A stretch of DNA of 64,000 bases from Janthinobacterium sp. GTDB lineage: Bacteria > Pseudomonadota > Gammaproteobacteria > Burkholderiales > Burkholderiaceae_D. Positions within the stretch are counted from its first letter, which is position 1. Every line of letters begins with the position of its first letter. The translations under genes were made by a program, and so were the position numbers. Of the stretch, positions 1-64,000 are shown one piece after another. Under the pieces are notes generated by a model that was given only the letters and a program-made list of their open reading frames with translations, made no database searches and had not been told where the DNA came from. The stretch is from contig NZ_RFSK01000010.1 in NCBI RefSeq assembly GCF_009923995.1, positions 62,001-126,000 of the forward strand, given 5' to 3'.

Positions 1-1296
1 AAGAAGTTCGCCACCGATATCCCGGCCGCGGACCTGAAGGCGCTGACGGCGAAAACCTATACCAAGGCAGTCTACAAGAACGCCCGCGCCGGCGAAAACG
101 CGGCCGACATCACGCCGCTGCGCGTGCTGGAAGAAAACGTCGTCAAGGGCGGATCGACCACTCTGATCCTGCAGGCGCTGTCGAACGGCCCGACCCTGGC
201 CTTCAAGGACATGGCCATGCAGCTGCTGGGCAATCTGTTCGAATACACCCTGGCCAAGACGGGCGCCGAACTCAATATCTTCGGCGCCACCTCGGGCGAC
301 ACGGGCAGCGCGGCCGAATACGCCATGCGCGGCAAGAAGGGCATCCGCGTCTTCATGTTGTCGCCGCACAAGAAAATGAGCGCCTTCCAGACGGCGCAGA
401 TGTTCAGCCTGCAAGACCCGAACATCTACAACATCGCCGTCGAAGGCGTGTTCGACGATTGCCAGGACATGGTGAAAGCCGTCTCGAACGACCTGGCCTT
501 CAAGGCGCGGCAGAAGATCGGCACCGTCAACTCCATCAACTGGGCGCGCGTCGTGGCGCAGGTCGTGTACTACTTCCGCGGCTACCTGGCGGCCACCACC
601 AGCAACGAGCAGAAAGTGTCGTTCACGGTGCCGTCTGGCAACTTCGGCAATATCTGCGCCGGCCATATCGCCCGCATGATGGGGCTGCCCATCTCGAAAC
701 TGGTGGCCGCGACGAATGAAAACGACGTGCTCGACGAATTCTTCCGCACGGGCGTCTACCGCGTGCGCAAGTCCGCCGAAACGTACCACACGAGCAGCCC
801 GTCGATGGACATCTCGAAGGCGTCGAACTTCGAGCGCTTCGTCTACGACCTGGTGGGCCGCGACAGCGAGCGCGTGCGCGCCCTGTTCACGAAAGTGGAA
901 ACCCACGGCGGCTTTGATTTGTCCGGCAAGCCGGGCAGCGACGGCGACGAGTTCAAGCTGGTGGCCAGGTATGGCTTCAAGTCGGGCAAGTCGACGCACC
1001 AGGACCGCCTCGACACCATCCGCGACGTGGCCGACGACTACGGCATCACCATCGACACGCACACGGCCGACGGCATCAAGGTGGCGCGCGAGCACCTGGA
1101 GCCGAACGTGCCGATGATCGTGCTGGAAACGGCGCTGGCGGCCAAGTTCAACGAAACCATCCTCGAAGCGCTGGGTGTGGACGCGGAACGCCCGGCCGGT
1201 TTCGAGAACATCGAGGACCTGCCGCAGAAGTTCGTCGTGATGGAGGCGGACGTGGAAAAAATGAAGGCGTACATCGCCGCCAATACGGGCTTGTGA
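1..1296 (+). CDS. thrC: Threonine synthase, 3' part
   Basis: Threonine synthase converts O-phosphohomoserine to threonine with pyridoxal phosphate in the cytoplasm. The reading frame is already open at base 1, so the start lies upstream; 431 codons are visible and the family is usually about 470-480 residues, so only a short N-terminal piece is missing. The cofactor lysine is in the GPTLAFKDMAMQ motif (codon at 205-207), and the glycine-rich GATSGDTGSAA and PSGNFGN stretches typical of fold-type II PLP enzymes follow. The last base of its stop codon is the first base of the moeA start codon, suggesting co-transcription. In related bacteria hom normally sits just upstream, which cannot be seen here. 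Confidence 0.96.
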   Translation, partial: KKFATDIPAADLKALTAKTYTKAVYKNARAGENAADITPLRVLEENVVKGGSTTLILQALSNGPTLAFKDMAMQLLGNLFEYTLAKTGAELNIFGATSGDTGSAAEYAMRGKKGIRVFMLSPHKKMSAFQTAQMFSLQDPNIYNIAVEGVFDDCQDMVKAVSNDLAFKARQKIGTVNSINWARVVAQVVYYFRGYLAATTSNEQKVSFTVPSGNFGNICAGHIARMMGLPISKLVAATNENDVLDEFFRTGVYRVRKSAETYHTSSPSMDISKASNFERFVYDLVGRDSERVRALFTKVETHGGFDLSGKPGSDGDEFKLVARYGFKSGKSTHQDRLDTIRDVADDYGITIDTHTADGIKVAREHLEPNVPMIVLETALAAKFNETILEALGVDAERPAGFENIEDLPQKFVVMEADVEKMKAYIAANTGL

Positions 1297-2537
1297 TGAG
1301 CGGGCCTGTGATGAACGATCCAGCCGCGCAACGCAAACCCATGCTGTCGGTGGCCGAGGCGCAAGCCTTCATGCTGGGCGCGGCGCGCCCGGTGGCCGAG
1401 GTGGAACTGGTCGACACCCTGCGCGCCAACGGCCGCGTGCTGGCGGCCGCGCAAACGTCGACCCTGGACGTGCCCGAGCGCGACAACACGCAGATGGATG
1501 GCTATGCCGTGCGCGCGCAGGATTGCGCCAGCGGTACGGCCAGCCTGCCCGTGTCGCAGCGCATCGCGGCCGGCCACGTGGGCCAGCCATTGCAGCCGGG
1601 GACGGCGGCGCGCATCTTCACGGGCGCCTTGCTGCCCGACGGCGCCGACTGCGTCGTGATGCAGGAGCAGTGCAGCGTGCTTGACGGCGTGGTGACGGTG
1701 AACCACGTGCCGCAGGCGGGCGAATGGGTGCGCCGCCAGGGCGAGGATATCCGCGCCGGCAGCGTCATCCTGGGCGCCGGCCGGCGCCTGCGCAGCCAGG
1801 AAATGGGCCTGGCCGCCTCCGTGGGCCTGGCCCAGCTGCCCGTGCTGCGCAAGCTGCGGGTCGCCGTGTTCTTCACGGGCGACGAGCTGGCCATGCCCGG
1901 CGAACCGCTGGCGCCGGGTGCCGTCTACAACTCGAACCGTTTTACCCTGCGGGGCCTGCTGGAAAACCTCGGTTGCGAGATCACGGACCTGGGCATCGTG
2001 CCCGACAGCCTGGAAGCGACGAAGGCCGTGCTGCGCCAGGCGGCCCAGGGCAATGACCTGATCATCACCTCGGGCGGCGTGTCCGTGGGCGAGGAAGACC
2101 ACATCAAGCCGGCCGTGGAAGCGGAAGGGCGGCTGAACATGTGGCAGATCGCCGTCAAGCCCGGCAAACCCCTGGCCTTCGGCGAAGTGCAGGATGCCTT
2201 TTTTGTCGGCCTGCCCGGCAATCCCGTCTCCAGCTTCGTCACCTTCCTGTTGTTCGTGCGCCCCTTCATCCTGCGCTTGCAGGGCGTGGCGGGCGACCTG
2301 GCGCCGCGCGGCTATGCGCTGCCGGCCGCCTTCGAGCGCCTGAAGGCGGACAAGCGCAACGAATTCCTGCGCGCCAAAGTGAATGACGACGGCGCGCTGG
2401 AACTGTTCGCCAACCAGAGTTCGGGCGTGCTGACGTCCACCGTGTGGGGCGACGGCTTGATCGACTGCCCGCCGGGGCTGTCGATCGCGCGCGGCGACAA
2501 GCTGCGCTTCATCCCGTTCAATGAATTGCTGTACTGA
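1296..2537 (+). CDS. moeA: Molybdopterin molybdenumtransferase MoeA
   Basis: MoeA inserts molybdate into adenylylated molybdopterin, the last common step of molybdenum cofactor synthesis, in the cytoplasm. The product is 413 residues, normal for the family. The SGGVSVGEEDH motif lies near residue 259 and the VGLPGNPVSS motif near residue 304, both in the MoCF-type catalytic domain; an N-terminal MoeA domain (DNTQMDGYA near residue 65) precedes and a C-terminal domain IV follows. The start overlaps the thrC stop by one base; an in-frame ATG at 1311 is an alternative start and neither has a convincing ribosome site. moaD follows after 10 bases, so the two cofactor genes form an operon. Confidence 0.95.
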   Translation: MSGPVMNDPAAQRKPMLSVAEAQAFMLGAARPVAEVELVDTLRANGRVLAAAQTSTLDVPERDNTQMDGYAVRAQDCASGTASLPVSQRIAAGHVGQPLQPGTAARIFTGALLPDGADCVVMQEQCSVLDGVVTVNHVPQAGEWVRRQGEDIRAGSVILGAGRRLRSQEMGLAASVGLAQLPVLRKLRVAVFFTGDELAMPGEPLAPGAVYNSNRFTLRGLLENLGCEITDLGIVPDSLEATKAVLRQAAQGNDLIITSGGVSVGEEDHIKPAVEAEGRLNMWQIAVKPGKPLAFGEVQDAFFVGLPGNPVSSFVTFLLFVRPFILRLQGVAGDLAPRGYALPAAFERLKADKRNEFLRAKVNDDGALELFANQSSGVLTSTVWGDGLIDCPPGLSIARGDKLRFIPFNELLY

Positions 2538-2547
2538 GGAAGCCTTG

Positions 2548-2805
2548 ATGAAGATCAATCTGCGATTTTTCGCCAGCGTGCGCGAACTGGTGGGCACGGC
2601 CCAGGAAGTACTGGAAGTGGCCGAGCCGCTGGCCAGCGTGGGCGAGGTGCGCGCCTTCCTGATCGCCCGCGGCGGCAAGTGGGAACAGGCGCTGGCGCAG
2701 GGACGCGCGCTGCGCATGGCGCACAACCAGGTGATGTGCGGCGCCGACGCCGCCGTTCAGGACGGCGACGAGGTGGCGTTCTTCCCGCCCGTGACGGGCG
2801 GCTGA
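2548..2805 (+). CDS. moaD: Molybdopterin synthase small subunit MoaD
   Basis: MoaD is the ubiquitin-fold sulfur carrier of molybdopterin synthase; its C-terminal thiocarboxylate gives sulfur to precursor Z together with MoaE. The product is 85 residues and ends in the obligatory Gly-Gly (VTGG). The start is chosen from a GAGGA ribosome site at 2536-2540 just before ATG 2548. It sits directly behind moeA and is followed by a strong terminator at 2823, so moaE is not part of this operon and must be elsewhere. Confidence 0.93.
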   Translation: MKINLRFFASVRELVGTAQEVLEVAEPLASVGEVRAFLIARGGKWEQALAQGRALRMAHNQVMCGADAAVQDGDEVAFFPPVTGG

Positions 2806-2822
2806 TCCTCCATGCTCCAGGG

Positions 2823-2851
2823 CGGCCACTTCATCGAAGTGGCCGTTTTTT
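2823..2851 (+). terminator. Rho-independent terminator after moaD
   Basis: A perfect 9-bp stem (cggccactt / aagtggccg) with a 5-base loop is followed by six Ts. It closes the thrC-moeA-moaD transcript. Its T-run abuts the stop codon of the minus-strand gene at 2851. Confidence 0.9.
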
Positions 2852-3093
2852 CATGGCGACTTGGTTTTCGGCTTGCCGGCCGTCGTGTCGCTGCACGTGG
2901 CGCAGGCAATGGCTTTCTTGTAGCGCCAGTATTTCGAGCCGATGAAGATGGCCGATGCCACCAGCGACCAGGCCAGCGCGCTGAGGATGTCGGCCCGGCT
3001 GGTGGTGCCCTTGCTGTACTCGACCACCGTCAGGATGATGAATAAAATCGAGCTGGCCAGCAAATAGCGGGAAATCCAGAATCCTGCACCCAT
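2851..3093 (-). CDS. Small two-helix membrane protein, unknown function
   Basis: The product is 80 residues with two hydrophobic segments (about 8-24 and 37-53) separated by a short polar loop, then a Lys/Cys tail containing CATC. I do not recognise the family. The start at 3093 was preferred over an upstream extension because GAGGAG lies at the right distance before it and the extension is not protein-like. The gene converges on moaD and ends exactly at that gene's terminator. An inner-membrane location is inferred from the helices. Confidence 0.7.
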   Translation of the reverse strand: MGAGFWISRYLLASSILFIILTVVEYSKGTTSRADILSALAWSLVASAIFIGSKYWRYKKAIACATCSDTTAGKPKTKSP

Positions 3094-3256
3094 GTGTTTC
3101 TCCTCTCGTGTCTCATTGTTCCATGATATAAACCGCTGATCGTCGCAGCATGTCCGCGCAGTATGCCTCATTTTTGGGCGCCAGCGCCATCGGCCGGCCA
3201 TCTCCTGCCCAATCTCGACTAAAATGCCGGGGTTTTCACCGTCTTCCCAGCCTGCC

Positions 3257-4498
3257 ATGACCAACTCCAGTTCCCCTCCGTTTCACATCGCCGTCATCGG
3301 CGGCGGCCCCGCCGGCCTGATGGCCGCCCAGGCGGCCGCCGACGGGGGCGCCAGGGTGGAGCTGTTCGACGCCATGCCGTCCGTCGGCCGCAAATTCCTG
3401 CTGGCGGGGCGGGGCGGCATGAACATCACGCACGCGGAAGGCTACCAGGCCTTCGTCTCGCGCTACGGCAGGCAGGCCAATTGCCTGAAACCGGCGCTGG
3501 ACCAGTTCGGCCCGCAAAAGGTGCGCGACTGGGTGCACGGCCTGGGCGTGGACACCTTCGTCGGTTCCTCGAACCGCGTCTTCCCCACGGACATGAAGGC
3601 GGCGCCCTTGCTGCGCGCCTGGCTGCACCGCCTGCGCGAAGCGGGCGTGCAGTTCCACATGCGCCACCGCTGGACGGGCTGGCGCGATGGCCAGCTGGCC
3701 TTCGCCACGCCGGACGGCGAGCGCCAGTTCAGCTTTGACGCCGTCATCCTGGCGCTCGGTGGCGGCAGCTGGGCGCGGCTCGGGTCGGACGGGGCCTGGG
3801 TGCCGCTGCTGCAAGGGCAGGGCGTGCCCGTGGCAGCGCTGGCGCCGGCCAATTGCGGCTTCGACGTGGACTGGAGCGGGCATTTCAGCAGCCGCTACGC
3901 GGGCGAGCACCTGGCCACGGTGGCCATCACGGCGCGCGACAGCGACGGCTTGACGGTCAAGCGCCAGGGCCAGTTCGTCGTCACGGCGGGCGGCGTGGAA
4001 GGCAGCCTGATTTACGCGCTGTCGTCCGCCCTGCGCGATCAGATCGCCGCCGAGGGCAGCACCACCATCTGGCTGGACCTGGCGCCCGACCATGGCCAGG
4101 AACGCGTGTTCGAGGAAGTGACGCGGCCCCGGGGCGCCCGTTCCATGTCCAGCCACCTGCAAAGCCGGCTGGGCATCAAGGGCGTGAAATCGGGCCTGCT
4201 GCGCGAATGCCTGGGCGCGGCCGACTTCGCCGACGAAGCGAAGCTGGCGCGCGCCATCAAGCTGCTGCCCGTCACCTTGCGGCGCCCGCGTCCCATCGAT
4301 GAAGCCATCAGCAGCGCCGGCGGGGTGGGGTTCGACGGCATCGACGGCAGCATGCTGCGCGCCATGCCGGGCGTCTTCGTCGCGGGGGAAATGCTGGACT
4401 GGGAAGCGCCCACGGGCGGCTACCTGCTGACGGCCTGCCTGGCGCAAGGCAAGGCGGCGGGCGAGCAGGCCGTGGCATGGCTGGAAGAGCATTCTTAA
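3257..4498 (+). CDS. BaiN/HI0933-family flavoprotein (putative NAD(P)/FAD oxidoreductase)
   Basis: The 413-residue product belongs to the HI0933/BaiN group of FAD-dependent oxidoreductases of mostly unknown substrate. The dinucleotide-binding GGGPAG motif is near residue 15, followed by the group's GRKFLLAGRGGMNITH signature near residue 45. A C-terminal GEMLDWEAPTGGYLL segment binds FAD in the family. The start at 3257 (MTNSSS) is preferred over an in-frame ATG at 3224 because the extra eleven residues are not conserved-looking. It stands alone between convergent and divergent neighbours, so context gives no hint to its substrate. Confidence 0.85.
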   Translation: MTNSSSPPFHIAVIGGGPAGLMAAQAAADGGARVELFDAMPSVGRKFLLAGRGGMNITHAEGYQAFVSRYGRQANCLKPALDQFGPQKVRDWVHGLGVDTFVGSSNRVFPTDMKAAPLLRAWLHRLREAGVQFHMRHRWTGWRDGQLAFATPDGERQFSFDAVILALGGGSWARLGSDGAWVPLLQGQGVPVAALAPANCGFDVDWSGHFSSRYAGEHLATVAITARDSDGLTVKRQGQFVVTAGGVEGSLIYALSSALRDQIAAEGSTTIWLDLAPDHGQERVFEEVTRPRGARSMSSHLQSRLGIKGVKSGLLRECLGAADFADEAKLARAIKLLPVTLRRPRPIDEAISSAGGVGFDGIDGSMLRAMPGVFVAGEMLDWEAPTGGYLLTACLAQGKAAGEQAVAWLEEHS

Positions 4499-4660
4499 AT
4501 TACCACGGCATTGAACCGTTAGCGCCACGACGCCGTTCACCATCGTCGCGGGCGGCGGTGGCCGGGAAGCGCCGCCGTACGCCAGTCCGGGGCCGCCGAG
4601 GCAGCGGGCATCGCCCGCCGCACATCGCGCCGCCCGGCAGGTGGCGAGCGGCTGTCTTCG

Positions 4661-5467
4661 TCAATGCCAGATGATGTCGCCCGAGCCGCTTTTCTGCGCA
4701 TCGCGCTGGCGCGGCTTGCCGTGGACGTGGATGTCGCCGCTGCCGCGCAGGGTCAGGTTGGCGGCGTCGCGCACGAAGACGGTGCTCTGGCCCGAGCCTT
4801 GCAGGCTGACGCTGGCCTTGTCGGCGGCCAGGTGTTCCGCATCGATATCGCCCGAACCGCTCAGGTCGGCGCGCACGAACTTGGTATTGCCGCTGGCGGC
4901 GATGCGCCCCGAGCCCACCATTTCCAGTACCACGCTGTCGCTGTTGCCCGCGTTGATGTCGAGGTCGCCACTGCCGTTGACGGTGGCTTGCACCTGCTTG
5001 TAGCGGCCCGTGAAGCTGACGTTGCCCGATCCCATCAATTCCAGGATAAAACTGTCGCCGGAAAAGCCCGTGATCTTGCTGTCGCCGTTGCCGTGCACTT
5101 CCAGGCGGACGAGGGCCGGCAGCACCAGTTCCACCCGCAGGGGCTGGCGGTGGTGAAACAGCATGCCTTTCGGGCCGATATGCAGGGTCGTGCCGTCGAC
5201 GCTCGTCTCCACGTTCGACAGCAGGCGCTGTTCGCCGCTCACCTTCAGCGACGGCGTGCTGCCGCGCCGCAGCACCAGGTCGATGGGGCCGGCCAGGTCG
5301 ATGCTGGTGATGCTGGCGGAAACGGGCCGCGTGTCGCTGCGCACGGCGCGGCCGGCAGCGCTGCTGGGGCTGCTGATGCCCTTGGCGCGCAGGGCCGCAT
5401 ACGACATGGCGATGAGGACCAGGGCCAGCAGGAACATGGACAGGCCCACTTTGAATAAACGTTTCAT
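4661..5467 (-). CDS. DUF2807 (GIN-domain) exported protein
   Basis: The product is 268 residues: an N-terminal membrane anchor or signal segment (about 5-28), then a beta-rich region with repeated SGSGD/NGSGD-type turns typical of the DUF2807 'putative auto-transporter adhesin head GIN' fold. The start (MKRLFK) has an AAAGG ribosome site. It lies 10 bases behind the DUF1700 gene and is clearly in the same operon. DUF2807 proteins are often encoded beside DUF1700 membrane proteins; a cell-envelope role is a reasonable inference, but the molecular function is unknown. Confidence 0.82.
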   Translation of the reverse strand: MKRLFKVGLSMFLLALVLIAMSYAALRAKGISSPSSAAGRAVRSDTRPVSASITSIDLAGPIDLVLRRGSTPSLKVSGEQRLLSNVETSVDGTTLHIGPKGMLFHHRQPLRVELVLPALVRLEVHGNGDSKITGFSGDSFILELMGSGNVSFTGRYKQVQATVNGSGDLDINAGNSDSVVLEMVGSGRIAASGNTKFVRADLSGSGDIDAEHLAADKASVSLQGSGQSTVFVRDAANLTLRGSGDIHVHGKPRQRDAQKSGSGDIIWH

Positions 5468-5477
5468 GGCTGCCTTT

Positions 5478-6263
5478 CTAGTGACCTTTGAGGAGGGAGA
5501 CATTCATGGCGATATAGCGCTTGATGCCGATCAAGGTATAGCGCGTGACCACCAGACTGAGCAGGAAGATGACTATGCCGCCGAGTAACATTCCCATGCC
5601 AAACACGGTTTGCGTCGTGCGCGCATCGCGGTCCATGTCGGTCGAGATGCGGATGCCGCTGCCGGCCAGCGCCTCGGCCCGTTCGATGACGCGCGAGGAC
5701 GGCGTGGGCGTCTCCGCCGCGTCTCTGGCGGGGCCGGGCACGTGGTGTACTTCGATGCCCGTGTCGCCGATGGTGATGCGGGTTTCGCGCCGGTCATCGC
5801 CGTCGCCGCCGTCGTCATCATGGATGAGCATGTAGCGCAGGGGGCCGTCGAGCACCAGCTCGTTTGCGCCGGACAAGCCGCTGGCCGTGATGGCGATGCC
5901 GGCCAGGTACAGGCTCAGGCCGACGGCGTACAGCGTGGCCAGCAGGGCCGCATACACGGCGGCGGGCACGACCATGAACAGGTTGAAGATGGCCAGGCCC
6001 ACCAGCGAGACCAGCAGGCGCAGCAGGTTGACGGGCGTCTTCCTTTGCTCGAAGGCCTGGCGGTGCGTGCTGCTGCGCAGGGTCAGGGCGATTTTCTTCG
6101 GATCGCCCAGGTCGTCGGCGATCTCGCGCTCGCTGCGGCCGGCCGCCGCGCCTTCGATGAAGGTCTGTTCGTAATAGTCGAGCGTCTTGGCCGCCAGGTC
6201 GGGCGGCAAGCCCGCCAGCGCGCGCCGCAGCGCGTCGAGAAAATCCTGTTTGTTCATAATCAT
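5478..6263 (-). CDS. DUF1700 family membrane protein
   Basis: The product is 261 residues. The N-terminal 80 residues form the charged helical DUF1700 region (MNKQDFLDALRRAL...YYEQTFIEG), followed by hydrophobic segments at about 85-135, a soluble stretch rich in Asp, and a last membrane helix at about 215-240. An alternative ATG lies at 6257. In many bacteria a PadR-type regulator precedes DUF1700 genes; here a 51-residue hydrophobic peptide gene takes that place. It forms an operon with the downstream DUF2807 gene. Confidence 0.82.
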   Translation of the reverse strand: MIMNKQDFLDALRRALAGLPPDLAAKTLDYYEQTFIEGAAAGRSEREIADDLGDPKKIALTLRSSTHRQAFEQRKTPVNLLRLLVSLVGLAIFNLFMVVPAAVYAALLATLYAVGLSLYLAGIAITASGLSGANELVLDGPLRYMLIHDDDGGDGDDRRETRITIGDTGIEVHHVPGPARDAAETPTPSSRVIERAEALAGSGIRISTDMDRDARTTQTVFGMGMLLGGIVIFLLSLVVTRYTLIGIKRYIAMNVSLLKGH

Positions 6264-6286
6264 GGTTTCGGGTCCGTAAGGCCGTG

Positions 6287-6442
6287 TCAGCCGACTGCCG
6301 GCAGCAGCATGCTTGCCTGGCTCAGCAGCATCGGCGCCTGCCGCGGCTGCTGGCCATCGGCCACGCTGAACACGGCCAGCGCCACGATGAGCACCAGTGC
6401 CACGGCTTTCAGGCTGGTTTTCAAGTGCAAGGTGGTGTGCAT
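6287..6442 (-). CDS. Small exported or membrane peptide (51 aa), unknown
   Basis: A 51-residue product with one hydrophobic segment (about residues 10-27) ending in an Ala-x-Gly-like site, then a Gln/Pro/Leu-rich tail. The ATG at 6442 has AGGAA seven bases upstream, which is why I accept it. It is the first gene of a three-gene minus-strand set with the DUF1700 and DUF2807 genes. I do not recognise it. Confidence 0.55.
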   Translation of the reverse strand: MHTTLHLKTSLKAVALVLIVALAVFSVADGQQPRQAPMLLSQASMLLPAVG

Positions 6443-6572
6443 GGCGTTCCTCGTGGCGGGTGGTTTGTCGATGATCAAACTGTACCCAAGCGGAGGCGGC
6501 CGCACCAGCGCAGTGCGACAGAATGCAATTTGGCAGGGTCCAGCGACACCAGGGCAGGATGCACCGTCAAGT

Positions 6573-7940
6573 CTACTTTGCCGTCGCGCCCGCACGCATG
6601 GCCCGGGCTGCCGCCACGCCGCTGCGCACGGCCGCTTCGATGGTGGCCGGGTAGTCCTGCGCGCGGTCTTCGCCGGCCGTGTAGTCGCCGGCCAGCAGCA
6701 GGCCAGGCACGCCGCTGGCGTTGCCGGGGCGTAGCAGGTCGGGCGTGCAGGCAAAGGTGGCGCGCTTTTCCGTGATCAGCTGGCTCCAGGCGGGCTGTGC
6801 CAGCTCCGGCCGGCGCAAGACCTGCGCCAGCTGGGCGGCGATGGCTTGCGCCAGCGGCCCGTGGCCCTGCCCGGCGGCCGTGCCGGACGCGCTGATGACG
6901 ACGGCCAGCAGTCCCGCCTGACGGGCGTCCAGCTGGCCCCGGTCGAAGACGAACTGGCCCCAGTGCTGCAGCTCCGGCGCATCGACGAGGGCGTAGAACG
7001 GCAAGTCCAGGCGCACGGCGGCGTCGTACTGCAGGTAGCAGGTGCTGATGGCTTCCGGCGTGAAGGCTTGCAACCGGGCAAGCACTTCATCGAGGCGCGC
7101 GTCCTGCACGCCTTGCAGCAGGCTGGCCGCCTGCACGGACGAGGTGGCCACGACGATGCCGTCATACGTGCCGGCATCATCGACTTGCCAGCGGCCATCG
7201 GGCAGGGAGCGCACGGCGTCCACCTTGGCGCCCGTGCGCACCTCGCCGCCGTGCCGCGCCACGTAGCGGCCGGCCGCGTCGGGCAGCAGGGCACTCAGGT
7301 CCGCCTTCGGGACCAGCATGTCGGAGGCGCTGCGGCGGCGCGCGCCCAGGCTGTCGCGCAGCACGTTGATGAAGACGCGGGCCGACGCCCGTTCGGGCGG
7401 GGTATTCAGCGCCGCCAGGCACAGCGGATGCCACATCAGCCGGCACAGAGTGTCCGTCTGGTCGAAGCGCTGCAGCAGTTCGCTGACGCTGCAATCGTTG
7501 TACAGCTGCCAGCCCATCCATCGCATGGCCGTGGAAAAACGCATCAGCGACAGCTTGTCGGCGCGCTGCAGCCCCTTGGCGCGCAGCAAGGCCCACGCCA
7601 GGTGCAGCGGCGCGGGCAGGCGCGGCGCGACGAAGTCCATCCCGCCGCTGCCGGCCGGATAGCGCATCTGCAGGGGCAGGGAAAGGATCAGCTCGCCAGG
7701 GTCCTGTCCCGCCAGTGTCATCAGGCGCAAGGTTTCCGTGTAGGCGCCCAGCAAAATGTGCTGACCGTTGTCGAGCACGGTATTTTCCCGCTCGACCCGG
7801 CGCGCGCGGCCGCCCAGGGTGCGCGCCGCCTCGTAGACGGTGACGGCATGGCCGGCGCGGGCCAGTTCCATGGCCGCCGCGCAGCCGGCCCAGCCGGCGC
7901 CGATGACGGCATAGCGCCCCGTCACGGCCTGGTCAGCCAC
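6573..7940 (-). CDS. hpnE: Hydroxysqualene dehydroxylase HpnE
   Basis: HpnE is the FAD-dependent enzyme that reduces hydroxysqualene to squalene, the last step of the HpnCDE route from farnesyl diphosphate to squalene for hopanoids or related lipids. The 455-residue product has the amine-oxidase/phytoene-desaturase type nucleotide site GAGWAG near residue 13, the GGRA motif, and a C-terminal LLAGDYTAGE FAD motif. The start is a GTG at 7940 that overlaps the end of hpnD by eight bases, giving translational coupling. Confidence 0.9.
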   Translation of the reverse strand: MADQAVTGRYAVIGAGWAGCAAAMELARAGHAVTVYEAARTLGGRARRVERENTVLDNGQHILLGAYTETLRLMTLAGQDPGELILSLPLQMRYPAGSGGMDFVAPRLPAPLHLAWALLRAKGLQRADKLSLMRFSTAMRWMGWQLYNDCSVSELLQRFDQTDTLCRLMWHPLCLAALNTPPERASARVFINVLRDSLGARRRSASDMLVPKADLSALLPDAAGRYVARHGGEVRTGAKVDAVRSLPDGRWQVDDAGTYDGIVVATSSVQAASLLQGVQDARLDEVLARLQAFTPEAISTCYLQYDAAVRLDLPFYALVDAPELQHWGQFVFDRGQLDARQAGLLAVVISASGTAAGQGHGPLAQAIAAQLAQVLRRPELAQPAWSQLITEKRATFACTPDLLRPGNASGVPGLLLAGDYTAGEDRAQDYPATIEAAVRSGVAAARAMRAGATAK

Positions 7941-8766
7941 GGACCCAGGTCTTCCACGCCAGCCACAGTTTGCGGATGGGGGTGAGCGAGATGCGCTGTT
8001 GCAGCACGTGGTAGCCATCGCGCTCGACTTCGTTGAGCACGGTGCGGTAGATGGCGGCCATGATCAGGCCCGGGCGCTGGGCGCGGCGGTCTTCGGCCGG
8101 CAGCAGGGCCAGGGCGTCGTCATACGCCTGCTGCGCGCGCGCCGCCTGGAAGCGCATGAGGTTTTCAAAGTTTTCGCTGTGGCGGGCGTTCAGCAGGTCG
8201 GCCGCCGTCACGTTGAACTGCTGCAATTCGTTGATGGGCAGGTAGATGCGCCCCTTGCGCGCATCCTCGCCCACGTCGCGGATGATGTTGGTCAGCTGGA
8301 AGGCATGGCCCAGCTTTTCCGCGTACAGCAAGGTTTCCGGGCGCGTGGCGCCGAAGATGCTGGCCGACAAGATGCCCACCACGCTGGCCACATGCCAGCA
8401 ATAGCGGCTCATGGCCTGGTAATCGAGGTAGCGGGTCTGGTTCAAGTCCATTTCCATGCCGTCGATGATGGCCTGCAAATGCTTTTCTTCCAGTTTGTAA
8501 ACGTCCAGGTGCGGCTGCAGGGCCCGCATCACGGGGTGCGTGGGGTTGCCCTCGTACATGGCCTTGACTTCCTTGCGCCACCAGACCAGCTTGGTGCGTG
8601 CCACGGCTTCGTCCGTGCACTCGTCGACCGTGTCATCGACTTCGCGGCAGAAGGCGTACAGGGCCGTGATGGCCTTGCGGCGTTCGGCGGGCAGGAACAG
8701 GAAGCTGTAGTAGAAGCTGGAGCCGCTCTGGGCGGCCTTTTGTTGGCAGTATTCGTCGGGAGACAT
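7933..8766 (-). CDS. hpnD: Presqualene diphosphate synthase HpnD
   Basis: HpnD condenses two farnesyl diphosphates to presqualene diphosphate. The 277-residue product is a squalene/phytoene synthase: first aspartate motif DDTVDE near residue 44, second motif DVGEDARKGRIYLP near residue 165. The ATG at 8766 is chosen; a TTG two codons upstream is possible. It sits 46 bases after hpnC and overlaps hpnE, so the three genes are one operon. The DxxxD arrangement and the YLP motif are intact, so activity is expected. Confidence 0.92.
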   Translation of the reverse strand: MSPDEYCQQKAAQSGSSFYYSFLFLPAERRKAITALYAFCREVDDTVDECTDEAVARTKLVWWRKEVKAMYEGNPTHPVMRALQPHLDVYKLEEKHLQAIIDGMEMDLNQTRYLDYQAMSRYCWHVASVVGILSASIFGATRPETLLYAEKLGHAFQLTNIIRDVGEDARKGRIYLPINELQQFNVTAADLLNARHSENFENLMRFQAARAQQAYDDALALLPAEDRRAQRPGLIMAAIYRTVLNEVERDGYHVLQQRISLTPIRKLWLAWKTWVRG

Positions 8767-8812
8767 AGTCAAAAGAGCAAGGGTTGCAGATCGAAGCCGC
8801 TATTCTATCGTC

Positions 8813-9694
8813 TTACAGAGTGGGCGACGGGGGAAAAGCCGTTTTTACTTGCGTCTCTTGACGCAGGCTTTTGCGCGACATGCGCAGGGCGCGCCAGAAT
8901 ATGATCAGCCAGTCGCGCTTCTCCAGCTTCGGGCGGCGCCGGAAGACGTCGTAATTGACGGCCTCGATGCATTCGAGGATGCGCAAGCCGCCTTGCACCA
9001 CGAGGCGCAACTCCCAGCCGATGCGCCCCCGCAAGCGCAGGGCCAGCGGCGCGCCGGACAGCATCAGGGCCCGCGTGCGGGCCACCTCGAAGCGCATCAG
9101 CGCGCTCCACTTGCCGTGCGCCTCGGGCCGCTCGAAGGCGGCGGGCGAGACGGCAAAGCGGCTCAGGTCTTCCATCGGCAGGTAGATGCGCTCCTTTTGC
9201 TGGTCGATGGCGACGTCTTGCAGGAAATTAATTAGTTGCAACGCTGAACATATCGCATCGGAATCGCGTACATTCTGTTCATCGGCCGCCCCGTACAGGT
9301 GCAGCATCAGCAGGCCGACGGGATTGGCGGAACGGGCGCAATAGTCGAGCACGTCCTCGTAACGGGCGTAGCGCGTCGTTTCCACGTCCTGCTTGAATGC
9401 CGACAATAAATCGCGGAACGGTTTCAGCGGCAACTGGAATTTGGCGATGACGGCGGCCAGGCGCTCGAACAGGGCGGCCGTTTCGCCGGCGTGGCCTTCC
9501 CCGCGCTCGATGCGGCCCAGCGCTTCTTCGTAGGCGTGCAAGGCGGCCAGGCGTTCGGCCGGCGTGGCGTCGCCCTCATCGGCCAGGTCGTCGGCGCTGC
9601 GGGCGAAGGCATAGATGGCCTCGACGGCCGGCACGAGGCGGCGCGGCAGTAAAAATGATGCAACAGGAAAATTTTCGTAATGGTCTACAGGCAT
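8813..9694 (-). CDS. hpnC: Hydroxysqualene synthase HpnC
   Basis: HpnC turns presqualene diphosphate into hydroxysqualene. The 293-residue product is a paralogue of HpnD in the squalene synthase fold, with the first Asp-rich motif SADDLADE near residue 34 and a second motif QDVAIDQQKERIYLP. The ATG at 9694 has an AGAAG ribosome site; a longer frame reaching 9742 lacks one. It is the first gene of hpnCDE and is transcribed divergently from the RND pump. No squalene-hopene cyclase is present in the window. Confidence 0.91.
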   Translation of the reverse strand: MPVDHYENFPVASFLLPRRLVPAVEAIYAFARSADDLADEGDATPAERLAALHAYEEALGRIERGEGHAGETAALFERLAAVIAKFQLPLKPFRDLLSAFKQDVETTRYARYEDVLDYCARSANPVGLLMLHLYGAADEQNVRDSDAICSALQLINFLQDVAIDQQKERIYLPMEDLSRFAVSPAAFERPEAHGKWSALMRFEVARTRALMLSGAPLALRLRGRIGWELRLVVQGGLRILECIEAVNYDVFRRRPKLEKRDWLIIFWRALRMSRKSLRQETQVKTAFPPSPTL

Positions 9695-9724
9695 TGAATA
9701 CGCTTCTTTTTGTAATCGCGAGAT

Positions 9725-9744
9725 TAGTGACGCAAAAGTCACTA
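9725..9744. promoter_or_regulatory. Inverted repeat in the hpnC / efflux intergenic region
   Basis: A perfect 7-bp inverted repeat (tagtgac - 6 bases - gtcacta) lies between the divergent hpnC and efflux adaptor genes, close to a symmetric attataat at 9761-9768 that could be a -10 element on either strand. It looks like a repressor operator. No regulator gene adjoins it, so the cognate protein is unknown. Confidence 0.4.
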
Positions 9745-9935
9745 AAAACTTTTAGGCGCGATTATAATTAATAACCAGAAAGTCAGTAAGAGGCCGCAGC
9801 TGCCTCCGATGATCCAGCTGATATTGTCACAAATTTAAGGATATCGCGTGCGGAAAATTTTTCGTGGAGCCGTCCGGCCAGCGAAAAGTTTCCTCACGCA
9901 AAAATCCAACAGCCCGCATAGTAAAGGAAAATACC

Positions 9936-11099
9936 TTGTTTGCCCTGAAAACCCTGCGCCGCGAGACCGGCGCAACCGCTCTTCCCGCCCTGCGCCTGAT
10001 GGCCGCCGCCGCCCTGGCCGTGTCCCTGGCCGCCTGTTCCAAGCCGGTGCCGAAGGTGGAGGACGTGCGCCCCGTGCGCGCGATTGTGTTGTCCAGCAGT
10101 AATGTCGACGTGAGTGCCGAGCTGGCGGGCGAGGTCGTGCCCCGCGTGGCGTCGCAGCTGGGATTCCGCGTGGGCGGCAAGATCGTCGCGCGCAAGGTGG
10201 ATGTGGGCGCCGTCGTGAAAAAGGGGCAGGTATTGATGCAGCTCGACCCCGTCGACCTGCAGCTGTCGCAGGCGCAGGCCAAGGCGGCGCTGGCCAGCGC
10301 GGAAACGAACCGCGACCTGGCACGTGCCGAGCTGAAGCGTTATCAGGACTTGCGCGAGAAAAATTTCGTCAGCCAGGCCGTGCTTGATGGCAAGGACGCG
10401 GCCTACAAGGCGGCACAATCGAATGTGGAAGCGGCCCAGGCCGCCTACAGGGGCCAGGCCAACCAGTCCGGCTATGCCAGCCTGGTGGCCGACGCCGATG
10501 GCGTCGTCACGCGCATCGATGCCGAAGTGGGGCAGGTGGTGGCGCCCGGCACGCCCGTCGTGGTGGTGGCGAAGTCCGGCGAGAAGGAAGTCGTGATCGG
10601 CATTCCGGAAGACAAGGTCGAGACCTTGCGCGGCGTCAAGGATGTCACCGTGCGCCTGTGGGCCGACCCGAAGCAGGCGCTGCCGGGCAAGATCCGCGAA
10701 GTGTCGCCCGTGGCCGATGCGGCCACGCGCACCTACCTGGCCAAGGTCAGCATCCCCGACGCGCCCCAGGCGCGCCTGGGCATGACGGCCGTGGTGCAGT
10801 TCGCCTCGCAGACGGCCACGCCGCAGATCAAGGTGCCGCTGACGGCCCTGTTCAACGAGAAATCGCAAAGTTCCGTGTGGGTGGTGGAAAACGGCGCCGT
10901 CAAGCTCGTGCCCGTGACCGTCGGCGGCGTGGCCGGCAATGAATTGCTGCTGACTTCGGGCGTGAAGGCGGGCCAGACCGTCGTCACGGCCGGCGTCAAC
11001 CTGCTCAAGCCGGGCCAGAAAGTCACCATCCTGGGCGCGGAAACGGCCGCGCCGGTGGCTGCCGCCGCGTCGCCCGTCAGCGTGGGTGCCGCCAAATGA
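9936..11099 (+). CDS. RND efflux periplasmic adaptor (membrane fusion) lipoprotein
   Basis: This is the periplasmic adaptor of an RND efflux pump; it links the inner-membrane pump to an outer-membrane channel. The start is a TTG at 9936 with AAAGGA seven bases upstream; from it the protein is 387 residues with a lipoprotein signal ending LAAC at Cys34 (Ser at +2, predicting the outer membrane). A barrel-sandwich half-motif, a helical hairpin (about 105-165) and a beta-barrel domain follow in the usual order. Its stop overlaps the pump start (ATGA). The substrate cannot be told from sequence. Confidence 0.9.
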   Translation: MFALKTLRRETGATALPALRLMAAAALAVSLAACSKPVPKVEDVRPVRAIVLSSSNVDVSAELAGEVVPRVASQLGFRVGGKIVARKVDVGAVVKKGQVLMQLDPVDLQLSQAQAKAALASAETNRDLARAELKRYQDLREKNFVSQAVLDGKDAAYKAAQSNVEAAQAAYRGQANQSGYASLVADADGVVTRIDAEVGQVVAPGTPVVVVAKSGEKEVVIGIPEDKVETLRGVKDVTVRLWADPKQALPGKIREVSPVADAATRTYLAKVSIPDAPQARLGMTAVVQFASQTATPQIKVPLTALFNEKSQSSVWVVENGAVKLVPVTVGGVAGNELLLTSGVKAGQTVVTAGVNLLKPGQKVTILGAETAAPVAAAASPVSVGAAK

Positions 11100-14000
11100 A
11101 GGGCGGTTTCAATCTGTCGCGCTGGGCGCTCGAACATATCCCGCTGACGCGCTACCTGATGGCCGTGCTGCTGATCGGCGGCATGCTCAGCTATGCCAGC
11201 CTGGGCCAGGATGAAGATCCCCCGTTCACCTTCCGCGCCATGGTGCTGCAAGCGTACTGGCCCGGCGCCACGGCCTTGCAGATGGCCGAGCAGGTGACGG
11301 ACAAGCTGGAAAAGAAGCTGCAGGAAACGCCGTACATCAATGAAATCACCAGCTACTCGAAGCCGGGCGAAACCTTGATCCTGCTGGAGCTGCGCGAGTC
11401 GGCGCCGCCGAAGGAAACGGCCGCCGCCTGGTACCAGGTGCGCAAGAAGATCGGCGACATCAAGGGCATCTTGCCGGCCGGCGTCGTGGGCCCGTTCTTC
11501 AATGACGAGTTCGGCGACACGTATGGCTCCATCTTCGCCCTGTCCGGCGACGGTTTTACCTACGCGGAAATGAAGGATTACGCGGACAAGGTGCGCCAGG
11601 AACTGCTGGCGGTGGGACAGGTGTCGAAGGTGGAACTGTTCGGCGTGCAGGATGAAAAGATCAATATCATCTTTTCCCACAAGAAATTTGCCCAGCTGGG
11701 CATCCCGTTCGACGCGATCGTGCAGCAGCTGTCCGAGCAGAACAGCATCAACGCCACGGGCGTGCTGGTCACGCCGACGGACAACCTGCAGGTGCGCGTG
11801 ACGGGCGCCATGGCCACCGTCAAGGACCTGGAAAACCTGGAACTGCGAGCCAACGGCACCACTTTCCGCCTCGGCGACTTTGCCACGGTGAAACGCGAAT
11901 TCACGGATCCGCCGAAGGACAAGATGCGCTTCAACGGCAAGGAAGTGATCGGCCTGGGCGTGTCGATGGAAAAGGGCGGCAACATCATCGACATGGGCAA
12001 GGCCCTGCAGACGACGGTGACGCGCATGAAGAGCGAGTTGCCGGTGGGCATAGAACTGCAGCGCGTGTCGAACCAGCCTGAAGCCGTGTCCGCTTCCGTG
12101 GGCGAGTTCGTGCATACCCTGATCGAAGCCATTCTCATCGTGCTGGCCGTCAGCTTCGTCGCGCTGGGCCTGCACACCAAGCCGCTGCGCATCGACGTGC
12201 GGCCGGGCCTGGTGGTGGCGCTGACCATTCCGCTGGTGCTGGCCGTCACTTTCCTGTGCATGCGCCTGCTCGACATCGACTTGCACAAGATTTCCCTGGG
12301 CGCCCTGATCATCGCGCTGGGCCTGCTCGTCGATGACGCCATCATCGCCGTCGAAATGATGGTGCGCAAGATGGAAGAGGGCATGTCGCGCTTCGACGCA
12401 GCCACCTTTGCCTACACGTCGACGGCCATGCCCATGCTGACGGGCACCCTGATCACGGTGGCGGGCTTCTTGCCCATCGGCCTGGCCAAGTCGGCCGCCG
12501 GCGAATACACGTTTTCCTTGTTCTCCGTCAATGCGCTGGCCCTGATCATTTCCTGGGTGGTGGCCGTCGTCTTCACGCCCTACATCGGTTACGTCTTGCT
12601 CAAGGTCAAGCCGCACGCGCATAACGACCATGAATTGTTCGATACGCCGAACTTCCGCCGCTTCCGCCGCACGGTGGCCTGGTGCGTGGAGTGGCGCAAG
12701 ACGACGATCGCCGCCACCCTGGCCATCTTTGCGCTGGGCATCTATGGCTTTAACTTTATTGAAAAGCAATTCTTCCCCGATTCCAGCCGGCCCGAGCTGA
12801 TGGTGGAACTGTGGTCGCCCGAAGGCACGACCTTTGCCGCGAATGAAAAGCAGGTGAAGAAATTCGAGGCTTTCGTCGGCAAGCTCGACGGCGTGGAAAG
12901 CGTCACCAGCTATGTCGGCACGGGCAGCCCCCGGTTCTACCTGCCGCTGGACCAGATCTTCCCGCAGACCAATGTGTCGCAAGTGGTGGTGTTGCCGAAG
13001 AGCCTGGCCGACCGCGAGCGCCTGCGCCAGCAAATCGTCGACGTCTTCAAGAAGGATTTCCCGGAAGTGCGGGGCCGGGTCAAGCTGCTGCCGAACGGGC
13101 CGCCCGTGCCGTATCCCGTGCAGTTCCGCGTCACGGGCCCGGAAGTGGCGGGCGTGCGCGTCATTGCCGACCAGGTCAAGGATATCCTGCGCGCCAATCC
13201 GAACACCCTGGGCGTGAACGACAACTGGAATGAATCCGTGAAAGTGCTGCGCCTGGACCTGGACCAGGACAAGATGCGCGCGCTGGGCGTGACCTCGAAA
13301 ACGGTGATGCAGGCGGCCAATACGATTCTGTCGGGCACGGTCATCGGCCAGTTCCGCGAAGACAATAAGCTGATCGATATCCAGGTGCGCCAGCCGCTGG
13401 AGGAGCGGGCGACGATTTCCGTGCTGAATGACACGAATATCCCGACGGCAACAGGCAAGTCCGTGCCCATCTCGCAGCTGGCCCGCGTGCATTTCGTGTG
13501 GGAACCGGGCGTCGTCTGGCGCGACCGCCGCGAATGGGCCATCACCGTGCAGTCGGACGTGGTCGACGGCATCCAGGGCGCGACCGTATCGACCCAGCTG
13601 GCGCCGCAGCTCGACGCCTTGCGCGCCAAGCTGCCGGCCGGCTACCGCATCACCGTGAAGGGCGTGGCGGCCGACAGCGGCGAGGCGGAAGCGTCGATCG
13701 CGGCGAATCTGCCGCTGGCCATCTTCATCATCTTCACCCTGCTGATGCTGCAGCTGCACAGTTTCTCGCGCGCCTTGCTCGTGTTCCTGACGGGCCCGCT
13801 GGGCGTGGCGGGCGCCGCCTTTGCCTTGCTGCTGCTGCACCGTCCGCTGGGCTTCGTGGCCAACCTGGGCGTCATCGCGCTGTTCGGCATGATCATCCGC
13901 AACTCGGTGATCCTCGTTGACCAGATCGAGCAAGACATCAAGGATGGTTCGGCCCCGTGGGACGCCATCATCGATTCGGCCGTGCGCCGCTGCCGCCCCA

Positions 14001-14206
14001 TCGTGCTGACGGCGGCTGCCGCCGCGCTGGCCATGATCCCCCTGTCGCGCTCCGTCTTCTGGGGACCGATGGCCGTGGCCATCATGGGCGGCCTGATCCT
14101 GGCGACGGCCTTGACCCTGCTGTTCCTGCCGGCCCTGTACGCGGCCTGGTTCCGCGTCAGGAAGCCGGAGCCGGCAGGCGGGAAGGTGGATACGCCGGCG
14201 GCGTAA
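11096..14206 (+). CDS. RND efflux permease (AcrB/HAE1-like)
   Basis: The 1036-residue product is the proton-driven inner-membrane pump. It has the twelve-helix RND layout with two large periplasmic loops; the proton-relay aspartates are D413-D414 in the GLLVDDAIIAVE motif of helix 4. The N-terminus (FNLSRWALEH..RYLMAVLL) resembles the MexI/MexK-like single-adaptor subgroup rather than AcrB itself. It overlaps the adaptor gene by four bases. No outer-membrane factor gene follows, so the pump probably borrows a TolC/OprM-type channel encoded elsewhere. Confidence 0.93.
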   Translation: MKGGFNLSRWALEHIPLTRYLMAVLLIGGMLSYASLGQDEDPPFTFRAMVLQAYWPGATALQMAEQVTDKLEKKLQETPYINEITSYSKPGETLILLELRESAPPKETAAAWYQVRKKIGDIKGILPAGVVGPFFNDEFGDTYGSIFALSGDGFTYAEMKDYADKVRQELLAVGQVSKVELFGVQDEKINIIFSHKKFAQLGIPFDAIVQQLSEQNSINATGVLVTPTDNLQVRVTGAMATVKDLENLELRANGTTFRLGDFATVKREFTDPPKDKMRFNGKEVIGLGVSMEKGGNIIDMGKALQTTVTRMKSELPVGIELQRVSNQPEAVSASVGEFVHTLIEAILIVLAVSFVALGLHTKPLRIDVRPGLVVALTIPLVLAVTFLCMRLLDIDLHKISLGALIIALGLLVDDAIIAVEMMVRKMEEGMSRFDAATFAYTSTAMPMLTGTLITVAGFLPIGLAKSAAGEYTFSLFSVNALALIISWVVAVVFTPYIGYVLLKVKPHAHNDHELFDTPNFRRFRRTVAWCVEWRKTTIAATLAIFALGIYGFNFIEKQFFPDSSRPELMVELWSPEGTTFAANEKQVKKFEAFVGKLDGVESVTSYVGTGSPRFYLPLDQIFPQTNVSQVVVLPKSLADRERLRQQIVDVFKKDFPEVRGRVKLLPNGPPVPYPVQFRVTGPEVAGVRVIADQVKDILRANPNTLGVNDNWNESVKVLRLDLDQDKMRALGVTSKTVMQAANTILSGTVIGQFREDNKLIDIQVRQPLEERATISVLNDTNIPTATGKSVPISQLARVHFVWEPGVVWRDRREWAITVQSDVVDGIQGATVSTQLAPQLDALRAKLPAGYRITVKGVAADSGEAEASIAANLPLAIFIIFTLLMLQLHSFSRALLVFLTGPLGVAGAAFALLLLHRPLGFVANLGVIALFGMIIRNSVILVDQIEQDIKDGSAPWDAIIDSAVRRCRPIVLTAAAAALAMIPLSRSVFWGPMAVAIMGGLILATALTLLFLPALYAAWFRVRKPEPAGGKVDTPAA

Positions 14207-14260
14207 TGCCCCGGACTGTGCCGCACGGTACATGCGCCATGCGGCCGAACGGCGAAGATG

Positions 14261-14291
14261 CCGGGGTCGTCCCCTGAGGGCAGGGCCCCGG
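14261..14291. repeat. Member of the dispersed GGGGTCG/CGACCCC palindrome family
   Basis: An imperfect palindrome (ccggggtcgtcccc - tgag - ggcagggccccgg) is followed about 16 bases later by ttccggggtaaaaat. The same two-part layout recurs at 26341 and in weaker form at 57755. Confidence 0.6.
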
Positions 14292-14350
14292 TGCCTGCTT
14301 CCGGGGTAAAAATGCCGCCAACGGACGGCCGGTGCGCCCTGCGGGGCAGC

Positions 14351-14398
14351 AAAAAAAAGGCGGCATTCCTCTGGGAATTCCAGTAGAATGCCGCCTTT
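14351..14398 (-). terminator. Hairpin terminator reading on the minus strand
   Basis: A 10-bp stem (ggcggcattc / gaatgccgcc) encloses an inner palindromic loop. On the minus strand it is followed by eight Ts, on the plus strand by only three. It would stop transcription that leaves the HExxH gene at 14634 and crosses tRNA-Leu in antisense; a weaker stop for the RND operon is also possible. Confidence 0.65.
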
Positions 14399-14493
14399 GC
14401 TTTACCGAGGGCTTGCTCATGTAGCCCACGGTAGCCAGATCGCTCCCGAGTTGTTAAAATCAAGGGAGGAGCCTGTTACAAGTAGTGCAAAAT

Positions 14494-14576
14494 GCGGATG
14501 TGGTGGAATTGGTAGACACGCTGGTCTTAGAAGCCAGTGCTTCGGCTTGGGAGTTCGAGTCTCCCCATCCGCACCA
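14494..14576 (+). tRNA. tRNA-Leu (UAG)
   Basis: A complete tRNA with a 7-bp acceptor stem (gcggatg / catccgc), D arm ggaattggtaga, anticodon loop cttagaa giving anticodon UAG (reads CUA), a long class-II variable arm (tgcttcggctt), T arm with gttcgag, and an encoded CCA end. Confidence 0.97.
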
Positions 14577-14633
14577 GTCCGGGTTGTTCCAGCCCGGAAG
14601 TGCAGCGCCATCAAGATTTTCTCCAGGGCAGTA

Positions 14634-16187
14634 TCAACCCAGTGCGCCGAGGGCGGCCAGTTGCCGGCTCGACTGCTGCACCATCTGCGTGATCAGGGCC
14701 TGCGCCTGCGGGTAGCCCGTTCTTTCCATCATGGATACATCCTGTGCCACCGGCAATAGTGCCTGTAGTACATATTGTCGCGTCTGTGGCCAGCCTTGCT
14801 CTTGCGCTGGCGTCGGCATCTCCCTGTCCAGCAGGCGCAGCGCCGCCTGCGCCATCGCCCGTTCCTGTTGCGCCTGCACGCCCAGCGTGTCGCTGCGGGG
14901 CGGCGGCTGCTGCGCGAGATACGTGTCGAGCTTGCGGCTCTGGCGCTCGTACAGGTCGAGCAGCAGGTGGACGGTGGCGCCGGCGGGGCGCCGCTGCGTG
15001 TCGAGCGTGTCGAGCACGTCCGTCAGCCAGTCCGTCATACGCCGGCCGGCCAGTCCCAGTTCGGGCCACGTGACGGCGCGTAACTGTTCGCCCAGGTAGC
15101 GGGCCCGGTCGATGGCGCGGCGGCTGCCGCTCATGTGAGTGCCGATGGGGCCGTACAGGGGTGCCAGGGCCGCCTCGTGCCGCTCCGCTAGCAGGCACAG
15201 CAGAGCCAGCTGGACGTAGACGTGGAAGGCGGCCAGCACGCGGTGGGCATCCCAGCAGTGGTTGCCGTCCTCGTCGGGCGCATTCCACAGCGAGCAGACT
15301 TTGGCCCCGTCCTCGCGCGCATAGTCGGGGGCCAGCAGGCTGTGGCCATGGCGGAAATCGTACAGTTTCTGGTGCAGCGCCTCGTGCAGCAGGTGCTCGG
15401 CCAGCCACCAGGGGTTGCCGATCAGCTCCTGGTTCAGGAACACGCTGCCATTGACGCGGAATTGCGAACTGGAAGCCTTGCCGCGCCACGTGCCCAGCGT
15501 GGGAAACAGGGCGACGAGCTGCACGTGCGACAGGGCGCTGGCGCTCAGGCGAGGCAGCAGAGCGTCGAGCAGGCGCAGGCCCCGGCGCAGCAGGGCGCGC
15601 TCGTGCGGCGTGGGCGTGGCCAGCGGCGCGCCGTAATTATCTTCCATCACGGCAAGAAACGCCGCGGCATAGGGCGTGTCTTGCTGCCAGGCATGCCATA
15701 TATAAGTGTCATCCTCGTCCCTGGCGCGCCCGTCGTGCAGGCGCGCCAGGGCGGGCAGGCGGGCCGTCAGCGGTCCTCCCGGCAGGCCGGCGCGCAGGTG
15801 TCCGGCGGCGCCCTGGAACAGGGCCGCGCAGCGGGGCAGGGGCAAGCCATAGTCGTCGCCCAGGTGCAGCTGGCGCATGGCGTGCTGCACGGCGCAGCGC
15901 AGCACCGTGTCGCCCAGCAGCTGGCGCTGGCGGGCCGGCGCCGCCGCGTCCAGCAGCCGGGCCAGGCGCTCCGCCTCGGGCAGGGCGCTGCCCAGCTTGT
16001 GCAGGCGCCGCCGGTAGGCGACGGCCAGCTGGTCGCGGATGTAGGTGCTGTCGCCAAAGGCGCGGTGGCGTACCAGCGCCGTTTCGACGGCGTCCAGCAC
16101 GTCAGGGCCGGGCGGCGCGGCGCGCGGGGTGGGCAGGGCCGCTGCCGCGTCAGGCGACGGTGGGATGGTCGTGGTCGTGGTGGCCAT
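14634..16187 (-). CDS. HExxH-motif putative peptide-modifying enzyme (aKG-HExxH-type)
   Basis: The 517-residue product carries HEALH with H268, E269 and H272, followed about 30 residues later by a SLWN...CWDAHRVLAAFHVYVQLALL segment. This layout matches the mod_HExxH / 'aKG-HExxH-type' group, whose members are tied to ribosomally made peptides; characterised relatives are 2-oxoglutarate-dependent hydroxylases rather than proteases. The N-terminus is low-complexity (Thr/Pro/Ala). The start at 16187 overlaps the preceding peptide gene by 38 bases; a GTG near 16103 is an alternative. No other modifying enzyme, protease or exporter gene adjoins. Family assignment is by pattern recognition and is moderately secure; substrate is inferred from the neighbour. 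Confidence 0.68.
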   Translation of the reverse strand: MATTTTTIPPSPDAAAALPTPRAAPPGPDVLDAVETALVRHRAFGDSTYIRDQLAVAYRRRLHKLGSALPEAERLARLLDAAAPARQRQLLGDTVLRCAVQHAMRQLHLGDDYGLPLPRCAALFQGAAGHLRAGLPGGPLTARLPALARLHDGRARDEDDTYIWHAWQQDTPYAAAFLAVMEDNYGAPLATPTPHERALLRRGLRLLDALLPRLSASALSHVQLVALFPTLGTWRGKASSSQFRVNGSVFLNQELIGNPWWLAEHLLHEALHQKLYDFRHGHSLLAPDYAREDGAKVCSLWNAPDEDGNHCWDAHRVLAAFHVYVQLALLCLLAERHEAALAPLYGPIGTHMSGSRRAIDRARYLGEQLRAVTWPELGLAGRRMTDWLTDVLDTLDTQRRPAGATVHLLLDLYERQSRKLDTYLAQQPPPRSDTLGVQAQQERAMAQAALRLLDREMPTPAQEQGWPQTRQYVLQALLPVAQDVSMMERTGYPQAQALITQMVQQSSRQLAALGALG

Positions 16188-16332
16188 CGCCCGTCATGCG
16201 CAATTCCATTTCATCGACTTCCGTCTGGATTTTTTGCAGGTCGTCATCGCTTACCCCATCGAGCAGGCGGCTGAGGACCATTTGCAGCTTGGCTTTGGCA
16301 TTGCTGGAACTGCCGGGTGCGCTGTCGCTCAT
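16150..16332 (-). CDS. 60-aa peptide with His/Asp-rich tail, candidate precursor
   Basis: The product is 60 residues: a Ser/Gly-rich start, an acidic amphipathic middle (LQMVLSRLLDGVSDDDLQKI) like a leader helix, and a C-terminal GDGHHDHDHPTVA tail. The ATG at 16332 has AGGGAG eight bases upstream. Its 3' end overlaps the start of the HExxH gene, so both are co-transcribed and probably translationally coupled. Size, leader-like middle and distinctive tail fit a RiPP precursor whose His/Asp residues are modified by the enzyme; a small metal-binding accessory protein is the alternative. Confidence 0.6.
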   Translation of the reverse strand: MSDSAPGSSSNAKAKLQMVLSRLLDGVSDDDLQKIQTEVDEMELRMTGDGHHDHDHPTVA

Positions 16333-16935
16333 GATGTTTTCTCCCTTAAATTCACTTGGAGAGGGGGCGGGGGCCTTAGGTTTGCCTGAAAAATGGCCAA
16401 ATTGAGGCAAATCAAAGGTTTTTTGCCTTAAATTGTCATCGGGAGCGCATTTCTTTGTTTCGGACGGGGCGACAGTTCGCATATACTACGAGACGAAACA
16501 GGCTGGAAAGCCTGTCTCTGGCGAAATGAAGAATGCCGGGGCAAGAGTAAAGACAGGGCAGACCCGGGCTGCGGCGATTCGTTCGCTGCCGCTGGCATCA
16601 CCTGTGGCCGGGCCGCAAAGCCAGCCACTTCTCCGAAGTCCTTTGTTATAATGCCACGCTTTACCGAATGATGGCCGGCCCTGCGATTTACCTTGAAGCA
16701 TGGCTGGACGCTCGGAGCCCTGTCGCAGTACTGGACGCGGCGGATTGTTTGGTGCCTGGTGCGGGTTTTCCCCCTCAGCCGGGTAGACCAGGTCCATCGT
16801 CCTGCTTTCAGTACTTTTACAGATGAATATGCGAGCGAGTGAAGCTGGACCCATGTCTTGCCGCCAGTGATGGCGCAAGGGGTCGGGTCTTCTTCTCTCG
16901 TACCAACAGTGTTTATTTTTTGGACGATTTTTTAC
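16333..16935. other. Divergent control region between the peptide gene and tig
   Basis: About 600 bases without a convincing gene. On the minus-strand side a palindrome tttgcct...aggcaaa (16383-16410) with a third ttttttgcctt copy just beyond lies 50-110 bases before the peptide gene and may be an operator. On the plus-strand side a TATAAT (16647-16652) precedes a leader of about 275 bases before tig that contains GC-rich stem-forming stretches. I see no known riboswitch or housekeeping RNA in it. Confidence 0.45.
16647..16652 (+). promoter_or_regulatory. Candidate -10 box of the tig promoter
   Basis: A consensus TATAAT; the matching -35 region (around 16624-16634) is poor. Transcription from here would give tig an unusually long leader of about 275 nt. 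Confidence 0.4.
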
Positions 16936-18276
16936 ATGGCAACTGCAGTCGAAACCTTGGGCAAACTCGAACGTCGTATCACGATCTCCTTCCCGCTGAC
17001 GGACGTCCGCACGGAAGTTGAGAAGCGCCTGAAAGTGCAAGCCCGTACGGCTAAGGCACCGGGCTTCCGTCCGGGCAAAGTGCCGTTGAAAATGGTCGCA
17101 GCACAATACGGCTACCAGATCGAATCCGAAGTGCTGAACGACAAAGTCGGCCGCGCTTTCAACGACGCCGCCAACGAAAACAACCTGCGCGTCGCAGGTT
17201 TCCCGAACATCGTGCCGAAAGAAGAAGCAGCCGAAGGCCAGCTGGCTTTCGATGCCACTTTTGAAGTGTACCCGGAAGTCGTCATCGGCGACCTGACGGC
17301 CGTTGAAATCGAAACCGTGCAAGCCGACGTGTCGGAAGCCGAAATCGACAAGACCATCGACATCCTGCGCAAGCAGCGCGTGCACTTCCACACCAAGGGC
17401 GAAGCTGGCGAACACGGCGACGGCGGTGAAGCTATCGCTGCCAACGGCGACCGCGTGACCGTGGACTTCGTCGGCTCGATCGACGGCGTGGAATTCCCGG
17501 GCGGCAAAGCCGACGGCTACGCTTTCGTGCTGGGCGAAGGCCGCATGCTGCCGGAATTCGAAGCAGCGACCCTGGGCCTGAAAGTGGGCGAGTCCAAGAC
17601 TTTCCCGCTGTCGTTCCCTGAGGACTACCATGGCAAGGACGTGGCCGGCAAAACCGCTTCGTTCACCATCACCCTGCAAAAGCTGGAATGGGCGCACCTG
17701 CCGGAAGTCGATGCCGAATTCGCCAAATCCCTGGGCGTTGCCGATGGCGACCTGGCCAAGATGCGCGAAGACATCAAAGTCAACCTGCAGCGCGAAGTCG
17801 CTGGCCGCGTGAAAGCACGCAACAAGGAAGCCGTCATGGACGCGCTGATCAAAGTTGCTGAGCTGGAAGTGCCAAAGACCCTGATCGCTCAGGATTCCGA
17901 GCGCCTGGCCGAAATGACCCGCCAGGACATGGCGCAGCGCGGCATGAACGTCAAGGACGTGCCTTTCCCAGCAGAACTGTTCGCGGAAAAGGCCGAGCGT
18001 CGCGTACGCCTGGGCCTGATCCTGTCGCAGCTGGTGGGCGACAACAACCTGCAGGCTACGCCTGAGCAAGTCAAGGCGCAGATCGAAGATTTCGCCCAAA
18101 GCTACGAAGATCCACGCGAAGTGCTGAAGTACTACTACAGCGACCGTCGTCGTCTGGGTGAGATCGAAGCCCTTGTATTGGAAGAAAACGTCGTCACTTA
18201 CGTGTTGGGCCTGTCGAAAGTCACGACGAAAGCAGTTGCTTTCGACGAACTGATGGGAAGCAACGCACAAGCGTAA
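16936..18276 (+). CDS. tig: Trigger factor, ribosome-associated chaperone
   Basis: Trigger factor binds the ribosome exit tunnel and shields nascent chains. The 446-residue product has the ribosome-binding N-domain (signature region GFRPGKVP near residue 45; the family usually has GFRxGKxP), a central FKBP-type prolyl isomerase domain (about 165-250) and the long helical C-domain. The start [10 protein letters not shown] at 16936 is the family start; in-frame upstream codons give no conserved sequence. It heads the tig-clpP-clpX-lon order shared widely among proteobacteria. Confidence 0.97.
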
Positions 18277-18352
18277 ACCAGTTGGTATTGGGATGCCGCC
18301 TCTTGCCGTAAGGTCGGTGCGGTATCCCCTAACTGCTTCACAAGGAAATGAA

Positions 18353-18979
18353 ATGACAGGTATGAACCGTAATCCAGCGCTGGACACAGAGATGCTCGGC
18401 CTGGTGCCGATGGTGGTGGAACAAAGCGGTCGCGGCGAGCGCTCGTATGATATTTACTCGCGCCTGCTGAAGGAACGCTTGATTTTCATGGTCGGCCCGG
18501 TCAATGACCAGATGGCCAACCTGGTCGTCGCCCAGCTGCTGTTCCTGGAAAGCGAAAATCCGGAAAAGGAAATCTCGCTCTACATCAACTCGCCAGGTGG
18601 CTCGGTTTCGGCCGGCATGGCCATCTACGACACCATGCAGTTCATCAAGCCGGACGTCTCGACCCTGTGTACCGGGATGGCCGCCTCGATGGGTGCCTTC
18701 CTGCTGGCCGCCGGCGCCAAGGGCAAGCGTTTCTCGCTGCCGAACTCGCGCATCATGATTCACCAGCCGTCCGGTGGTTCGCAAGGCATGGCGTCGGACA
18801 TCGAGATCCAGGCGAAGGAAATCCTCTACCTGCGTACCCGCTTGAACGGCATCATGGCCGAGCGCACGGGCCAGTCGATCGAACAGATCGCCAAGGACAC
18901 CGACCGCGACCGTTTCATGTCCGCCGACGAGGCCGTTGAGTATGGTTTGATCGACAAAGTGTTGACCAGCCGCGCTTGA
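18353..18979 (+). CDS. clpP: ATP-dependent Clp protease proteolytic subunit
   Basis: ClpP forms the double-heptamer serine protease that degrades substrates unfolded by ClpX or ClpA. The product is 208 residues with the catalytic triad S112 (GMAASMGA), H137 (MIHQPSG) and D186, equivalent to E. coli numbering plus one. AAGGA lies seven bases before ATG 18353. It follows tig by 76 bases and is followed by a terminator at 19013, so most clpX transcription likely restarts or reads through. Confidence 0.98.
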
Positions 18980-19012
18980 TGAGCCCCTACCGGTATTGCT
19001 AAGGTTGTAAGT

Positions 19013-19052
19013 AAACGCCCGGGCGCTCAAACGTTCGGGCGTTTCGCTTTTA
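19013..19052 (+). terminator. Terminator-like hairpin between clpP and clpX
   Basis: A perfect 9-bp stem (aaacgcccg / cgggcgttt) with a 14-base loop is followed by cgctttta. The T-run is interrupted, so termination may be partial. Confidence 0.6.
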
Positions 19053-19179
19053 TTTCGGGTAGCATGGAGCTTGTGCACGTTGTTGACTTGCGCCATGGGT
19101 TCCCGCCTGTGTGGGCGGCAACCGCCATCCGGCTTGCGATTTTGCAATATTGTTAATGCAGTTCCAACCAAAATGCCTT

Positions 19180-20448
19180 ATGTCAGACAAAAAATCCTCT
19201 AGCGGCGAAAAATTACTGTATTGCTCGTTCTGCGGCAAAAGCCAGCACGAGGTGAAGAAACTCATCGCCGGCCCGTCCGTGTTCATTTGCGACGAGTGCA
19301 TCGACCTGTGCAACGACATCATCCGTGATGAAACGTCCAGCATCGAGACGGTGACCGGGACCAAATCCGACCTGCCGACGCCGCAAGAAATTGCCGCCTT
19401 GCTCGATCAGTACGTGATCGGCCAGCAGACTGCCAAGCGCATCCTGTCGGTGGCGGTGTACAACCATTACAAGCGCCTCAAGCACCTGGGCAAGAAAGAC
19501 GACATCGAACTGGCCAAGAGCAACATCTTGCTGGTCGGTCCTACCGGCTCGGGCAAGACCCTGCTGGCACAGACCCTGGCGCGCATGCTCAACGTGCCGT
19601 TCGTGATCGCCGACGCCACCACCCTGACCGAAGCCGGTTACGTGGGCGAGGACGTGGAAAACATCATCCAGAAGTTGCTGCAAAGCTGCAACTATGACGT
19701 CGAGAAAGCCCAGCGCGGCATCGTCTACATCGATGAAATCGACAAGATTTCGCGCAAGTCCGACAATCCGTCCATCACGCGCGACGTGTCGGGCGAGGGC
19801 GTGCAGCAAGCCCTGCTGAAACTCATCGAAGGTACGATGGCATCCGTGCCGCCACAAGGCGGCCGCAAGCATCCGAACCAGGATTTCGTGCAGATCGACA
19901 CGACCAACATCATGTTCATCTGCGGCGGCGCCTTCGACGGCCTGTCGAAAGTGATCGCCAACCGTTCCGAAAAGAGCGGCATCGGCTTCTCGGCCACGGT
20001 GCGCAGCAAGTCGCAAAGCTCGGCCAGCGAACTGATGCTGCAAGCGGAACCGGAAGACCTGGTCAAGTTCGGCCTGATCCCGGAACTGGTGGGCCGCCTG
20101 CCCGTCATCGCCACCCTGGCGGAATTGACGGAAGAGGCGCTGATCCAGATCCTCGTCGAGCCGAAGAATGCGCTGATCAAGCAGTATTCCAAGCTGCTCG
20201 AGATGGAAGGCGCGGAACTGGAGATCCGTCCGGCCGCCCTGCATGCGATCGCCAAGAAGGCGCTGGCGCGCAAGACGGGCGCCCGTGGCCTGCGTTCCAT
20301 CCTGGAACACGCTTTGCTGGACGTCATGTATGAACTGCCGAGCGAACAAAATGTGGTGAAAGTCGTCATCGACGAAAATACCATCACCAGCGGCGCCAAA
20401 CCTTTGTTGATTTATCAAGAGACTGCCAAAGCCTCCGGAGAAAATTGA
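19180..20448 (+). CDS. clpX: ATP-dependent Clp protease ATP-binding subunit ClpX
   Basis: ClpX is the AAA+ unfoldase that feeds ClpP. The 422-residue product has the N-terminal C4 zinc-binding domain (CSFCGKS...CDECIDLC), Walker A GPTGSGKT near residue 120, Walker B with IDEIDKI, sensor and C-terminal small AAA domain, plus the IGF-type loop (SGIGFSA) that docks to ClpP. The start [11 protein letters not shown] at 19180 is the family start. It lies about 200 bases after clpP, with lon following. Confidence 0.98.
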
Positions 20449-20479
20449 ATACTGCCGAGTGAAATGCATAAAAAGGGTT

Positions 20480-20507
20480 TTGATTCCTTAATGCATGGCA
20501 GTACAAT
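20480..20507 (+). promoter_or_regulatory. Candidate sigma-70 promoter downstream of clpX
   Basis: TTGATT (20480-20485), 16 bases, TACAAT (20502-20507). It sits just before the clpX-lon terminator, so a transcript would be only about 60 nt unless it reads through to lon. Confidence 0.35.
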
Positions 20508-20536
20508 TTAAATCAATGAGTGCAGGCTTCAATCGT

Positions 20537-20575
20537 AAAGCCACTCGCGGCGCTTAGCTGCGCGTGGCTTTTTTA
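20537..20575 (+). terminator. Rho-independent terminator between clpX and lon
   Basis: Stem aaagccac...gtggcttt, extended by cgcg/gcgc pairing, ends in six Ts. It separates clpX from lon transcription. Confidence 0.8.
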
Positions 20576-20665
20576 CTGTGACAACTGCACTTGTTACCGT
20601 CATGCGGGTGTGTTTTGCGAAATAGACTTTATGTTTGTTTCACAGAATTATTTATTCTCGCCGGT

Positions 20666-20693
20666 CTTGTGTTTTGGCAGCGAGCGCCAACAT
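20666..20693 (+). promoter_or_regulatory. Candidate heat-shock (sigma-32-like) promoter of lon
   Basis: CTTGTGT, 14 bases, CCAACAT resembles the CTTGAAA-N13/14-CCCATNT consensus and lies about 30 bases before the lon start. lon is a heat-shock gene in many proteobacteria, which supports the guess; the match is imperfect. Confidence 0.35.
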
Positions 20694-20721
20694 CGTAAAC
20701 ACGCTTTCTATAAGGTACGCC

Positions 20722-23133
20722 ATGACAACTTCCAAATTAACTGAGCAAACTCAACTGCCGTTATTGCCGTTGCGGGATGTCGTCGTCTTCCCGCATATGG
20801 TGATACCGCTGTTCGTTGGCCGTCCAAAGTCGATCAAGGCGCTGGAAGCTGCGATGGAGCAGGGCAAGAGCATCATGCTTGCCGCTCAAAAAGCAGCCGC
20901 GAAGGACGAGCCGTCGCCTTCGGATATCTATGAAATTGGCTGCGTCGCCAATATCCTGCAAATGCTGAAGCTGCCCGATGGCACCGTCAAGGTGCTGGTC
21001 GAAGGCGCGCAGCGTGCCCGCATCAACCATATCAGCGATGCGCCGACGCACTTCATCGCCGACCTGACGCCGCTCGAGTCCGAGCCGGGCGACGAGTCGG
21101 AAGTCGAAGCCATGCGCCGCGCGATCGTGCAGCAGTTCGACCAGTACGTCAAACTGAACAAAAAGATCCCGCCGGAAATCCTCGCGTCCCTGTCGGGCAT
21201 CGACGATGCCGGCCGCCTGGCCGACACGGTGGCAGCGCACCTGCCCCTGAAGCTTGAGCAAAAACAAGTCATCCTGGAAATTTTCAGCGTGGCCAAGCGC
21301 CTTGAGCACCTGCTGGGCCAGCTCGAAGGCGAACTCGACATCCTGCAGGTGGAAAAGCGCATCCGCGGCCGCGTCAAGCGCCAGATGGAAAAGTCGCAGC
21401 GCGAGTACTACCTGAACGAACAGGTCAAGGCCATCCAGAAGGAACTGGGCGAGGGCGAGGATGGTGCCGACCTCGACGAGCTGGAGAAAAAAGTCGCTTC
21501 GGCCAAGATGCCGAAGGAAGCGCTGGACAAGGCCACCAACGAGCTGAAAAAGCTCAAGCTGATGTCGCCGATGTCGGCCGAAGCCACCGTCGTGCGCAAC
21601 TACATCGACACCCTCGTCAATTTGCCGTGGAAAAAGAAATCCAAGGTCAATAACGACCTGTCGAATGCGGAAAAAGTGCTCGAAGGCGACCACTACGGCC
21701 TCGACAAGGTCAAGGAACGCATCCTGGAGTACCTCGCGGTGCAACAGCGCGTCGACAAGCTGAAAGCCCCCATCCTGTGCTTCGTCGGCCCTCCGGGCGT
21801 CGGCAAGACCTCGCTGGGGCAGTCCATCGCCCGCGCGACGAACCGCAAGTTCGTGCGCATGGCCCTGGGCGGCGTGCGCGACGAAGCGGAAATCCGCGGC
21901 CACCGCCGTACCTACATCGGCTCGATGCCGGGCAAGATCCTGCAATCGCTGTCGAAAGTCGGCGTGCGCAATCCCTTGTTCCTGCTCGACGAAGTCGACA
22001 AGATGGGCGCCGATTTCCGTGGCGACCCGTCGTCGGCCCTGCTGGAGGTGCTGGACCCGGAACAGAACCACACGTTCTCCGACCATTACATCGAAGTCGA
22101 TTTCGACCTGTCGGACGTGATGTTCGTGGCGACGTCGAACTCGTACAACATTCCGCCAGCCTTGCTGGACCGCATGGAAGTCATCCGCCTGTCCGGCTAC
22201 ACGGAAGACGAAAAGACCAGCATCGCGCAGCGTTACCTGCTGCCGAAGCAGATCAAGAACAATGGCTTGAAGGAAGATGAAATCTCGGTGGCCGAGTCGG
22301 CCCTGCGCGACATCATCCGCTACTACACGCGGGAAGCGGGCGTGCGTTCGCTCGAGCGGGAAGTGTCGAAGATCTGCCGCAAGGTGGTCAAGATGCTGCT
22401 GCTGAAAAAGTCCGACAAGAAAGTCATCGTCAACTCGAAGAACCTGGACAAGTTCCTCGGCGTGCGCCGCTACGATTTTGGTGTCGCAGAGAAAGAAAAC
22501 CAGGTGGGCCAGGTGGTCGGTCTGGCATGGACGGAAGTGGGCGGCGACTTGCTGACCATCGAAGCCGTGTCGATGCCGGGTAAGGGCGGCGTGATCCGCA
22601 CGGGGACCCTGGGCGACGTCATGAAAGAGTCGATCGAGGCGGCCCGCACGGTGGTGCGCAGCCGGGCACAGCGCCTGGGCATCAAGGCGGACGTGTTCGA
22701 GAAGAGCGACATCCACATCCACGTGCCGGAAGGCGCGACGCCGAAGGATGGTCCTTCGGCAGGCGCGGCCATGACGGTGGCCATGGTGTCGGTCTTCACG
22801 GGCATTCCCGTGCGTGCCGACGTGGCGATGACGGGCGAAATCACCTTGCGCGGCGAAGTGCTGCCGATCGGCGGCTTGAAAGAGAAGCTGCTGGCGGCCC
22901 ATCGCGGCGGCATCAAGACGGTGCTGATTCCCGAGCAGAACGTGAAGGACCTGGCCGAAATTCCGGACAACGTCAAGAACAAGCTGGAGATCGTGCCCGT
23001 GCGCTGGATCGACAAAGTGCTGGAAATCGCCCTCGAACGCTTGCCTGAACCGCTGGCGGAAGTGGCTGCCGTGGAAGCCGTGACGGCTGCCGCGGCCAAG
23101 CCGGATGCGGCCGGTGAGGTGGTAAAACACTAA
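20722..23133 (+). CDS. lon: Lon protease (La), ATP-dependent
   Basis: Lon degrades misfolded and regulatory proteins in the cytoplasm. The 803-residue product has the N-terminal substrate-binding LON domain (LPLLPLRDVVVFPHMVIPL), coiled middle, AAA+ module with Walker A GPPGVGKTS near residue 356, and the C-terminal protease domain with catalytic dyad S679 (KDGPSAG) and K722, the same positions as E. coli Lon. The ATG at 20722 has AAGG seven bases upstream. A terminator follows at 23157. Confidence 0.98.
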   Translation: MTTSKLTEQTQLPLLPLRDVVVFPHMVIPLFVGRPKSIKALEAAMEQGKSIMLAAQKAAAKDEPSPSDIYEIGCVANILQMLKLPDGTVKVLVEGAQRARINHISDAPTHFIADLTPLESEPGDESEVEAMRRAIVQQFDQYVKLNKKIPPEILASLSGIDDAGRLADTVAAHLPLKLEQKQVILEIFSVAKRLEHLLGQLEGELDILQVEKRIRGRVKRQMEKSQREYYLNEQVKAIQKELGEGEDGADLDELEKKVASAKMPKEALDKATNELKKLKLMSPMSAEATVVRNYIDTLVNLPWKKKSKVNNDLSNAEKVLEGDHYGLDKVKERILEYLAVQQRVDKLKAPILCFVGPPGVGKTSLGQSIARATNRKFVRMALGGVRDEAEIRGHRRTYIGSMPGKILQSLSKVGVRNPLFLLDEVDKMGADFRGDPSSALLEVLDPEQNHTFSDHYIEVDFDLSDVMFVATSNSYNIPPALLDRMEVIRLSGYTEDEKTSIAQRYLLPKQIKNNGLKEDEISVAESALRDIIRYYTREAGVRSLEREVSKICRKVVKMLLLKKSDKKVIVNSKNLDKFLGVRRYDFGVAEKENQVGQVVGLAWTEVGGDLLTIEAVSMPGKGGVIRTGTLGDVMKESIEAARTVVRSRAQRLGIKADVFEKSDIHIHVPEGATPKDGPSAGAAMTVAMVSVFTGIPVRADVAMTGEITLRGEVLPIGGLKEKLLAAHRGGIKTVLIPEQNVKDLAEIPDNVKNKLEIVPVRWIDKVLEIALERLPEPLAEVAAVEAVTAAAAKPDAAGEVVKH

Positions 23134-23156
23134 CGTTTTACCCCTGTTTTCCCCAA

Positions 23157-23183
23157 ACAAGCGCTTTTAGAGCGCTTGTTTTA
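23157..23183 (+). terminator. Rho-independent terminator after lon
   Basis: A perfect 9-bp stem (acaagcgct / agcgcttgt) with loop tttag, followed by tttat. Confidence 0.85.
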
Positions 23184-23214
23184 TATTGAAACGTGAATTG
23201 CGCCCCCAAAGCGC

Positions 23215-23244
23215 TTGACACATATACAGTGTGGCTTGTTTAAT
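23215..23244 (+). promoter_or_regulatory. Strong sigma-70 promoter of hupB
   Basis: Consensus -35 TTGACA (23215-23220), 18 bases, -10 TTTAAT (23239-23244). It lies about 90 bases before the HU start and fits an abundant nucleoid protein. Confidence 0.7.
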
Positions 23245-23337
23245 ACGCCTGCACATTTTTTTCGCCGGACAGCTGTGGTGCCAAAAGTGCCGCAACGATA
23301 CGGTAAACGTTTTATACCTTTGTAATTGGGGATGCTA

Positions 23338-23610
23338 GTGAACAAGACTGAATTGATCGACCACATTGCTGAAAAAGCTGACATTTCCAAAGCCGCCGCT
23401 GCGCGCGCACTCGACGCTGTTATCGGCGGCGTGACGGAAACTTTGAAAAACAACGACAGCGTAACGCTGGTTGGTTTCGGTACTTTCTCGGTGAGCGAAC
23501 GCGCTGAGCGTACCGGCCGCAATCCGCGTACCAAGGAAGCGATCACGATCGAAGCTGCAAAAGTTCCAAAATTTAAAGCTGGTAAAGCTTTGAAGGATGC
23601 GGTAAACTAA
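23338..23610 (+). CDS. hupB: DNA-binding protein HU
   Basis: HU is a small histone-like dimer that bends DNA and organises the nucleoid. The product is exactly 90 residues from the GTG at 23338 ([14 protein letters not shown]), the standard HU length; in-frame ATG 23332 and TTG 23326 would add residues not seen in HU. GGGG at 23328-23331 is the ribosome site. The DNA-binding arm contains the [10 protein letters not shown] signature. The location after lon matches hupB of other gamma- and betaproteobacteria. Confidence 0.96.
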
Positions 23611-23735
23611 CGGACTTCGGTGAGGTGACAATCACCGAAAACGTTTGGCGGCACTCCAGGGTGCCGCGATTTCAGGGTTGAAGTTCTGCGAATGACGATC
23701 CTGAAAACAAATGCAAGCAGTACTGTGTATTTTTC

Positions 23736-23812
<77 letters not shown>

Positions 23813-23829
23813 AAAAAATACGCTCTCAA

Positions 23830-23906
23830 GGAGTGGTAGTTCAGTTGGTTAGAATACCGGCCTGTCACGTCGGGGGTCGCGGGTTCGAGTCCCGTCCGCT
23901 CCGCCA
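23830..23906 (+). tRNA. tRNA-Asp (GUC), copy 2
   Basis: A second 77-nt tRNA-Asp, 17 bases after the first, with the same G-U pair in the acceptor stem. The two copies differ only at a few bases in the anticodon-stem region and next to the variable loop, so they arose by tandem duplication. Confidence 0.97.
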
Positions 23907-23915
23907 GAATATAGA

Positions 23916-23951
23916 AACCCGCGCTGCCGAATAAGCAGCGCGGGTTTTTCT
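23916..23951 (+). terminator. Terminator after the tRNA-Asp pair
   Basis: A 12-bp perfect stem (aacccgcgctgc / gcagcgcgggtt), loop cgaataa, then tttctttt. It ends the tRNA operon. Confidence 0.9.
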
Positions 23952-24270
23952 TTTATGCGCCCGATTATCTTCGCGTCGCCCGCTTTTAAATCCCCGCAGG
24001 GCCGTCTTGAATAAGGAAGGCGTGTGCATTTAAATCCCCTTTAAGCTGGATCGGGTTTAATGGACGAGCCTGGCGTGCCGCCGGCTATGCCTGCGCCCGC
24101 GCCGCCGGGGCAGGGCGCGGCCCCTGATTTACTCTTGCTATAGCGCTATGGGCATTGTAGAATCAGGAGATAATGGCTTGGGCGTCAGAATCCTGCTTTA
24201 GTTCCAGCGCCAAGTTGTTGAATCTAAAGGGGAAGTGGACATCTGTCCCGTCCATTCCGCCGAAGAAATC
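23952..24270. other. Intergenic stretch before ppiD
   Basis: About 320 bases with no supported gene. It holds an ttttaaatcccc-like motif twice (near 23975 and 24030) and, at 24245-24262, gtcccgtccattccgccg, which nearly matches the 3' end of the tRNA-Asp copies and may be a remnant. A terminator-like hairpin follows at 24271. Confidence 0.4.
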
Positions 24271-24299
24271 AAGGCGAACGCATGTTCGCCTTTTTTTAT
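24271..24299 (+). terminator. Terminator-like hairpin just upstream of ppiD
   Basis: A 9-bp stem (aaggcgaac / gttcgcctt) with a 4-base loop and a run of Ts, only 30 bases before the ppiD start. It may insulate ppiD or belong to a leader. Confidence 0.7.
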
Positions 24300-24329
24300 A
24301 GTGATCCACTCATCCCGAATTGGCTGACC

Positions 24330-26252
24330 ATGTTTGAATTTATTCGTACCCATCGACGCTTGATGCAGTTTCTCTTGATGCTGGTCATCGTCCCGTCTTT
24401 TGCACTGGTCGGTATCAGCGGCTACCAAAGCTTCGGCGACGGCGCGAACACCATCGCCAAGGTCGGCGACCAGGTGATCACGCAGCAGCAATATGAAGAA
24501 GCGCAACGCCAGCAGATCGACCGCTACCGCCAGATGATGGGCGAGCAGTTCGACCAGAAAATGTTCGATACGCCGGAAGCGCGCCAGAACATCCTCGACA
24601 ACCTGATCGCCGAGCGCGCCGTGTCCGCCGAAGTGGGCCGCAGCCACCTGGTCATCAGCGATGCCGTGCTGCAAAAAGAAGTGCTGGCCATCCCTGGCCT
24701 GACCTTGCCGGATGGTAAATTCGACCTGGAACGCTACAAGGCCATGCTGGCCGCCCAGGGCATGACGCCGCAGATGTACGATGCGCGCCGCCGTAGCGAC
24801 CTGGCCCTGCAGCAACTGGCGGGCGCCGTGCAAGGCACGGCCTTCGCCCCGAACACCGTCTCCAAGCGCCTGTCGGACATCACCTCGGAAGAGCGTGAAG
24901 TGCAGGAACTGCTGTTGCCGATCGCCCAGTACGTGTCGGAAGTCAAGGTCACGGACGCCATGGTCAAGGATTTCTATGAGAAGAACGCCAAGTTCTTCAT
25001 GATCCCGGAGCAGGCCAAGGTCGAATACGTCGTGCTCGACGACAGCGCCGCCGGCGAGCAGGTCGACGTCACCGACGCCGACGTGACCGGCTACTACGCG
25101 AAGAACCAGAAAGCCTACACGACGGAAGAAGCGCGCCAGGCCAGCCATATCCTGGTGGCAGTCAAGAAAGACGCCTCCGCCGCCGACAAGGCCGCCGCCA
25201 AGGCCAAGGCCGAAGCCATCCTGGCCGAAGTGCGCAAGGCGCCAGCCAGCTTTGCCGCCGTGGCAAAAGCCAAGTCGGAAGATCCGGCCTCCGCGGAACA
25301 GGGTGGCGACCTGGGCGTGATCGGCAAGGATGGCCTGCCGACGCCGCTGCTCAATGCCGTCGCGAAACTCAAGCAGGGCGAAATCAGCGATGTCGTCGCT
25401 TCCGATTTCGGCTACCACATCCTGACCGTGACCTCGCTCAAGCCACAGCACGTACGCACGCTGGACGAAGTGCGCGGTGAAATCACGGCCGACCTGCGCA
25501 AGCAATTTGCTGCCAAGAAATACTCGGAAATGGCGGAAACCTTCACCAATACCGTGTACGAGCAATCGGACAGCCTGAAGCCCGTCGCCGACAAGCTGAA
25601 ATTGAAAGTGGAAACCGTCGCCAATCTGTCGCGCACGCCGTCGCCGGCACTGGGCAACGCGCCGTTCAACAACGCCAAGTTCCTCGCCGCCATCTTCTCG
25701 AACGACTCGCTGAAGGACAAGCGCAACACGGAAGCCGTGACCGTCGCACCGAACGTGCTGATCGCTGGCCGCGTGGTGGAATTCAAGCCGGCATCGAAGC
25801 GTCCGTTGGCCGACGTCGAAGCCATGATCCGTCAGCGCGTGACCATGGAAGAAGCGGAAAAGCTGGCGAAGAAAGCGGGCGAAGCCAAGCTGGCCGCCTT
25901 GAAGGCCTCGGGTGACGCCACCGGTTTCGGCGCCGCGCAATGGGTGTCGCGTAGCAAGCTGGACGGCATCAACCGTGCCGCCATCGCGCAAGTCATGAAG
26001 GCCGACACGAGCAAGCTGCCAGCCTACGTGGGCGTCGACCTGCCAGCCCTGGGCTATGGCATCTACCGCATCGGCAAGGTGCAGCAGCCGGCCCAGGTGG
26101 ACGAAGCGCGCCGCCAGCAAGAGAAAGACCAGATCAGCTCCATCCTGGCACAACAGGAAATGTACGATTACGTCGAGTACCTGAAATCCAAGGCCAAGGT
26201 GAAGATCGTCAAGCCGGTCACCGCGCCTGCCGTCGCGCCGGAAGCACCGTAA
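24330..26252 (+). CDS. ppiD: Peptidyl-prolyl isomerase PpiD-like periplasmic chaperone
   Basis: PpiD is an inner-membrane-anchored chaperone that helps proteins leaving the Sec translocon. The 640-residue product starts with a short cytoplasmic end and one membrane helix (about 12-32), then a SurA/PpiD N-domain (about 35-185), a parvulin-type isomerase domain (about 265-360, with ASHILVAVKK), and a C-terminal domain. The start MFEFIRTHRRLMQF at 24330 is typical. The position after hupB and tRNA-Asp parallels the lon-hupB-ppiD order of other proteobacteria. A terminator follows at 26268. Confidence 0.93.
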   Translation: MFEFIRTHRRLMQFLLMLVIVPSFALVGISGYQSFGDGANTIAKVGDQVITQQQYEEAQRQQIDRYRQMMGEQFDQKMFDTPEARQNILDNLIAERAVSAEVGRSHLVISDAVLQKEVLAIPGLTLPDGKFDLERYKAMLAAQGMTPQMYDARRRSDLALQQLAGAVQGTAFAPNTVSKRLSDITSEEREVQELLLPIAQYVSEVKVTDAMVKDFYEKNAKFFMIPEQAKVEYVVLDDSAAGEQVDVTDADVTGYYAKNQKAYTTEEARQASHILVAVKKDASAADKAAAKAKAEAILAEVRKAPASFAAVAKAKSEDPASAEQGGDLGVIGKDGLPTPLLNAVAKLKQGEISDVVASDFGYHILTVTSLKPQHVRTLDEVRGEITADLRKQFAAKKYSEMAETFTNTVYEQSDSLKPVADKLKLKVETVANLSRTPSPALGNAPFNNAKFLAAIFSNDSLKDKRNTEAVTVAPNVLIAGRVVEFKPASKRPLADVEAMIRQRVTMEEAEKLAKKAGEAKLAALKASGDATGFGAAQWVSRSKLDGINRAAIAQVMKADTSKLPAYVGVDLPALGYGIYRIGKVQQPAQVDEARRQQEKDQISSILAQQEMYDYVEYLKSKAKVKIVKPVTAPAVAPEAP

Positions 26253-26267
26253 TTAGTTTCCATGCAT

Positions 26268-26299
26268 AAAAATAGCCGCTCTCGAGCGGCTATTTTTTT
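26268..26299 (+). terminator. Rho-independent terminator after ppiD
   Basis: A perfect 12-bp stem (aaaatagccgct / agcggctatttt) with loop ctcg and a run of Ts. Confidence 0.92.
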
Positions 26300-26703
26300 G
26301 TCTGCGAGTTATGAACCTTGTTTAACCCAAGGGCGCAAGACCGGGGTCGGACCCTCAGGGTCCGACCCCGGCAGTTCGGCCTTCGGGGTGAAAATCTGGA
26401 ATATTCCATGGCCGCCAGCGTAAAGCTGGGGAAAACCCATCGGTTCTGACCCCTGATTTCTGCGTCGGGTTAGAACGGCTATTTTTTGTCTGTGGAGTAT
26501 GCCAGCCATTGGCGAAAATTCCCCCGTCGGCTCTTGTGGAATATGCGTGCCATGAAATATTCCATAGCCACCAGCGTAAAGCCGGGGTCAGTCGCTTCGC
26601 GATCGGGATGTACCCCACTGGGGTACATCCCCCCGCCGGGTCTCGGCGACCCCGTCTGCCGCCTGATGTCTGCCTCGGGGTAGAGCCAACGTCAACACCT
26701 CGC
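26300..26703. repeat. Repeat-rich intergenic region
   Basis: There is no gene. It contains a 14-bp-stem palindrome at 26341-26371 (ccggggtcggaccc / gggtccgaccccgg), a second palindrome at 26605-26631 (gggatgtacccc / ggggtacatccc), a copy of the ppiD terminator tail (cggctattttttgtctg, 26474-26490, also at 26286-26303), and two degenerate copies of aatattccatrgccrccagcg (near 26399 and 26552). It looks like a nest of dispersed and partially duplicated elements. Confidence 0.7.
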
Positions 26704-27393
26704 TTATTTTGCCTTCAGCAACGGTGCCAGCTGGGGCCAGATGTTGTTCAAGATCGCCGGATGCGCCTGCGCATTCGGGTGCATGCGGTCGGCCTGGAAC
26801 AGCTGTGGCTGGTCAGCAATGCCTTCGAACATGAAGGGCACGAGGGGCGCCTTCCATTCCCTGGCCAGCTTGCCGTAGATGGCATGGAACTTGTCGCCAT
26901 AGTCGCGGCCATAGTTGGGCGGCATGCGCATGCCCACCAGCACCACTTGCGCGCCGGCTTTTTTTGAGGCGTCGCCCATGGCGCGCAGGTTCGCCTCGGT
27001 GGCGGCCAGCGACAGGCCGCGCAAGCCGTCGTTGGCGCCCAGCTCGATCAGCACGACGGCGGGATGGTGCTTCGCCAGCAAGGCGGGCAGGCGTGCCCGG
27101 CCGCCGCTCGTCGTCTCGCCGCTGATGCTGGCGTTGACGATGCGCGTGTCGTTCTTTTGCGCCTGGAGCCGCTGTTCCAGCAGCGCCACCCAGCCCGTGC
27201 CCCGCGCAAGCCCGTATTCGGCCGAGAGGCTGTCGCCGAGCACCAGCAGCGTTTTTGGTGCAGAATAGGCGTTCGTCATGCCTGACACCATGAGCAGGGC
27301 TGCCGCAGGAAGCAAGGCCAAGGCGCGCCGCCGCGACGGATTACTGCCCTTGACACTTATTTGTTCACGTAATTTCTTAAGATAGATCAGCAT
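26704..27393 (-). CDS. tesA: TesA-like SGNH-hydrolase (arylesterase / acyl-CoA thioesterase I)
   Basis: This is a secreted GDSL/SGNH-fold esterase. The 229-residue product has an Arg-rich n-region and hydrophobic signal segment (about 21-45), the nucleophile S55 in LGDSLSAEYGL, the block III asparagine in GANDG, and the catalytic Asp/His in DRMHPN. The start at 27393 overlaps the start codon of the divergent ybbA gene (catg on the plus strand). The tesA-ybbA divergent pair is also seen in E. coli, supporting the assignment. Confidence 0.88.
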   Translation of the reverse strand: MLIYLKKLREQISVKGSNPSRRRALALLPAAALLMVSGMTNAYSAPKTLLVLGDSLSAEYGLARGTGWVALLEQRLQAQKNDTRIVNASISGETTSGGRARLPALLAKHHPAVVLIELGANDGLRGLSLAATEANLRAMGDASKKAGAQVVLVGMRMPPNYGRDYGDKFHAIYGKLAREWKAPLVPFMFEGIADQPQLFQADRMHPNAQAHPAILNNIWPQLAPLLKAK

Positions 27394-28144
27394 GCCCGAA
27401 TTCCCTAAAGCGACTTCCACCAGTTTCCTCCCGTCCGACGCGGCGGCCCAGCGGCCCGCCGCAGCCAACAGCCAAAATGCCCGGCCAGCCATCGAAGTGG
27501 TCCAGCTGGCCAAGCGCGTACCCGATGCCGATGGCGAGCTGACCATCCTGCACCGCGTCGATTTTACCGTGCAAACGGCCGAGACGCTGGCCATCGTCGG
27601 CGCCTCCGGTTCCGGCAAGTCCACCTTGCTGGGCCTGCTGGCGGGACTGGACACGCCCAGCGAAGGCAAGGTCATGCTTGACGGCACGGATATCTTCGCC
27701 CTCGACGAAGATGGCCGCGCCGGTTTCCGCAAGGAAAAACTGGGCTTCGTCTTCCAGTCCTTCCAGCTGCTGGCCCACCTGACGGCGCTGGAAAACGTCA
27801 TGCTGCCGCTGGAATTGCGCGGCGACCCGCAGGCGAAGGACAAGGCGCAAGCCATGCTGGGCCGCGTCAACCTGGGCAGCCGGCTGAAGCACTATCCGAA
27901 ATACCTGTCCGGCGGCGAGCAGCAGCGCGTGGCGCTGGCCCGCGCCTTCGTCACGGAGCCGCCGCTGCTGTTTGCCGACGAGCCGACGGGCAGCCTGGAC
28001 GCGGCCACCGGCGAAGCCGTGATCCAGCTGATGTTCGAGCTGAACCGCGAGCGTGCCTCGACCCTCGTGCTGGTCACGCACGACAGCTCGATCGCGGCCC
28101 GCTGCGGCCGCACCATCACGATTGCGGCGGGCCGCCTGATCTAG
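27392..28144 (+). CDS. ybbA: YbbA/LolD-like ABC transporter ATPase
   Basis: The 250-residue product is an ABC ATPase of the MacB/LolD/YbbA group: Walker A GASGSGKST near residue 70, signature LSGGEQQRVALARA, Walker B LLFADEPTGSLD, and switch histidine in VTHD. An N-terminal extension of about 35 residues is low in conservation. In E. coli ybbA is followed by the permease gene ybbP; no permease follows here, so its partner must be encoded elsewhere or it acts with another YbbP-like protein. Confidence 0.88.
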   Translation: MPEFPKATSTSFLPSDAAAQRPAAANSQNARPAIEVVQLAKRVPDADGELTILHRVDFTVQTAETLAIVGASGSGKSTLLGLLAGLDTPSEGKVMLDGTDIFALDEDGRAGFRKEKLGFVFQSFQLLAHLTALENVMLPLELRGDPQAKDKAQAMLGRVNLGSRLKHYPKYLSGGEQQRVALARAFVTEPPLLFADEPTGSLDAATGEAVIQLMFELNRERASTLVLVTHDSSIAARCGRTITIAAGRLI

Positions 28145-28291
28145 ATACACCTGACATTACCTGCTGCGCGTCGCGCTTTGCGGACGGCGATGCTCACTGT
28201 GCCAGAGCACAGTTGCGCTTCCCGGCCACAAATCACTGACGCTCGCTACGGTACTGTCAGGCGTCGTGGCATTCCTTGTAATACGTCGTTA

Positions 28292-29842
28292 TTACACCGA
28301 CAAGGCATTGATCAACTTGCGGATCGCGGGGATCAGTTCGCCCGCCGTCAGGCCGATGGGGCCTTCGCCCGACGCCACCAGCGCGTCGGCCGCCGCGCCG
28401 TGCAGCCACACGGCGCCCAGCGCCGCTTCCCATTCCGGCCAGCCCTGGGCCAGCAGGCTGCCGCACAGGCCCGCCAGCACGTCGCCCGTGCCGGCCGTGG
28501 CCAGGGCGGGGCCGCCCGTGGCGTTGATCACCACGCTGCCATCCTGCGCGGCGATGACCGTGCCCGAGCCTTTCAGCACCACGATGACGCCCAGCTGCGC
28601 GGCCAGCTGGCGCGCCGCACCCAGGCGGTCGGCCTGCACCTGCGCCACCGTCATGTCCAGCAGGCGCGCCGCTTCCAGCGGATGCGGCGTCAGTATCGTC
28701 GCCCCGGCTCCCGTGCGCGTGGCCAGCGCCGACTGCAGTTCCGGTTCGGCCGCCATCAGGTTCAGCGCGTCCGCGTCCAGCAGCAGGGGGCTGTCGCTCT
28801 CGAATGCCCGCTGCAGCAGTTCCACCGTATCGACGCTGTCGCCCAGGCCCGGCCCCGCCACCAGCGCGGCAAAGTGCAGGCCCGAGAAATCCACGTCCTG
28901 GGCGCGGCGGCACATCAGTTCCGGCTGGCCGCTGTCGAACGGGGGCGGAGAGTCGGGAAAGGCGATGTACACGCGCCCGGCGCCCGCATGCAGGGCCGTG
29001 CGGGCTGACAGGATGGGCGCGCCCGCCATGCCGTGCGCGCCGCCGATGACGGCCACGCTGCCATAGCTGCCCTTGTGCGTATTCTGCCGGCGCGGCTGCA
29101 ACTGGCGGGCGAACAGCTGCAGGCCGTTCAGCTGCGCCTTCGCCGCAGGCAGCAGCGACGGGTCGATGGCCAGGCTTGCCACTTCCACCTCGCCCGCATG
29201 ATCGCGGCCGTTCGCCGTGTGCAGGCCCGGCTTGTCGCCGATGAAGGTGAGCGTGTGCGTGGCGCGGATGCCCACGCCGTCGACGGCGCCCGTGTCCGCG
29301 TGCAGGCCGCTGGGCACGTCGAGCGCCAGCACGGGGCAGTCCAGCTGGTTCACCAGCTGGACCACGTCGCGGCATTCGCCCGCCAGCGGGCGCGAGGCGC
29401 CGATGCCGAACAGGCCATCGATGACCAGGTCCCACGGCGCGGCGCCGACGGCCGCCGAGGCCATGCTGGTGTCGGCCTCGATGAAGCGCGCGGCGCTGCC
29501 GCCGGCGCGGACGAGCGCCAGTTCCCGCTCGGGCGAGGTGGCGCGCGCCTCGGGGGCCAGCCAGACGAGCACTTCGATGCCGCTGCCGGCCAGGTGCGCG
29601 GCCGCTTCCAGCGCGTCGCCGCCATTGTCGCCGGGGCCGGCCAGCACCAGCACGCGGCGGTGGCCCGCGCCGTCGCCGTCTTCCTGGCGGTGCAGCAGTT
29701 TCAGGGCGGCGCTGGCGGCGGCCTGGCCGGCGCGCTGCATCAGCAAGCCTTGCGGCAGGTCCTGCATGGCTGCCTGTTCGATGGCGCGCAGCTCGGCGAC
29801 GCAGTACAAGGGGTGGGCGGAGTCGGTCAGGGGCATGTGCAT
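28292..29842 (-). CDS. nnr: Bifunctional NAD(P)HX epimerase / ADP-dependent NAD(P)HX dehydratase
   Basis: Nnr repairs hydrated NADH and NADPH: the N-terminal YjeF domain epimerises R/S-NAD(P)HX and the C-terminal ribokinase-like domain dehydrates the S form using ADP. The 516-residue product shows the epimerase part (about 1-215, with GPGDNGGDALEAA) and the dehydratase part (about 245-510, with GAHGMAGAP, LTPHPLEAARL and the TGGPALATAGTGDVLAG nucleotide motif). Length is normal. Starts at 29842 or 29836 are both possible. It is a single gene. Confidence 0.95.
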   Translation of the reverse strand: MHMPLTDSAHPLYCVAELRAIEQAAMQDLPQGLLMQRAGQAAASAALKLLHRQEDGDGAGHRRVLVLAGPGDNGGDALEAAAHLAGSGIEVLVWLAPEARATSPERELALVRAGGSAARFIEADTSMASAAVGAAPWDLVIDGLFGIGASRPLAGECRDVVQLVNQLDCPVLALDVPSGLHADTGAVDGVGIRATHTLTFIGDKPGLHTANGRDHAGEVEVASLAIDPSLLPAAKAQLNGLQLFARQLQPRRQNTHKGSYGSVAVIGGAHGMAGAPILSARTALHAGAGRVYIAFPDSPPPFDSGQPELMCRRAQDVDFSGLHFAALVAGPGLGDSVDTVELLQRAFESDSPLLLDADALNLMAAEPELQSALATRTGAGATILTPHPLEAARLLDMTVAQVQADRLGAARQLAAQLGVIVVLKGSGTVIAAQDGSVVINATGGPALATAGTGDVLAGLCGSLLAQGWPEWEAALGAVWLHGAAADALVASGEGPIGLTAGELIPAIRKLINALSV

Positions 29843-29966
29843 GTTCCAGTTGTCGGTATGCCTTCAACATAAGGCCGATCCGTGCGGAAGGCAAGGCGCG
29901 CACGCCTGAAACGGTGCCCGATTTGGCGGCTACAATAGCCATCTCACTCAAGACGGGGGCAAGGCG

Positions 29967-32900
29967 ATGGATTGGCAATTCTGGATCGACCGGGGCGGCA
30001 CCTTTACGGACATCGTGGCGCGCCGCCCTGACGGCAGCCTGGCCACGCACAAGCTGCTGTCGGACAATCCGGGCCAGTACCGCGACGCGGCTCTGGCCGG
30101 CATGCGCCAGCTGATGGGCCTTGCGCCCGGCGCGCCGCTGCCCGTGGCGCGGCTGGGCGCCATCAAGATGGGCACGACGGTGGCGACGAATGCGCTGCTC
30201 GAACGCAAGGGCGAGCCCACCGTGCTGGCCATCACGCGGGGCTTCCGCGACGCGCTGCGCATCGCCTACCAGAACCGCCCGCAGCTGTTCGCACGCCAGA
30301 TCATCCTGCCGGAACTGCTGTATGGCGACGTGATCGAGATCAATGAACGCATGGGTGCCCACGGCGAGGTGGTGCTGGCACTCGACGAGGCGGCCGCGCG
30401 CGCCGCGCTGGCGCAGGCCCATGCGCGCGGCCTGCGCGCCATCGCCATCGTGCTGATGCACGGCTACCGCCATCACGCGCACGAGGCACGGGTGGCGCAG
30501 CTGGCGCGCGAGGCCGGTTTTACGCAGGTATCCGTGTCGCATGAGGTCAGCCCCATGATGAAGCTGGTGGCGCGCGGCGACACCACCGTCGTCGACGCCT
30601 ACCTGTCGCCCATCCTGCGCCGCTACGTGGACCAGCTGGCGGCCGAGCTGCCCGGCGTGCACCTGCAATTCATGCAGTCGAACGGCGGCCTGACGGACGC
30701 GCGCGCCTTCCAGGGCAAGGACAGCATCCTGTCCGGCCCCGCCGGCGGCATCGTCGGCATGGTGCGCGCCAGCGCGCTGGCCGGCTTCGATAAAGTCATC
30801 GGCTTCGACATGGGCGGCACCTCGACGGACGTGTCGCACTATGCGGGCGAGTTCGAGCGCGTTTTCGAGACGCAGATCGCCGGCGTGCGCATGCGCGCGC
30901 CCATGATGAGCATCCACACGGTGGCGGCGGGCGGCGGCTCCATCCTGCATTTCGACGGCGCCCGCTACAGGGTGGGGCCGGACAGCGCGGGCGCCAACCC
31001 CGGCCCGGCCAGCTACCGGCGCGGCGGCCCGCTGGCCGTCACCGACTGCAACGTCATGCTGGGCAAGCTGCAGCCGGCCTACTTCCCCCGCGTCTTCGGC
31101 CCGGATGCGGACGAAGCGCTCGACGCGGCCACCGTGCGCGCCCAGTTCGAGGCGCTGGCGCGCACGGTGGGGAGCACGGCGGAGCAGGTGGCCGAAGGCT
31201 ATGTCGCCATCGCCGTGGGCAACATGGCCAACGCCATCAAGCAGATTTCCGTGCAGCGGGGCCACGACGTCACGGAGTACACCCTGACCAGCTTTGGCGG
31301 CGCGGGCGGCCAGCACGCCTGCCTGGTGGCCGACGCGCTGGGCATGCGCACGGTCTTCATCCACAGCCTGGCGGGCGTGATGTCGGCCTACGGCATGGGC
31401 CTGGCCGACCAGAGCGCCATGCGCGAGCGGGCCATCGAGGCGGCGCTGGGCGCGGACCTGGCCGCCGATTTGGCGCAGCTGGGCGAACTGGCGCGGGGCG
31501 ACTTGCTGCGCCAGGGCGTGCAACGGGAGCGCATCGCCCTCGTGTCGCGCGTGCACCTGCGCTACGAAGGCACGGATACGGCCATCGTCGTGCTGTCCGA
31601 TACGGCCGCCGGCATGCAGGCGCAGTTCGAAGCGGCGTATAAAAAACGCTTTTCCTTCCTGATGCCGGCGCGCGCCCTGATCGTCGAAGCCATTTCCGTG
31701 GAAGCCATCGGCGCGTCCGACGCGCCGCAGCCTGCCGCACCGGCTTACGCGGCGCGCGCGGGCGCGCTGGCGCCCGAGGCGACGGTGGCCATGTACTGCG
31801 CCGGCGCCTGGCGCGACAGCGCCCTGTATGGGGCGGACAGCCTGCGCCCCGGCGACGCCATCGACGGCCCGGCCATCGTCAGCGACGCCAACGCCACCAC
31901 CGTCATCGAGCCGGGCTGGCGCGCCGACGTCACGGCGCATGGCCATTTGATACTGCGCCGGGTGGCCGCCTTGCCGGGGCGCTGCGACCAGGGTCTGCAG
32001 ACAGTGACCGACGCCGACCCCGTGATGCTGGAGATTTTCAACAATCTGTTCATGTCGATCGCCGAGCAGATGGGCCTGCGCCTGCAGAACACGGCCCATT
32101 CCGTCAACATCAAGGAGCGGCTGGACTTCAGCTGCGCCATCTTCGATTCTCAAGGCAACCTGATCGCCAACGCGCCGCACATGCCCGTGCACCTGGGGTC
32201 CATGGGCGAGAGCATCCGCACCGTCATGACGCGCAATGCCGGCAGCATGCGGCCCGGCGACGTCTTCATGCTGAACGACCCCTACCACGGCGGCACGCAC
32301 CTGCCCGACGTGACCGTCATTTCGCCCGTGTTCGACGAGGAGGGCGCCGCCATCCTGTTCTACGTGGGCTCGCGCGGCCACCATGCGGACATCGGCGGCA
32401 CCACGCCCGGCTCCATGCCGCCCGATTCCACGCATATCGGGGAAGAGGGCGTCCTGATCGACAATTTCCGGCTGGTCGACGGCGCCACGGGCGTGATGCG
32501 CGAAGACGCCACCCTGGCCCTGCTGCAGGGCGCCAGCTGGCCGGCCCGCAATCCCCGGCAAAACCTGGCCGACCTGCGGGCCCAGGTGGCGGCCAACCAG
32601 AAGGGGGCCGAGGAGCTGCGCAAGATGGTCGCGCATTTCGGCTTGCCCGTCGTGCAAGCCTACATGGGCCACGTGCAGGACAATGCCGAGGAAGCCGTGC
32701 GCCGGGTCATCACCACCCTGAAGGATGGCAGCTATGCGCTGGAGCTGGACAACGGCGCGCGCATCGAGGTGGCGATACGGGTCGACGTGGCCGCACGCAG
32801 CGCCACCATCGACTTCACGGGCACCTCCGGCCAGCTGCCGAACAATTTCAACGCGCCGTCCGCCGTCTGCATGGCGGCCGTGCTGTACGTGTTCCGCACC

Positions 32901-33548
32901 CTCGTCGACGACGACATTCCCCTGAACGCGGGCTGCCTGAAGCCCTTGACGGTGATCATCCCGCCCGGCTCCATGCTCAACCCCCGCTATCCCGCGTCCG
33001 TCGTCTCGGGCAACGTGGAAACGTCGACCTGCATCACCAACGCCCTGTATGGCGCGCTGGGCGCCATGGCCGCTTCGCAGGGCACGATGAACAATTTCAC
33101 CTTCGGCAGCGCCAGGTACCAGTACTACGAGACGATCTCGGGCGGCTCGGGCGCCGGCCCCGGTTTCCATGGCACGGACGTGGTGCAGACCAACATGACC
33201 AATTCGCGCCTGACGGACCCGGAAATCCTCGAGTGGCGCTTCCCCGTGCGCCTGGACAGCTACGGCATCCGCGCGGGTTCGGGCGGCGCGGGGCGCTGGC
33301 ATGGCGGCAATGGCGGCGTGCGGCGGGTGCGCTTCCTGGAACCGATGACGGCGGCCATCCTGTCGAACAACCGCATCATTCCCCCGTTCGGCATGGACGG
33401 CGGCGCGCCCGGTGCGCTGGGGCGCAACTACGTGGAGCGGCGCGACGGCACGGTGGAGCACCTGGCGCATATCGGCAAGACCGACATGCAGGCGGGCGAC
33501 GTGTTCGTCATTGAAACGCCGGGCGGGGGAGGATTTGGCAAGGCCTGA
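29967..33548 (+). CDS. Fused hydantoinase A/B family protein (5-oxoprolinase-like)
   Basis: The 1193-residue product joins HyuA-type (about 1-680) and HyuB-type (about 683-1193) halves in one chain, as in OPLAH-type ATP-dependent 5-oxoprolinases. The N-half begins [11 protein letters not shown], the phosphate-binding start of the ASKHA fold, and has [12 protein letters not shown] near residue 280; the B half has the [15 protein letters not shown] motif. The probable reaction is ATP-driven opening of 5-oxoproline to glutamate, but hydantoinase and acetone-carboxylase relatives exist. It converges on a LysR gene ten bases away; whether that regulator controls it is unknown. Confidence 0.88.
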
Positions 33549-33557
33549 CGCACGCGG

Positions 33558-34460
33558 TCAGGGCACGTCGGCGCCGCCGCCCAGGCGCAGCTCGATCAGC
33601 TCCAGCATGCCCTGCGCGGCGATGGACAGGCTGCGCTGCGTGGCCAGCAGGATGGGGCGTTCGGGCTGGCCCTGGGCCAGCGGCACGGCCACCAGGTTCA
33701 GCTTGCGGAACTGGAACAGGGTCAGCGCCGGCACCAGCGCCACGCCCAGGCCATGCTCGATCAGGCCCGCGACGGTGGCCAAGTGCTCCACTTCCAGGCC
33801 GCTGTCGCGCACGGCGATGCCCTGCACCAGCAGTTCCACGTGCTGGCGCACGCTGGTCGACTTGGCCAGGTGGATCAATTCGCAGCCGGCCAGGTCGGCC
33901 AGCTGCAGGCGGCGCCGGGCCGCCAGCGCATGGTCGCGCCGGCACACGAGGTAAAACGGGTCGCTGCACAAGGTGCGCGTGTCGAATTCGGCCAGCCGGG
34001 CGCTGGGCGCCGTGATGGCCAGGTCGACCTTGCCCTGCCTGAGCAGGTTCAGGCACTGGTCCGACAGCGCGTCGTGCAGCTGTACCTGGATGCCCGGGTA
34101 GCTGGCGCGGTATTCGGCGATCACGGCCGGCAAGCCATGCGCGGCCAGCGAGGGCAGGGCGGCGATGGCCACGCGCCCCTTGCGCCGCGCCACGTAGTCG
34201 CCCAGGTTGCCGAAGGCCGCCTCCATGTCCGCCAGCAGGCTGCGCGCCACCCCGACAAACATCTCGCCTTCCACCGTCAGCATCACGTTGCGCGTGTCGC
34301 GCTCGACCAGTTTGGCATGCAGGGCCGTTTCCAGTTTCTGGATCACGGCGCTGAAGGCCGATTGCGACAGGTGGCAGCGCTCGGCCGCGCGCGTGAAGTG
34401 GCGGCAGTCGGCCAGCGCGACGAAGGCCTGCAGTAGCTTGCTGGAAATATTGGGCAGCAT
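33558..34460 (-). CDS. LysR-family transcriptional regulator
   Basis: The 300-residue product has the LysR winged helix-turn-helix at about 5-65 (FTRAAERCHLSQSAFSAVIQKLE) and a periplasmic-binding-like effector domain (about 90-295). It is divergent from the CitMHS-AtuA operon with 122 bases between, and an inverted repeat (34477-34492) sits in that gap. It therefore most likely controls the transporter operon in response to a carboxylate. The effector is unknown. Confidence 0.9.
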   Translation of the reverse strand: MLPNISSKLLQAFVALADCRHFTRAAERCHLSQSAFSAVIQKLETALHAKLVERDTRNVMLTVEGEMFVGVARSLLADMEAAFGNLGDYVARRKGRVAIAALPSLAAHGLPAVIAEYRASYPGIQVQLHDALSDQCLNLLRQGKVDLAITAPSARLAEFDTRTLCSDPFYLVCRRDHALAARRRLQLADLAGCELIHLAKSTSVRQHVELLVQGIAVRDSGLEVEHLATVAGLIEHGLGVALVPALTLFQFRKLNLVAVPLAQGQPERPILLATQRSLSIAAQGMLELIELRLGGGADVP

Positions 34461-34476
34461 TCTTTGATCGGAAAAG

Positions 34477-34492
34477 CAGGATAATCATCCTG
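34477..34492. promoter_or_regulatory. Inverted repeat in the LysR / CitMHS gap, candidate operator
   Basis: A perfect 6-bp inverted repeat (caggat - aatc - atcctg), near a possible TACAAT at 34505-34510 for the transporter operon. Its position fits a LysR recognition site. Confidence 0.4.
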
Positions 34493-34582
34493 AAAAATCG
34501 ATTTTACAATATAAAGCGCCGGCAGCAGAATGCTTTAAACCCCGCACAGACGAGGGACACACAACCTACGGAGACAACAACC

Positions 34583-35881
34583 ATGCTGGCCCTGCTCGGA
34601 CTTTGCACGATCGCCATTCTATTGGCGGCCATCCTCACCAAGAAAATGTCGCCTCTCGTGGCGCTCATCACCATTCCCATCGTCGCGGCCCTCGTCGGCG
34701 GCTTCGGCATGGAAACGTCGAAATTCATCGTAGCCGGCATCACCAACATCGCGCCGGTGGCGGGCATGTTCGTGTTCGCCATCCTGTTCTTCGGCATCGT
34801 CACGGACGCCGGCATGCTCGATCCCGTCATTAGCGGCATCCTGCGCGTGGTGGGCAGCCGGCCGACCCGCATCGTGCCGGGGACGGCCCTGCTGGCCCTG
34901 CTGATCCACCTCGACGGCTCGGGCGCCGTCACCTTCCTCGTGACGATCCCCGCCATGCTGCCGCTGTACACGCGCCTGGGCATCGACCGCCGCATCCTCG
35001 CCTGCGTGGCGTCGCTGGCGGCCGGCGTGAACTTCCTGCCGTGGACGGGGCCGATGATACGCGCCTCGGCGGCGCTGCACATTCCCGTCAGCGAGATCTT
35101 CATGCCGCTGATTCCCGTGCAGCTGATCGGCCTGGCCTTCGTCTTCGGCGTGGCCTATTACCTGGGCCGCAAGGAGGAAATCCGCCTGGGCCTGACGGCC
35201 GGCGCGCCGGCCGGCTTCGTGCAGGTGCATGCATTGACGGAGGCGGAACAGGCCATCCGCCGGCCGAAGAATTTCTGGATCAATATCGTGCTGACGGTGG
35301 TCGTGCTGGGCGTGATGATCAGCGGGAAGGTCGACCCCGTCGTGATGTTCATGATCGGCGTCGTGCTGGCCCTGATGATCAACTACCCGAACGCGGACAT
35401 GCAGCGCGCCCGCATCGATGCGCATGCCAAGGCGGCGCTGCTGATGGCCAGCATCCTGTTCGCCGCCGGCGTCTTCACCGGCATCATGAACAAGTCCGGC
35501 ATGCTGTCGGCCATGGCCAAGACGGCCGTCGGCTTCGTGCCGCCCGAGATGGCCTCGCACATCCCGGCCGTGCTGGGCGTGCTGTCCATGCCCCTGTCGA
35601 TGCTGTTCGACCCCGATTCCTTCTACTTCGGCGTGCTGCCGGTGGTGGCGGAAGTGAGCAAGATGCTGGGCGTGGAACCGGTCCAGGTGGCGCAGGCGGC
35701 CCTGCTGGGGCAGATGACGACGGGCTTTCCCGTCAGCCCGCTGACGCCGGCCACCTTCCTCGTCGCGGGCCTGGCCGGCATCGACCTGGCCGACCATCAG
35801 AAATACACCTTCAAATACCTGTTTGCCGCGTCGATCGTGATGACCATCAGCTGCATCGTGCTGGGCATCTTCCCGCTGTAG
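34583..35881 (+). CDS. CitMHS family citrate/carboxylate transporter
   Basis: The 432-residue product is a multi-helix inner-membrane transporter of the CitMHS group (metal-citrate:proton symporters). The hydrophobic N-terminus, the IHLDGSGAVTFLVTIPAML segment and the late TTGFPVSPLTPATFL segment are typical. A GGAG ribosome site precedes ATG 34583. It is the first gene of an operon with an AtuA-family gene 27 bases downstream. The true substrate may be citrate or another tricarboxylate; the neighbours suggest an organic acid that is then catabolised. Confidence 0.9.
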   Translation: MLALLGLCTIAILLAAILTKKMSPLVALITIPIVAALVGGFGMETSKFIVAGITNIAPVAGMFVFAILFFGIVTDAGMLDPVISGILRVVGSRPTRIVPGTALLALLIHLDGSGAVTFLVTIPAMLPLYTRLGIDRRILACVASLAAGVNFLPWTGPMIRASAALHIPVSEIFMPLIPVQLIGLAFVFGVAYYLGRKEEIRLGLTAGAPAGFVQVHALTEAEQAIRRPKNFWINIVLTVVVLGVMISGKVDPVVMFMIGVVLALMINYPNADMQRARIDAHAKAALLMASILFAAGVFTGIMNKSGMLSAMAKTAVGFVPPEMASHIPAVLGVLSMPLSMLFDPDSFYFGVLPVVAEVSKMLGVEPVQVAQAALLGQMTTGFPVSPLTPATFLVAGLAGIDLADHQKYTFKYLFAASIVMTISCIVLGIFPL

Positions 35882-35908
35882 ACGGCATCATTTCAAGAGG
35901 AGCACAGC

Positions 35909-37246
35909 ATGAAAACCATCCGTATCGGCGCCGGCGCCGGTTATTCGGGCGACCGCATCGAACCGGCCGTGGAACTGGCCGAGCGCGGCGAACTCGATTT
36001 CCTGATCTTCGAATGCCTGGCCGAGCGCACCATCGCGCTGGCGCAGCAGGCGAAGTCGAAAGACCCGCGCCAGGGCTACGACCCGCTGCTGGCCGAGCGC
36101 ATGCGCGCCGTGCTGCGCCCCTGCAGCGAGAACGGCGTGCGCATCCTGACCAACATGGGCGCGGCCAATCCGCTGGCCGCGGCGACCTCCATCCGCGCCA
36201 TCGCGAATGAGCTGGGTTTGCCGCATATCAAGGTGGCGGCCATCACGGGCGACGACGTGCTGGCGCTGGTGAACAATGGCGACTACCTCGACGACACGGG
36301 CGCGCCCGTGGCGCAGCTGGGCGACAGGCTGCTGTCGGCGAATGCCTATCTGGGCGCGCAGCCGCTGGTGGACGCGCTGGCGCAGGGTTTCGATGTCATC
36401 GTCACGGGCAGGGTCGCCGATCCGGCGCTGGTGCTGGCGCCGCTGATCCACGCGTTTGGCTGGGCCATGGACGACTGGCACCGCCTGGGGCAGGGCACCC
36501 TGGTGGGCCATCTGCTCGAATGCGCGGGGCAGATCAGCGGCGGCTACTTTGCCGATCCCGGCTACAAGGACGTGGCCAGGCTGGCGCGACTCGGTTTTCC
36601 CATCGGCGAAGTGAGCGAGGATGGCAGCGTCGTCATCACCAAGGTGGCAGGCTCGGGCGGCTGCGTCACGGTGGCCACCTGCACCGAGCAGCTGCTGTAC
36701 GAGATCCACGACCCGGCCGCCTATCTGACGCCGGACGTGGTGGCGGATTTTTCCCGCGTGCGCATGCAGCAGCTAGGGCCGGACCGGGTGGCCATCACGG
36801 GCGCCACGGGCCATGCGAAGAGCGGCCAGCTGAAGGTGACCCTGGGCTACCTGGACAGCTATATCGGCGAAGGGCAGATCTCGTATGCGGGGCCGGGCGC
36901 GCTGGCGCGGGCGCAACTGGCGCAAGCCATCGTGGCCGAGCGCCTGGCACTGTGCGGCGTGCAGACGGAGGAGCTGCGCTTTGACTTGATCGGCGTCAAT
37001 GCCATCCATGGCGGGGCGCTGTCCGCCGCCCACGGCGAACCGTATGAAGTGCGCCTGCGCGTGGCCGGACGGGCGGCCAGCCTGAAGGAGGCGGCGCGCA
37101 TCGGCAATGAGGTCGAGACCCTGTACACCTGCGGCCCGTCGGGCGGCGGCGGCGCCAGCAAGTCGGCGCGCGAAGTGGTGGCCGTGCGCGCCACCCTGGT
37201 CGACGCGGCGCGCGTGCGTGCCGCCATCCACTGCGAGGAGAACTGA
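35909..37246 (+). CDS. AtuA family protein (DUF1446)
   Basis: The 445-residue product is a DUF1446/AtuA-type protein, named after the acyclic terpene utilisation cluster, whose enzymatic role is not defined. It starts IRIGAGAGYSGDRIEPA and contains the typical TNMGAANP and TGRVADPALV stretches. AGAGGAGC precedes the ATG. The companion small AtuA-related gene begins two bases after its stop. No acyl-CoA carboxylase genes of a real atu cluster are present, so terpene degradation is unlikely; an acid imported by CitMHS is the probable substrate. Confidence 0.85.
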   Translation: MKTIRIGAGAGYSGDRIEPAVELAERGELDFLIFECLAERTIALAQQAKSKDPRQGYDPLLAERMRAVLRPCSENGVRILTNMGAANPLAAATSIRAIANELGLPHIKVAAITGDDVLALVNNGDYLDDTGAPVAQLGDRLLSANAYLGAQPLVDALAQGFDVIVTGRVADPALVLAPLIHAFGWAMDDWHRLGQGTLVGHLLECAGQISGGYFADPGYKDVARLARLGFPIGEVSEDGSVVITKVAGSGGCVTVATCTEQLLYEIHDPAAYLTPDVVADFSRVRMQQLGPDRVAITGATGHAKSGQLKVTLGYLDSYIGEGQISYAGPGALARAQLAQAIVAERLALCGVQTEELRFDLIGVNAIHGGALSAAHGEPYEVRLRVAGRAASLKEAARIGNEVETLYTCGPSGGGGASKSAREVVAVRATLVDAARVRAAIHCEEN

Positions 37247-37247
37247 C

Positions 37248-37574
37248 ATGAACGCCATCAAGACCATCGCGCTGCGCGAACTGGCGCACGCGCGCGCCGG
37301 CGACAAGGGCGATATCTCTAACCTGTCGCTGATCGCGTACGAGCAGAAGGATTACGAACTGCTGCGCCGGGAAGTGACGCCCGAGCGCGTGCGCCAGCAT
37401 TTTGCGGGCGTCGTGCGGGGCGGCGTCACGCGCTACGAGCTGCCGCAGCTGGGCGCATTCAATTTTGTCATGCAGCAGGCGCTGGGCGGCGGCGTGACGC
37501 GCTCGCTGGCGCTGGACGCGCATGGGAAATGCCTGGGCGCGGCCCTGCTGGCCATGCGGATCCCCGTCCCGTGA
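37248..37574 (+). CDS. AtuA-related small protein
   Basis: The 108-residue product (LRELAHARAGDKGDISNLSLIAY) belongs to the small AtuA-related group that is either fused to or encoded directly after DUF1446 proteins. Its start follows the AtuA stop by one base (tgacatg), implying a 1:1 partner. A subunit or accessory role is inferred. It is the last gene of the CitMHS operon; the next gene is convergent. Confidence 0.82.
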   Translation: MNAIKTIALRELAHARAGDKGDISNLSLIAYEQKDYELLRREVTPERVRQHFAGVVRGGVTRYELPQLGAFNFVMQQALGGGVTRSLALDAHGKCLGAALLAMRIPVP

Positions 37575-37588
37575 GGCGGCGCCGGCCG

Positions 37589-38533
37589 TCAGGCCACTGA
37601 TGGCGTGCCGTAGGCCGTGGCGCCGCTGAGCTGCGCCCGCACCTGGCCCACGTCGCGCATGGGCGCGCGGCCGAACTGGCGGCTGTATTCGCGGCTGAAC
37701 TGCGACTCGCTGGCGTAGCCGACGCGGTAGCCGGCCGTGCCGGCATCGATCTGCTCGACCAGCATCAGCCGCCGCGCTTCCTGCAGGCGCAGCAGTTTCT
37801 GGTACTGCATCGGCGTCATGGCGGTAATCGCCTTGAAGTGGTGGTGCAGCGAGGACATGCTCATGTTCGCCATGCCGGCCAGGTGCTCGATGCGCAGGGG
37901 CTGGGCGTAATGGTGCTTGATCCAGTCGATGGCCTGGCCCACCTGGTGCGACTGGCTGCTGGCCAGGGCCATGTGGCGCAGGCGCGCGCCCACGGGGCCG
38001 TTCAGCAGGCGGTAGGTCAGTTCGCGGCGGATCAGGGGCGCCAGCGCGGCGATGTCGTCCGGCTTGTCGAGCAGGCGCACGAGGCGCAGCATGGCGTCGA
38101 GCAGCTCGGGCGAGACGTCGCTGACGGAAATGCCGCGCGTGGCGGGAAGGATTTTCTGCGCCGCCGCGCCATCGCCGGCACGTTCGCTGTCGAGCAGGGC
38201 GGCCACGTCGGCGATGTCGATGCCCAGCACCACGCACAGGTGCGGCGCCGCTTCGCTCGCCTCCACCACGCGCACCTGCACGGGCAGGTCGACGGACGTG
38301 AGCAGGTACTGCATGCGACTGTAATGAAAGGTTTCCGTGCCCAGGGTGACCTGCTTGCCCCCTTGCGCGATCAGCGCCACGCTGGGGCGCGCCGCGTGGA
38401 ACAGCGATTCCGTGACGGAGGACTGGCGGTGGAAGGTGAGGTTGCCGATGGCCGTCGCGTAGTCGCCATTGCGGGGCGCGTGGCGGCTGATCAGGGCGGC
38501 GATTTCGTCTTGCGGGGGGAGCTGTGTGGACAT
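37589..38533 (-). CDS. AraC-family transcriptional regulator
   Basis: The 314-residue product has an N-terminal AraC_N (cupin-type, DUF6597/AraC-N) region (about 10-170) and a C-terminal pair of helix-turn-helix motifs (about 195-300: LAGMANMSMSSLHHHFKAIT and VGYASESQFSREYSRQFG). It is divergent from the alcohol dehydrogenase gene with a 177-base gap, the usual arrangement for AraC regulators of aldehyde/alcohol dehydrogenases. Confidence 0.9.
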   Translation of the reverse strand: MSTQLPPQDEIAALISRHAPRNGDYATAIGNLTFHRQSSVTESLFHAARPSVALIAQGGKQVTLGTETFHYSRMQYLLTSVDLPVQVRVVEASEAAPHLCVVLGIDIADVAALLDSERAGDGAAAQKILPATRGISVSDVSPELLDAMLRLVRLLDKPDDIAALAPLIRRELTYRLLNGPVGARLRHMALASSQSHQVGQAIDWIKHHYAQPLRIEHLAGMANMSMSSLHHHFKAITAMTPMQYQKLLRLQEARRLMLVEQIDAGTAGYRVGYASESQFSREYSRQFGRAPMRDVGQVRAQLSGATAYGTPSVA

Positions 38534-38710
38534 GGGGGCCAGTATGCATCAGGCGGGGAAGGGCAGGGGATGATCTTACGCAGATTTGGAGGATCGTGCA
38601 AAGGTCTTGCAGGATCGCGGTAACGCGCGCGGCGCATTTGCCGCAGACTAGCGCCATCGCATGCAAGACACGCGTCTCCCCCCGTCACACATACAGATAC
38701 AGGAGTTTTC

Positions 38711-39763
38711 ATGACTACCATCGCCAAAGGCTACGCCGCACTGGGCCCGACCTCCGCACTGCAACCGTTCACGTTCGAGCGCCGCGCCCCGCGCGCCGAC
38801 GACGTGGCCATCTCGATCAAATACTGCGGCGTGTGCCATTCCGACATCCACCAGGCGCGCGACGAATGGGGCGGCTCCGCCTTCCCCATGGTGCCCGGCC
38901 ATGAAATCGCCGGCGTCGTCACGGCCGTCGGCGCCGACGTCACCAAGTTCAAGGTGGGCGACCACGTGGGCGTGGGCTGCTTCGTCGATTCCTGCACCAC
39001 CTGCAAGACGCGCAACGTCGACCTGGAACAGTACATGCCAGGCCTGATCCAGACCTACAACGGCCTGGAAGTCGATGGCAAGACGGCCACGCAGGGCGGC
39101 TACTCGGACAGCATCGTCGTCAAGGAAGGCTATGTGCTGTCGATTCCCGACAACCTGCCGCTGGACGCCGCCGCGCCGCTGCTGTGCGCCGGCATCACCC
39201 TGTACTCGCCGCTGAACCACTGGAAGGCCGGCCCTGGCAAGCAGGTCGCCATCCTGGGCATGGGCGGCCTGGGCCACATGGGCGTGAAGATCGCCCACGC
39301 CATGGGCGCCGAAGTGACGGTGCTGAGCCAGACCCTGTCGAAGCGCGAAGACGGCCTGCGCCTGGGCGCCGACCATTACTACGCCACCAATGACGCGGAA
39401 ACGTTCAGCAAGCTGGCCGGCACCTTCGACCTGATCATCTGCACCGTGGGCGCGGCCATCGACTGGAACCACTACATCAACCTGCTGAAAGTGGATGGCA
39501 ACATGGTCATCGTCGGCATCCCGGACGGCGCCGTGCCGCCCGTGAGCGCCTTCGGCCTGGTGGGCGCGCGCCGCAGCCTGTCCGGCTCCATGATCGGCTC
39601 GATCAAGGAAACCCAGGAAATGCTCGATTTCTGCGGCAAGCACAATATCGTCTCCGACATCGAGATCATCCGCATCCAGGACATCAACGAGGCGTTCGAG
39701 CGCGTGGTGAAAAGCGATGTCAGATATCGTTTTGTGATTGACATGGCGTCGCTGGCTGAGTAA
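38711..39763 (+). CDS. Zinc-type NAD(P)-dependent alcohol dehydrogenase (YahK/CAD-like)
   Basis: The 350-residue product is a medium-chain dehydrogenase of the cinnamyl-alcohol/YahK aldehyde reductase type. The catalytic zinc site is intact (CGVCHSD, PGHEIAG), and the nucleotide site [13 protein letters not shown] is present near residue 182. The structural zinc loop is odd: in [20 protein letters not shown] only two of the four expected cysteines remain, with Arg and Met at the other two positions. An AGGAG ribosome site precedes the ATG. The likely reaction is NADPH-linked reduction of aldehydes, controlled by the divergent AraC regulator. Confidence 0.88.
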
Positions 39764-40070
39764 TTTGACAAGGGGGCGGACCCGTCGGGTCCGACTCCAG
39801 CTTTTCCGGTGCTGAGCCCTGAGCATCATTGGATACTCCGAGCGACGCACAAGGCTGGGTCAGACCCATCGGGTCTGACCCCTTAATCCGACATCCCCAC
39901 CAAATCATCCCATCCCCGCCCAAAATCAAGCTCCGACATCAATTTTTCTTTCCTTGCGTCAAAAATCGGCATAAAATGAAACCGTACAGTACAGTTTCAC
40001 TACGTGGTTTTATAAAAATCAGCCATCCCCGACGTGTTTGCCTGGGCAGGGGAGGCGTCTTGGATAAAAA
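39764..40070. repeat. Intergenic region with two palindromic repeats and an operator-like site
   Basis: There is no gene. Palindromes of the dispersed family lie at 39774-39799 (ggcggaccc-gtc-gggtccgac) and 39857-39882 (gggtcagaccc-atc-gggtctgaccc). Further on is a 21-bp near-perfect palindrome at 39978-39998 upstream of gcd, described separately. Confidence 0.7.
39978..39998. promoter_or_regulatory. Operator-like palindrome upstream of gcd
   Basis: gaaaccgtac - a - gtacagtttc is a 10-1-10 inverted repeat with one mismatched pair, 73 bases before the gcd start. The length and odd centre fit a TetR-family operator, and a TetR gene lies directly downstream of gcd, so autoregulated control of gcd is a good guess. 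Confidence 0.5.
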
Positions 40071-42506
40071 ATGGACACTTCAACAAAGAATGGAGCGGCG
40101 GCGATCCCGCCCGTCTCCAGGGGCAAGCGCATTGCCCTGGCGGTTTTCGGCATCTTCCTGGGACTTTCCGGCCTGGCCCTGGCGGCTGGCGGCATCGAAC
40201 TCCTCACCCTCGGCGGTTCCTGGTATTACCTGCTGGCCGGTCTCGGCCTGCTCCTCGCCGGCGTGCTGTACCTGCGCCGCAAGCGGCTGGCCAGCGCCGT
40301 CGTCGCCGTGCTGGTCGTCGGCACCCTGATCTGGGCCGTGTGGGAAATCGGCTTCGCCTTCTGGCCCATGGTGCCGCGCCTGGCGCCATGGCTCGTCATC
40401 GGCCTCGTGGCCGCCCTCGTGCATCCGTGGCTGCCGGGGGGCGCGCGCCATGCGCGTCCGGGGCAGTCGCGCGGTTTCGCCGCCCTGTTCGCCGTCGTGC
40501 TGGCGGCCGGTTTCGCGTCCATGTTCAAGCCGCACGGCGTGCTGGAAGCCACCGTGCAGCCGCAGCAGGATGCCGTGACGGCCGTCAATGACGGCAGCGC
40601 CAACTGGGCGCATTATGGCTATGGGCCGCACGGCACGCGCTTCGCCCCTTACACGCAGATCGACAAGCGGAACGTCGGCCAGCTGCAGGTGGCGTGGAGC
40701 TATCGCACGGGCGAGCTGGCCGAAGGCGCGTCGGAATCGCAGAACACGCCGCTGCAGATCGGCGACACGGTCTACACGTGCACGCCGACGAGCAAGGTCG
40801 TCGCGCTCGACGCGGACACGGGCAAGGAGCGCTGGAGCTACTATTCGCGTCCCGCCAACACCAAGACGTGGAACCGCTGCCGCGGCGTCGGCTACTACGA
40901 GCCGGCCTCGGTGACACAGCCGTTCCAGTTTGAAGGCATGCAGGCGGCCGGCGCGCCGCAGGAGGGCGCGTGCGCCAAACGCATCGTGCAAGTGACCATG
41001 GATGCGCGCCTGATCGAGATCGATGCGCAGACGGGCAAGCTGTGCGAGGGGTTCGGCGACAAAGGTTCCGTCGATCTGATGACGGGCCTGGGCAAGGTGC
41101 GCGCCAACGTGCCGTACTACGCCTACACGTCGGCGCCGACCATCGCGCGCAACCTGATCATCCTCGGCGGCTGGGTCTTTGATGGCCGCTCCGTCGACGA
41201 GCCGTCCGGCGTCGTGCGCGCCTACAGCGCCGACACGGGAGAGCTGGTGTGGGCCTGGGACCTGGGCAATCCGGCCATCACCAAGCTGCCGCCGGAAGGG
41301 CAGACGTACACGCGCAGCACGCCGAACATGTGGTCCACGCCCGCCGTCGACCATGCCCTGGGCCTGGTCTACCTGCCGCTGGGGAACGAGCAGCCCGACT
41401 TCTGGGGCGGCAAGCGTCCGCCGCTGACGGAGAAATACTCGTCGGCCATCGTCGCCCTCGACATGGCCACGGGCCGCGAGCGCTGGACCTTCCAGACCGT
41501 CCACCACGACATCTGGGACTACGACGTGGCCGCCCAGCCGGCCCTGTACGACGTCCCGGACGGCAAGGGCGGCACGATTCCCGCGCTGGTGCAGCTGACC
41601 AAGCGTGGCCAGATCTTCATGCTGGACCGCCGCACGGGCAAGCCGATCGCCGACGTGGTGGAAAAATCCGTGCCGCAGGAGCATGCGGCCGGCGACTGGG
41701 TGGCAAAAACGCAGCCATACTCCACCGGCATGCCGGCCCTGGGCGCGGATACGCTGACGGAGCGCGAGATGTGGGGCGCCACCTTCTTCGACCAGCTGGC
41801 TTGCCGCATCAGCTTCCGCAAGCTCAATTACCAGGGCGAGTTCACGGCACCCAGTACCAAAGAGACCCTGATCTATCCGGGCTACTACGGCGGCTTCAAC
41901 TGGGGCGGGGCGGCCGTCGATGAAAGCAATGGCTATATGTTCGTCAACGATATCCGCATGCCGCAAGTGGTCAAGCTGGTGCCGCGCGAAACGGTGGACG
42001 TGGCCAAGCTGACGTCGGGCCACGGCGTGGGCAGCACCTATCCCATGGATGGCACGCCCTTCGTCATCGACCACAAGGCCTTCAATTCGCCGCTGGGCAT
42101 TCCCTGCCAAAGCCCGCCGTGGGGCGTGTTTGCCGCCATCGACCTCAAGACGCAGAAGAAAGTGTGGGAGCGTCCGGCCGGCACGGTGCAGGACGCCGTC
42201 ATCAACGGCATGCGCGCGCGCCTGCCCATCCCGCTGGGCATGCCGACCCTGGGCGGCGGCGTGAGCACGGCATCGGGCCTGGTGTTTTATGCGGGCACGC
42301 AGGATTACTACCTGCGCGCCATGGATATCGCCACAGGGCATGAAGTGTGGAAGGCGCGCCTGCCCGTCGGCTCGCAAGGCACGCCGATGACGTATGTGTC
42401 GCCCAGGTCGGGCCGCCAGTACGTGGTGGTGGTCGCGGGTGGCGCCCGCCAGAGCCCGGACCGGGGGGATTACGTGATAGCATACGCGCTTCCCAAGACA
42501 CAGTAA
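40071..42506 (+). CDS. gcd: PQQ-dependent membrane-bound glucose dehydrogenase
   Basis: Gcd oxidises glucose (and related aldoses) to gluconolactone at the periplasmic face and passes electrons to ubiquinone. The 811-residue product has about five membrane helices in its first 150 residues, then an eight-bladed propeller quinoprotein domain with characteristic stretches NWAHYGYGPHGTRFAPYTQI, TVHHDIWDYDVAAQPAL and the late WKARLPVGSQGTPMTY. Length is normal for the family (about 800). A TetR gene follows 11 bases after its stop. PQQ synthesis genes are not in the window. Confidence 0.93.
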   Translation: MDTSTKNGAAAIPPVSRGKRIALAVFGIFLGLSGLALAAGGIELLTLGGSWYYLLAGLGLLLAGVLYLRRKRLASAVVAVLVVGTLIWAVWEIGFAFWPMVPRLAPWLVIGLVAALVHPWLPGGARHARPGQSRGFAALFAVVLAAGFASMFKPHGVLEATVQPQQDAVTAVNDGSANWAHYGYGPHGTRFAPYTQIDKRNVGQLQVAWSYRTGELAEGASESQNTPLQIGDTVYTCTPTSKVVALDADTGKERWSYYSRPANTKTWNRCRGVGYYEPASVTQPFQFEGMQAAGAPQEGACAKRIVQVTMDARLIEIDAQTGKLCEGFGDKGSVDLMTGLGKVRANVPYYAYTSAPTIARNLIILGGWVFDGRSVDEPSGVVRAYSADTGELVWAWDLGNPAITKLPPEGQTYTRSTPNMWSTPAVDHALGLVYLPLGNEQPDFWGGKRPPLTEKYSSAIVALDMATGRERWTFQTVHHDIWDYDVAAQPALYDVPDGKGGTIPALVQLTKRGQIFMLDRRTGKPIADVVEKSVPQEHAAGDWVAKTQPYSTGMPALGADTLTEREMWGATFFDQLACRISFRKLNYQGEFTAPSTKETLIYPGYYGGFNWGGAAVDESNGYMFVNDIRMPQVVKLVPRETVDVAKLTSGHGVGSTYPMDGTPFVIDHKAFNSPLGIPCQSPPWGVFAAIDLKTQKKVWERPAGTVQDAVINGMRARLPIPLGMPTLGGGVSTASGLVFYAGTQDYYLRAMDIATGHEVWKARLPVGSQGTPMTYVSPRSGRQYVVVVAGGARQSPDRGDYVIAYALPKTQ

Positions 42507-42517
42507 GAGTTTGCTTC

Positions 42518-43153
42518 ATGCCCCAGTTGCGCACCGTTCCCGCTTCCCCGACTAACCGAAGCGAGGAGCGGCGGCGCAAGCTGCTGGTGGCGGCGGCAGA
42601 CCTCTTCCTCGCCTCCGGCTACGACGGCGTCAGCATGGACGCCATCGTGGCGGCGGCGGGCGGCTCGAAAGCCACGGCCTACCGCTATTTCGGCAGCAAG
42701 CAGGAGCTGCTGGTGGCCGTGGTCGAATACCTGTGCGCCGATTTCATCATCGCGCTGCGCCAGCTTGATACGTCGCAAGTCGGCCTGGAACAGGGCTTGC
42801 AATTGATCCTCGATGAACTGGTGGCCGTCGTCACCAGCCCCCGCCACGTGGACTTTTACCGCCTCGTCGTCACGGGCGCGGCCGCCGTGCCGGCCGTGGG
42901 CCAGACCTGGTACGAGCACGGTCCGCAAGTGTGGCACGCCTTGATCCTGCGCCTGCTGGAGCAGCAGCGCGCCCAGGGCCGCATCGCGCCCGATACCGCC
43001 TTGTCCAACCTGCCGCAGATCCTCTTCGACGCCGTCTTCTCGCACCTGACCACGCGCACCGTCATGCTGGGGCAGGGTGGCAGCGCCGCCGCGTTCCGGC
43101 CCCTGATCGCGGAATTGATCGAGCTGGTGGTGGCGAGGGTGGCGCGGAACTAG
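42518..43153 (+). CDS. TetR/AcrR-family regulator
   Basis: The 211-residue product has the TetR helix-turn-helix at about 20-65 (DLFLASGYDGVSMDAIVAAAGGSKATAYRYF) and a C-terminal ligand region resembling the AefR-like group (TetR_C_7-like). It starts 11 bases after gcd and is co-transcribed. The palindrome upstream of gcd is its likely binding site, which would make this a negative-feedback operon. An upstream in-frame extension overlapping gcd was rejected. Confidence 0.88.
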   Translation: MPQLRTVPASPTNRSEERRRKLLVAAADLFLASGYDGVSMDAIVAAAGGSKATAYRYFGSKQELLVAVVEYLCADFIIALRQLDTSQVGLEQGLQLILDELVAVVTSPRHVDFYRLVVTGAAAVPAVGQTWYEHGPQVWHALILRLLEQQRAQGRIAPDTALSNLPQILFDAVFSHLTTRTVMLGQGGSAAAFRPLIAELIELVVARVARN

Positions 43154-43232
43154 ACGACGCAGGCACCAGTGGCGTCGGATGGCGCTACGCTGATCCCGCC
43201 TGCGCCACGCGCCTCTGAAAGCGTAAAAAGCA

Positions 43233-43265
43233 GGTCGGATCAGGCCCGCAGGGCCATAATCCGAC
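43233..43265. repeat. REP-like palindrome
   Basis: gtcggat-cag-gccc-gca-gggc-cat-aatccgac forms an interrupted hairpin between the TetR gene and the convergent VOC gene. A related gtcggatggcgctacgctgatc unit lies just upstream near 43175. Such GTCGGAT elements are common intergenic repeats in this family of bacteria. Confidence 0.6.
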
Positions 43266-43319
43266 AGCATTGCTGGTCGGGGGCATGCCTGCCAGAGACG
43301 CAGGGGAATGCGCCCGGCG

Positions 43320-43718
43320 TCAGGCTTCCGGCGCCGTCCACACCAGGTTCCACAGGTGGCCATCGATATCCTCGAAGCCCTGGTCGTACATGAAGCCGTG
43401 ATCCTCGGGCGGATGCGGCGTGCGGCCGCCGGCGGCGACTGCCCTGGCGATCAGGCTGTCCACCTCTTCCCGGCTTTCGCAGCTGAGGCAAATGACGACT
43501 TCATTGGCTTGCCTGGCATTTGCGACCGGCTTGTCGATCAGGGACTGGAAGAACGGTTCCGTCGTCAGCATGGCCTGGATGGTGTCGCCGACGATGTTCA
43601 TGAAGGCTGCGTTCTCGCCGCTGAAGCGGGGATCGAAGGTAAAGCCGAGGGCGGAAAAGAAGGCCCTGGATTTGCCCAGATCCTGCACGGGCAGGTTGAG
43701 GATGATCTGTTTCTTCAT
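43320..43718 (-). CDS. VOC-family (glyoxalase-like) protein
   Basis: The 132-residue product is a single vicinal-oxygen-chelate unit (QIILNLPVQDLGKSRAFFSALGF...YDQGFEDIDGHLWNLVW), close to the 'lactoylglutathione lyase-like' extradiol group. It has the C-terminal DIDGHLW motif that supplies metal ligands in the fold. The reaction is unknown. AGGGAG lies upstream of the start. A hairpin and tandem repeats (43746-43820) lie in its promoter region. Confidence 0.85.
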   Translation of the reverse strand: MKKQIILNLPVQDLGKSRAFFSALGFTFDPRFSGENAAFMNIVGDTIQAMLTTEPFFQSLIDKPVANARQANEVVICLSCESREEVDSLIARAVAAGGRTPHPPEDHGFMYDQGFEDIDGHLWNLVWTAPEA

Positions 43719-43788
43719 GGCGTCTCCCTGGTCAAGATATGGGTATTAAGACTGTCAATCATCTGACAGCGACTGTCAGCGCAAGTTT

Positions 43789-43820
43789 GAGTCTGTACAC
43801 CTATGAGTCTGTACACCTAT
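43789..43820. repeat. 16-bp direct tandem repeat, two copies
   Basis: gagtctgtacacctat is present twice head-to-tail with no mismatch, in the gap between the VOC gene and the receiver-like gene. A nearby ctgtca...tgacag inverted repeat lies at about 43752-43769. It may be a slippage product or a regulator site. Confidence 0.7.
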
Positions 43821-43832
43821 ATGACATTGCGT

Positions 43833-44147
43833 CTATTGCCGTTCACTGACACCGCGCCCAGTGGCGAGGCGGCGGATGGCAGCGATACCTGCCTGCATCT
43901 TTTCACGCGCGGAACTGTTGGCCGAATGAACCAGGATAAGCGGGGGCTTGAAACCGCGCAATGCGACTGCTTCCTCGATCCACAAGACGACGTCATAGCC
44001 GGTGCCCCGCCCGTCATCGCCAAGATCGTGGTCGAGACTAATTTCGGCAACACCGCCGGCGGCCAATAGCGCTACTGCCTCATCAGGCCAATACACGCGA
44101 GTCCAGCCTTCCGGCGTAGTGCGCTCATCGTCGAGGTACACCTTCAT
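43833..44147 (-). CDS. Cyclic-phosphate-processing receiver-like (cREC) protein
   Basis: The 104-residue product is a single receiver-like domain: acidic pocket VYLDDERTTPEGW at the N-terminus and ISLDHDLGDD at the phospho-acceptor strand, the hallmark of the cREC group proposed by Aravind and co-workers to process cyclic phosphate ends of RNA or nucleotides. AAGGA precedes ATG 44147. No RNA ligase or other repair gene adjoins it here, so its partner is unknown. The functional proposal for the family is a prediction from the literature, not shown by this sequence. Confidence 0.72.
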   Translation of the reverse strand: MKVYLDDERTTPEGWTRVYWPDEAVALLAAGGVAEISLDHDLGDDGRGTGYDVVLWIEEAVALRGFKPPLILVHSANSSAREKMQAGIAAIRRLATGRGVSERQ

Positions 44148-44359
44148 TCCTTCATGCCCCTGGAGAGTTGATGAATATTTCTGGTCCGTCAATAATACCC
44201 TATGCGCATGCTGGCTATGAAGCGCAGAGCGTCTTACGCCAAAGTAGCTTCCGCTTATGCGCCCGCATGATAAGAAGGAGAAAAACCACATCCTTGGGAT
44301 GTGGTTTTAGTGGAGAGGGCAATGCTAGACTGAGCGCAGCGGGCGGCGCTTGAGTTTCA
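44148..44359. other. Gap upstream of the receiver-like gene
   Basis: About 210 bases holding a hairpin (see the terminator entry at 44281) and no convincing gene; short minus-strand frames here are low quality. Confidence 0.4.
44281..44309 (-). terminator. Hairpin terminator on the minus strand
   Basis: A 12-bp perfect stem (aaaaccacatcc / ggatgtggtttt) with loop ttg; on the minus strand five Ts follow. It would end a transcript from the small gene at 44360-44494. Confidence 0.7.
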
Positions 44360-44494
44360 TCATCGAATGTCTTGTTTTGTGGACTGGCCGCGAAAGGTTT
44401 TGAAAATAAAGACAAAAGGCTCGAAATAAATACGTGGACCTTGTTTTCCAGCAATCACCACTTCCTTGATTATGTCTTTGAATAATTCTTTCAT
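44360..44494 (-). CDS. Small 44-aa protein, unknown
   Basis: A 44-residue frame (MKELFKDIIKEVVIAGKQGP..., ending TKQDIR) with AAAGGA eight bases before the ATG and a good terminator 50 bases downstream. The middle (QGPRIYFEPFVFIFKTFRG) is hydrophobic/basic and could associate with the membrane. Codon use is AT-richer than the genome average. I do not know the function; membrane-active small peptide or toxin-like protein are possibilities. Accepted because promoter-distal features and ribosome site agree. Confidence 0.45.
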   Translation of the reverse strand: MKELFKDIIKEVVIAGKQGPRIYFEPFVFIFKTFRGQSTKQDIR

Positions 44495-44729
44495 TTGGAA
44501 ATCCTTTAATGTTCTGTATGTTGTTTTTCTTTACATCAAAGAAGTAAAGTGGCGTCAACGATAATCATGGCATCCATGAACGAATACCCGGAAAACGGTG
44601 CCGACAATGCCTGTCTGCCCCTAGAAACGGCATGTGATTTAGGTCCTGGCTCAGTTCGATCGAGATGATCTGGACGCCAAAACCCTAAAAAATCTCCTGT
44701 TGTTGGAGGTATCAATGCCGTTTTTATGA
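44495..44729. other. AT-richer gap, nothing supported
   Basis: About 235 bases of lower GC with no supported gene; it contains the upstream region of the 44-aa gene. Confidence 0.4.
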
Positions 44730-45035
44730 TCAGTTTCCTGATTCGGGGAAGGTTGCTTTATACAAATTAAGCAAAGATGGGGCGTTGTCCTTCAAAACGT
44801 CCTTTTTGCTTGCAGAATCGAGCAGAACTTGAATTTGCTTTTCGGACAGCTCAGGCGAGTCAAGATCAAGGTCCGGGATTTCCTTCTTGGCCCACTCGTT
44901 CAGCGCCCGGACGATGATTGCCTCTTCGGTCACGCCATGGCTATTTGCCAATGCGCGCAGCGTAGGGGCCGAAATTCCGAAAACGCTGTTGACTTGATCC
45001 AGCGAAATTGAAAAAGTGTTTTCCGGTGTGTTCAT
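44730..45035 (-). CDS. Hypothetical 101-aa protein, antitoxin-like
   Basis: The product is 101 residues with a helix-rich centre (TLRALANSHGVTEEAIIVRALNEWAKKEIPD) reminiscent of ribbon-helix-helix or antitoxin-type DNA-binding proteins, and an acidic C-terminal half with LSEKQIQVLLDSASKKD. The ATG at 45035 has GAAAG upstream; a longer frame to 45098 is not protein-like. No toxin gene adjoins it on the same strand. Function unknown. Confidence 0.6.
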   Translation of the reverse strand: MNTPENTFSISLDQVNSVFGISAPTLRALANSHGVTEEAIIVRALNEWAKKEIPDLDLDSPELSEKQIQVLLDSASKKDVLKDNAPSLLNLYKATFPESGN

Positions 45036-45455
45036 TGCAAATGTGCTTTCAGATGTGAGTGTCCTGTTTTGGCGACTAAGAAGAAGATGCAGTGACAAAA
45101 AAAGTCTGCTGCAACTGCTCCGTCATCATCCTGTTTCAGCATATTCATATAAAACTGCGGAAATTGCTAGCTGATTTGTTGCCGCTTGGCAAAACATCTG
45201 CCAGCGGCGGCCCTCACCGGACTGGGAGCGCTGTCTACAACAGTGCAGATACACGGCGACTCGGGCCTGGTGCTGCGTGCTTCGCAGGCTTAAAAGAAAG
45301 CCGCCGATAAGGAATCGCCTGACTGGCCAAGGCAGGCGGGCACCTCTAAAAAGTGAGACTCCGTCAAGTCATGGCACATTCGCCGAAACGCGGACGATAA
45401 CAACCGAGCCAGCTTTGCTCAATTGCAATGGTGACTTTTTTATCGCATCAGCAGC
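45036..45455. other. Gap without a supported gene
   Basis: About 420 bases. Short plus-strand frames at 45092-45310 and 45277-45468 lack ribosome sites and protein-like composition. I see no repeat or RNA here. Confidence 0.4.
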
Positions 45456-45767
45456 TTATTCGATATAAGAGGTATTGCTTATTCCGGCTAAGTGAAGGCA
45501 GTCATCAGTCACATTGTCGTCATCCATGCCCGTGATCTTGAAAAGGAACGGTTGAGCGGGAGCCATGCTGGCGTCAGCGAATTTCAGCTGGGGGCTTAGA
45601 ATGCCTAATTCATTCATCGGTATCTGAGGAAGAGTATGCACCATACCGGTCTCTTCGACCTTGTACTCATGGCGGGAATGGAAAATACTGCGGATAACGA
45701 CAGCGAGGATTCCGGCAATGACCACAGAAGCCAGTGTGATTTGACTAAGCGTTAAAAGTTGTTCCAT
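45456..45767 (-). CDS. Single-pass membrane protein, unknown (103 aa)
   Basis: The product is 103 residues: a membrane helix near the N-terminus (about 8-28), then a soluble Met/Pro-rich region and acidic MDDDNVTDDC end. GAGGA lies close before ATG 45767. I do not recognise it. It lies in the orphan-rich stretch between the receiver-like gene and the signalling genes. Confidence 0.6.
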   Translation of the reverse strand: MEQLLTLSQITLASVVIAGILAVVIRSIFHSRHEYKVEETGMVHTLPQIPMNELGILSPQLKFADASMAPAQPFLFKITGMDDDNVTDDCLHLAGISNTSYIE

Positions 45768-46330
45768 ATTTCCTCTGGAATGTTGCAAGTACAAGCGCCA
45801 CTGTATGGCTTATTTGAAAATGATTTTATTGTAATGTTTTTTCATAAACCATATGTGAATCATTTTGCAGATGCGGAAAGTGCCCAGCCTGCAAGGTACG
45901 GTCGTTCGCTCCAGCATGCCGGCAGCACTCGCCAATTTTTATTTCCTTCGCCCAGAAAAAACCGTCAGCCGCAAACGCATTGACGACTGCGCTGCAACTG
46001 TTGATCGTAATGTCGGAAACTAAGCCGAGGCCTGCCGGCACAGCTTGAAATTGGCCACAGTAGTGACGGGCACGAGTGCGGGTTTCAAGAATGTCTTGAA
46101 TACGATCACCTCGCGGAAGGAGTTCTTTGGCATGAACGTCGTTTGTCAACAGTCCGCTGCCGCCTTGATGGCGGACGGGAGGCGGGGAGTCGCCCGGCGT
46201 GCGAATTCATTGCTTTTTTGGTCGTCATTGAGGTCTGCCAGGCGCGCTCAACCCGGATGCAAGGACCGGGCCGGACGGGCCGGCGCGTCCCGCAGGGTCC
46301 GGTCCCGGCTGTCAAAGGGAGCAGGCAGGC
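45768..46330. other. Intergenic stretch with a doubtful frame
   Basis: About 560 bases. A 107-codon minus-strand frame (45826-46149) has no clear ribosome site and no recognisable domain, so I do not call it. From about 46264 to 46308 a GC-rich imperfect palindrome (ggaccggg...ggtccggtccc) resembles the dispersed repeat family. Confidence 0.4.
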
Positions 46331-47956
46331 TCAGGTCGCAATACCATACTTGTGCTGCGTGGCCGCATACTGCTGCCTGAGCGACTCCAGCTTCGGATGC
46401 TTGGGGTCGATCTTGCGGATCACCTGCATCTGGTGCTGCGCCTGTTCGGCCAGCGGGGCTTCCCAGCCCAGCATGTTGAGCTGGCGCAAGATGGCGTCGA
46501 CGGAGGCGAACAGCACGGGCAGGTTGCCCGGCGTCTTGCGCAGGGCCTGGCGCAGCACGAAGACGGCGCCCTTGAATTCGCCGCTTTCCGACTTGCTGGC
46601 CGCATCCTGCATGAGTTCCTGCACCTGGTTGGTGATTTGCTGGCCCATGCCTTGCGCCAGGTCATGGCGGCCCGCCTTTTCAAACACGTCCACGGCCGCT
46701 TCCATCGTCACGTCGCTGTCCGCCTCGTTGACGAGCTTCATCATGACGTCCGACGCCGCCTGCTCCAGGTTGTTTTTCAGGCAGCTTTGCACGAGGCCCA
46801 CCTTCAGCTGCGTCGACAGGCCCCGCGCGCCGTCGAGGGCGGCGGCGGCCAGCTGCAGCTCGCTGGCGGCGGCGATGTCGTTGCCCGACAGTTCATGCAG
46901 CATGGCGGCCGAGATGGCGCGGCACGCTTCCACGTTGGCGCCGCCCCGCAGCGAGCGCTCCATGTCGCGCAGCACGCCGCTCGCCTGCGGCGCGTCGCCC
47001 TTTTTTACCAGCGTTTTCACCAGGTTGACGTGGTCTTCCGGGTCGCGGAATTCCGAATACTTCGCTTTCGTCACCACCTGCTTGTAGGCCCGCTCGGCCG
47101 CGCCGATGTCGCCCGTGTCGAAGGCGATGCCGCCCAGGTGGCGCAGGCGGCGCACCATGTGCGGCGAAATGGCCACGGCGTCCTCGAGGATCTTCTTTGC
47201 CTGCAGCTGCTGGCCCATGGCTTCATGGTTCCTTGCCAGCAAGTCGTAGGCGGCCATGAAGCGGGGATTCTGCTCGACCAGTTCCAGCAGCGCATCCTGC
47301 GCATCTTCGTGGCGCTGCTGCTCGAACAGGGTGCGCGCCAGTCCCAGGTGGGCCCAGGCCATGGGCCGCGTGGCCAGGGTGTCGGCGTAGATCTGTTCCG
47401 CTTCGCGCCACTCGCCCAGGGTCAGGTGCAGTTCGGCGCGCAGGCGGGCAAAATCGGGCGCCAGGCGCGGATGCTGCAGTTCGCCCGCGCGGCAGCTTTT
47501 CACGGCTTCGCGCAGGTCGCCCTTGTCGATCAGCTGGTAGGTGGGCAGGAAGATGGCGCGTCGCTCGATGGCGCGCTCGATGCGCCCGCTCAGCACGTCG
47601 ACGGTGAACGGCTTCAGGATGTAATCGGACGGCGTCAGTTCGGCGGCGCTGATGACCTTGCTGTGGATGGCTTCGGACGTGAGCATGATGAAGATGGTCC
47701 ACAGGCCGATCAGTTTGTGGTGGCGCAAGTCTTCCAGCAGCTGCTGGCCGTCCTGGCCGTCCGTGCCACTACCAAGATCGTATTCGCACAGGATGATGTC
47801 GAACGGTTTTTTCGTCAGCAGGCGGATGGCCGTGCCGGAATTGACGGCATATTCCACCTTGGTGATGGCTGCCTGGTTCAGCATATTGTGCAGGTTGCCC
47901 CGCATGCTGGGGTTCGGGTCGACGATCAGGACAGATAAGTCGCTATATTCTGGCAT
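46331..47956 (-). CDS. Receiver-TPR protein with degenerate phosphorylation site
   Basis: The 541-residue product has an N-terminal CheY-like receiver (about 6-130) and a long C-terminal array of TPR-type helical pairs (about 145-530). In the receiver the first acidic pair is reduced (VLIVDPNPSM instead of DD) and the phospho-acceptor position carries Glu (IILCEYDLG), while the KPF lysine is kept. It therefore looks like a pseudo-receiver, possibly locked in an active-like state. Similar receiver-TPR proteins occur near motility or c-di-GMP genes; here two diguanylate cyclases follow divergently. Confidence 0.85.
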   Translation of the reverse strand: MPEYSDLSVLIVDPNPSMRGNLHNMLNQAAITKVEYAVNSGTAIRLLTKKPFDIILCEYDLGSGTDGQDGQQLLEDLRHHKLIGLWTIFIMLTSEAIHSKVISAAELTPSDYILKPFTVDVLSGRIERAIERRAIFLPTYQLIDKGDLREAVKSCRAGELQHPRLAPDFARLRAELHLTLGEWREAEQIYADTLATRPMAWAHLGLARTLFEQQRHEDAQDALLELVEQNPRFMAAYDLLARNHEAMGQQLQAKKILEDAVAISPHMVRRLRHLGGIAFDTGDIGAAERAYKQVVTKAKYSEFRDPEDHVNLVKTLVKKGDAPQASGVLRDMERSLRGGANVEACRAISAAMLHELSGNDIAAASELQLAAAALDGARGLSTQLKVGLVQSCLKNNLEQAASDVMMKLVNEADSDVTMEAAVDVFEKAGRHDLAQGMGQQITNQVQELMQDAASKSESGEFKGAVFVLRQALRKTPGNLPVLFASVDAILRQLNMLGWEAPLAEQAQHQMQVIRKIDPKHPKLESLRQQYAATQHKYGIAT

Positions 47957-48195
47957 TGTTCAGCTCTCGTTCATCTGTATATGGCTCTGCGGCTCGATGG
48001 TGCGACGTAGTTGCCTAATAATATTATTATTTGCCAGCATACTGCAAAGCCGGTGCAAATCGCTAACAAAATGCAGGCGAACGCGCGCGGCACGATACGG
48101 CAGGTGGGCGCGCTTGCCGGCGGGGCAGGCGCGGGGTATCCTGAGGGCAACCTTTTACGTTTGACCATGCTGGATACCTCGCCTGGAAAGCCGCC

Positions 48196-49248
48196 ATGTA
48201 TTTGACCGACACGCGCAAGCAAACCCTGCATCACCTGCTGTTCGGCGGAGGGCGGGCGCATGCTGAAAAGTATTTCCCCGAATTGCGCCGCATGGCCGTC
48301 ATCAGCGAATCCTTTGCCCTGGCGAGTATTTTGCTGGTGTGGGCCTTCATTCCCCCTGTCAATACGCTGAACATGGCCGCACTGCTGTCTGCGCTGGCCG
48401 GCATCGCCCTGGCCATCGGCATCAACGTGGGCGCGCGCGCCATCTGGGTGCTGAAGCTGGGCGGCGCGCTGGGCATGTGCGCCATCGCTTTCGGCTTCCG
48501 CCTGCTGGCGGAAGGGGTGGGCCAGGCGGATTTCTGGATGCAGCCCGTGGGCGTGTTCATGGTGCTGCTGGCGGCGCCCATCTTCAATGGCTGCGTGGTG
48601 TACCTCATCGTGGCGGCAGCGGTCTGGGGCATACTGGGCTATGGCCATTTCCCGCTGGACCCTGCGATGGCGCATGCCGCCTGGGCGAACCTGCTGATCG
48701 CCTACAGCATGCTGTTCGGCCTCGTGCTGAGCATCAGTTTCAACCTGTTGCGCCTGCGCGACTTCCGCGCCCGGGAAGCGCTGACCCGCCTGGCCTACGA
48801 GGATGGCTTGACGGGCTTGAACAACCGCCGCCGTTTTACGGAACTGACGCAGCAATTGCAGCAGCAGCGGCACCCCATGTACTTCCTGATGATCGATATC
48901 GATAATTTCAAGAAAATCAACGACACCCTGGGCCATGACGCCGGTGACGTGGTGCTCGTCAAGACGGCGCGCATCATCGCCGACGCCTGCGGCGGCCAGC
49001 TGTGCGGGCGCCTGGGCGGCGAGGAGTTCGGCATCGTCTACCAGGGGGACCGGCGCGCCGTCTGCCAGTTCGCCGCCAGCCTCGTCGATGCCGTCTTCCT
49101 CGCCTTCAATCCGGGCCAGGCCGTGTCCATCAGCGTGGGCATTGCCGAACTGGCCTTCGGCACGGAACTGGCGCACAGCTATCGCCAGGCCGATGCCTCG
49201 CTGTACCAGGCCAAGCACCAGGGCAAGAACCGCTACGTCATCGCCTGA
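48196..49248 (+). CDS. Membrane diguanylate cyclase (first of two paralogues)
   Basis: The 350-residue product has about six membrane helices (about 35-190, MASE-type unassigned) and a C-terminal GGDEF domain (about 200-350) with the active-site loop GGEEF near residue 274, so it should make c-di-GMP. The product-inhibition I-site RxxD expected nine residues before the motif is absent (Cys-Gly-Gly-Gln instead). It is divergent from the receiver-TPR gene. The next gene is a close paralogue. Confidence 0.9.
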   Translation: MYLTDTRKQTLHHLLFGGGRAHAEKYFPELRRMAVISESFALASILLVWAFIPPVNTLNMAALLSALAGIALAIGINVGARAIWVLKLGGALGMCAIAFGFRLLAEGVGQADFWMQPVGVFMVLLAAPIFNGCVVYLIVAAAVWGILGYGHFPLDPAMAHAAWANLLIAYSMLFGLVLSISFNLLRLRDFRAREALTRLAYEDGLTGLNNRRRFTELTQQLQQQRHPMYFLMIDIDNFKKINDTLGHDAGDVVLVKTARIIADACGGQLCGRLGGEEFGIVYQGDRRAVCQFAASLVDAVFLAFNPGQAVSISVGIAELAFGTELAHSYRQADASLYQAKHQGKNRYVIA

Positions 49249-49406
49249 CGGCATGCACATCAGTGTTGCGAAGGCGCCAGGGAGCAGGTATGCTATTTGC
49301 ATCATCCTGCCGGCCGCAAACGGGGCGGATGTGGCGTAGACGCAGAGTTTCACCGTGACGTGACCGCTGGCGTTGTACCTTTACCAGAGAAAATCCAGCC
49401 TTCCTG

Positions 49407-50471
49407 ATGCGCCTTCCTTCCATGCCTACCCTGCGGCGCGTCGCCGTCCCCCTCGCGTTTGGCGGCAACAGCGAACAGCAGCACACCTATTTTGCGGAAC
49501 TGCACCGCGTCGGCCTCGTCACGCAGGTGCTGGGAATCGTCGCCTTCAGCCTGACCTGGCTGCTGATGCCGCCCGCCTACCATCCGAACCTGACGCACGC
49601 CTGGCTGGCGCTGGCGGGCATGTTGATGAGCCTGGTGGTGCGCTACCGCTGCACCACCTTGCCCGTGCTGACCGTCACGGGCGCCTGCGCCGTGCTGGCG
49701 CTGACCTTCGGCCTGCGCACCATGGCCGACGCCGTCCACCACGCCAGCTTCTGGGTCTTGCCCGTGGGCGTCTTCATGACCCTGGCTATCGCCTCCATCT
49801 TCAATGGCGGCCTCAGCTACCTGGCCGTGGTGGCGGGCGTATGGTGGAACGTGGGCCACGGCCTGTATCCCGTCAACGCGGGCTTGCCCGACGAATCGTG
49901 GGCGCCGCTGATGATCGTCGTCAGCGTGCTGTTCGGCCTGGCGCTGAACGTGAGCTTCAGTTTATTGCGTTTGCGCAATTATCACTCCCGGGTGGAATTG
50001 ACGCGCCTGGCCTTCCAGGATGGCTTGACGGGCCTGAACAACCGCCGCATGTTCACGCAGCGGGCCCAGCAGATGCATGGCGCGCCCCAGGGCGGCACCC
50101 TGTATTTCCTGATGATCGATATCGACGATTTCAAGACCATCAACGACCAGCAGGGGCACGACGCGGGCGACGACGTGCTCGTGCGCACGGCGGCCATCAT
50201 CGCCGACAAGGCGCAGGGCCATCTGTGCGGCCGCCTGGGCGGCGAGGAATTCGGCATCGTCTACGCGGGCAGCCGCGAACAGGTGCGCGCCTTTGCCGGC
50301 GGCCTGGTCGAGGCCGTCAGCCAGGGCTTCCTGGCCGTGCAGTTCGTCTCGATCAGCGTGGGCGTGGCGGAACTGGACCGGGGCAGGGAGCTGGGCCACA
50401 GCTACCGCCTGGCCGACGAAGCGCTGTACCTGGCCAAGCGCCAGGGCAAGAACCGCTATGTGATCGCCTGA
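49407..50471 (+). CDS. Membrane diguanylate cyclase (second paralogue)
   Basis: The 354-residue product has the same layout as its upstream neighbour: N-terminal HTYFAEL-type segment, about six helices, then a GGDEF domain with intact GGEEF and no I-site. Long identical stretches such as FQDGLTGLNNRR and LCGRLGGEEFGIVY (compare YEDGLTGLNNRR in the first) show a tandem duplication. The separate 158-base gap gives it its own expression control. The two may respond to different signals through their diverged membrane parts. Confidence 0.9.
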   Translation: MRLPSMPTLRRVAVPLAFGGNSEQQHTYFAELHRVGLVTQVLGIVAFSLTWLLMPPAYHPNLTHAWLALAGMLMSLVVRYRCTTLPVLTVTGACAVLALTFGLRTMADAVHHASFWVLPVGVFMTLAIASIFNGGLSYLAVVAGVWWNVGHGLYPVNAGLPDESWAPLMIVVSVLFGLALNVSFSLLRLRNYHSRVELTRLAFQDGLTGLNNRRMFTQRAQQMHGAPQGGTLYFLMIDIDDFKTINDQQGHDAGDDVLVRTAAIIADKAQGHLCGRLGGEEFGIVYAGSREQVRAFAGGLVEAVSQGFLAVQFVSISVGVAELDRGRELGHSYRLADEALYLAKRQGKNRYVIA

Positions 50472-50573
50472 CGATCCGGCGCAGCTTGTTGCAAGTTGAC
50501 GAAAACTGCCTGTTTCACGGGCAAAATGGCCGCAAAGCCATAAGTTCCGGTCATAAAGCAGGGGTAAAACGGG

Positions 50574-50579
50574 TATAAT
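50574..50579 (+). promoter_or_regulatory. Candidate -10 box of the purL promoter
   Basis: A consensus TATAAT about 85 bases before the purL start; the -35 region is weak. No PurR-like operator is evident. Confidence 0.45.
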
Positions 50580-50664
50580 GCGCGCAAAGGAAATTTGCCG
50601 TACGAAAGATATTGTCATACCTACCTTTAACCCGCAGCCACGCTGCATCAACCACCTTCCAATC

Positions 50665-53600
50665 ATGTTGATACTGCCGGGTTCCAATGCCCTGTCCCAT
50701 TTCCGTAGCCACCGTCTGTTAAGCCAACTGCAAGCCGTCTCGCCTGCGATTGTTGCCGTACAAGCACGCTATGTCCATTTCATCGATGCCAGCGCGCCCC
50801 TCTCGGCCGACGACAGCACGCGCCTGGGCGCCTTGCTGACGTACGGCGAGCCGGCCCAGGCCGACAATACGGAAGGCGCCGCCGAAGAATTCTTCGTCAT
50901 CCCCCGTTTCGGCACGATTTCGCCGTGGGCCTCGAAGGCCACCGACATCGCGCACAACTGCGGCATGGCGCACATCAAGCGCGTCGAACGCGGCATCGCC
51001 TTCCGTATCAACCTGAAATCGGGCATCCTGGGCAGCGCCATTGGCGCCGGCAAACTGACGGACGCGCAGGTGCAGGCCGTGGCCGACCTGCTGCACGACC
51101 GCATGACGGAATCCGTGCTGCGCAGCGCGGACGATGCCAAGGACCTGTTCCGCACCCTGGAAGCGCGTCCGCTGGAATCCATCGACTTGCTGGGGCAGGG
51201 CAAGGCCGCACTGGAAACGGCGAACGTCGAGCTGGGCCTGGCGATGTCGGAAGACGAGATCGACTACCTGGACGCCGCCTTCACCAAGGCCGGCCGCAAC
51301 CCGACGGACGTGGAACTGATGATGTTCGCGCAGGCGAACAGCGAGCATTGCCGCCACAAGATCTTCAACGCCGACTGGACCATCGACGGCGTGGCGCAGC
51401 CGAAATCGCTGTTCGGCATGATCAAGAACACGCACGAACTGCAGCCGAAGGGCACCGTCGTCGCCTACAGCGACAACTCGTCCATCATGGAAGGCGCCAC
51501 CGTGTCGCGCTTCTACCCGCGCGGCGACAAGCACGAATATGCGGCCTCAAACGAACTGACGCACACCCTGATGAAGGTGGAAACGCATAATCACCCGACG
51601 GCCATCTCCCCATTCCCCGGCGCCTCCACGGGCGCGGGCGGCGAGATCCGCGACGAAGGCGCGACGGGCCGCGGCGCCAAGCCGAAGGCTGGCCTGACGG
51701 GTTTCACCGTGTCGAACCTGTCCCTGCCGGACGCCGTGCGCAGCTGGGAAACGGCCGCTTCCGTGACGGCGCCGCTGGCGTCGCGTACTGAGGCAGATCA
51801 ATACGGCAAGCCGGAACGCATCGCTTCGCCCCTGCAGATCATGATCGAAGGCCCGCTGGGCGGCGCCGCGTTCTCGAACGAATTCGGCCGTCCCGTCCTG
51901 GGCGGCTACTTCCGCACGTATGAACAGAACGTCGGCGCGAAGGAAACCGGCGCACCGGACGCCGTCTTCGGCTACCACAAGCCCATCATGATCGCGGGCG
52001 GCATCGGCAATATCTCGGCGCAGCACACGCACAAGAACGACATCCCCGTCGGCAGCCTGCTGGTGCAGCTGGGTGGCCCGGGCATGCGCATCGGCATGGG
52101 CGGCAGCGCCGCCTCGTCGATGACGACGGGCAGCAACACGGCCGACCTGGACTTCGATTCCGTCCAGCGCGGCAATCCGGAAATGGAACGCCGCGCCCAG
52201 GAAGTCATCAACGCCTGCTGGCAAATGGGCGCGGACAATCCGATCATCTCCATCCACGACGTGGGTGCGGGCGGCCTGTCGAACGCCTTCCCGGAAATCA
52301 CCAACGACGCCAAGCGCGGCGCGATTTTCGACCTGCGCAAGATCCCGCTGGAAGAATCGGGCATGGCGCCGAAGGAAATCTGGAGCAATGAGTCGCAGGA
52401 ACGCTACGTCCTGGCCATCGCGCCGGAAAGCCTGCCCCTGTTCAAGGCCATGTGCGAGCGCGAACGCTGCTTGTTCGCCGCCGTGGGCGTGGCCACCGAA
52501 GAGCGTCAATTGAAGCTGATTGACCCGGAACTGGGCAACGAACCGGTCGACATGCCGATGGACGTCTTGCTGGGCAAGCCGCCGAAGATGCAGCGCGACG
52601 TGGTCCACGTGGCCAACGATTTCCCTGCCATCGACCTGACGGGCATGGACTTGACGGATGTGGCGCAAAAAGTGCTGCTGCTGCCTACCGTGGCCGACAA
52701 ATCCTTCCTGATCACCATCGGCGACCGCAGCGTGGGCGGCATGACCGTGCGCGACCAGATGGTGGGACCATGGCAAGTGCCGGTGGCCGATTGCGCCGTC
52801 ACCACCATGAGCTTTGAGGGTTATCTGGGCGAAGCGATGGCCATGGGCGAACGCACGCCGCTGGCCGTCATCGACGCCGCCGCCTCGGGCCGCATGGCCG
52901 TGGGCGAAGCCGTCACCAACATCGCCGCCGCAGCGATTGCCGACATCTCCGACATCAAATTGTCCGCCAACTGGATGGCCGCCTGCGGCCAGCCTGGCCA
53001 GGACGCCGCCCTGTACGACACGGTCAAAGCCGTCGGCATGGACCTGTGCCCGGCGCTGGGCATCAGCATCCCCGTCGGCAAGGATTCGCTGTCCATGCGC
53101 ACGACATGGAAAGACGAGGGCACGGGCGCGGCGAAATCCGTCACCTCGCCGGTATCCTTGATCGTCTCCTCGTTCGCGCCGGTGACGGACGTGCGCAAGT
53201 CGCTCACGCCGCAGCTGAAGACGGACCAGGGCGACACGTCCCTGATCCTGATCGACCTGGGCCGCGGCAAGAACCGCCTGGGCGCCTCCGCCCTGGCACA
53301 GGTCATGGGCCAGCTGGGCAACGCCACGCCGGACGTGGACAGTGCGGAAGACCTGAAAGGCTTCTTCGCCGCCATTCAAAAGCTGAACAGCGACGACAAG
53401 CTGCTGGCCTACCATGACCGTTCGGACGGCGGCCTGTACGCCACCCTGACGGAAATGGCCTTCGCCGGCCACACGGGCATGTCCGTCAACCTGGACATGC
53501 TGACCATGGAAGGCGAGCATTCCAGCGACTGGGGCGACGCCAAGAACTGGGCCGGCCAGGTAGCGGAACGCCGCAACGAACTGACCCTGCGCGCCCTGTT

Positions 53601-54714
53601 CAGTGAAGAGCTGGGCGCCGTCATCCAGGTGCGCGCGGAAGAAAAGTCGCTCGTCATGGACGTGCTGCGCACGTTTAACCTGGGCGCCTGCAGCCATATC
53701 ATCGGCAAATTGAACGACCGCGACGTGATCGAATTCACGCGCGACGCCAAGCTGATCTACACCCAGCCGCGCGCCGAGCTGCACCGCCTGTGGAGCGAAA
53801 CGAGCTGGCGCATCGCCCGCCTGCGCGACAATCCGGCTTGCGCGGACGCCGAATACGACCGTCTGCTGGACGTGCAAGACCCGGGCATGTCGCCGATCGT
53901 CACCTTCGACCAGAACGAGAACATCGCCGCGCCATTCATCGCCACGGGCGTGCGTCCCCGCGTCGCCATCCTGCGCGAGCAGGGCGTCAATTCGCACATC
54001 GAGACGGCGTATGTGATGCACCAGGCAGGCTTCACGGCGGTCGACGTGCACATGAGCGACCTGATCGCGGGCCGCGTCAAGCTGGACGACTTCCAGGGCG
54101 TCATCGCCGTGGGCGGCTTCTCGTATGGCGACGTGCTGGGCGCGGGCGAAGGCTGGGCGAAGACCATCCTGTTCAACGCCAGCCTGGCGGAACAGTTCGC
54201 GCGCTTCTTCAACCGCACGGACAGCTTCGGCCTGGGCATCTGCAACGGCTGCCAGATGATGAGCAACTTGAAATCCATCATCCCCGGCGCCCACGCCTGG
54301 CCCAAGTTCACGCGCAACAAGTCGGAGAAATTCGAAGGCCGCTTTGCCATGGTCGAAGTGATGGATTCCCCATCCATCTTCTTCAACGGCATGGCCGGCA
54401 CCCAGGCCGGCATCGCCATCGCCCACGGCGAAGGCTACGCCGACTTCTCGCAAACGGGCGACATCACCCAGGTCACCAAAGCCATGCGCTTCGTGGACAA
54501 CAAGGGCGCCGCGACCGAAGCGTATCCGTACAACCCGAACGGCTCGCCGGAAGGCATTACCTCGGTGACGACGCCAGACGGCCGCTTCACCGTGCTGATG
54601 CCGCACGCTGAACGCGTGTTCCGCTCGGTGCAGCAGTCTTATCACCCTGAAGCATGGGGCGAGGATTCGCCATGGATGCGCATGTTCAGGAATGCGCGGA
54701 AGTTTGTGGGGTAA
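50665..54714 (+). CDS. purL: Phosphoribosylformylglycinamidine synthase
   Basis: PurL (FGAM synthetase) is the fourth step of purine synthesis, using glutamine and ATP. The 1349-residue large single-chain form has the N-terminal domain, linker, duplicated AIRS-like ATPase domains and a C-terminal class I glutamine amidotransferase with nucleophile C1193 (GICNGCQMM) and the HPEAWGED catalytic region. The start [14 protein letters not shown] at 50665 is the family start; an in-frame ATG at 50578 would add 29 residues not typical for PurL. It is monocistronic, with a terminator at 54774. Confidence 0.97.
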
Positions 54715-54773
54715 TTAGTTACCTTGCAGGGCAGCGCTGGAGTTCAAGGCGCTGCTGCTGGGGTAGCAATGAG

Positions 54774-54806
54774 AAAGCCGCTGTCGGGAGATAGCGGCTT
54801 TTTTTG
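54774..54806 (+). terminator. Rho-independent terminator after purL
   Basis: A 9-bp stem (aaagccgct / agcggcttt) with a 10-base loop and seven Ts. It also faces the end of the minus-strand OLD gene. Confidence 0.9.
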
Positions 54807-54812
54807 TGGATT

Positions 54813-56642
54813 TTATATGGTCTCTATTTTATTTTTTCCTTGCCATATATCAATGTGATCCTTTAGTTCAGTCATGTCGGACCAGGAAATTGCCCCCTCG
54901 GGAAGCAATGCATCATTAATATTTAATATGCTATCGAGAAGTTGCTTTATTTTGTTGTATGAATCTTCCTCGTTCTTTAAATGTTCAATGCAATTTTCTG
55001 GTTTGTCACTCTCGATGATCTCGGAGAAATAGGCTTCTTCAAAATTCATAATCGAAGCGATAACTCTTGATTTTTCACTCATTTGAGATAGAATTTTCTC
55101 ATTGTTTGTCCAGGCAGGATTTTTTATAATTATTTCTTTGTATATTGTTATATCTTCGGTGCTTTTTTCTTTGTCTTTCTTTTTTGATTTTGTGAACGGC
55201 GAATCTGTATCATGTAAAACAAAATATTCCGAGTCAAAATGATTTAAAACCTTCATCATGGATGCCACAGTTACCTTGCCTCTTGCTCTTATTATATTTA
55301 AGTCATTATACTGGAAGTTCCCATTCTTTTCTTCTTCGTTTTTTATATGGTTGAATGCCGAATATTCGGTGTCGCCTTCAACAATTAAAATTTTTCCTCC
55401 AAAAAATGCTTCAGAAATATGTGAGTCAAATAGATTTAATAGTTTCAAATTTTCTTTGTCATCAACATCTAATTTCGCTATTTCTGGCCGATAAAGAGTC
55501 GTAGCTTTTATTTCGTCACCAATATTTTTCTCTACGCGGATTATGGTGGTATGATCTTTGGTTAAGTCGATAAAGCTTGGGGAGTGAGTGGTAATCATTA
55601 TTTGCCAATTGTCATTTTCTGGCAATGCATAAAGAACATCTCTTGCATTTTGTGTTGCGCGGGGATGTAGACTTACCTCCGGCTCATCTAACAGAAGAAT
55701 ATGTGCTGTGTTTGGTCCAAGTCCCTCGTGAAAAGACTTTGCAGTTTTTCCTGCTGGTTTGGCTTTCATTCCTTTATCTGCAAGTAATTTAAGAATAGTC
55801 CATAAAGCTGTTCTTCGGGTACCACTTCCTTGTTTTTGTAGCGGAAGAGAGATGCCATCTTTTACTCCCATTTCTACAGAGAATTCTTCGCCAAGTAATT
55901 CAATTGAAATAGGTGCTATGCTTTCAGGAGCAGTAATGCTTAATCCGTAACTTGGGAATATTCGCTCAAGTATTAAATTTGCCTGTTCCTCTATTTCTTT
56001 AATTCCGGTCTTTTGCATATTTTTTGAATCTAATCGTAAACTCTTTAAGCTTTCTAGAATAAATTCATATCTTGATAATTCGTCATCTTCTTTGTGTTTT
56101 AGATTTTTTATTTGATCTTCAAGTAAGCTCTTGAACAGTGATGTAATAGCTTTAGCTTGAATTTCTGGATCATCAAAAGTGTTAACGCGATGCGGTTTAG
56201 GTCTACGTGATTTTGCGACGTTGTTTACACCCCACGGCATTTTTTCTTTGTCTGCTTGTTGTGCCCAATCATTTTTATTTACATTAAATCCAACGCGTTT
56301 AGGTTCAGCACCAACTCCATCCCAAGTCCATTTCTCTTTGATTAGGAAGCTTCCATCTACAATTGGTGCGCACCATTCATCGCCCGGTTTGTTTTCGGCA
56401 TTTGCGATTGAATGAAGTTCTATTTCAGGAAGTTGATCAGCTATTATTTCTCGGTTGTGAAAATCGTCTTGATCTAGTTTTAGACAGTCGGTAACAACTT
56501 CAAAGGCTCTTAATATAGTGCTTTTTCCTGCATTGTTTGCGCCTACTAGAACAACAATTTTATCTATGTCAATAGAAACTCCTGTTGAGCCAATACATCC
56601 GAAATTTTTAATTTTCAAGGTAGTGATGCTAGGATTCGACAT
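54813..56642 (-). CDS. OLD-family AAA ATPase / TOPRIM nuclease, AT-rich
   Basis: The 609-residue product is an overcoming-lysogenisation-defect (OLD) protein: N-terminal ABC-type ATPase with Walker A GANNAGKST (residues 34-42), signature-like and Walker B LLLDEPEVSLHPRA regions, then a C-terminal TOPRIM nuclease domain (ILIVEGDTEY ... HDTDSP). Many such proteins defend against phage. The gene is far more AT-rich than anything around it (about 35% GC by eye against about 64%), with AAA/ATT-rich codons, which indicates recent acquisition. There is no UvrD-type helicase beside it, so it is a class 1 (stand-alone) OLD rather than Gabija. Confidence 0.88.
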   Translation of the reverse strand: MSNPSITTLKIKNFGCIGSTGVSIDIDKIVVLVGANNAGKSTILRAFEVVTDCLKLDQDDFHNREIIADQLPEIELHSIANAENKPGDEWCAPIVDGSFLIKEKWTWDGVGAEPKRVGFNVNKNDWAQQADKEKMPWGVNNVAKSRRPKPHRVNTFDDPEIQAKAITSLFKSLLEDQIKNLKHKEDDELSRYEFILESLKSLRLDSKNMQKTGIKEIEEQANLILERIFPSYGLSITAPESIAPISIELLGEEFSVEMGVKDGISLPLQKQGSGTRRTALWTILKLLADKGMKAKPAGKTAKSFHEGLGPNTAHILLLDEPEVSLHPRATQNARDVLYALPENDNWQIMITTHSPSFIDLTKDHTTIIRVEKNIGDEIKATTLYRPEIAKLDVDDKENLKLLNLFDSHISEAFFGGKILIVEGDTEYSAFNHIKNEEEKNGNFQYNDLNIIRARGKVTVASMMKVLNHFDSEYFVLHDTDSPFTKSKKKDKEKSTEDITIYKEIIIKNPAWTNNEKILSQMSEKSRVIASIMNFEEAYFSEIIESDKPENCIEHLKNEEDSYNKIKQLLDSILNINDALLPEGAISWSDMTELKDHIDIWQGKNKIETI

Positions 56643-56708
56643 GTAATTTTTCTTTCTCTTAGTTGTTTAAAAGAAGACGTCCTATCTTCTCGAATTTTAA
56701 ATCTACAC

Positions 56709-57515
56709 TTACAACCCCTTCGCCACCCCCACAATCACCACCGCCGACGGCACCAATAAAAACTGCGCAATCAGCGTCCCCGCCAATCGACTCCCCACCA
56801 GCCACACCACCGCCCGTCGGAACTGCGATTCTTCGATCTTGCCTTCGATGACGTCATCTGTCATGCCCGACATGTGCGGGTCGATGAAGACGGCCATCAT
56901 GATGGTGGCGCCGCCGTTGATGATGGAAGACAGGGTGCTGGAGGTGACGCGCACGCTGGGGTCCAGCACGCCTGCGTACAGGGCGGCGAAGACGCCTACC
57001 GTCCACAGGGCCGTGGCGATGACGTTCATGGCTGTCATGGAGACGGAGACGCCGGATTTTTCGCGCAGGCCCGTGACGTTGGCGGGCTTGGGCAGGCTGG
57101 CGGACGTCCTGAGGTAGGACAGGCCGCCCTTGAAGACGGCATGCAGCAGCAGTTTCGGTACCGACCTGTGGATCTGGAAGTGCTCGACGGCGCGGCAGAA
57201 GGCGCGCTGGAAGGTGGGAATGAGTATCGCGCCCAGTATTGTGGCCAGGCTGGCGGAGAACAGCAGCCAGCGGAAGTCGCCCAACAGCGTGCCGGCGGCC
57301 ACATGCTGGTCGATGCCGGTTTCCACACGCTTGGCGAGGAATGGTCCTAAAAACGAATTCGAGGTGCGCGACAGCAGCATCAGGATGCTGAACAGGGCCA
57401 GGGACACGGCGATGCGCCGCGTGCGGATGCCGGCGATGCGCACGGAATAGGCGAGGGTACCGATAATGTGGATGATAAATGTCAGTGCGCAAATCAACAG
57501 CAATTGCTTGTCCAT
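56709..57515 (-). CDS. Amj-type lipid II flippase family protein
   Basis: The 268-residue product is a polytopic membrane protein whose sequence (LLLICALTFIIHIIGTLAYS..RIAGIRTRR..., LLSRTSNSFLGPFLAKR) matches the Amj/YdaH group, alternate lipid II flippases for peptidoglycan synthesis. The start MDKQLLLI at 57515 has AAGG six bases upstream; a longer frame to 57557 is disfavoured. GC returns to genomic level here, so it is native. In Bacillus amj is induced by envelope stress; whether that holds here is not shown. Confidence 0.85.
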   Translation of the reverse strand: MDKQLLLICALTFIIHIIGTLAYSVRIAGIRTRRIAVSLALFSILMLLSRTSNSFLGPFLAKRVETGIDQHVAAGTLLGDFRWLLFSASLATILGAILIPTFQRAFCRAVEHFQIHRSVPKLLLHAVFKGGLSYLRTSASLPKPANVTGLREKSGVSVSMTAMNVIATALWTVGVFAALYAGVLDPSVRVTSSTLSSIINGGATIMMAVFIDPHMSGMTDDVIEGKIEESQFRRAVVWLVGSRLAGTLIAQFLLVPSAVVIVGVAKGL

Positions 57516-57984
57516 CACAACCTTGCAGTAAAGAAAAATGTCATTCCATGCTGCCATGGAGTTACTTATTTTTCAACTGCAAAGAAGTTAATTTTCAAGT
57601 TAATCGGTTTTCGTGGTGTTTTGTGCGCTGTTGCGTGGGGCGGGCTGTATTTCAATCCAGATGGAAACCGGGGAGGGCGCTGCCGGGAAGGATGCCCTTG
57701 AACAGGGGAATGCCGTTAAATGACGACGCTTTTCACCCCCCAAGGCAAGGGTTTGGGGTCGTACCCTCAGGGGTCCGACCCCGGCTGTTTCACTGTTTGG
57801 GGTGATCCTCAGCTGCGTATGCCCGCTGACATGAGTGGCCCGTCAATGGCGCGGCGCACCGATGGCACAGTGCCCGTGCCGCAGCTGGCCCGGCGCCGGG
57901 ATGACTTGGTACCGCCGTGCTTGCACCGCTTGCTTGCCCCCCCGCGCGCCCAGCCAGGTGATAGTGGCAGCCTGTGGCGCTGAC
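57516..57984. repeat. Intergenic stretch with a palindromic repeat
   Basis: About 470 bases. It contains a palindrome of the dispersed family at 57755-57782 (ggggtcgtaccc - tcag - gggtccgacccc). Several short frames here are not supported. Near 57955-58038 a sequence ending ggttcgagtcctctgtccc-acca resembles the 3' part of a tRNA gene but lacks a foldable body. Confidence 0.55.
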
Positions 57985-58545
57985 TCATCCGCCGCCACCC
58001 GGAGAACCGCCATGCGGTTCGAGTCCTCTGTCCCACCAGGGCGGCGTGCTTGACGACCAGGGACACGCCATTTCCACTTCGCTGATACGGTAGCGGATCT
58101 CGATCACCTGCCCGGGGTGAAACGGGCCGCGTCGCCAGTCGCCGGAATCAAAGACGTAGCCCTTGCCCTGGATGCAAAGACTGGTCGGATGGTTGCCGAT
58201 GGGGCCGGTTGAGTGCAGGGTGACGCGCACTTCGCCGTTGGCGTCCAGCGGGGCGTCGCCGCCCATGAAGAGGGCATCCGAGCCGATGTCGCAGACACGG
58301 GTGCTGCCTATCTTGCTGCACTGCTTGATATACGTTTCCTGGCGCGCCAGGGCCAGGTAATTGTCATGCCGCATGGGCTTGCCGTCGTCATAGGTAAAGC
58401 GCAGGACGACTGGCGTGGGTGCGCTGGCAGGGTGGCGCATGGTGCTGGTGCAGGCGGCGCTGACCAGGGCCAGCAGGGGCCACGCCAGCAGGCGCAGGCC
58501 GCGCCGCAGCATGGAGAGGGATAGACTGCCGGAGGGTTGCCGCAT
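57985..58545 (-). CDS. Putative lipoprotein, unknown
   Basis: The 186-residue product has a lipoprotein signal ending LVSAAC, then a small folded domain (about 45-160) with conserved-looking Trp and Tyr. The C-terminal SSSTPPWWDRGLEPHGGSPGGGG is low-complexity and comes from the tRNA-like sequence near 58015-58038, so the real stop may have been lost or the tail acquired. An alternative start is ATG 58512 (MLRRGLRLL). Function unknown. Confidence 0.65.
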   Translation of the reverse strand: MRQPSGSLSLSMLRRGLRLLAWPLLALVSAACTSTMRHPASAPTPVVLRFTYDDGKPMRHDNYLALARQETYIKQCSKIGSTRVCDIGSDALFMGGDAPLDANGEVRVTLHSTGPIGNHPTSLCIQGKGYVFDSGDWRRGPFHPGQVIEIRYRISEVEMACPWSSSTPPWWDRGLEPHGGSPGGGG

Positions 58546-58563
58546 GTGCCGTTGCCATTTGTC

Positions 58564-59031
58564 TCATGAATTTGGCGGCGATGATAGCATGCGATGTGCG
58601 GGTTCAAGGACGAAGTTGCCGGCAGTCAGCGGGCCTGTGCGGGCGCGCGGCTGATTCATTTCTTGCAGCACTTTCTTGCACAGCAAGCCGTAGCCGACGC
58701 CCGTGCCCCGTTTGTGGGCGGCCTGGTCGTAGGCTGGGCTGATGTCCTGCCATGCCACGCTGCCGGGCAGGGGGCGCAGGGCGTCGTCCAGGTCCATCTC
58801 GAAGCGGATGAAGCTGCCGTCCGCGCTCAGCAAGGTGCCATGGATGGCGGGCAGGCCGGGGCAGGCCAGTTGCAGGTCGAGCATGATGGCCGCGTCCAGC
58901 ATCACGCCGTGGCTGGCCGCGCACTGGCGCAGGGCGTCGGGCAGGGGCAGCGCGCGCCACCAGGCGGCCGTCTGGCGGATGGCCGCCAGCGCCTGCGCGT
59001 TTTGCTGCTGGACGGAAAGTTGTTTGCTCAT
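58564..59031 (-). CDS. Hypothetical protein (155 aa)
   Basis: The product, from ATG 59031 (MSKQLSVQQQN; ATG 59040 is the alternative and GGAGG lies between the two spacing optima), is soluble and helical with no motif I recognise. Codon use is normal. It lies 18 bases upstream of the lipoprotein gene on the same strand and may share its transcript. Confidence 0.6.
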   Translation of the reverse strand: MSKQLSVQQQNAQALAAIRQTAAWWRALPLPDALRQCAASHGVMLDAAIMLDLQLACPGLPAIHGTLLSADGSFIRFEMDLDDALRPLPGSVAWQDISPAYDQAAHKRGTGVGYGLLCKKVLQEMNQPRARTGPLTAGNFVLEPAHRMLSSPPNS

Positions 59032-59116
59032 GGCTGCCATGTCCTCCGGCGGCGGGGTGGCGCGGCTACGCCTGCCTGCCCCGTCATCGTGCCATCCGCC
59101 CCATCGCCGTGCCGCC

Positions 59117-59566
59117 TCAGCGCGAGGCCAGGCTCAGGTTTTCGACGTGCGCAGGCACCAGCTCGCCGCTGACCAGCCTTTCGGCCGGTACCTGCATCAG
59201 CACTTCGCCGCCCACGCTGCCGTCGTCGCGCAGGTCGATGCGCATGGCCAGCTGCCGGTCGAGGGCAACGAAGCGGTTGCTGGCGGTGGCGACGATGCGG
59301 TGTTCATCCTGGTTGTCGATGCGCGCATACATGATGACGCCGACATTGCTGGCGTTGCGCAGGTAGAGCACCTGCCCGTTCGACAGCTCGTAGCCGCCGC
59401 GGAACGGCGAAAAATCTTCCCGGTTCATGACGTGGCGGTGGGCCGGCAGTTCGATCGTCAGCAGGCGTCCGCCCGGAATGACGACGGTCTGGCTGTCGGG
59501 AAGCGATTGCGCATTTGCCAGCAGGGCGCAGACGCCCAGGGTGCCGGCGAGTATCCATGTTTTCAT
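59117..59566 (-). CDS. Secreted hypothetical protein (149 aa)
   Basis: The product starts with a clear signal peptide (MKTWILAGTLGVCALLANAQS, cleavage expected near residue 22) followed by a compact domain rich in beta-strand residues. No cysteine pair or lipobox is present, so it is probably periplasmic or secreted. The start at 59566 has GGG/GTAGA upstream. Function unknown. Confidence 0.65.
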   Translation of the reverse strand: MKTWILAGTLGVCALLANAQSLPDSQTVVIPGGRLLTIELPAHRHVMNREDFSPFRGGYELSNGQVLYLRNASNVGVIMYARIDNQDEHRIVATASNRFVALDRQLAMRIDLRDDGSVGGEVLMQVPAERLVSGELVPAHVENLSLASR

Positions 59567-59754
59567 TTTTCTACCCATCCTTGATTAGTGGCGCCGTCCG
59601 CTGCCGGCGCGGCGATGTCGATGCGGATGCCAGGGAAAACCAGGCCGGACTGCCTGTGCGCGCTGCGCTCCACATGGTCAGGGCACAGGCAGGCGGCCCT
59701 GTTAGTGTAGGCAGGCAAGTTGCGCCGCGCATCATCCGATCGGATGACGCGGCC

Positions 59755-60681
59755 TCAAGCGTCTAGCATGGCCAGGTGCGCCGTCGCGCCGTGGATCAGG
59801 GCGATCAGTTCGCCCTGGTGGCGCGTATCCGTCTTCAGATAGGCGTGGTGCAAATGCGTCTTGACGGTATTGACGCTGATGCCGCAGCGGGCGGAGATTT
59901 CGCCGATGGTGGCCCCCTGCGCCAGGGCCTTGCCCACTTGCGCCTCGGCTTGCGTCAGATCAAACAGCTGGCGCAGGGCGGGCACCGACATGGCCGAGCG
60001 GGCCGGGTCGCGCGCGATGACCATGGCGCAGGGGGCGGGCCAGGCGGGAAACGGCGCCACCGTCAGCACGAGCGCCCGGGCCTGGCTGCGCGGCAGGCGC
60101 AGGCACTGGCATTGCGGCGCGACGTCCATGCTGGCGATGACGAGGCGCACGGCGCGCGCCAGCGCGGGCGGCGGCCCCTGCCGCAGGGGCGCGTCGAGCA
60201 GGGCGTGGCCGGCGGCGCTGGCGAACAGCACGCCGAGCTGGCCGTCGAGCAGCAGCACGGCCGCGCCCATGGCGTCCAGCGCCGCCATGCCGCAGCGGCC
60301 GGCCAGGCTGTCGTCGTGCAGGCGCTGGCGCAGGCGCAGGGCGCGCTGCAGCGGCGGCACGAGGGCTTGCAATGGCGTGTCGGCGAGGCAATCCTCGTCG
60401 CGCGGTCCATGGCGGCGATAGATGGCCAGCACGGCCAGGCTGCGCGCATCGATGGGGATCATGGCGCCCAGCGGCAGGCCTGCGCCGGACGGCAGCGCGG
60501 TTCCGCCCAGCAACTGGCCGGGCGCCCCGTCGCGGTACAGGGTGAGGGTGGCGCCGGCGGCGTCCAGGCTGCGGGCGATGTCGCGGCACAGCTGCGGCCA
60601 GCAGGCGTCGTCGCCGGCCGCCTCGAGCAGCTTTGCTGTCAGTTCGCCCGTCAGGCCCTGGGCCGGGAGTGGCGCCGTCAT
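59755..60681 (-). CDS. LuxR-type transcriptional regulator
   Basis: The 308-residue product ends with a LuxR-type helix-turn-helix (about 235-300: LTQAEAQVGKALAQGATIGEISARCGISVNTVKTHLHHAYLKTD), preceded by a long PAS/GAF-like or unassigned region. No autoinducer-binding motif is obvious. It faces the orphan genes at 58-59 kb and stands about 190 bases from the next minus-strand gene. The target genes are unknown. Confidence 0.87.
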   Translation of the reverse strand: MTAPLPAQGLTGELTAKLLEAAGDDACWPQLCRDIARSLDAAGATLTLYRDGAPGQLLGGTALPSGAGLPLGAMIPIDARSLAVLAIYRRHGPRDEDCLADTPLQALVPPLQRALRLRQRLHDDSLAGRCGMAALDAMGAAVLLLDGQLGVLFASAAGHALLDAPLRQGPPPALARAVRLVIASMDVAPQCQCLRLPRSQARALVLTVAPFPAWPAPCAMVIARDPARSAMSVPALRQLFDLTQAEAQVGKALAQGATIGEISARCGISVNTVKTHLHHAYLKTDTRHQGELIALIHGATAHLAMLDA

Positions 60682-60869
60682 GCTGTCCCCATTCGCGTGT
60701 TGCGCAGTATCGCCTGGGCGCGCCGGCGCGTGGCTGGATTAGGATTGCGATGCGGCGCGGACCGGGCCGCCTTCGTGCGGGACGGGTCCGGCGCGGCCAT
60801 CGGGCGTGGCATCTATCAAGATAGTACAAAGACATCGTTGCCGCAATGGGGGGCCGCTGCCGATGGACG

Positions 60870-61331
60870 TCACGGACCTTCGGAAATCAGGCGTTCCAGG
60901 AGCGAGCGGGATTTTTCATCGCTGGCGCGGACTTCCGCAATCCAGGGCAACAGCTCGGAGGGGACAAATTTTTTAATCAGTTTGCAATAATCTTCGGTTT
61001 CCCGCGGACAGAATTCGAGTGCCAGCAAGGCACAGGTCTTCGCTGCCAGGTCCCGTCGCTGCATCCGGGACAGGAGGTGGACACGTTGCCTCAATGCCCT
61101 GGCGAAATCACTCTTGATGCATTTCCCGAAAGGCATGGAAGGGTCTTCCGTGATTACCCGGCAGGCGATGCGCACGGCGCTGGCGTTATTGCTCAGGATA
61201 CCCAGTTGCACCTGCTTGCAGACATGCGACAGACGCAGCCCTTGATGCACCATCGGCGGCCCCCGTTCGAACTGGTCAAGTTTTTCTCCAAGGAATTCTT
61301 CAAGCTCTTCCAGGCTGGCGACCGGCATCAT
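60870..61331 (-). CDS. Hypothetical protein (153 aa)
   Basis: The product, from ATG 61331 (TTG 61337 possible), is helical with a repeated Arg/Leu pattern (LRQRVHLLSRMQRRDLAAKTC...) that could form a short HEAT-like or alpha-helical bundle. No family recognised. A 32-base gap separates it from the upstream membrane-protein gene, so they are probably co-transcribed. Confidence 0.6.
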   Translation of the reverse strand: MMPVASLEELEEFLGEKLDQFERGPPMVHQGLRLSHVCKQVQLGILSNNASAVRIACRVITEDPSMPFGKCIKSDFARALRQRVHLLSRMQRRDLAAKTCALLALEFCPRETEDYCKLIKKFVPSELLPWIAEVRASDEKSRSLLERLISEGP

Positions 61332-61363
61332 CGTCAAGTTCCCCTATTGCCGTGCCAGCCTGG

Positions 61364-61858
61364 TCATGGAACTGACTCGAGACTCAGGACATACCCATAC
61401 AGTACTTGCGCCTTCACCTGGGTATTCTTGGCGCGTAGAACACGTCGCCCTATCGATTGAATATAACCGCAATCGCACGTTATCCCTTCGGTCCGCGTCC
61501 TATACGAATGTCCGTCTATATCGAAGTCAATATAGCCGTAACCCGGCTTATTAAACGTTTTATTGATCGTTAGCGTACCCGTCACAGTGGCCGCATTGCC
61601 TTCTCTCAGCGCGGTACGACAGGCAAAAGTATCGATCCAGCTTTGCGTCATGTCACGGGCAGGTATGAAAAAGAAAATTGCGCCAAAGAGCGCCTGGACG
61701 ATAAGGCCAGCGGTCCCGTTCGCACCCTTAATAATCCAGCACTTCCGGTACCAGCTCGCGCACAGCAATGCCGTCCCCGCGATGAAATGTGGCATGGTGA
61801 CCAGGAAGCTTGCAATGGACGTAGGTGCATTGGCTGCCGAGTAGAATATTGTTGACAT
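61364..61858 (-). CDS. Hypothetical membrane protein (164 aa)
   Basis: The product has two or three hydrophobic segments (about 10-35 and 45-72), then a soluble C-terminal domain (about 85-164) with an Ile/Tyr-rich beta pattern and a CDC motif. The start MSTIFYSAANA at 61858 was chosen over a longer frame to 61957 that has no ribosome site. It may form a unit with the downstream helical protein. Function unknown. Confidence 0.6.
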   Translation of the reverse strand: MSTIFYSAANAPTSIASFLVTMPHFIAGTALLCASWYRKCWIIKGANGTAGLIVQALFGAIFFFIPARDMTQSWIDTFACRTALREGNAATVTGTLTINKTFNKPGYGYIDFDIDGHSYRTRTEGITCDCGYIQSIGRRVLRAKNTQVKAQVLYGYVLSLESVP

Positions 61859-62126
61859 TTGATACAGGAAGTTTGTTGGCGAACCCTGTTGCTGTGGCAA
61901 TCGATGGCTGCTGCCGGAAAGCCGGGACGGCACAGTGTACGCAGTTGTTGCTTTCAAAGCAAGTAAGCCGTTCTGTCAAGCGGACTGAACAATCCTCGCA
62001 ACAATTCTCGTGAAAACGAATCATGCCGATGGTGGCGAGCGGAATCCGATGCAATCGGACGCATGGAAAACATATCCATAGGGTAAGCTCTCGGGCTAGG
62101 CTATTTCGCAACTCTATCAAAAATAC

Positions 62127-62810
62127 ATGACATCCATAATGATCCCCGACGTCGCCCTGGTCGACAATACCGAACAACGCACGCCGCTGGTGCTCGTGCT
62201 GGACTGCTCCGGCAGCATGGACGGCGAGCCCGTCGCGCTGCTGAACGAAGGCCTGGCCTTGCTGGAACAGGAATTGAAGTCCGACGTGATCGCGTCCAAG
62301 CGCGTGCGCATCCTCGTGATCCAGTTTGGCGCGCACGACGAGGCCGTCGTCGCCAGCAGCTGGTGCGACGCCATGGATTTCACGGCGCCCGTCCTGGCCG
62401 CCAACGGCACTACGCCGACGGGCGCGGCCGTGGAACTGGCCCTGGCCGAGATCGAGCAGGAAAAGCAGCGTTTCCGCGCCGCCGGCGTGGCATACACGCG
62501 GCCGTGGCTGTTCCTGATGTCCGACGGCGAGCCGACGGACCGCTGGCAGCAGGGCGCCCAGCAGGCGCGCGCGGCCGAGCAGGCCAATAAAGTGGCGATC
62601 TTCCCCATCTGCGTGGGCGAGCACGCGAATATCGATACCCTGGGTGAATTTTCCAGCCGGGGCGGGCGGGGCGTGAAGCAGCTGAAAGGCTTGCAGTTCC
62701 GTGAACTGTTCCTGTGGCTGAGCGCCAGCATGCAGGTGGTGTCGCAGTCGCGCCCGGGCGCGCAGGCGCAGCTGGCGTCGACGGACGGCTGGTCCGTCGT
62801 GAATACGTGA
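62127..62810 (+). CDS. TerY-type vWA-domain protein
   Basis: The 227-residue product is a single von Willebrand factor A domain with an intact MIDAS (D26-x-S28-x-S30 in DCSGSMDG, T in GTTPTGAA, D in SDGEPTD), i.e. a TerY-like metal-dependent binding protein. ATG 62139 is an alternative start. It is followed within 14 bases by a PP2C phosphatase and then a kinase gene, the TerY-P triad described by Anantharaman, Iyer and Aravind, linked to phosphorylation-based stress or tellurite-associated systems. Confidence 0.88.
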   Translation: MTSIMIPDVALVDNTEQRTPLVLVLDCSGSMDGEPVALLNEGLALLEQELKSDVIASKRVRILVIQFGAHDEAVVASSWCDAMDFTAPVLAANGTTPTGAAVELALAEIEQEKQRFRAAGVAYTRPWLFLMSDGEPTDRWQQGAQQARAAEQANKVAIFPICVGEHANIDTLGEFSSRGGRGVKQLKGLQFRELFLWLSASMQVVSQSRPGAQAQLASTDGWSVVNT

Positions 62811-62824
62811 AAGTCCGCTGATCC

Positions 62825-63583
62825 ATGACCGCAGTACAAACTACCTGGCGCGTGTTCGGCGCGTCCGTCACGGGCAAGGCGCACCTGGATAAAGCCATCG
62901 CTTGCCAGGATGCCCACGCGCACGCCATCGTGGGCGACGTCTTGCTCGCCATCGTCTGCGACGGCGCCGGTTCGGCCAGGCTCAGCGAGCAGGGTGCGCA
63001 ATTTATCGCCACGCACGCCGTGCAGGCGCTGGCCGGCCGGCTGGAGCAGGGCGCCACGCTGCAGGATCTGCACGACGGCGCGCTGGCCGGCACCTTGGCG
63101 CAGGTGCGCGCCGCGCTGGACGACATCGCCCGCGCCGCCAACGCCACGCTGGACGACTACGCCAGCACGGTGGTGGGCGTGGTGATGGGCAAGGATGCCG
63201 GCTTCTTTTTTCACCTGGGCGATGGCCTGGGCGTGGCGCAGCTGGACGATGGCGGCGAACGGATTTCGCTGCCCGCCAACGGCGAGTACGCCAACGAAAC
63301 CTATTTCCTGTCCGGCGCGCGCTGGCGTGAACAGCTGCGCCTGCTTGCGATTCCGCAAACCGCGCGCGGCGTCGTGCTGATGTCGGACGGCTGCATGCCC
63401 TTTGCCATGAGCAAGAATAATGCGGGCCTGTACGCACCCTTCATGGATGCCGTGCAAGGCTATCTGCGCACGGTCGACAGCGTCGAGCTGGGCAATGCGG
63501 CGCTGGCGGCCACCCTGGCCGACCCGCGCACGCACCAGATCACGGGCGACGACAAGACGCTGCTGCTGGCCTTGCGCGCATGA
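62825..63583 (+). CDS. PP2C-type protein serine/threonine phosphatase
   Basis: The 252-residue product is a metal-dependent PP2C phosphatase with the usual acidic motifs (CDGAGSA near residue 41, DDYASTVVGVV, GDGLGVA, LMSDG, and GDDKT at the end). It is the second gene of the vWA-PP2C-kinase triad and should reverse phosphorylation by the downstream kinase. Its stop overlaps the kinase start (ATGA). Confidence 0.92.
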   Translation: MTAVQTTWRVFGASVTGKAHLDKAIACQDAHAHAIVGDVLLAIVCDGAGSARLSEQGAQFIATHAVQALAGRLEQGATLQDLHDGALAGTLAQVRAALDDIARAANATLDDYASTVVGVVMGKDAGFFFHLGDGLGVAQLDDGGERISLPANGEYANETYFLSGARWREQLRLLAIPQTARGVVLMSDGCMPFAMSKNNAGLYAPFMDAVQGYLRTVDSVELGNAALAATLADPRTHQITGDDKTLLLALRA

Positions 63584-64000
63584 GCCAGAAGCAGGGAGTC
63601 GCGCCCGGCTTGAGTCCGGGTGGCAAGATCTGGCTGGACCAGGCGCGCAGCCTGGTGCTCGGCAAGCTGATCAAGAGCGGCGGCGCGGGCAGCGTCTACC
63701 TGCTGCCCGGCGCGCCCGCGCAGGTGGCCAAGCTCTACCATCCGCACCTGGACCGGGCCGCCAACCGGCGCAAGCTCGAAGCCATGCTGGAACTGTCGCC
63801 CGAGCTGCCCGACCAGCTGGAAAACGGCAAGCGCTACGTGCAGATCGCCTGGCCGCAAGCGGCCGCGTTCGACGGCCAGGGCGGTTTCGCCGGCTTCGTC
63901 ATGCCACTGCTGGACATGGCGCAGACGGCCGAGCTGGAACAGATCATGCAGGAACGCCAGGCGCGCGCGGCGGGCTTGCCCACGGGGCTGGGTCCCAAGC
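63580..64000 (+). CDS. Protein kinase of the TerY-P triad, 5' part
   Basis: The frame starts at ATG 63580, overlapping the phosphatase stop by four bases, and is cut by the window end after 140 codons. The visible part shows a kinase N-lobe: glycine loop SGGAGSVY near residue 28, the ATP lysine in VAKLYHP, and a charged helix with conserved Glu. Kinases in this place often carry a C-terminal zinc-ribbon or helix-hairpin-helix region, which is beyond the window. Role by context: kinase acting with the upstream vWA protein and phosphatase. Confidence 0.82.
   Translation, partial: MSQKQGVAPGLSPGGKIWLDQARSLVLGKLIKSGGAGSVYLLPGAPAQVAKLYHPHLDRAANRRKLEAMLELSPELPDQLENGKRYVQIAWPQAAAFDGQGGFAGFVMPLLDMAQTAELEQIMQERQARAAGLPTGLGPK

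Follow-up and report, generated by a model that had tools for sequence, protein, structure and literature searches.

The proteins of the aKG-HExxH group have only recently been recognised as oxygenases, and their action on peptides is still unpredictable (PMC13060819). ChlH, the aKG-HExxH domain of ChlB (PDB 8s5f; Morishita et al. 2024, as cited in PMC12636437 and PMC13060819), is a peptide beta-hydroxylase whose substrate is a ribosomal peptide hydroxylated on Asp and His; other members of the family hydroxylate Gln, Pro and Phe (PMC12636437, PMC13060819). PflC and PosC (Pseudomonas pfl and pos; Os1350 of the OS3 cluster) are stand-alone enzymes that adjoin their precursor, several tail residues of which are modified, in a cluster without a protease gene (PMC12636437, PMC7726476). 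PesO (nitrilobacillins) and BipH/BpmH (biphenomycins) are hydroxylases of the same group in RiPP pathways (PMC13060819, PMC12707348, PMC12257519). A precedent for a modified ribosomal peptide in metal handling is given by the bufferins, which are MNIO-modified and bind copper (PMC12452194).

The window, the whole stretch of 64,000 nucleotides from a Janthinobacterium genome that was analysed, contains a pair of genes that resembles these systems in part. The original prediction described a 60-aa peptide and an overlapping 517-aa ORF with a HEALH motif; re-reading of the coordinates confirms both on the minus strand, the start of the enzyme ORF overlapping the 3' end of the peptide gene (Table 1). 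The locus shows one trait of a RiPP system: a short precursor-like gene adjacent to, and conserved with, that of an enzyme from a peptide-modifying family. The precursors of PflC and PosC carry a leader of the NHLP type and an ARMD tail rich in Gln, and their clusters also hold genes for a GNAT, an MNIO-nitroreductase and transporters; the Janthinobacterium pair differs from them in leader, tail and partners. PesO and BipH/BpmH differ in belonging to multi-gene clusters with MNIO, asparagine-synthetase-like or B12-radical-SAM enzymes, peptidases and transporters (PMC13060819, PMC12707348, PMC12257519), and the bufferins, compared by description only, in being Cys-based, Sec-exported and MNIO-modified (PMC12452194).

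Table 1. Features of the peptide/enzyme locus and its flanks (positions in the window)
Feature	Position	Strand	Basis or remark
Peptide gene, 60 aa, MSDSAPG...GHHDHDHPTVA, precursor-like	16153..16332, TGA at 16150-16152	-	ORF translation
C-terminal end of the 60-aa peptide, GDGHHDHDHPTVA		-	
Tail GHHDHDHPT, proposed modification site (putative core)	16159..16185	-	silent-only codon variation; HD-rich tails elsewhere
Leader-like segment NAKAKLQMVLSRLLDGVSDDDLQKIQTEVDEMELRM	16195..16302	-	motif common to distant peptides, 12-peptide alignment
Ribosome-binding site GGGAG of the peptide gene	16341..16345	-	8 nt ahead of ATG
aKG-HExxH-type oxygenase ORF, 517 aa	14637..16187, TGA at 14634-14636	-	TIGR04267, fold match to ChlH
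Candidate alternative enzyme start GTG, giving 488 aa	16098-16100	-	residue 30 of the 517-aa ORF
HEALH, predicted metal-binding motif, residues 268-272 (H239/E240/H243 in 488-aa numbering)	15372..15386	-	invariant H, E, H
WDAHRVLAAFH, holding W312/R316/H322	15222..15254	-	alignment of 36 sequences
Two-gene cassette, tRNA-Leu to tig interval	14627..16377	.	comparison with empty-site genomes
tRNA-Leu (tag), cassette flank	14494..14576	+	
tig (trigger factor), other flank, outside the system	16936..18273	+	TIGR00115, 1.5e-123

Regarding the enzyme, the family considered is that of the aKG-HExxH-type peptide beta-hydroxylases (TIGR04267 / IPR026337). The window enzyme matches this model, as predicted, with an E value of 8.9e-9, though its score of 35.6 bits is below the curated cut-off of 40. 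Nine relatives were scanned: L048, L049, L051, L052 and L054 score above the cut-off (40.3-55.9 bits), and L022, L047, L050 and L055 below it (34.2-37.1 bits), L022 being the closest scanned relative of the window enzyme. H268, E269 and H272 do not vary among the 36 sequences aligned, nor do R316 and H322 (R287 and H293 in the numbering of the 488-aa form), and W312 is found in at least 90%; the W...R...H layout that had been noted downstream of HEALH is thus present. In the HMMER profile alignment, HEALH lies opposite HEHRH of ChlH, and no His or Arg of ChlH lies opposite R287 and H293.

The start codon of the 517-aa ORF is not conserved, and the GTG at residue 30 (ATG in one case) is kept in 13 of the 16 intact copies. 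The structure of the 488-aa form was modelled with a pLDDT of 93.2; an earlier model from 16 close sequences (pLDDT 73, with the loop after HExxH badly placed) was set aside. Among the matches listed by VIA-align, ChlH (8s5f_E) has Z 26.1 (rmsd 3.5, 303 of 331 residues aligned) and SjiH (22ob) Z 23.1, the next chain being at 8.0. A Foldseek search with the model finds the ChlH-type fold with E 1.5e-6, and the broader A5 profile retrieves ChlH at 3.1e-6; phmmer and the narrow A1 profile returned no convincing solved relative. The enzyme is predicted, on the basis of this model, to share the fold and the HExxH iron site of ChlH. It differs from ChlH in sequence (about 16% identity) and in its C-terminal helical part, which is unmatched from where the structural match stops, at model residue 367, to residue 488.

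The enzyme is present in 18 of 40 Janthinobacterium genomes, and the peptide adjoins it in 17 of these 18 loci. In the family sample, 13 of 294 genomes have the peptide and exactly these 13 have the enzyme, with no enzyme found in the other 43 genera. The tig locus was read in 30 of the 40 genomes, where the pair is present at 16 sites and absent from 14; homology with the 14 empty-site genomes ends at 14604-14627 on one side and at 16364-16449 on the other. The two genes form a cassette in the interval from tRNA-Leu to tig, where they are either both there or both missing. The proposal that it is conserved next to tig in this lineage is correct for the carriers, all 16 of those read holding the pair there, but not for the genus, fewer than half of whose genomes carry it. 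A class-wide profile search matched the window genome alone (1/369), and searches of Paraburkholderia (1/117) and Sphingomonadaceae (1/298) each returned the one genome already known, which indicates that the system is rare and patchy. The DNA conserved upstream of the peptide, with its inverted repeats, was considered as a regulatory region of the pair and rejected as evidence, since most empty-site genomes remain homologous to a point about 46 nt ahead of the start of the peptide.

The peptide is under purifying selection. In 15 of the 17 Janthinobacterium copies GHHDHDHPT has no amino-acid change and all nine codons vary silently, which puts the peptide and its tail beyond chance; for these 15 peptides (the decayed L018 and L021 being excluded) the tail codons have dN 0 and dS 0.71, the tail mean being taken over the 67 of 105 pairs with dS above 0. 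GGAG is found at the position of the ribosome-binding site in 16 of the 17 copies, L018 having GGAA. The tail of the L018 peptide is lost, and its enzyme has 22 changes at 201 sites that are invariant in the other 15 copies; the comparable counts are 0-4 in the other copies, except in the most distant one, L022, which has 47. In L021, the tail is shortened and the enzyme has a large internal deletion. These two loci look like cases of joint decay of peptide and enzyme. The window and the retrieved DNA together contain 2,882 short ORFs, of which 22 pass a criterion for a His/Asp tail that was defined only after the tails had been seen; 19 of the 22 are peptides of this kind.

The system is not restricted to the lineage of the original prediction: the first reading missed related pairs in other genera and phyla. 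Outside Janthinobacterium, the 12 nearest enzyme loci include 8 with a His/Asp-rich-tailed peptide encoded just upstream of the enzyme, and one further distant locus, L066, has a weak tail only. These peptide-bearing relatives come from Paraburkholderia, one sphingomonad, Actinomadura relatives and Streptomyces; similar pairs recur across Pseudomonadota and Actinomycetota. In a tree of 36 rows, in which L066 and L018 were scored as peptide-bearing despite weak or lost tails, a clade of 19 enzymes is supported 100/100, and for the 17 remaining enzymes no His/Asp-tailed peptide was found. The tree omits the plasmid enzyme L057, the fragments L023, L053/L064 and L021 (L053 is an enzyme fragment), the close copies L009 and L011-L015, and the partial matches L074-L081, L083 and L092-L094. 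No peptide was detectable at L050, inside the clade, or at L052, just outside it. With a peptide found at 17 of 18 Janthinobacterium loci and at most related loci elsewhere, the outcome named as damaging to the RiPP-like reading, a peptide absent beside orthologues, was not found; none of the other outcomes named against that reading was found either, and it is supported. ORFs in L070, L072, L085 and L092 that matched the loose tail pattern were judged unrelated, since the peptide profile failed to find them.

The middle of the peptides is also conserved. The motif [ST]xx[DEQ][LIV]xx[LIM]Q is common to the 12 peptides that were aligned, its Gln being invariant (12/12), and no known RiPP leader model of Pfam or NCBIfam matched above cut-off in the 8 peptides scanned. 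In the outgroup loci L086 and L087, a 65-aa ORF at the enzyme start has a leader-like 'LSEDDLRAL' and no His/Asp tail (HMM E 1.5 and 2.5), so that the leader motif alone may be unspecific.

A SAM methyltransferase is encoded at 8 of 9 distant peptide-bearing loci (L066 counted); these enzymes are homologous, and either fused to the oxygenase or divergent. In Streptomyces, 5 of 5 have an N-terminal domain that resembles the peptide leader (12.4-22.1 bits; the best of 10,000 shuffles reaches 9.2 bits). No methyltransferase lies near the pair in three 13-kb Janthinobacterium loci. The claim that there is no second modifying enzyme is therefore borne out in Janthinobacterium and contradicted at the distant loci. 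As a candidate partner encoded elsewhere, weak O-methyltransferase-like matches (at most 46.5 bits) occur in 35 of 40 Janthinobacterium genomes irrespective of the pair, and were rejected.

No exporter or protease common to the loci was found among the neighbours scanned, and none is annotated on the plasmid, in agreement with the absence noted from the window alone. The RND permease encoded beyond tRNA-Leu was considered as an exporter and shows no association with the pair, since its gene end lies equally beside empty sites (14/14) and carrier loci (17/18). Exporter or protease genes for the system may lie elsewhere in the genome. Two loci have EamA-type transporters at some distance, L051 at about 2 kb and L048 at about 5 kb.

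We consider it likely, without being sure of it, that the pair is a two-gene RiPP-like system in which the oxygenase beta-hydroxylates the tail of a leader-docked precursor to give a product that is probably metal-binding. We infer that the 60-aa peptide is the precursor, that its helix-like middle LLDGVSDDDLQKIQ would act as the docking leader and that GHHDHDHPT would be the core. The enzyme, an iron- and 2-oxoglutarate-dependent oxygenase of the aKG-HExxH group, would dock this leader and beta-hydroxylate residues of the tail, which would be His and/or Asp and possibly Pro, perhaps several of them consecutively. In the relatives, the SAM methyltransferase would subsequently modify the same tail, the Streptomyces form carrying a putative copy of the leader domain, and Janthinobacterium would have the minimal form that works without it. 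The product, probably a metal-binding peptide, may be used in the cell or freed by housekeeping proteases.

His/Asp-rich tails are typical metal-binding segments. It may also be, although we find it unlikely, that the peptide is a small metal-binding accessory subunit whose tail supplies the oxygenase with iron, as a loader or a buffer, or that it has a regulatory role, the true substrate being elsewhere. The distant tails differ in length and pattern, and such variation is as compatible with loose metal binding as with a defined enzyme target; no constant tail pattern holds from one phylum to another, and the loci revealed neither an exporter nor a protease that is conserved. However, the order HHDHDHPT, Pro and Thr included, is fixed in 15 of 17 Janthinobacterium peptides, which exceeds the requirements of a generic metal ligand; the recurrence of the leader domain on the partner methyltransferase fits the docking of modifying enzymes, and the characterised relatives act on adjacent precursor peptides.

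Less probable again is that the enzyme cuts the peptide, instead of or besides hydroxylating it, either by hydrolysis or, like PflC and PosC, by oxidative cleavage leaving a C-terminal amide. PflC and PosC, of the same family, both cleave and hydroxylate, and PflC hydrolyses when the leader is absent (PMC12636437); most copies of the tail end in small residues (PTVA, PTAA), and no separate protease gene is seen beside the pair. Against this, an ARMD-like trigger is lacking, the two C-terminal residues are variable (VA, AA, VE, LE and RA in Janthinobacterium) while the His/Asp/Pro/Thr stretch is fixed, and the distant tails have no common C-terminal Ala motif. Last, an ordinary, gluzincin-like zinc metallopeptidase with the peptide as a chance neighbour is very improbable: the HExxH motif, the description of the ChlH fold as reminiscent of zincins (PMC12636437) and a weak match to the putative Zn-dependent peptidase 3c37 (Z 4.6) are outweighed by the far higher scores of ChlH and SjiH, by a Pfam scan that gives no match to the enzyme and by the recurrence of the peptide upstream across phyla, so that the protease fold named as a possible refutation is not what was found.

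Returning to the hydroxylation of a leader-docked tail, the pair suggests a peptide-modifying system that has so far escaped study and whose products may be metal-binding peptides. Beta-hydroxy-Asp is an iron-binding group in non-ribosomal siderophores. Beta-hydroxy-His is likewise an iron-binding group in these compounds. If the proposal is true, a ribosomal peptide with several beta-hydroxy-Asp or beta-hydroxy-His groups would represent a novel way of making a metal ligand. More speculatively, and with real doubt, we suggest a ribosomal peptide family of Pseudomonadota and Actinomycetota with runs of beta-hydroxy-His and beta-hydroxy-Asp, methylated in many lineages, made by a two- or three-gene system with no exporter or protease of its own; it would serve as a genetically encoded, intracellular siderophore-like ligand, the methyltransferase docking by means of its leader copy. 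The setting is very small (one peptide, one enzyme and a nine-residue tail without amino-acid change), easily expressed and testable, and natural versions with and without the methyltransferase are available for comparison. The literature that was searched, in which most subscription papers were beyond reach, holds no description of this peptide/enzyme pair.

The peptide profile also gives weak matches in L086, L087, L054, L076 and L079 (E 1.5-4.6), and Nonomuraea provides one further match, beyond the loci analysed.

The two overlapping genes of the original prediction, one for a 60-aa peptide and the other for a 517-aa protein with HEALH and a downstream W...R...H, are both present on the minus strand as described (the coordinates are collected in the table). 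The ribosome-binding site of the peptide is good, GGGAG, and GGAG occurs at the same place in 16 of the 17 Janthinobacterium copies. The start of the enzyme is uncertain: its first 29 or so residues (16100-16187) are Thr/Pro/Ala-rich, of low complexity and variable, an ATG is missing at this place in several relatives, whereas a GTG at residue 30 (ATG in one copy) is retained in 13/16 Janthinobacterium enzymes; starting from this codon would give a 488-aa form. At four loci (L015, L017, L019 and L020), the enzyme frame runs on directly after the peptide stop, in the same frame, and two of the four lack the early ATG.

Features of the window and of fetched loci (L-numbers; positions within the locus)
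Locus	Feature	Position	Strand	Remark
Window	RND permease gene	11096-14206	plus	beyond tRNA-Leu, convergent on the pair
Window	tRNA-Leu	14494-14576		flank of the cassette
Window	Cassette	~14627-16377		from alignment
Window	Enzyme ORF, 517 aa	14637-16187	minus	overlaps the peptide gene; HEALH at 268-272, W312...R316...H322
Window	Peptide gene, 60 aa	16153-16332	minus	ORF read
Window	tig	16936-18273		other flank; clpP beyond tig
L047, Paraburkholderia kirstenboschensis	Oxygenase-methyltransferase fusion	5914-8097		peptide tail GHDHD...GHHDH
L048, sphingomonad MAG	Oxygenase-methyltransferase fusion	5845-8031		peptide tail FHHHD...EHHDH
L084	Oxygenase-methyltransferase fusion	934-3336	minus	peptide tail SHDHDHMDDHDH
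L057	Methyltransferase	6749-7438	minus	divergent from the peptide; peptide tail GHHHHHDDDE
L049, Actinomadura	Peptide			tail GHHHHDDE
L051	Peptide			tail DDHDHDHN
L065	Peptide			tail GHHHDHDD
L067	Peptide			tail GHHHHDDDD
L066	Peptide			weak tail, QHDFEVEEN
L086	65-aa ORF	1289-1483	reverse	at enzyme start
L087	65-aa ORF	1283-1477	plus	at enzyme start
L054	Small protein	5033-5539		before distant aKG-HExxH enzyme

The enzyme is found in 18 of 40 Janthinobacterium genomes, and the peptide adjoins it at 17 of these 18 loci, the remaining one (L023) being a fragment on a small contig. Searched for separately in 294 genomes of the family, the two genes are found in the same 13 genomes, all from one of 44 genera. 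The idea that the pair is conserved next to tig in this lineage holds only in part: among the 30 tig loci read (from 40 genomes), the pair adjoins tig in 16, but in the other 14 tRNA-Leu is close to tig and no remnant is detectable. The alignment shows a cassette that is either wholly present or wholly absent. The RND permease was considered as a possible exporter and rejected as not tied to the pair, because the end of its gene is also present at 14/14 empty sites.

Both partners have decayed in two genomes. In one (G039, locus L018), the tail is lost and the enzyme has 22 changes at 201 positions that are invariant in the other 15 copies; in the same comparison the other copies have 0-4 changes, except the most distant one (L022), with 47. 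In the other (G018, locus L021), the tail is shortened to GHHDHPT and the N-terminal stretch of the enzyme is joined straight to approximately residue 191, an internal deletion. The GHHDHDHPT tail is intact in 15 of the 17 Janthinobacterium peptides, in which all nine tail codons vary silently with zero residue changes (dN 0, dS 0.71; for leader plus tail, dN 0.044 and dS 0.53). This pattern shows that the amino acids of the tail are under selection.

Scanning genome contigs yielded 19 loci, of which nine lie outside Janthinobacterium, and further searches added a Streptomyces xanthophaeus plasmid. Matches occur in 18/246 Streptomyces genomes (four with a close full-length enzyme) and in 12/200 genomes of the Actinomadura family (two close). 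Outside Janthinobacterium, the 12 nearest loci of the enzyme are L047-L053, L057, L065-L067 and L084, and at eight of them a peptide with a His/Asp-rich tail is encoded upstream, on the same strand; L053 is a fragment, and no peptide was found upstream of the enzyme in L050 and L052. The 12 peptides that were aligned, of which three are from Janthinobacterium and nine from outside it, all carry a leader motif, [ST]xx[DEQ][LIV]xx[LIM]Q, in which the Gln never varies. In a control count, 22 of 2,882 short ORFs from the window and the fetched DNA fit the His/Asp-tail criterion, which was set after the tails had been seen, and 19 of the 22 are these peptides. In a tree of 36 enzymes, all 18 rows labelled as peptide-bearing form one clade with L050 (support 100/100), and for the 17 rows outside it no His/Asp-tailed peptide was found in the stretch covered.

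Outside this clade, the 65-aa ORFs of L086 and L087, beside more distant aKG-HExxH enzymes, have a leader-like 'LSEDDLRAL' and no His/Asp tail (weak HMM matches); they are possibly related precursors with another core. In L054 and upstream of the L055 enzyme, the small protein that precedes a distant aKG-HExxH enzyme looks PqqD/RRE-like by eye. Further aKG-HExxH groups from actinobacteria, of the AEYLLHEAMH and LLHEGLH types (L085-L088, L068-L071, L082, L089-L091), have no recognisable His/Asp peptide.

Judged by predicted fold and by motif, the enzyme belongs to the known aKG-HExxH family, whose curated score is reached by some relatives only. Its sole NCBIfam match is indeed TIGR04267 (aKG-HExxH-type peptide beta-hydroxylase; E 8.9e-9), but at 35.6 bits, under the curated cut-off of 40. 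Five of the nine relatives scanned are above it (Actinomadura 55.9, Streptomyces 52.4, Aphanothece 45.9, sphingomonad 40.7, Nocardioides 40.3); the other four, L022, L047, L050 and L055, fall short of it. The structure predicted from the 36-row alignment (pLDDT 93.2, pTM 0.92) has as its best solved match ChlH, the aKG-HExxH domain of ChlB (8s5f; Z 26.1, rmsd 3.5, 303 residues), and SjiH (22ob) comes second with Z 23.1; scores then drop to Z 8.0 for the chain that follows, and a putative Zn peptidase reaches Z 4.6. A sequence profile search also retrieves ChlH, at 3.1e-6. Residues H239, E240, H243, D248, W272, R287, H293, Y295 and R332 (numbered on the 488-aa form, 29 lower than on the 517-aa ORF) are invariant in 36/36 enzymes. 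In the HMMER alignment neither H293 nor R287 lies opposite a His or Arg of ChlH. This speaks against a straightforward carry-over of the ChlH mechanism, and a third ligand and a residue for 2-oxoglutarate could be assigned only tentatively.

According to the original prediction, no second modifying enzyme adjoins the pair. This is so at the three Janthinobacterium loci of 13.4 kb, but not at eight distant loci: a SAM methyltransferase domain (Methyltransf_24) is fused behind the oxygenase in L047, L048 and L084, and a homologous gene is divergent from the peptide in L051, L057, L065, L066 and L067. No methyltransferase was found in the 13.4-kb L049 locus, L050 or L052; elsewhere in the Janthinobacterium genomes there is only a weak O-methyltransferase-like match, in 35/40 genomes, with or without the pair. 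The five divergent methyltransferases, all from Streptomyces, start with a domain that resembles the leader of the peptide (in L067, CVSLTFDREMSTAEVE against RVILEFDREVTDKEVE). The leader profile scores 12.4-22.1 bits against them, the best of 10,000 shuffles reaching 9.2, and the profile-profile comparison gives a probability of 94 (E 1.5e-7). The domain was not seen in the three fused methyltransferases. The simplest reading of these similarities is a docking or dimerising module common to the precursor and the modifying enzyme.

According to the excerpts of PMC12636437 and PMC13060819, characterised aKG-HExxH enzymes beta-hydroxylate residues of precursor peptides: Asp and His for ChlH, Pro for PesO, and Gln for PflC/PosC from Pseudomonas, with oxidative cleavage at ARMD. 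Since the Janthinobacterium tail offers His, Asp and Pro, we infer by analogy that the oxygenase would beta-hydroxylate the tail iteratively, and that methylation would follow in lineages with a methyltransferase partner. The main rivals are a PflC/PosC-type cleavage of the peptide, for which those two enzymes are the precedent, and the possibility that the peptide serves as a subunit that loads iron. Hydroxy-His is found in siderophores. The composition of the tail, the occurrence of hydroxy-Asp in siderophores and the precedent of the bufferins (PMC12452194) suggest that the product may bind metal.

None of the eight precursor peptides scanned scores above cut-off with any model of Pfam or NCBIfam, and no description of such a peptide-enzyme pair was found in the literature searched, which takes in few subscription papers. 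We rate the system as a minimal aKG-HExxH system in which the peptide has a His/Asp tail and a methyltransferase is optional; its enzyme family is already known. A shared exporter or protease was found neither among the 19 neighbours scanned in four loci nor on the Streptomyces xanthophaeus plasmid; EamA-type transporters are encoded at a distance of about 2 kb from the pair in L051 and of at least 5 kb in L048.
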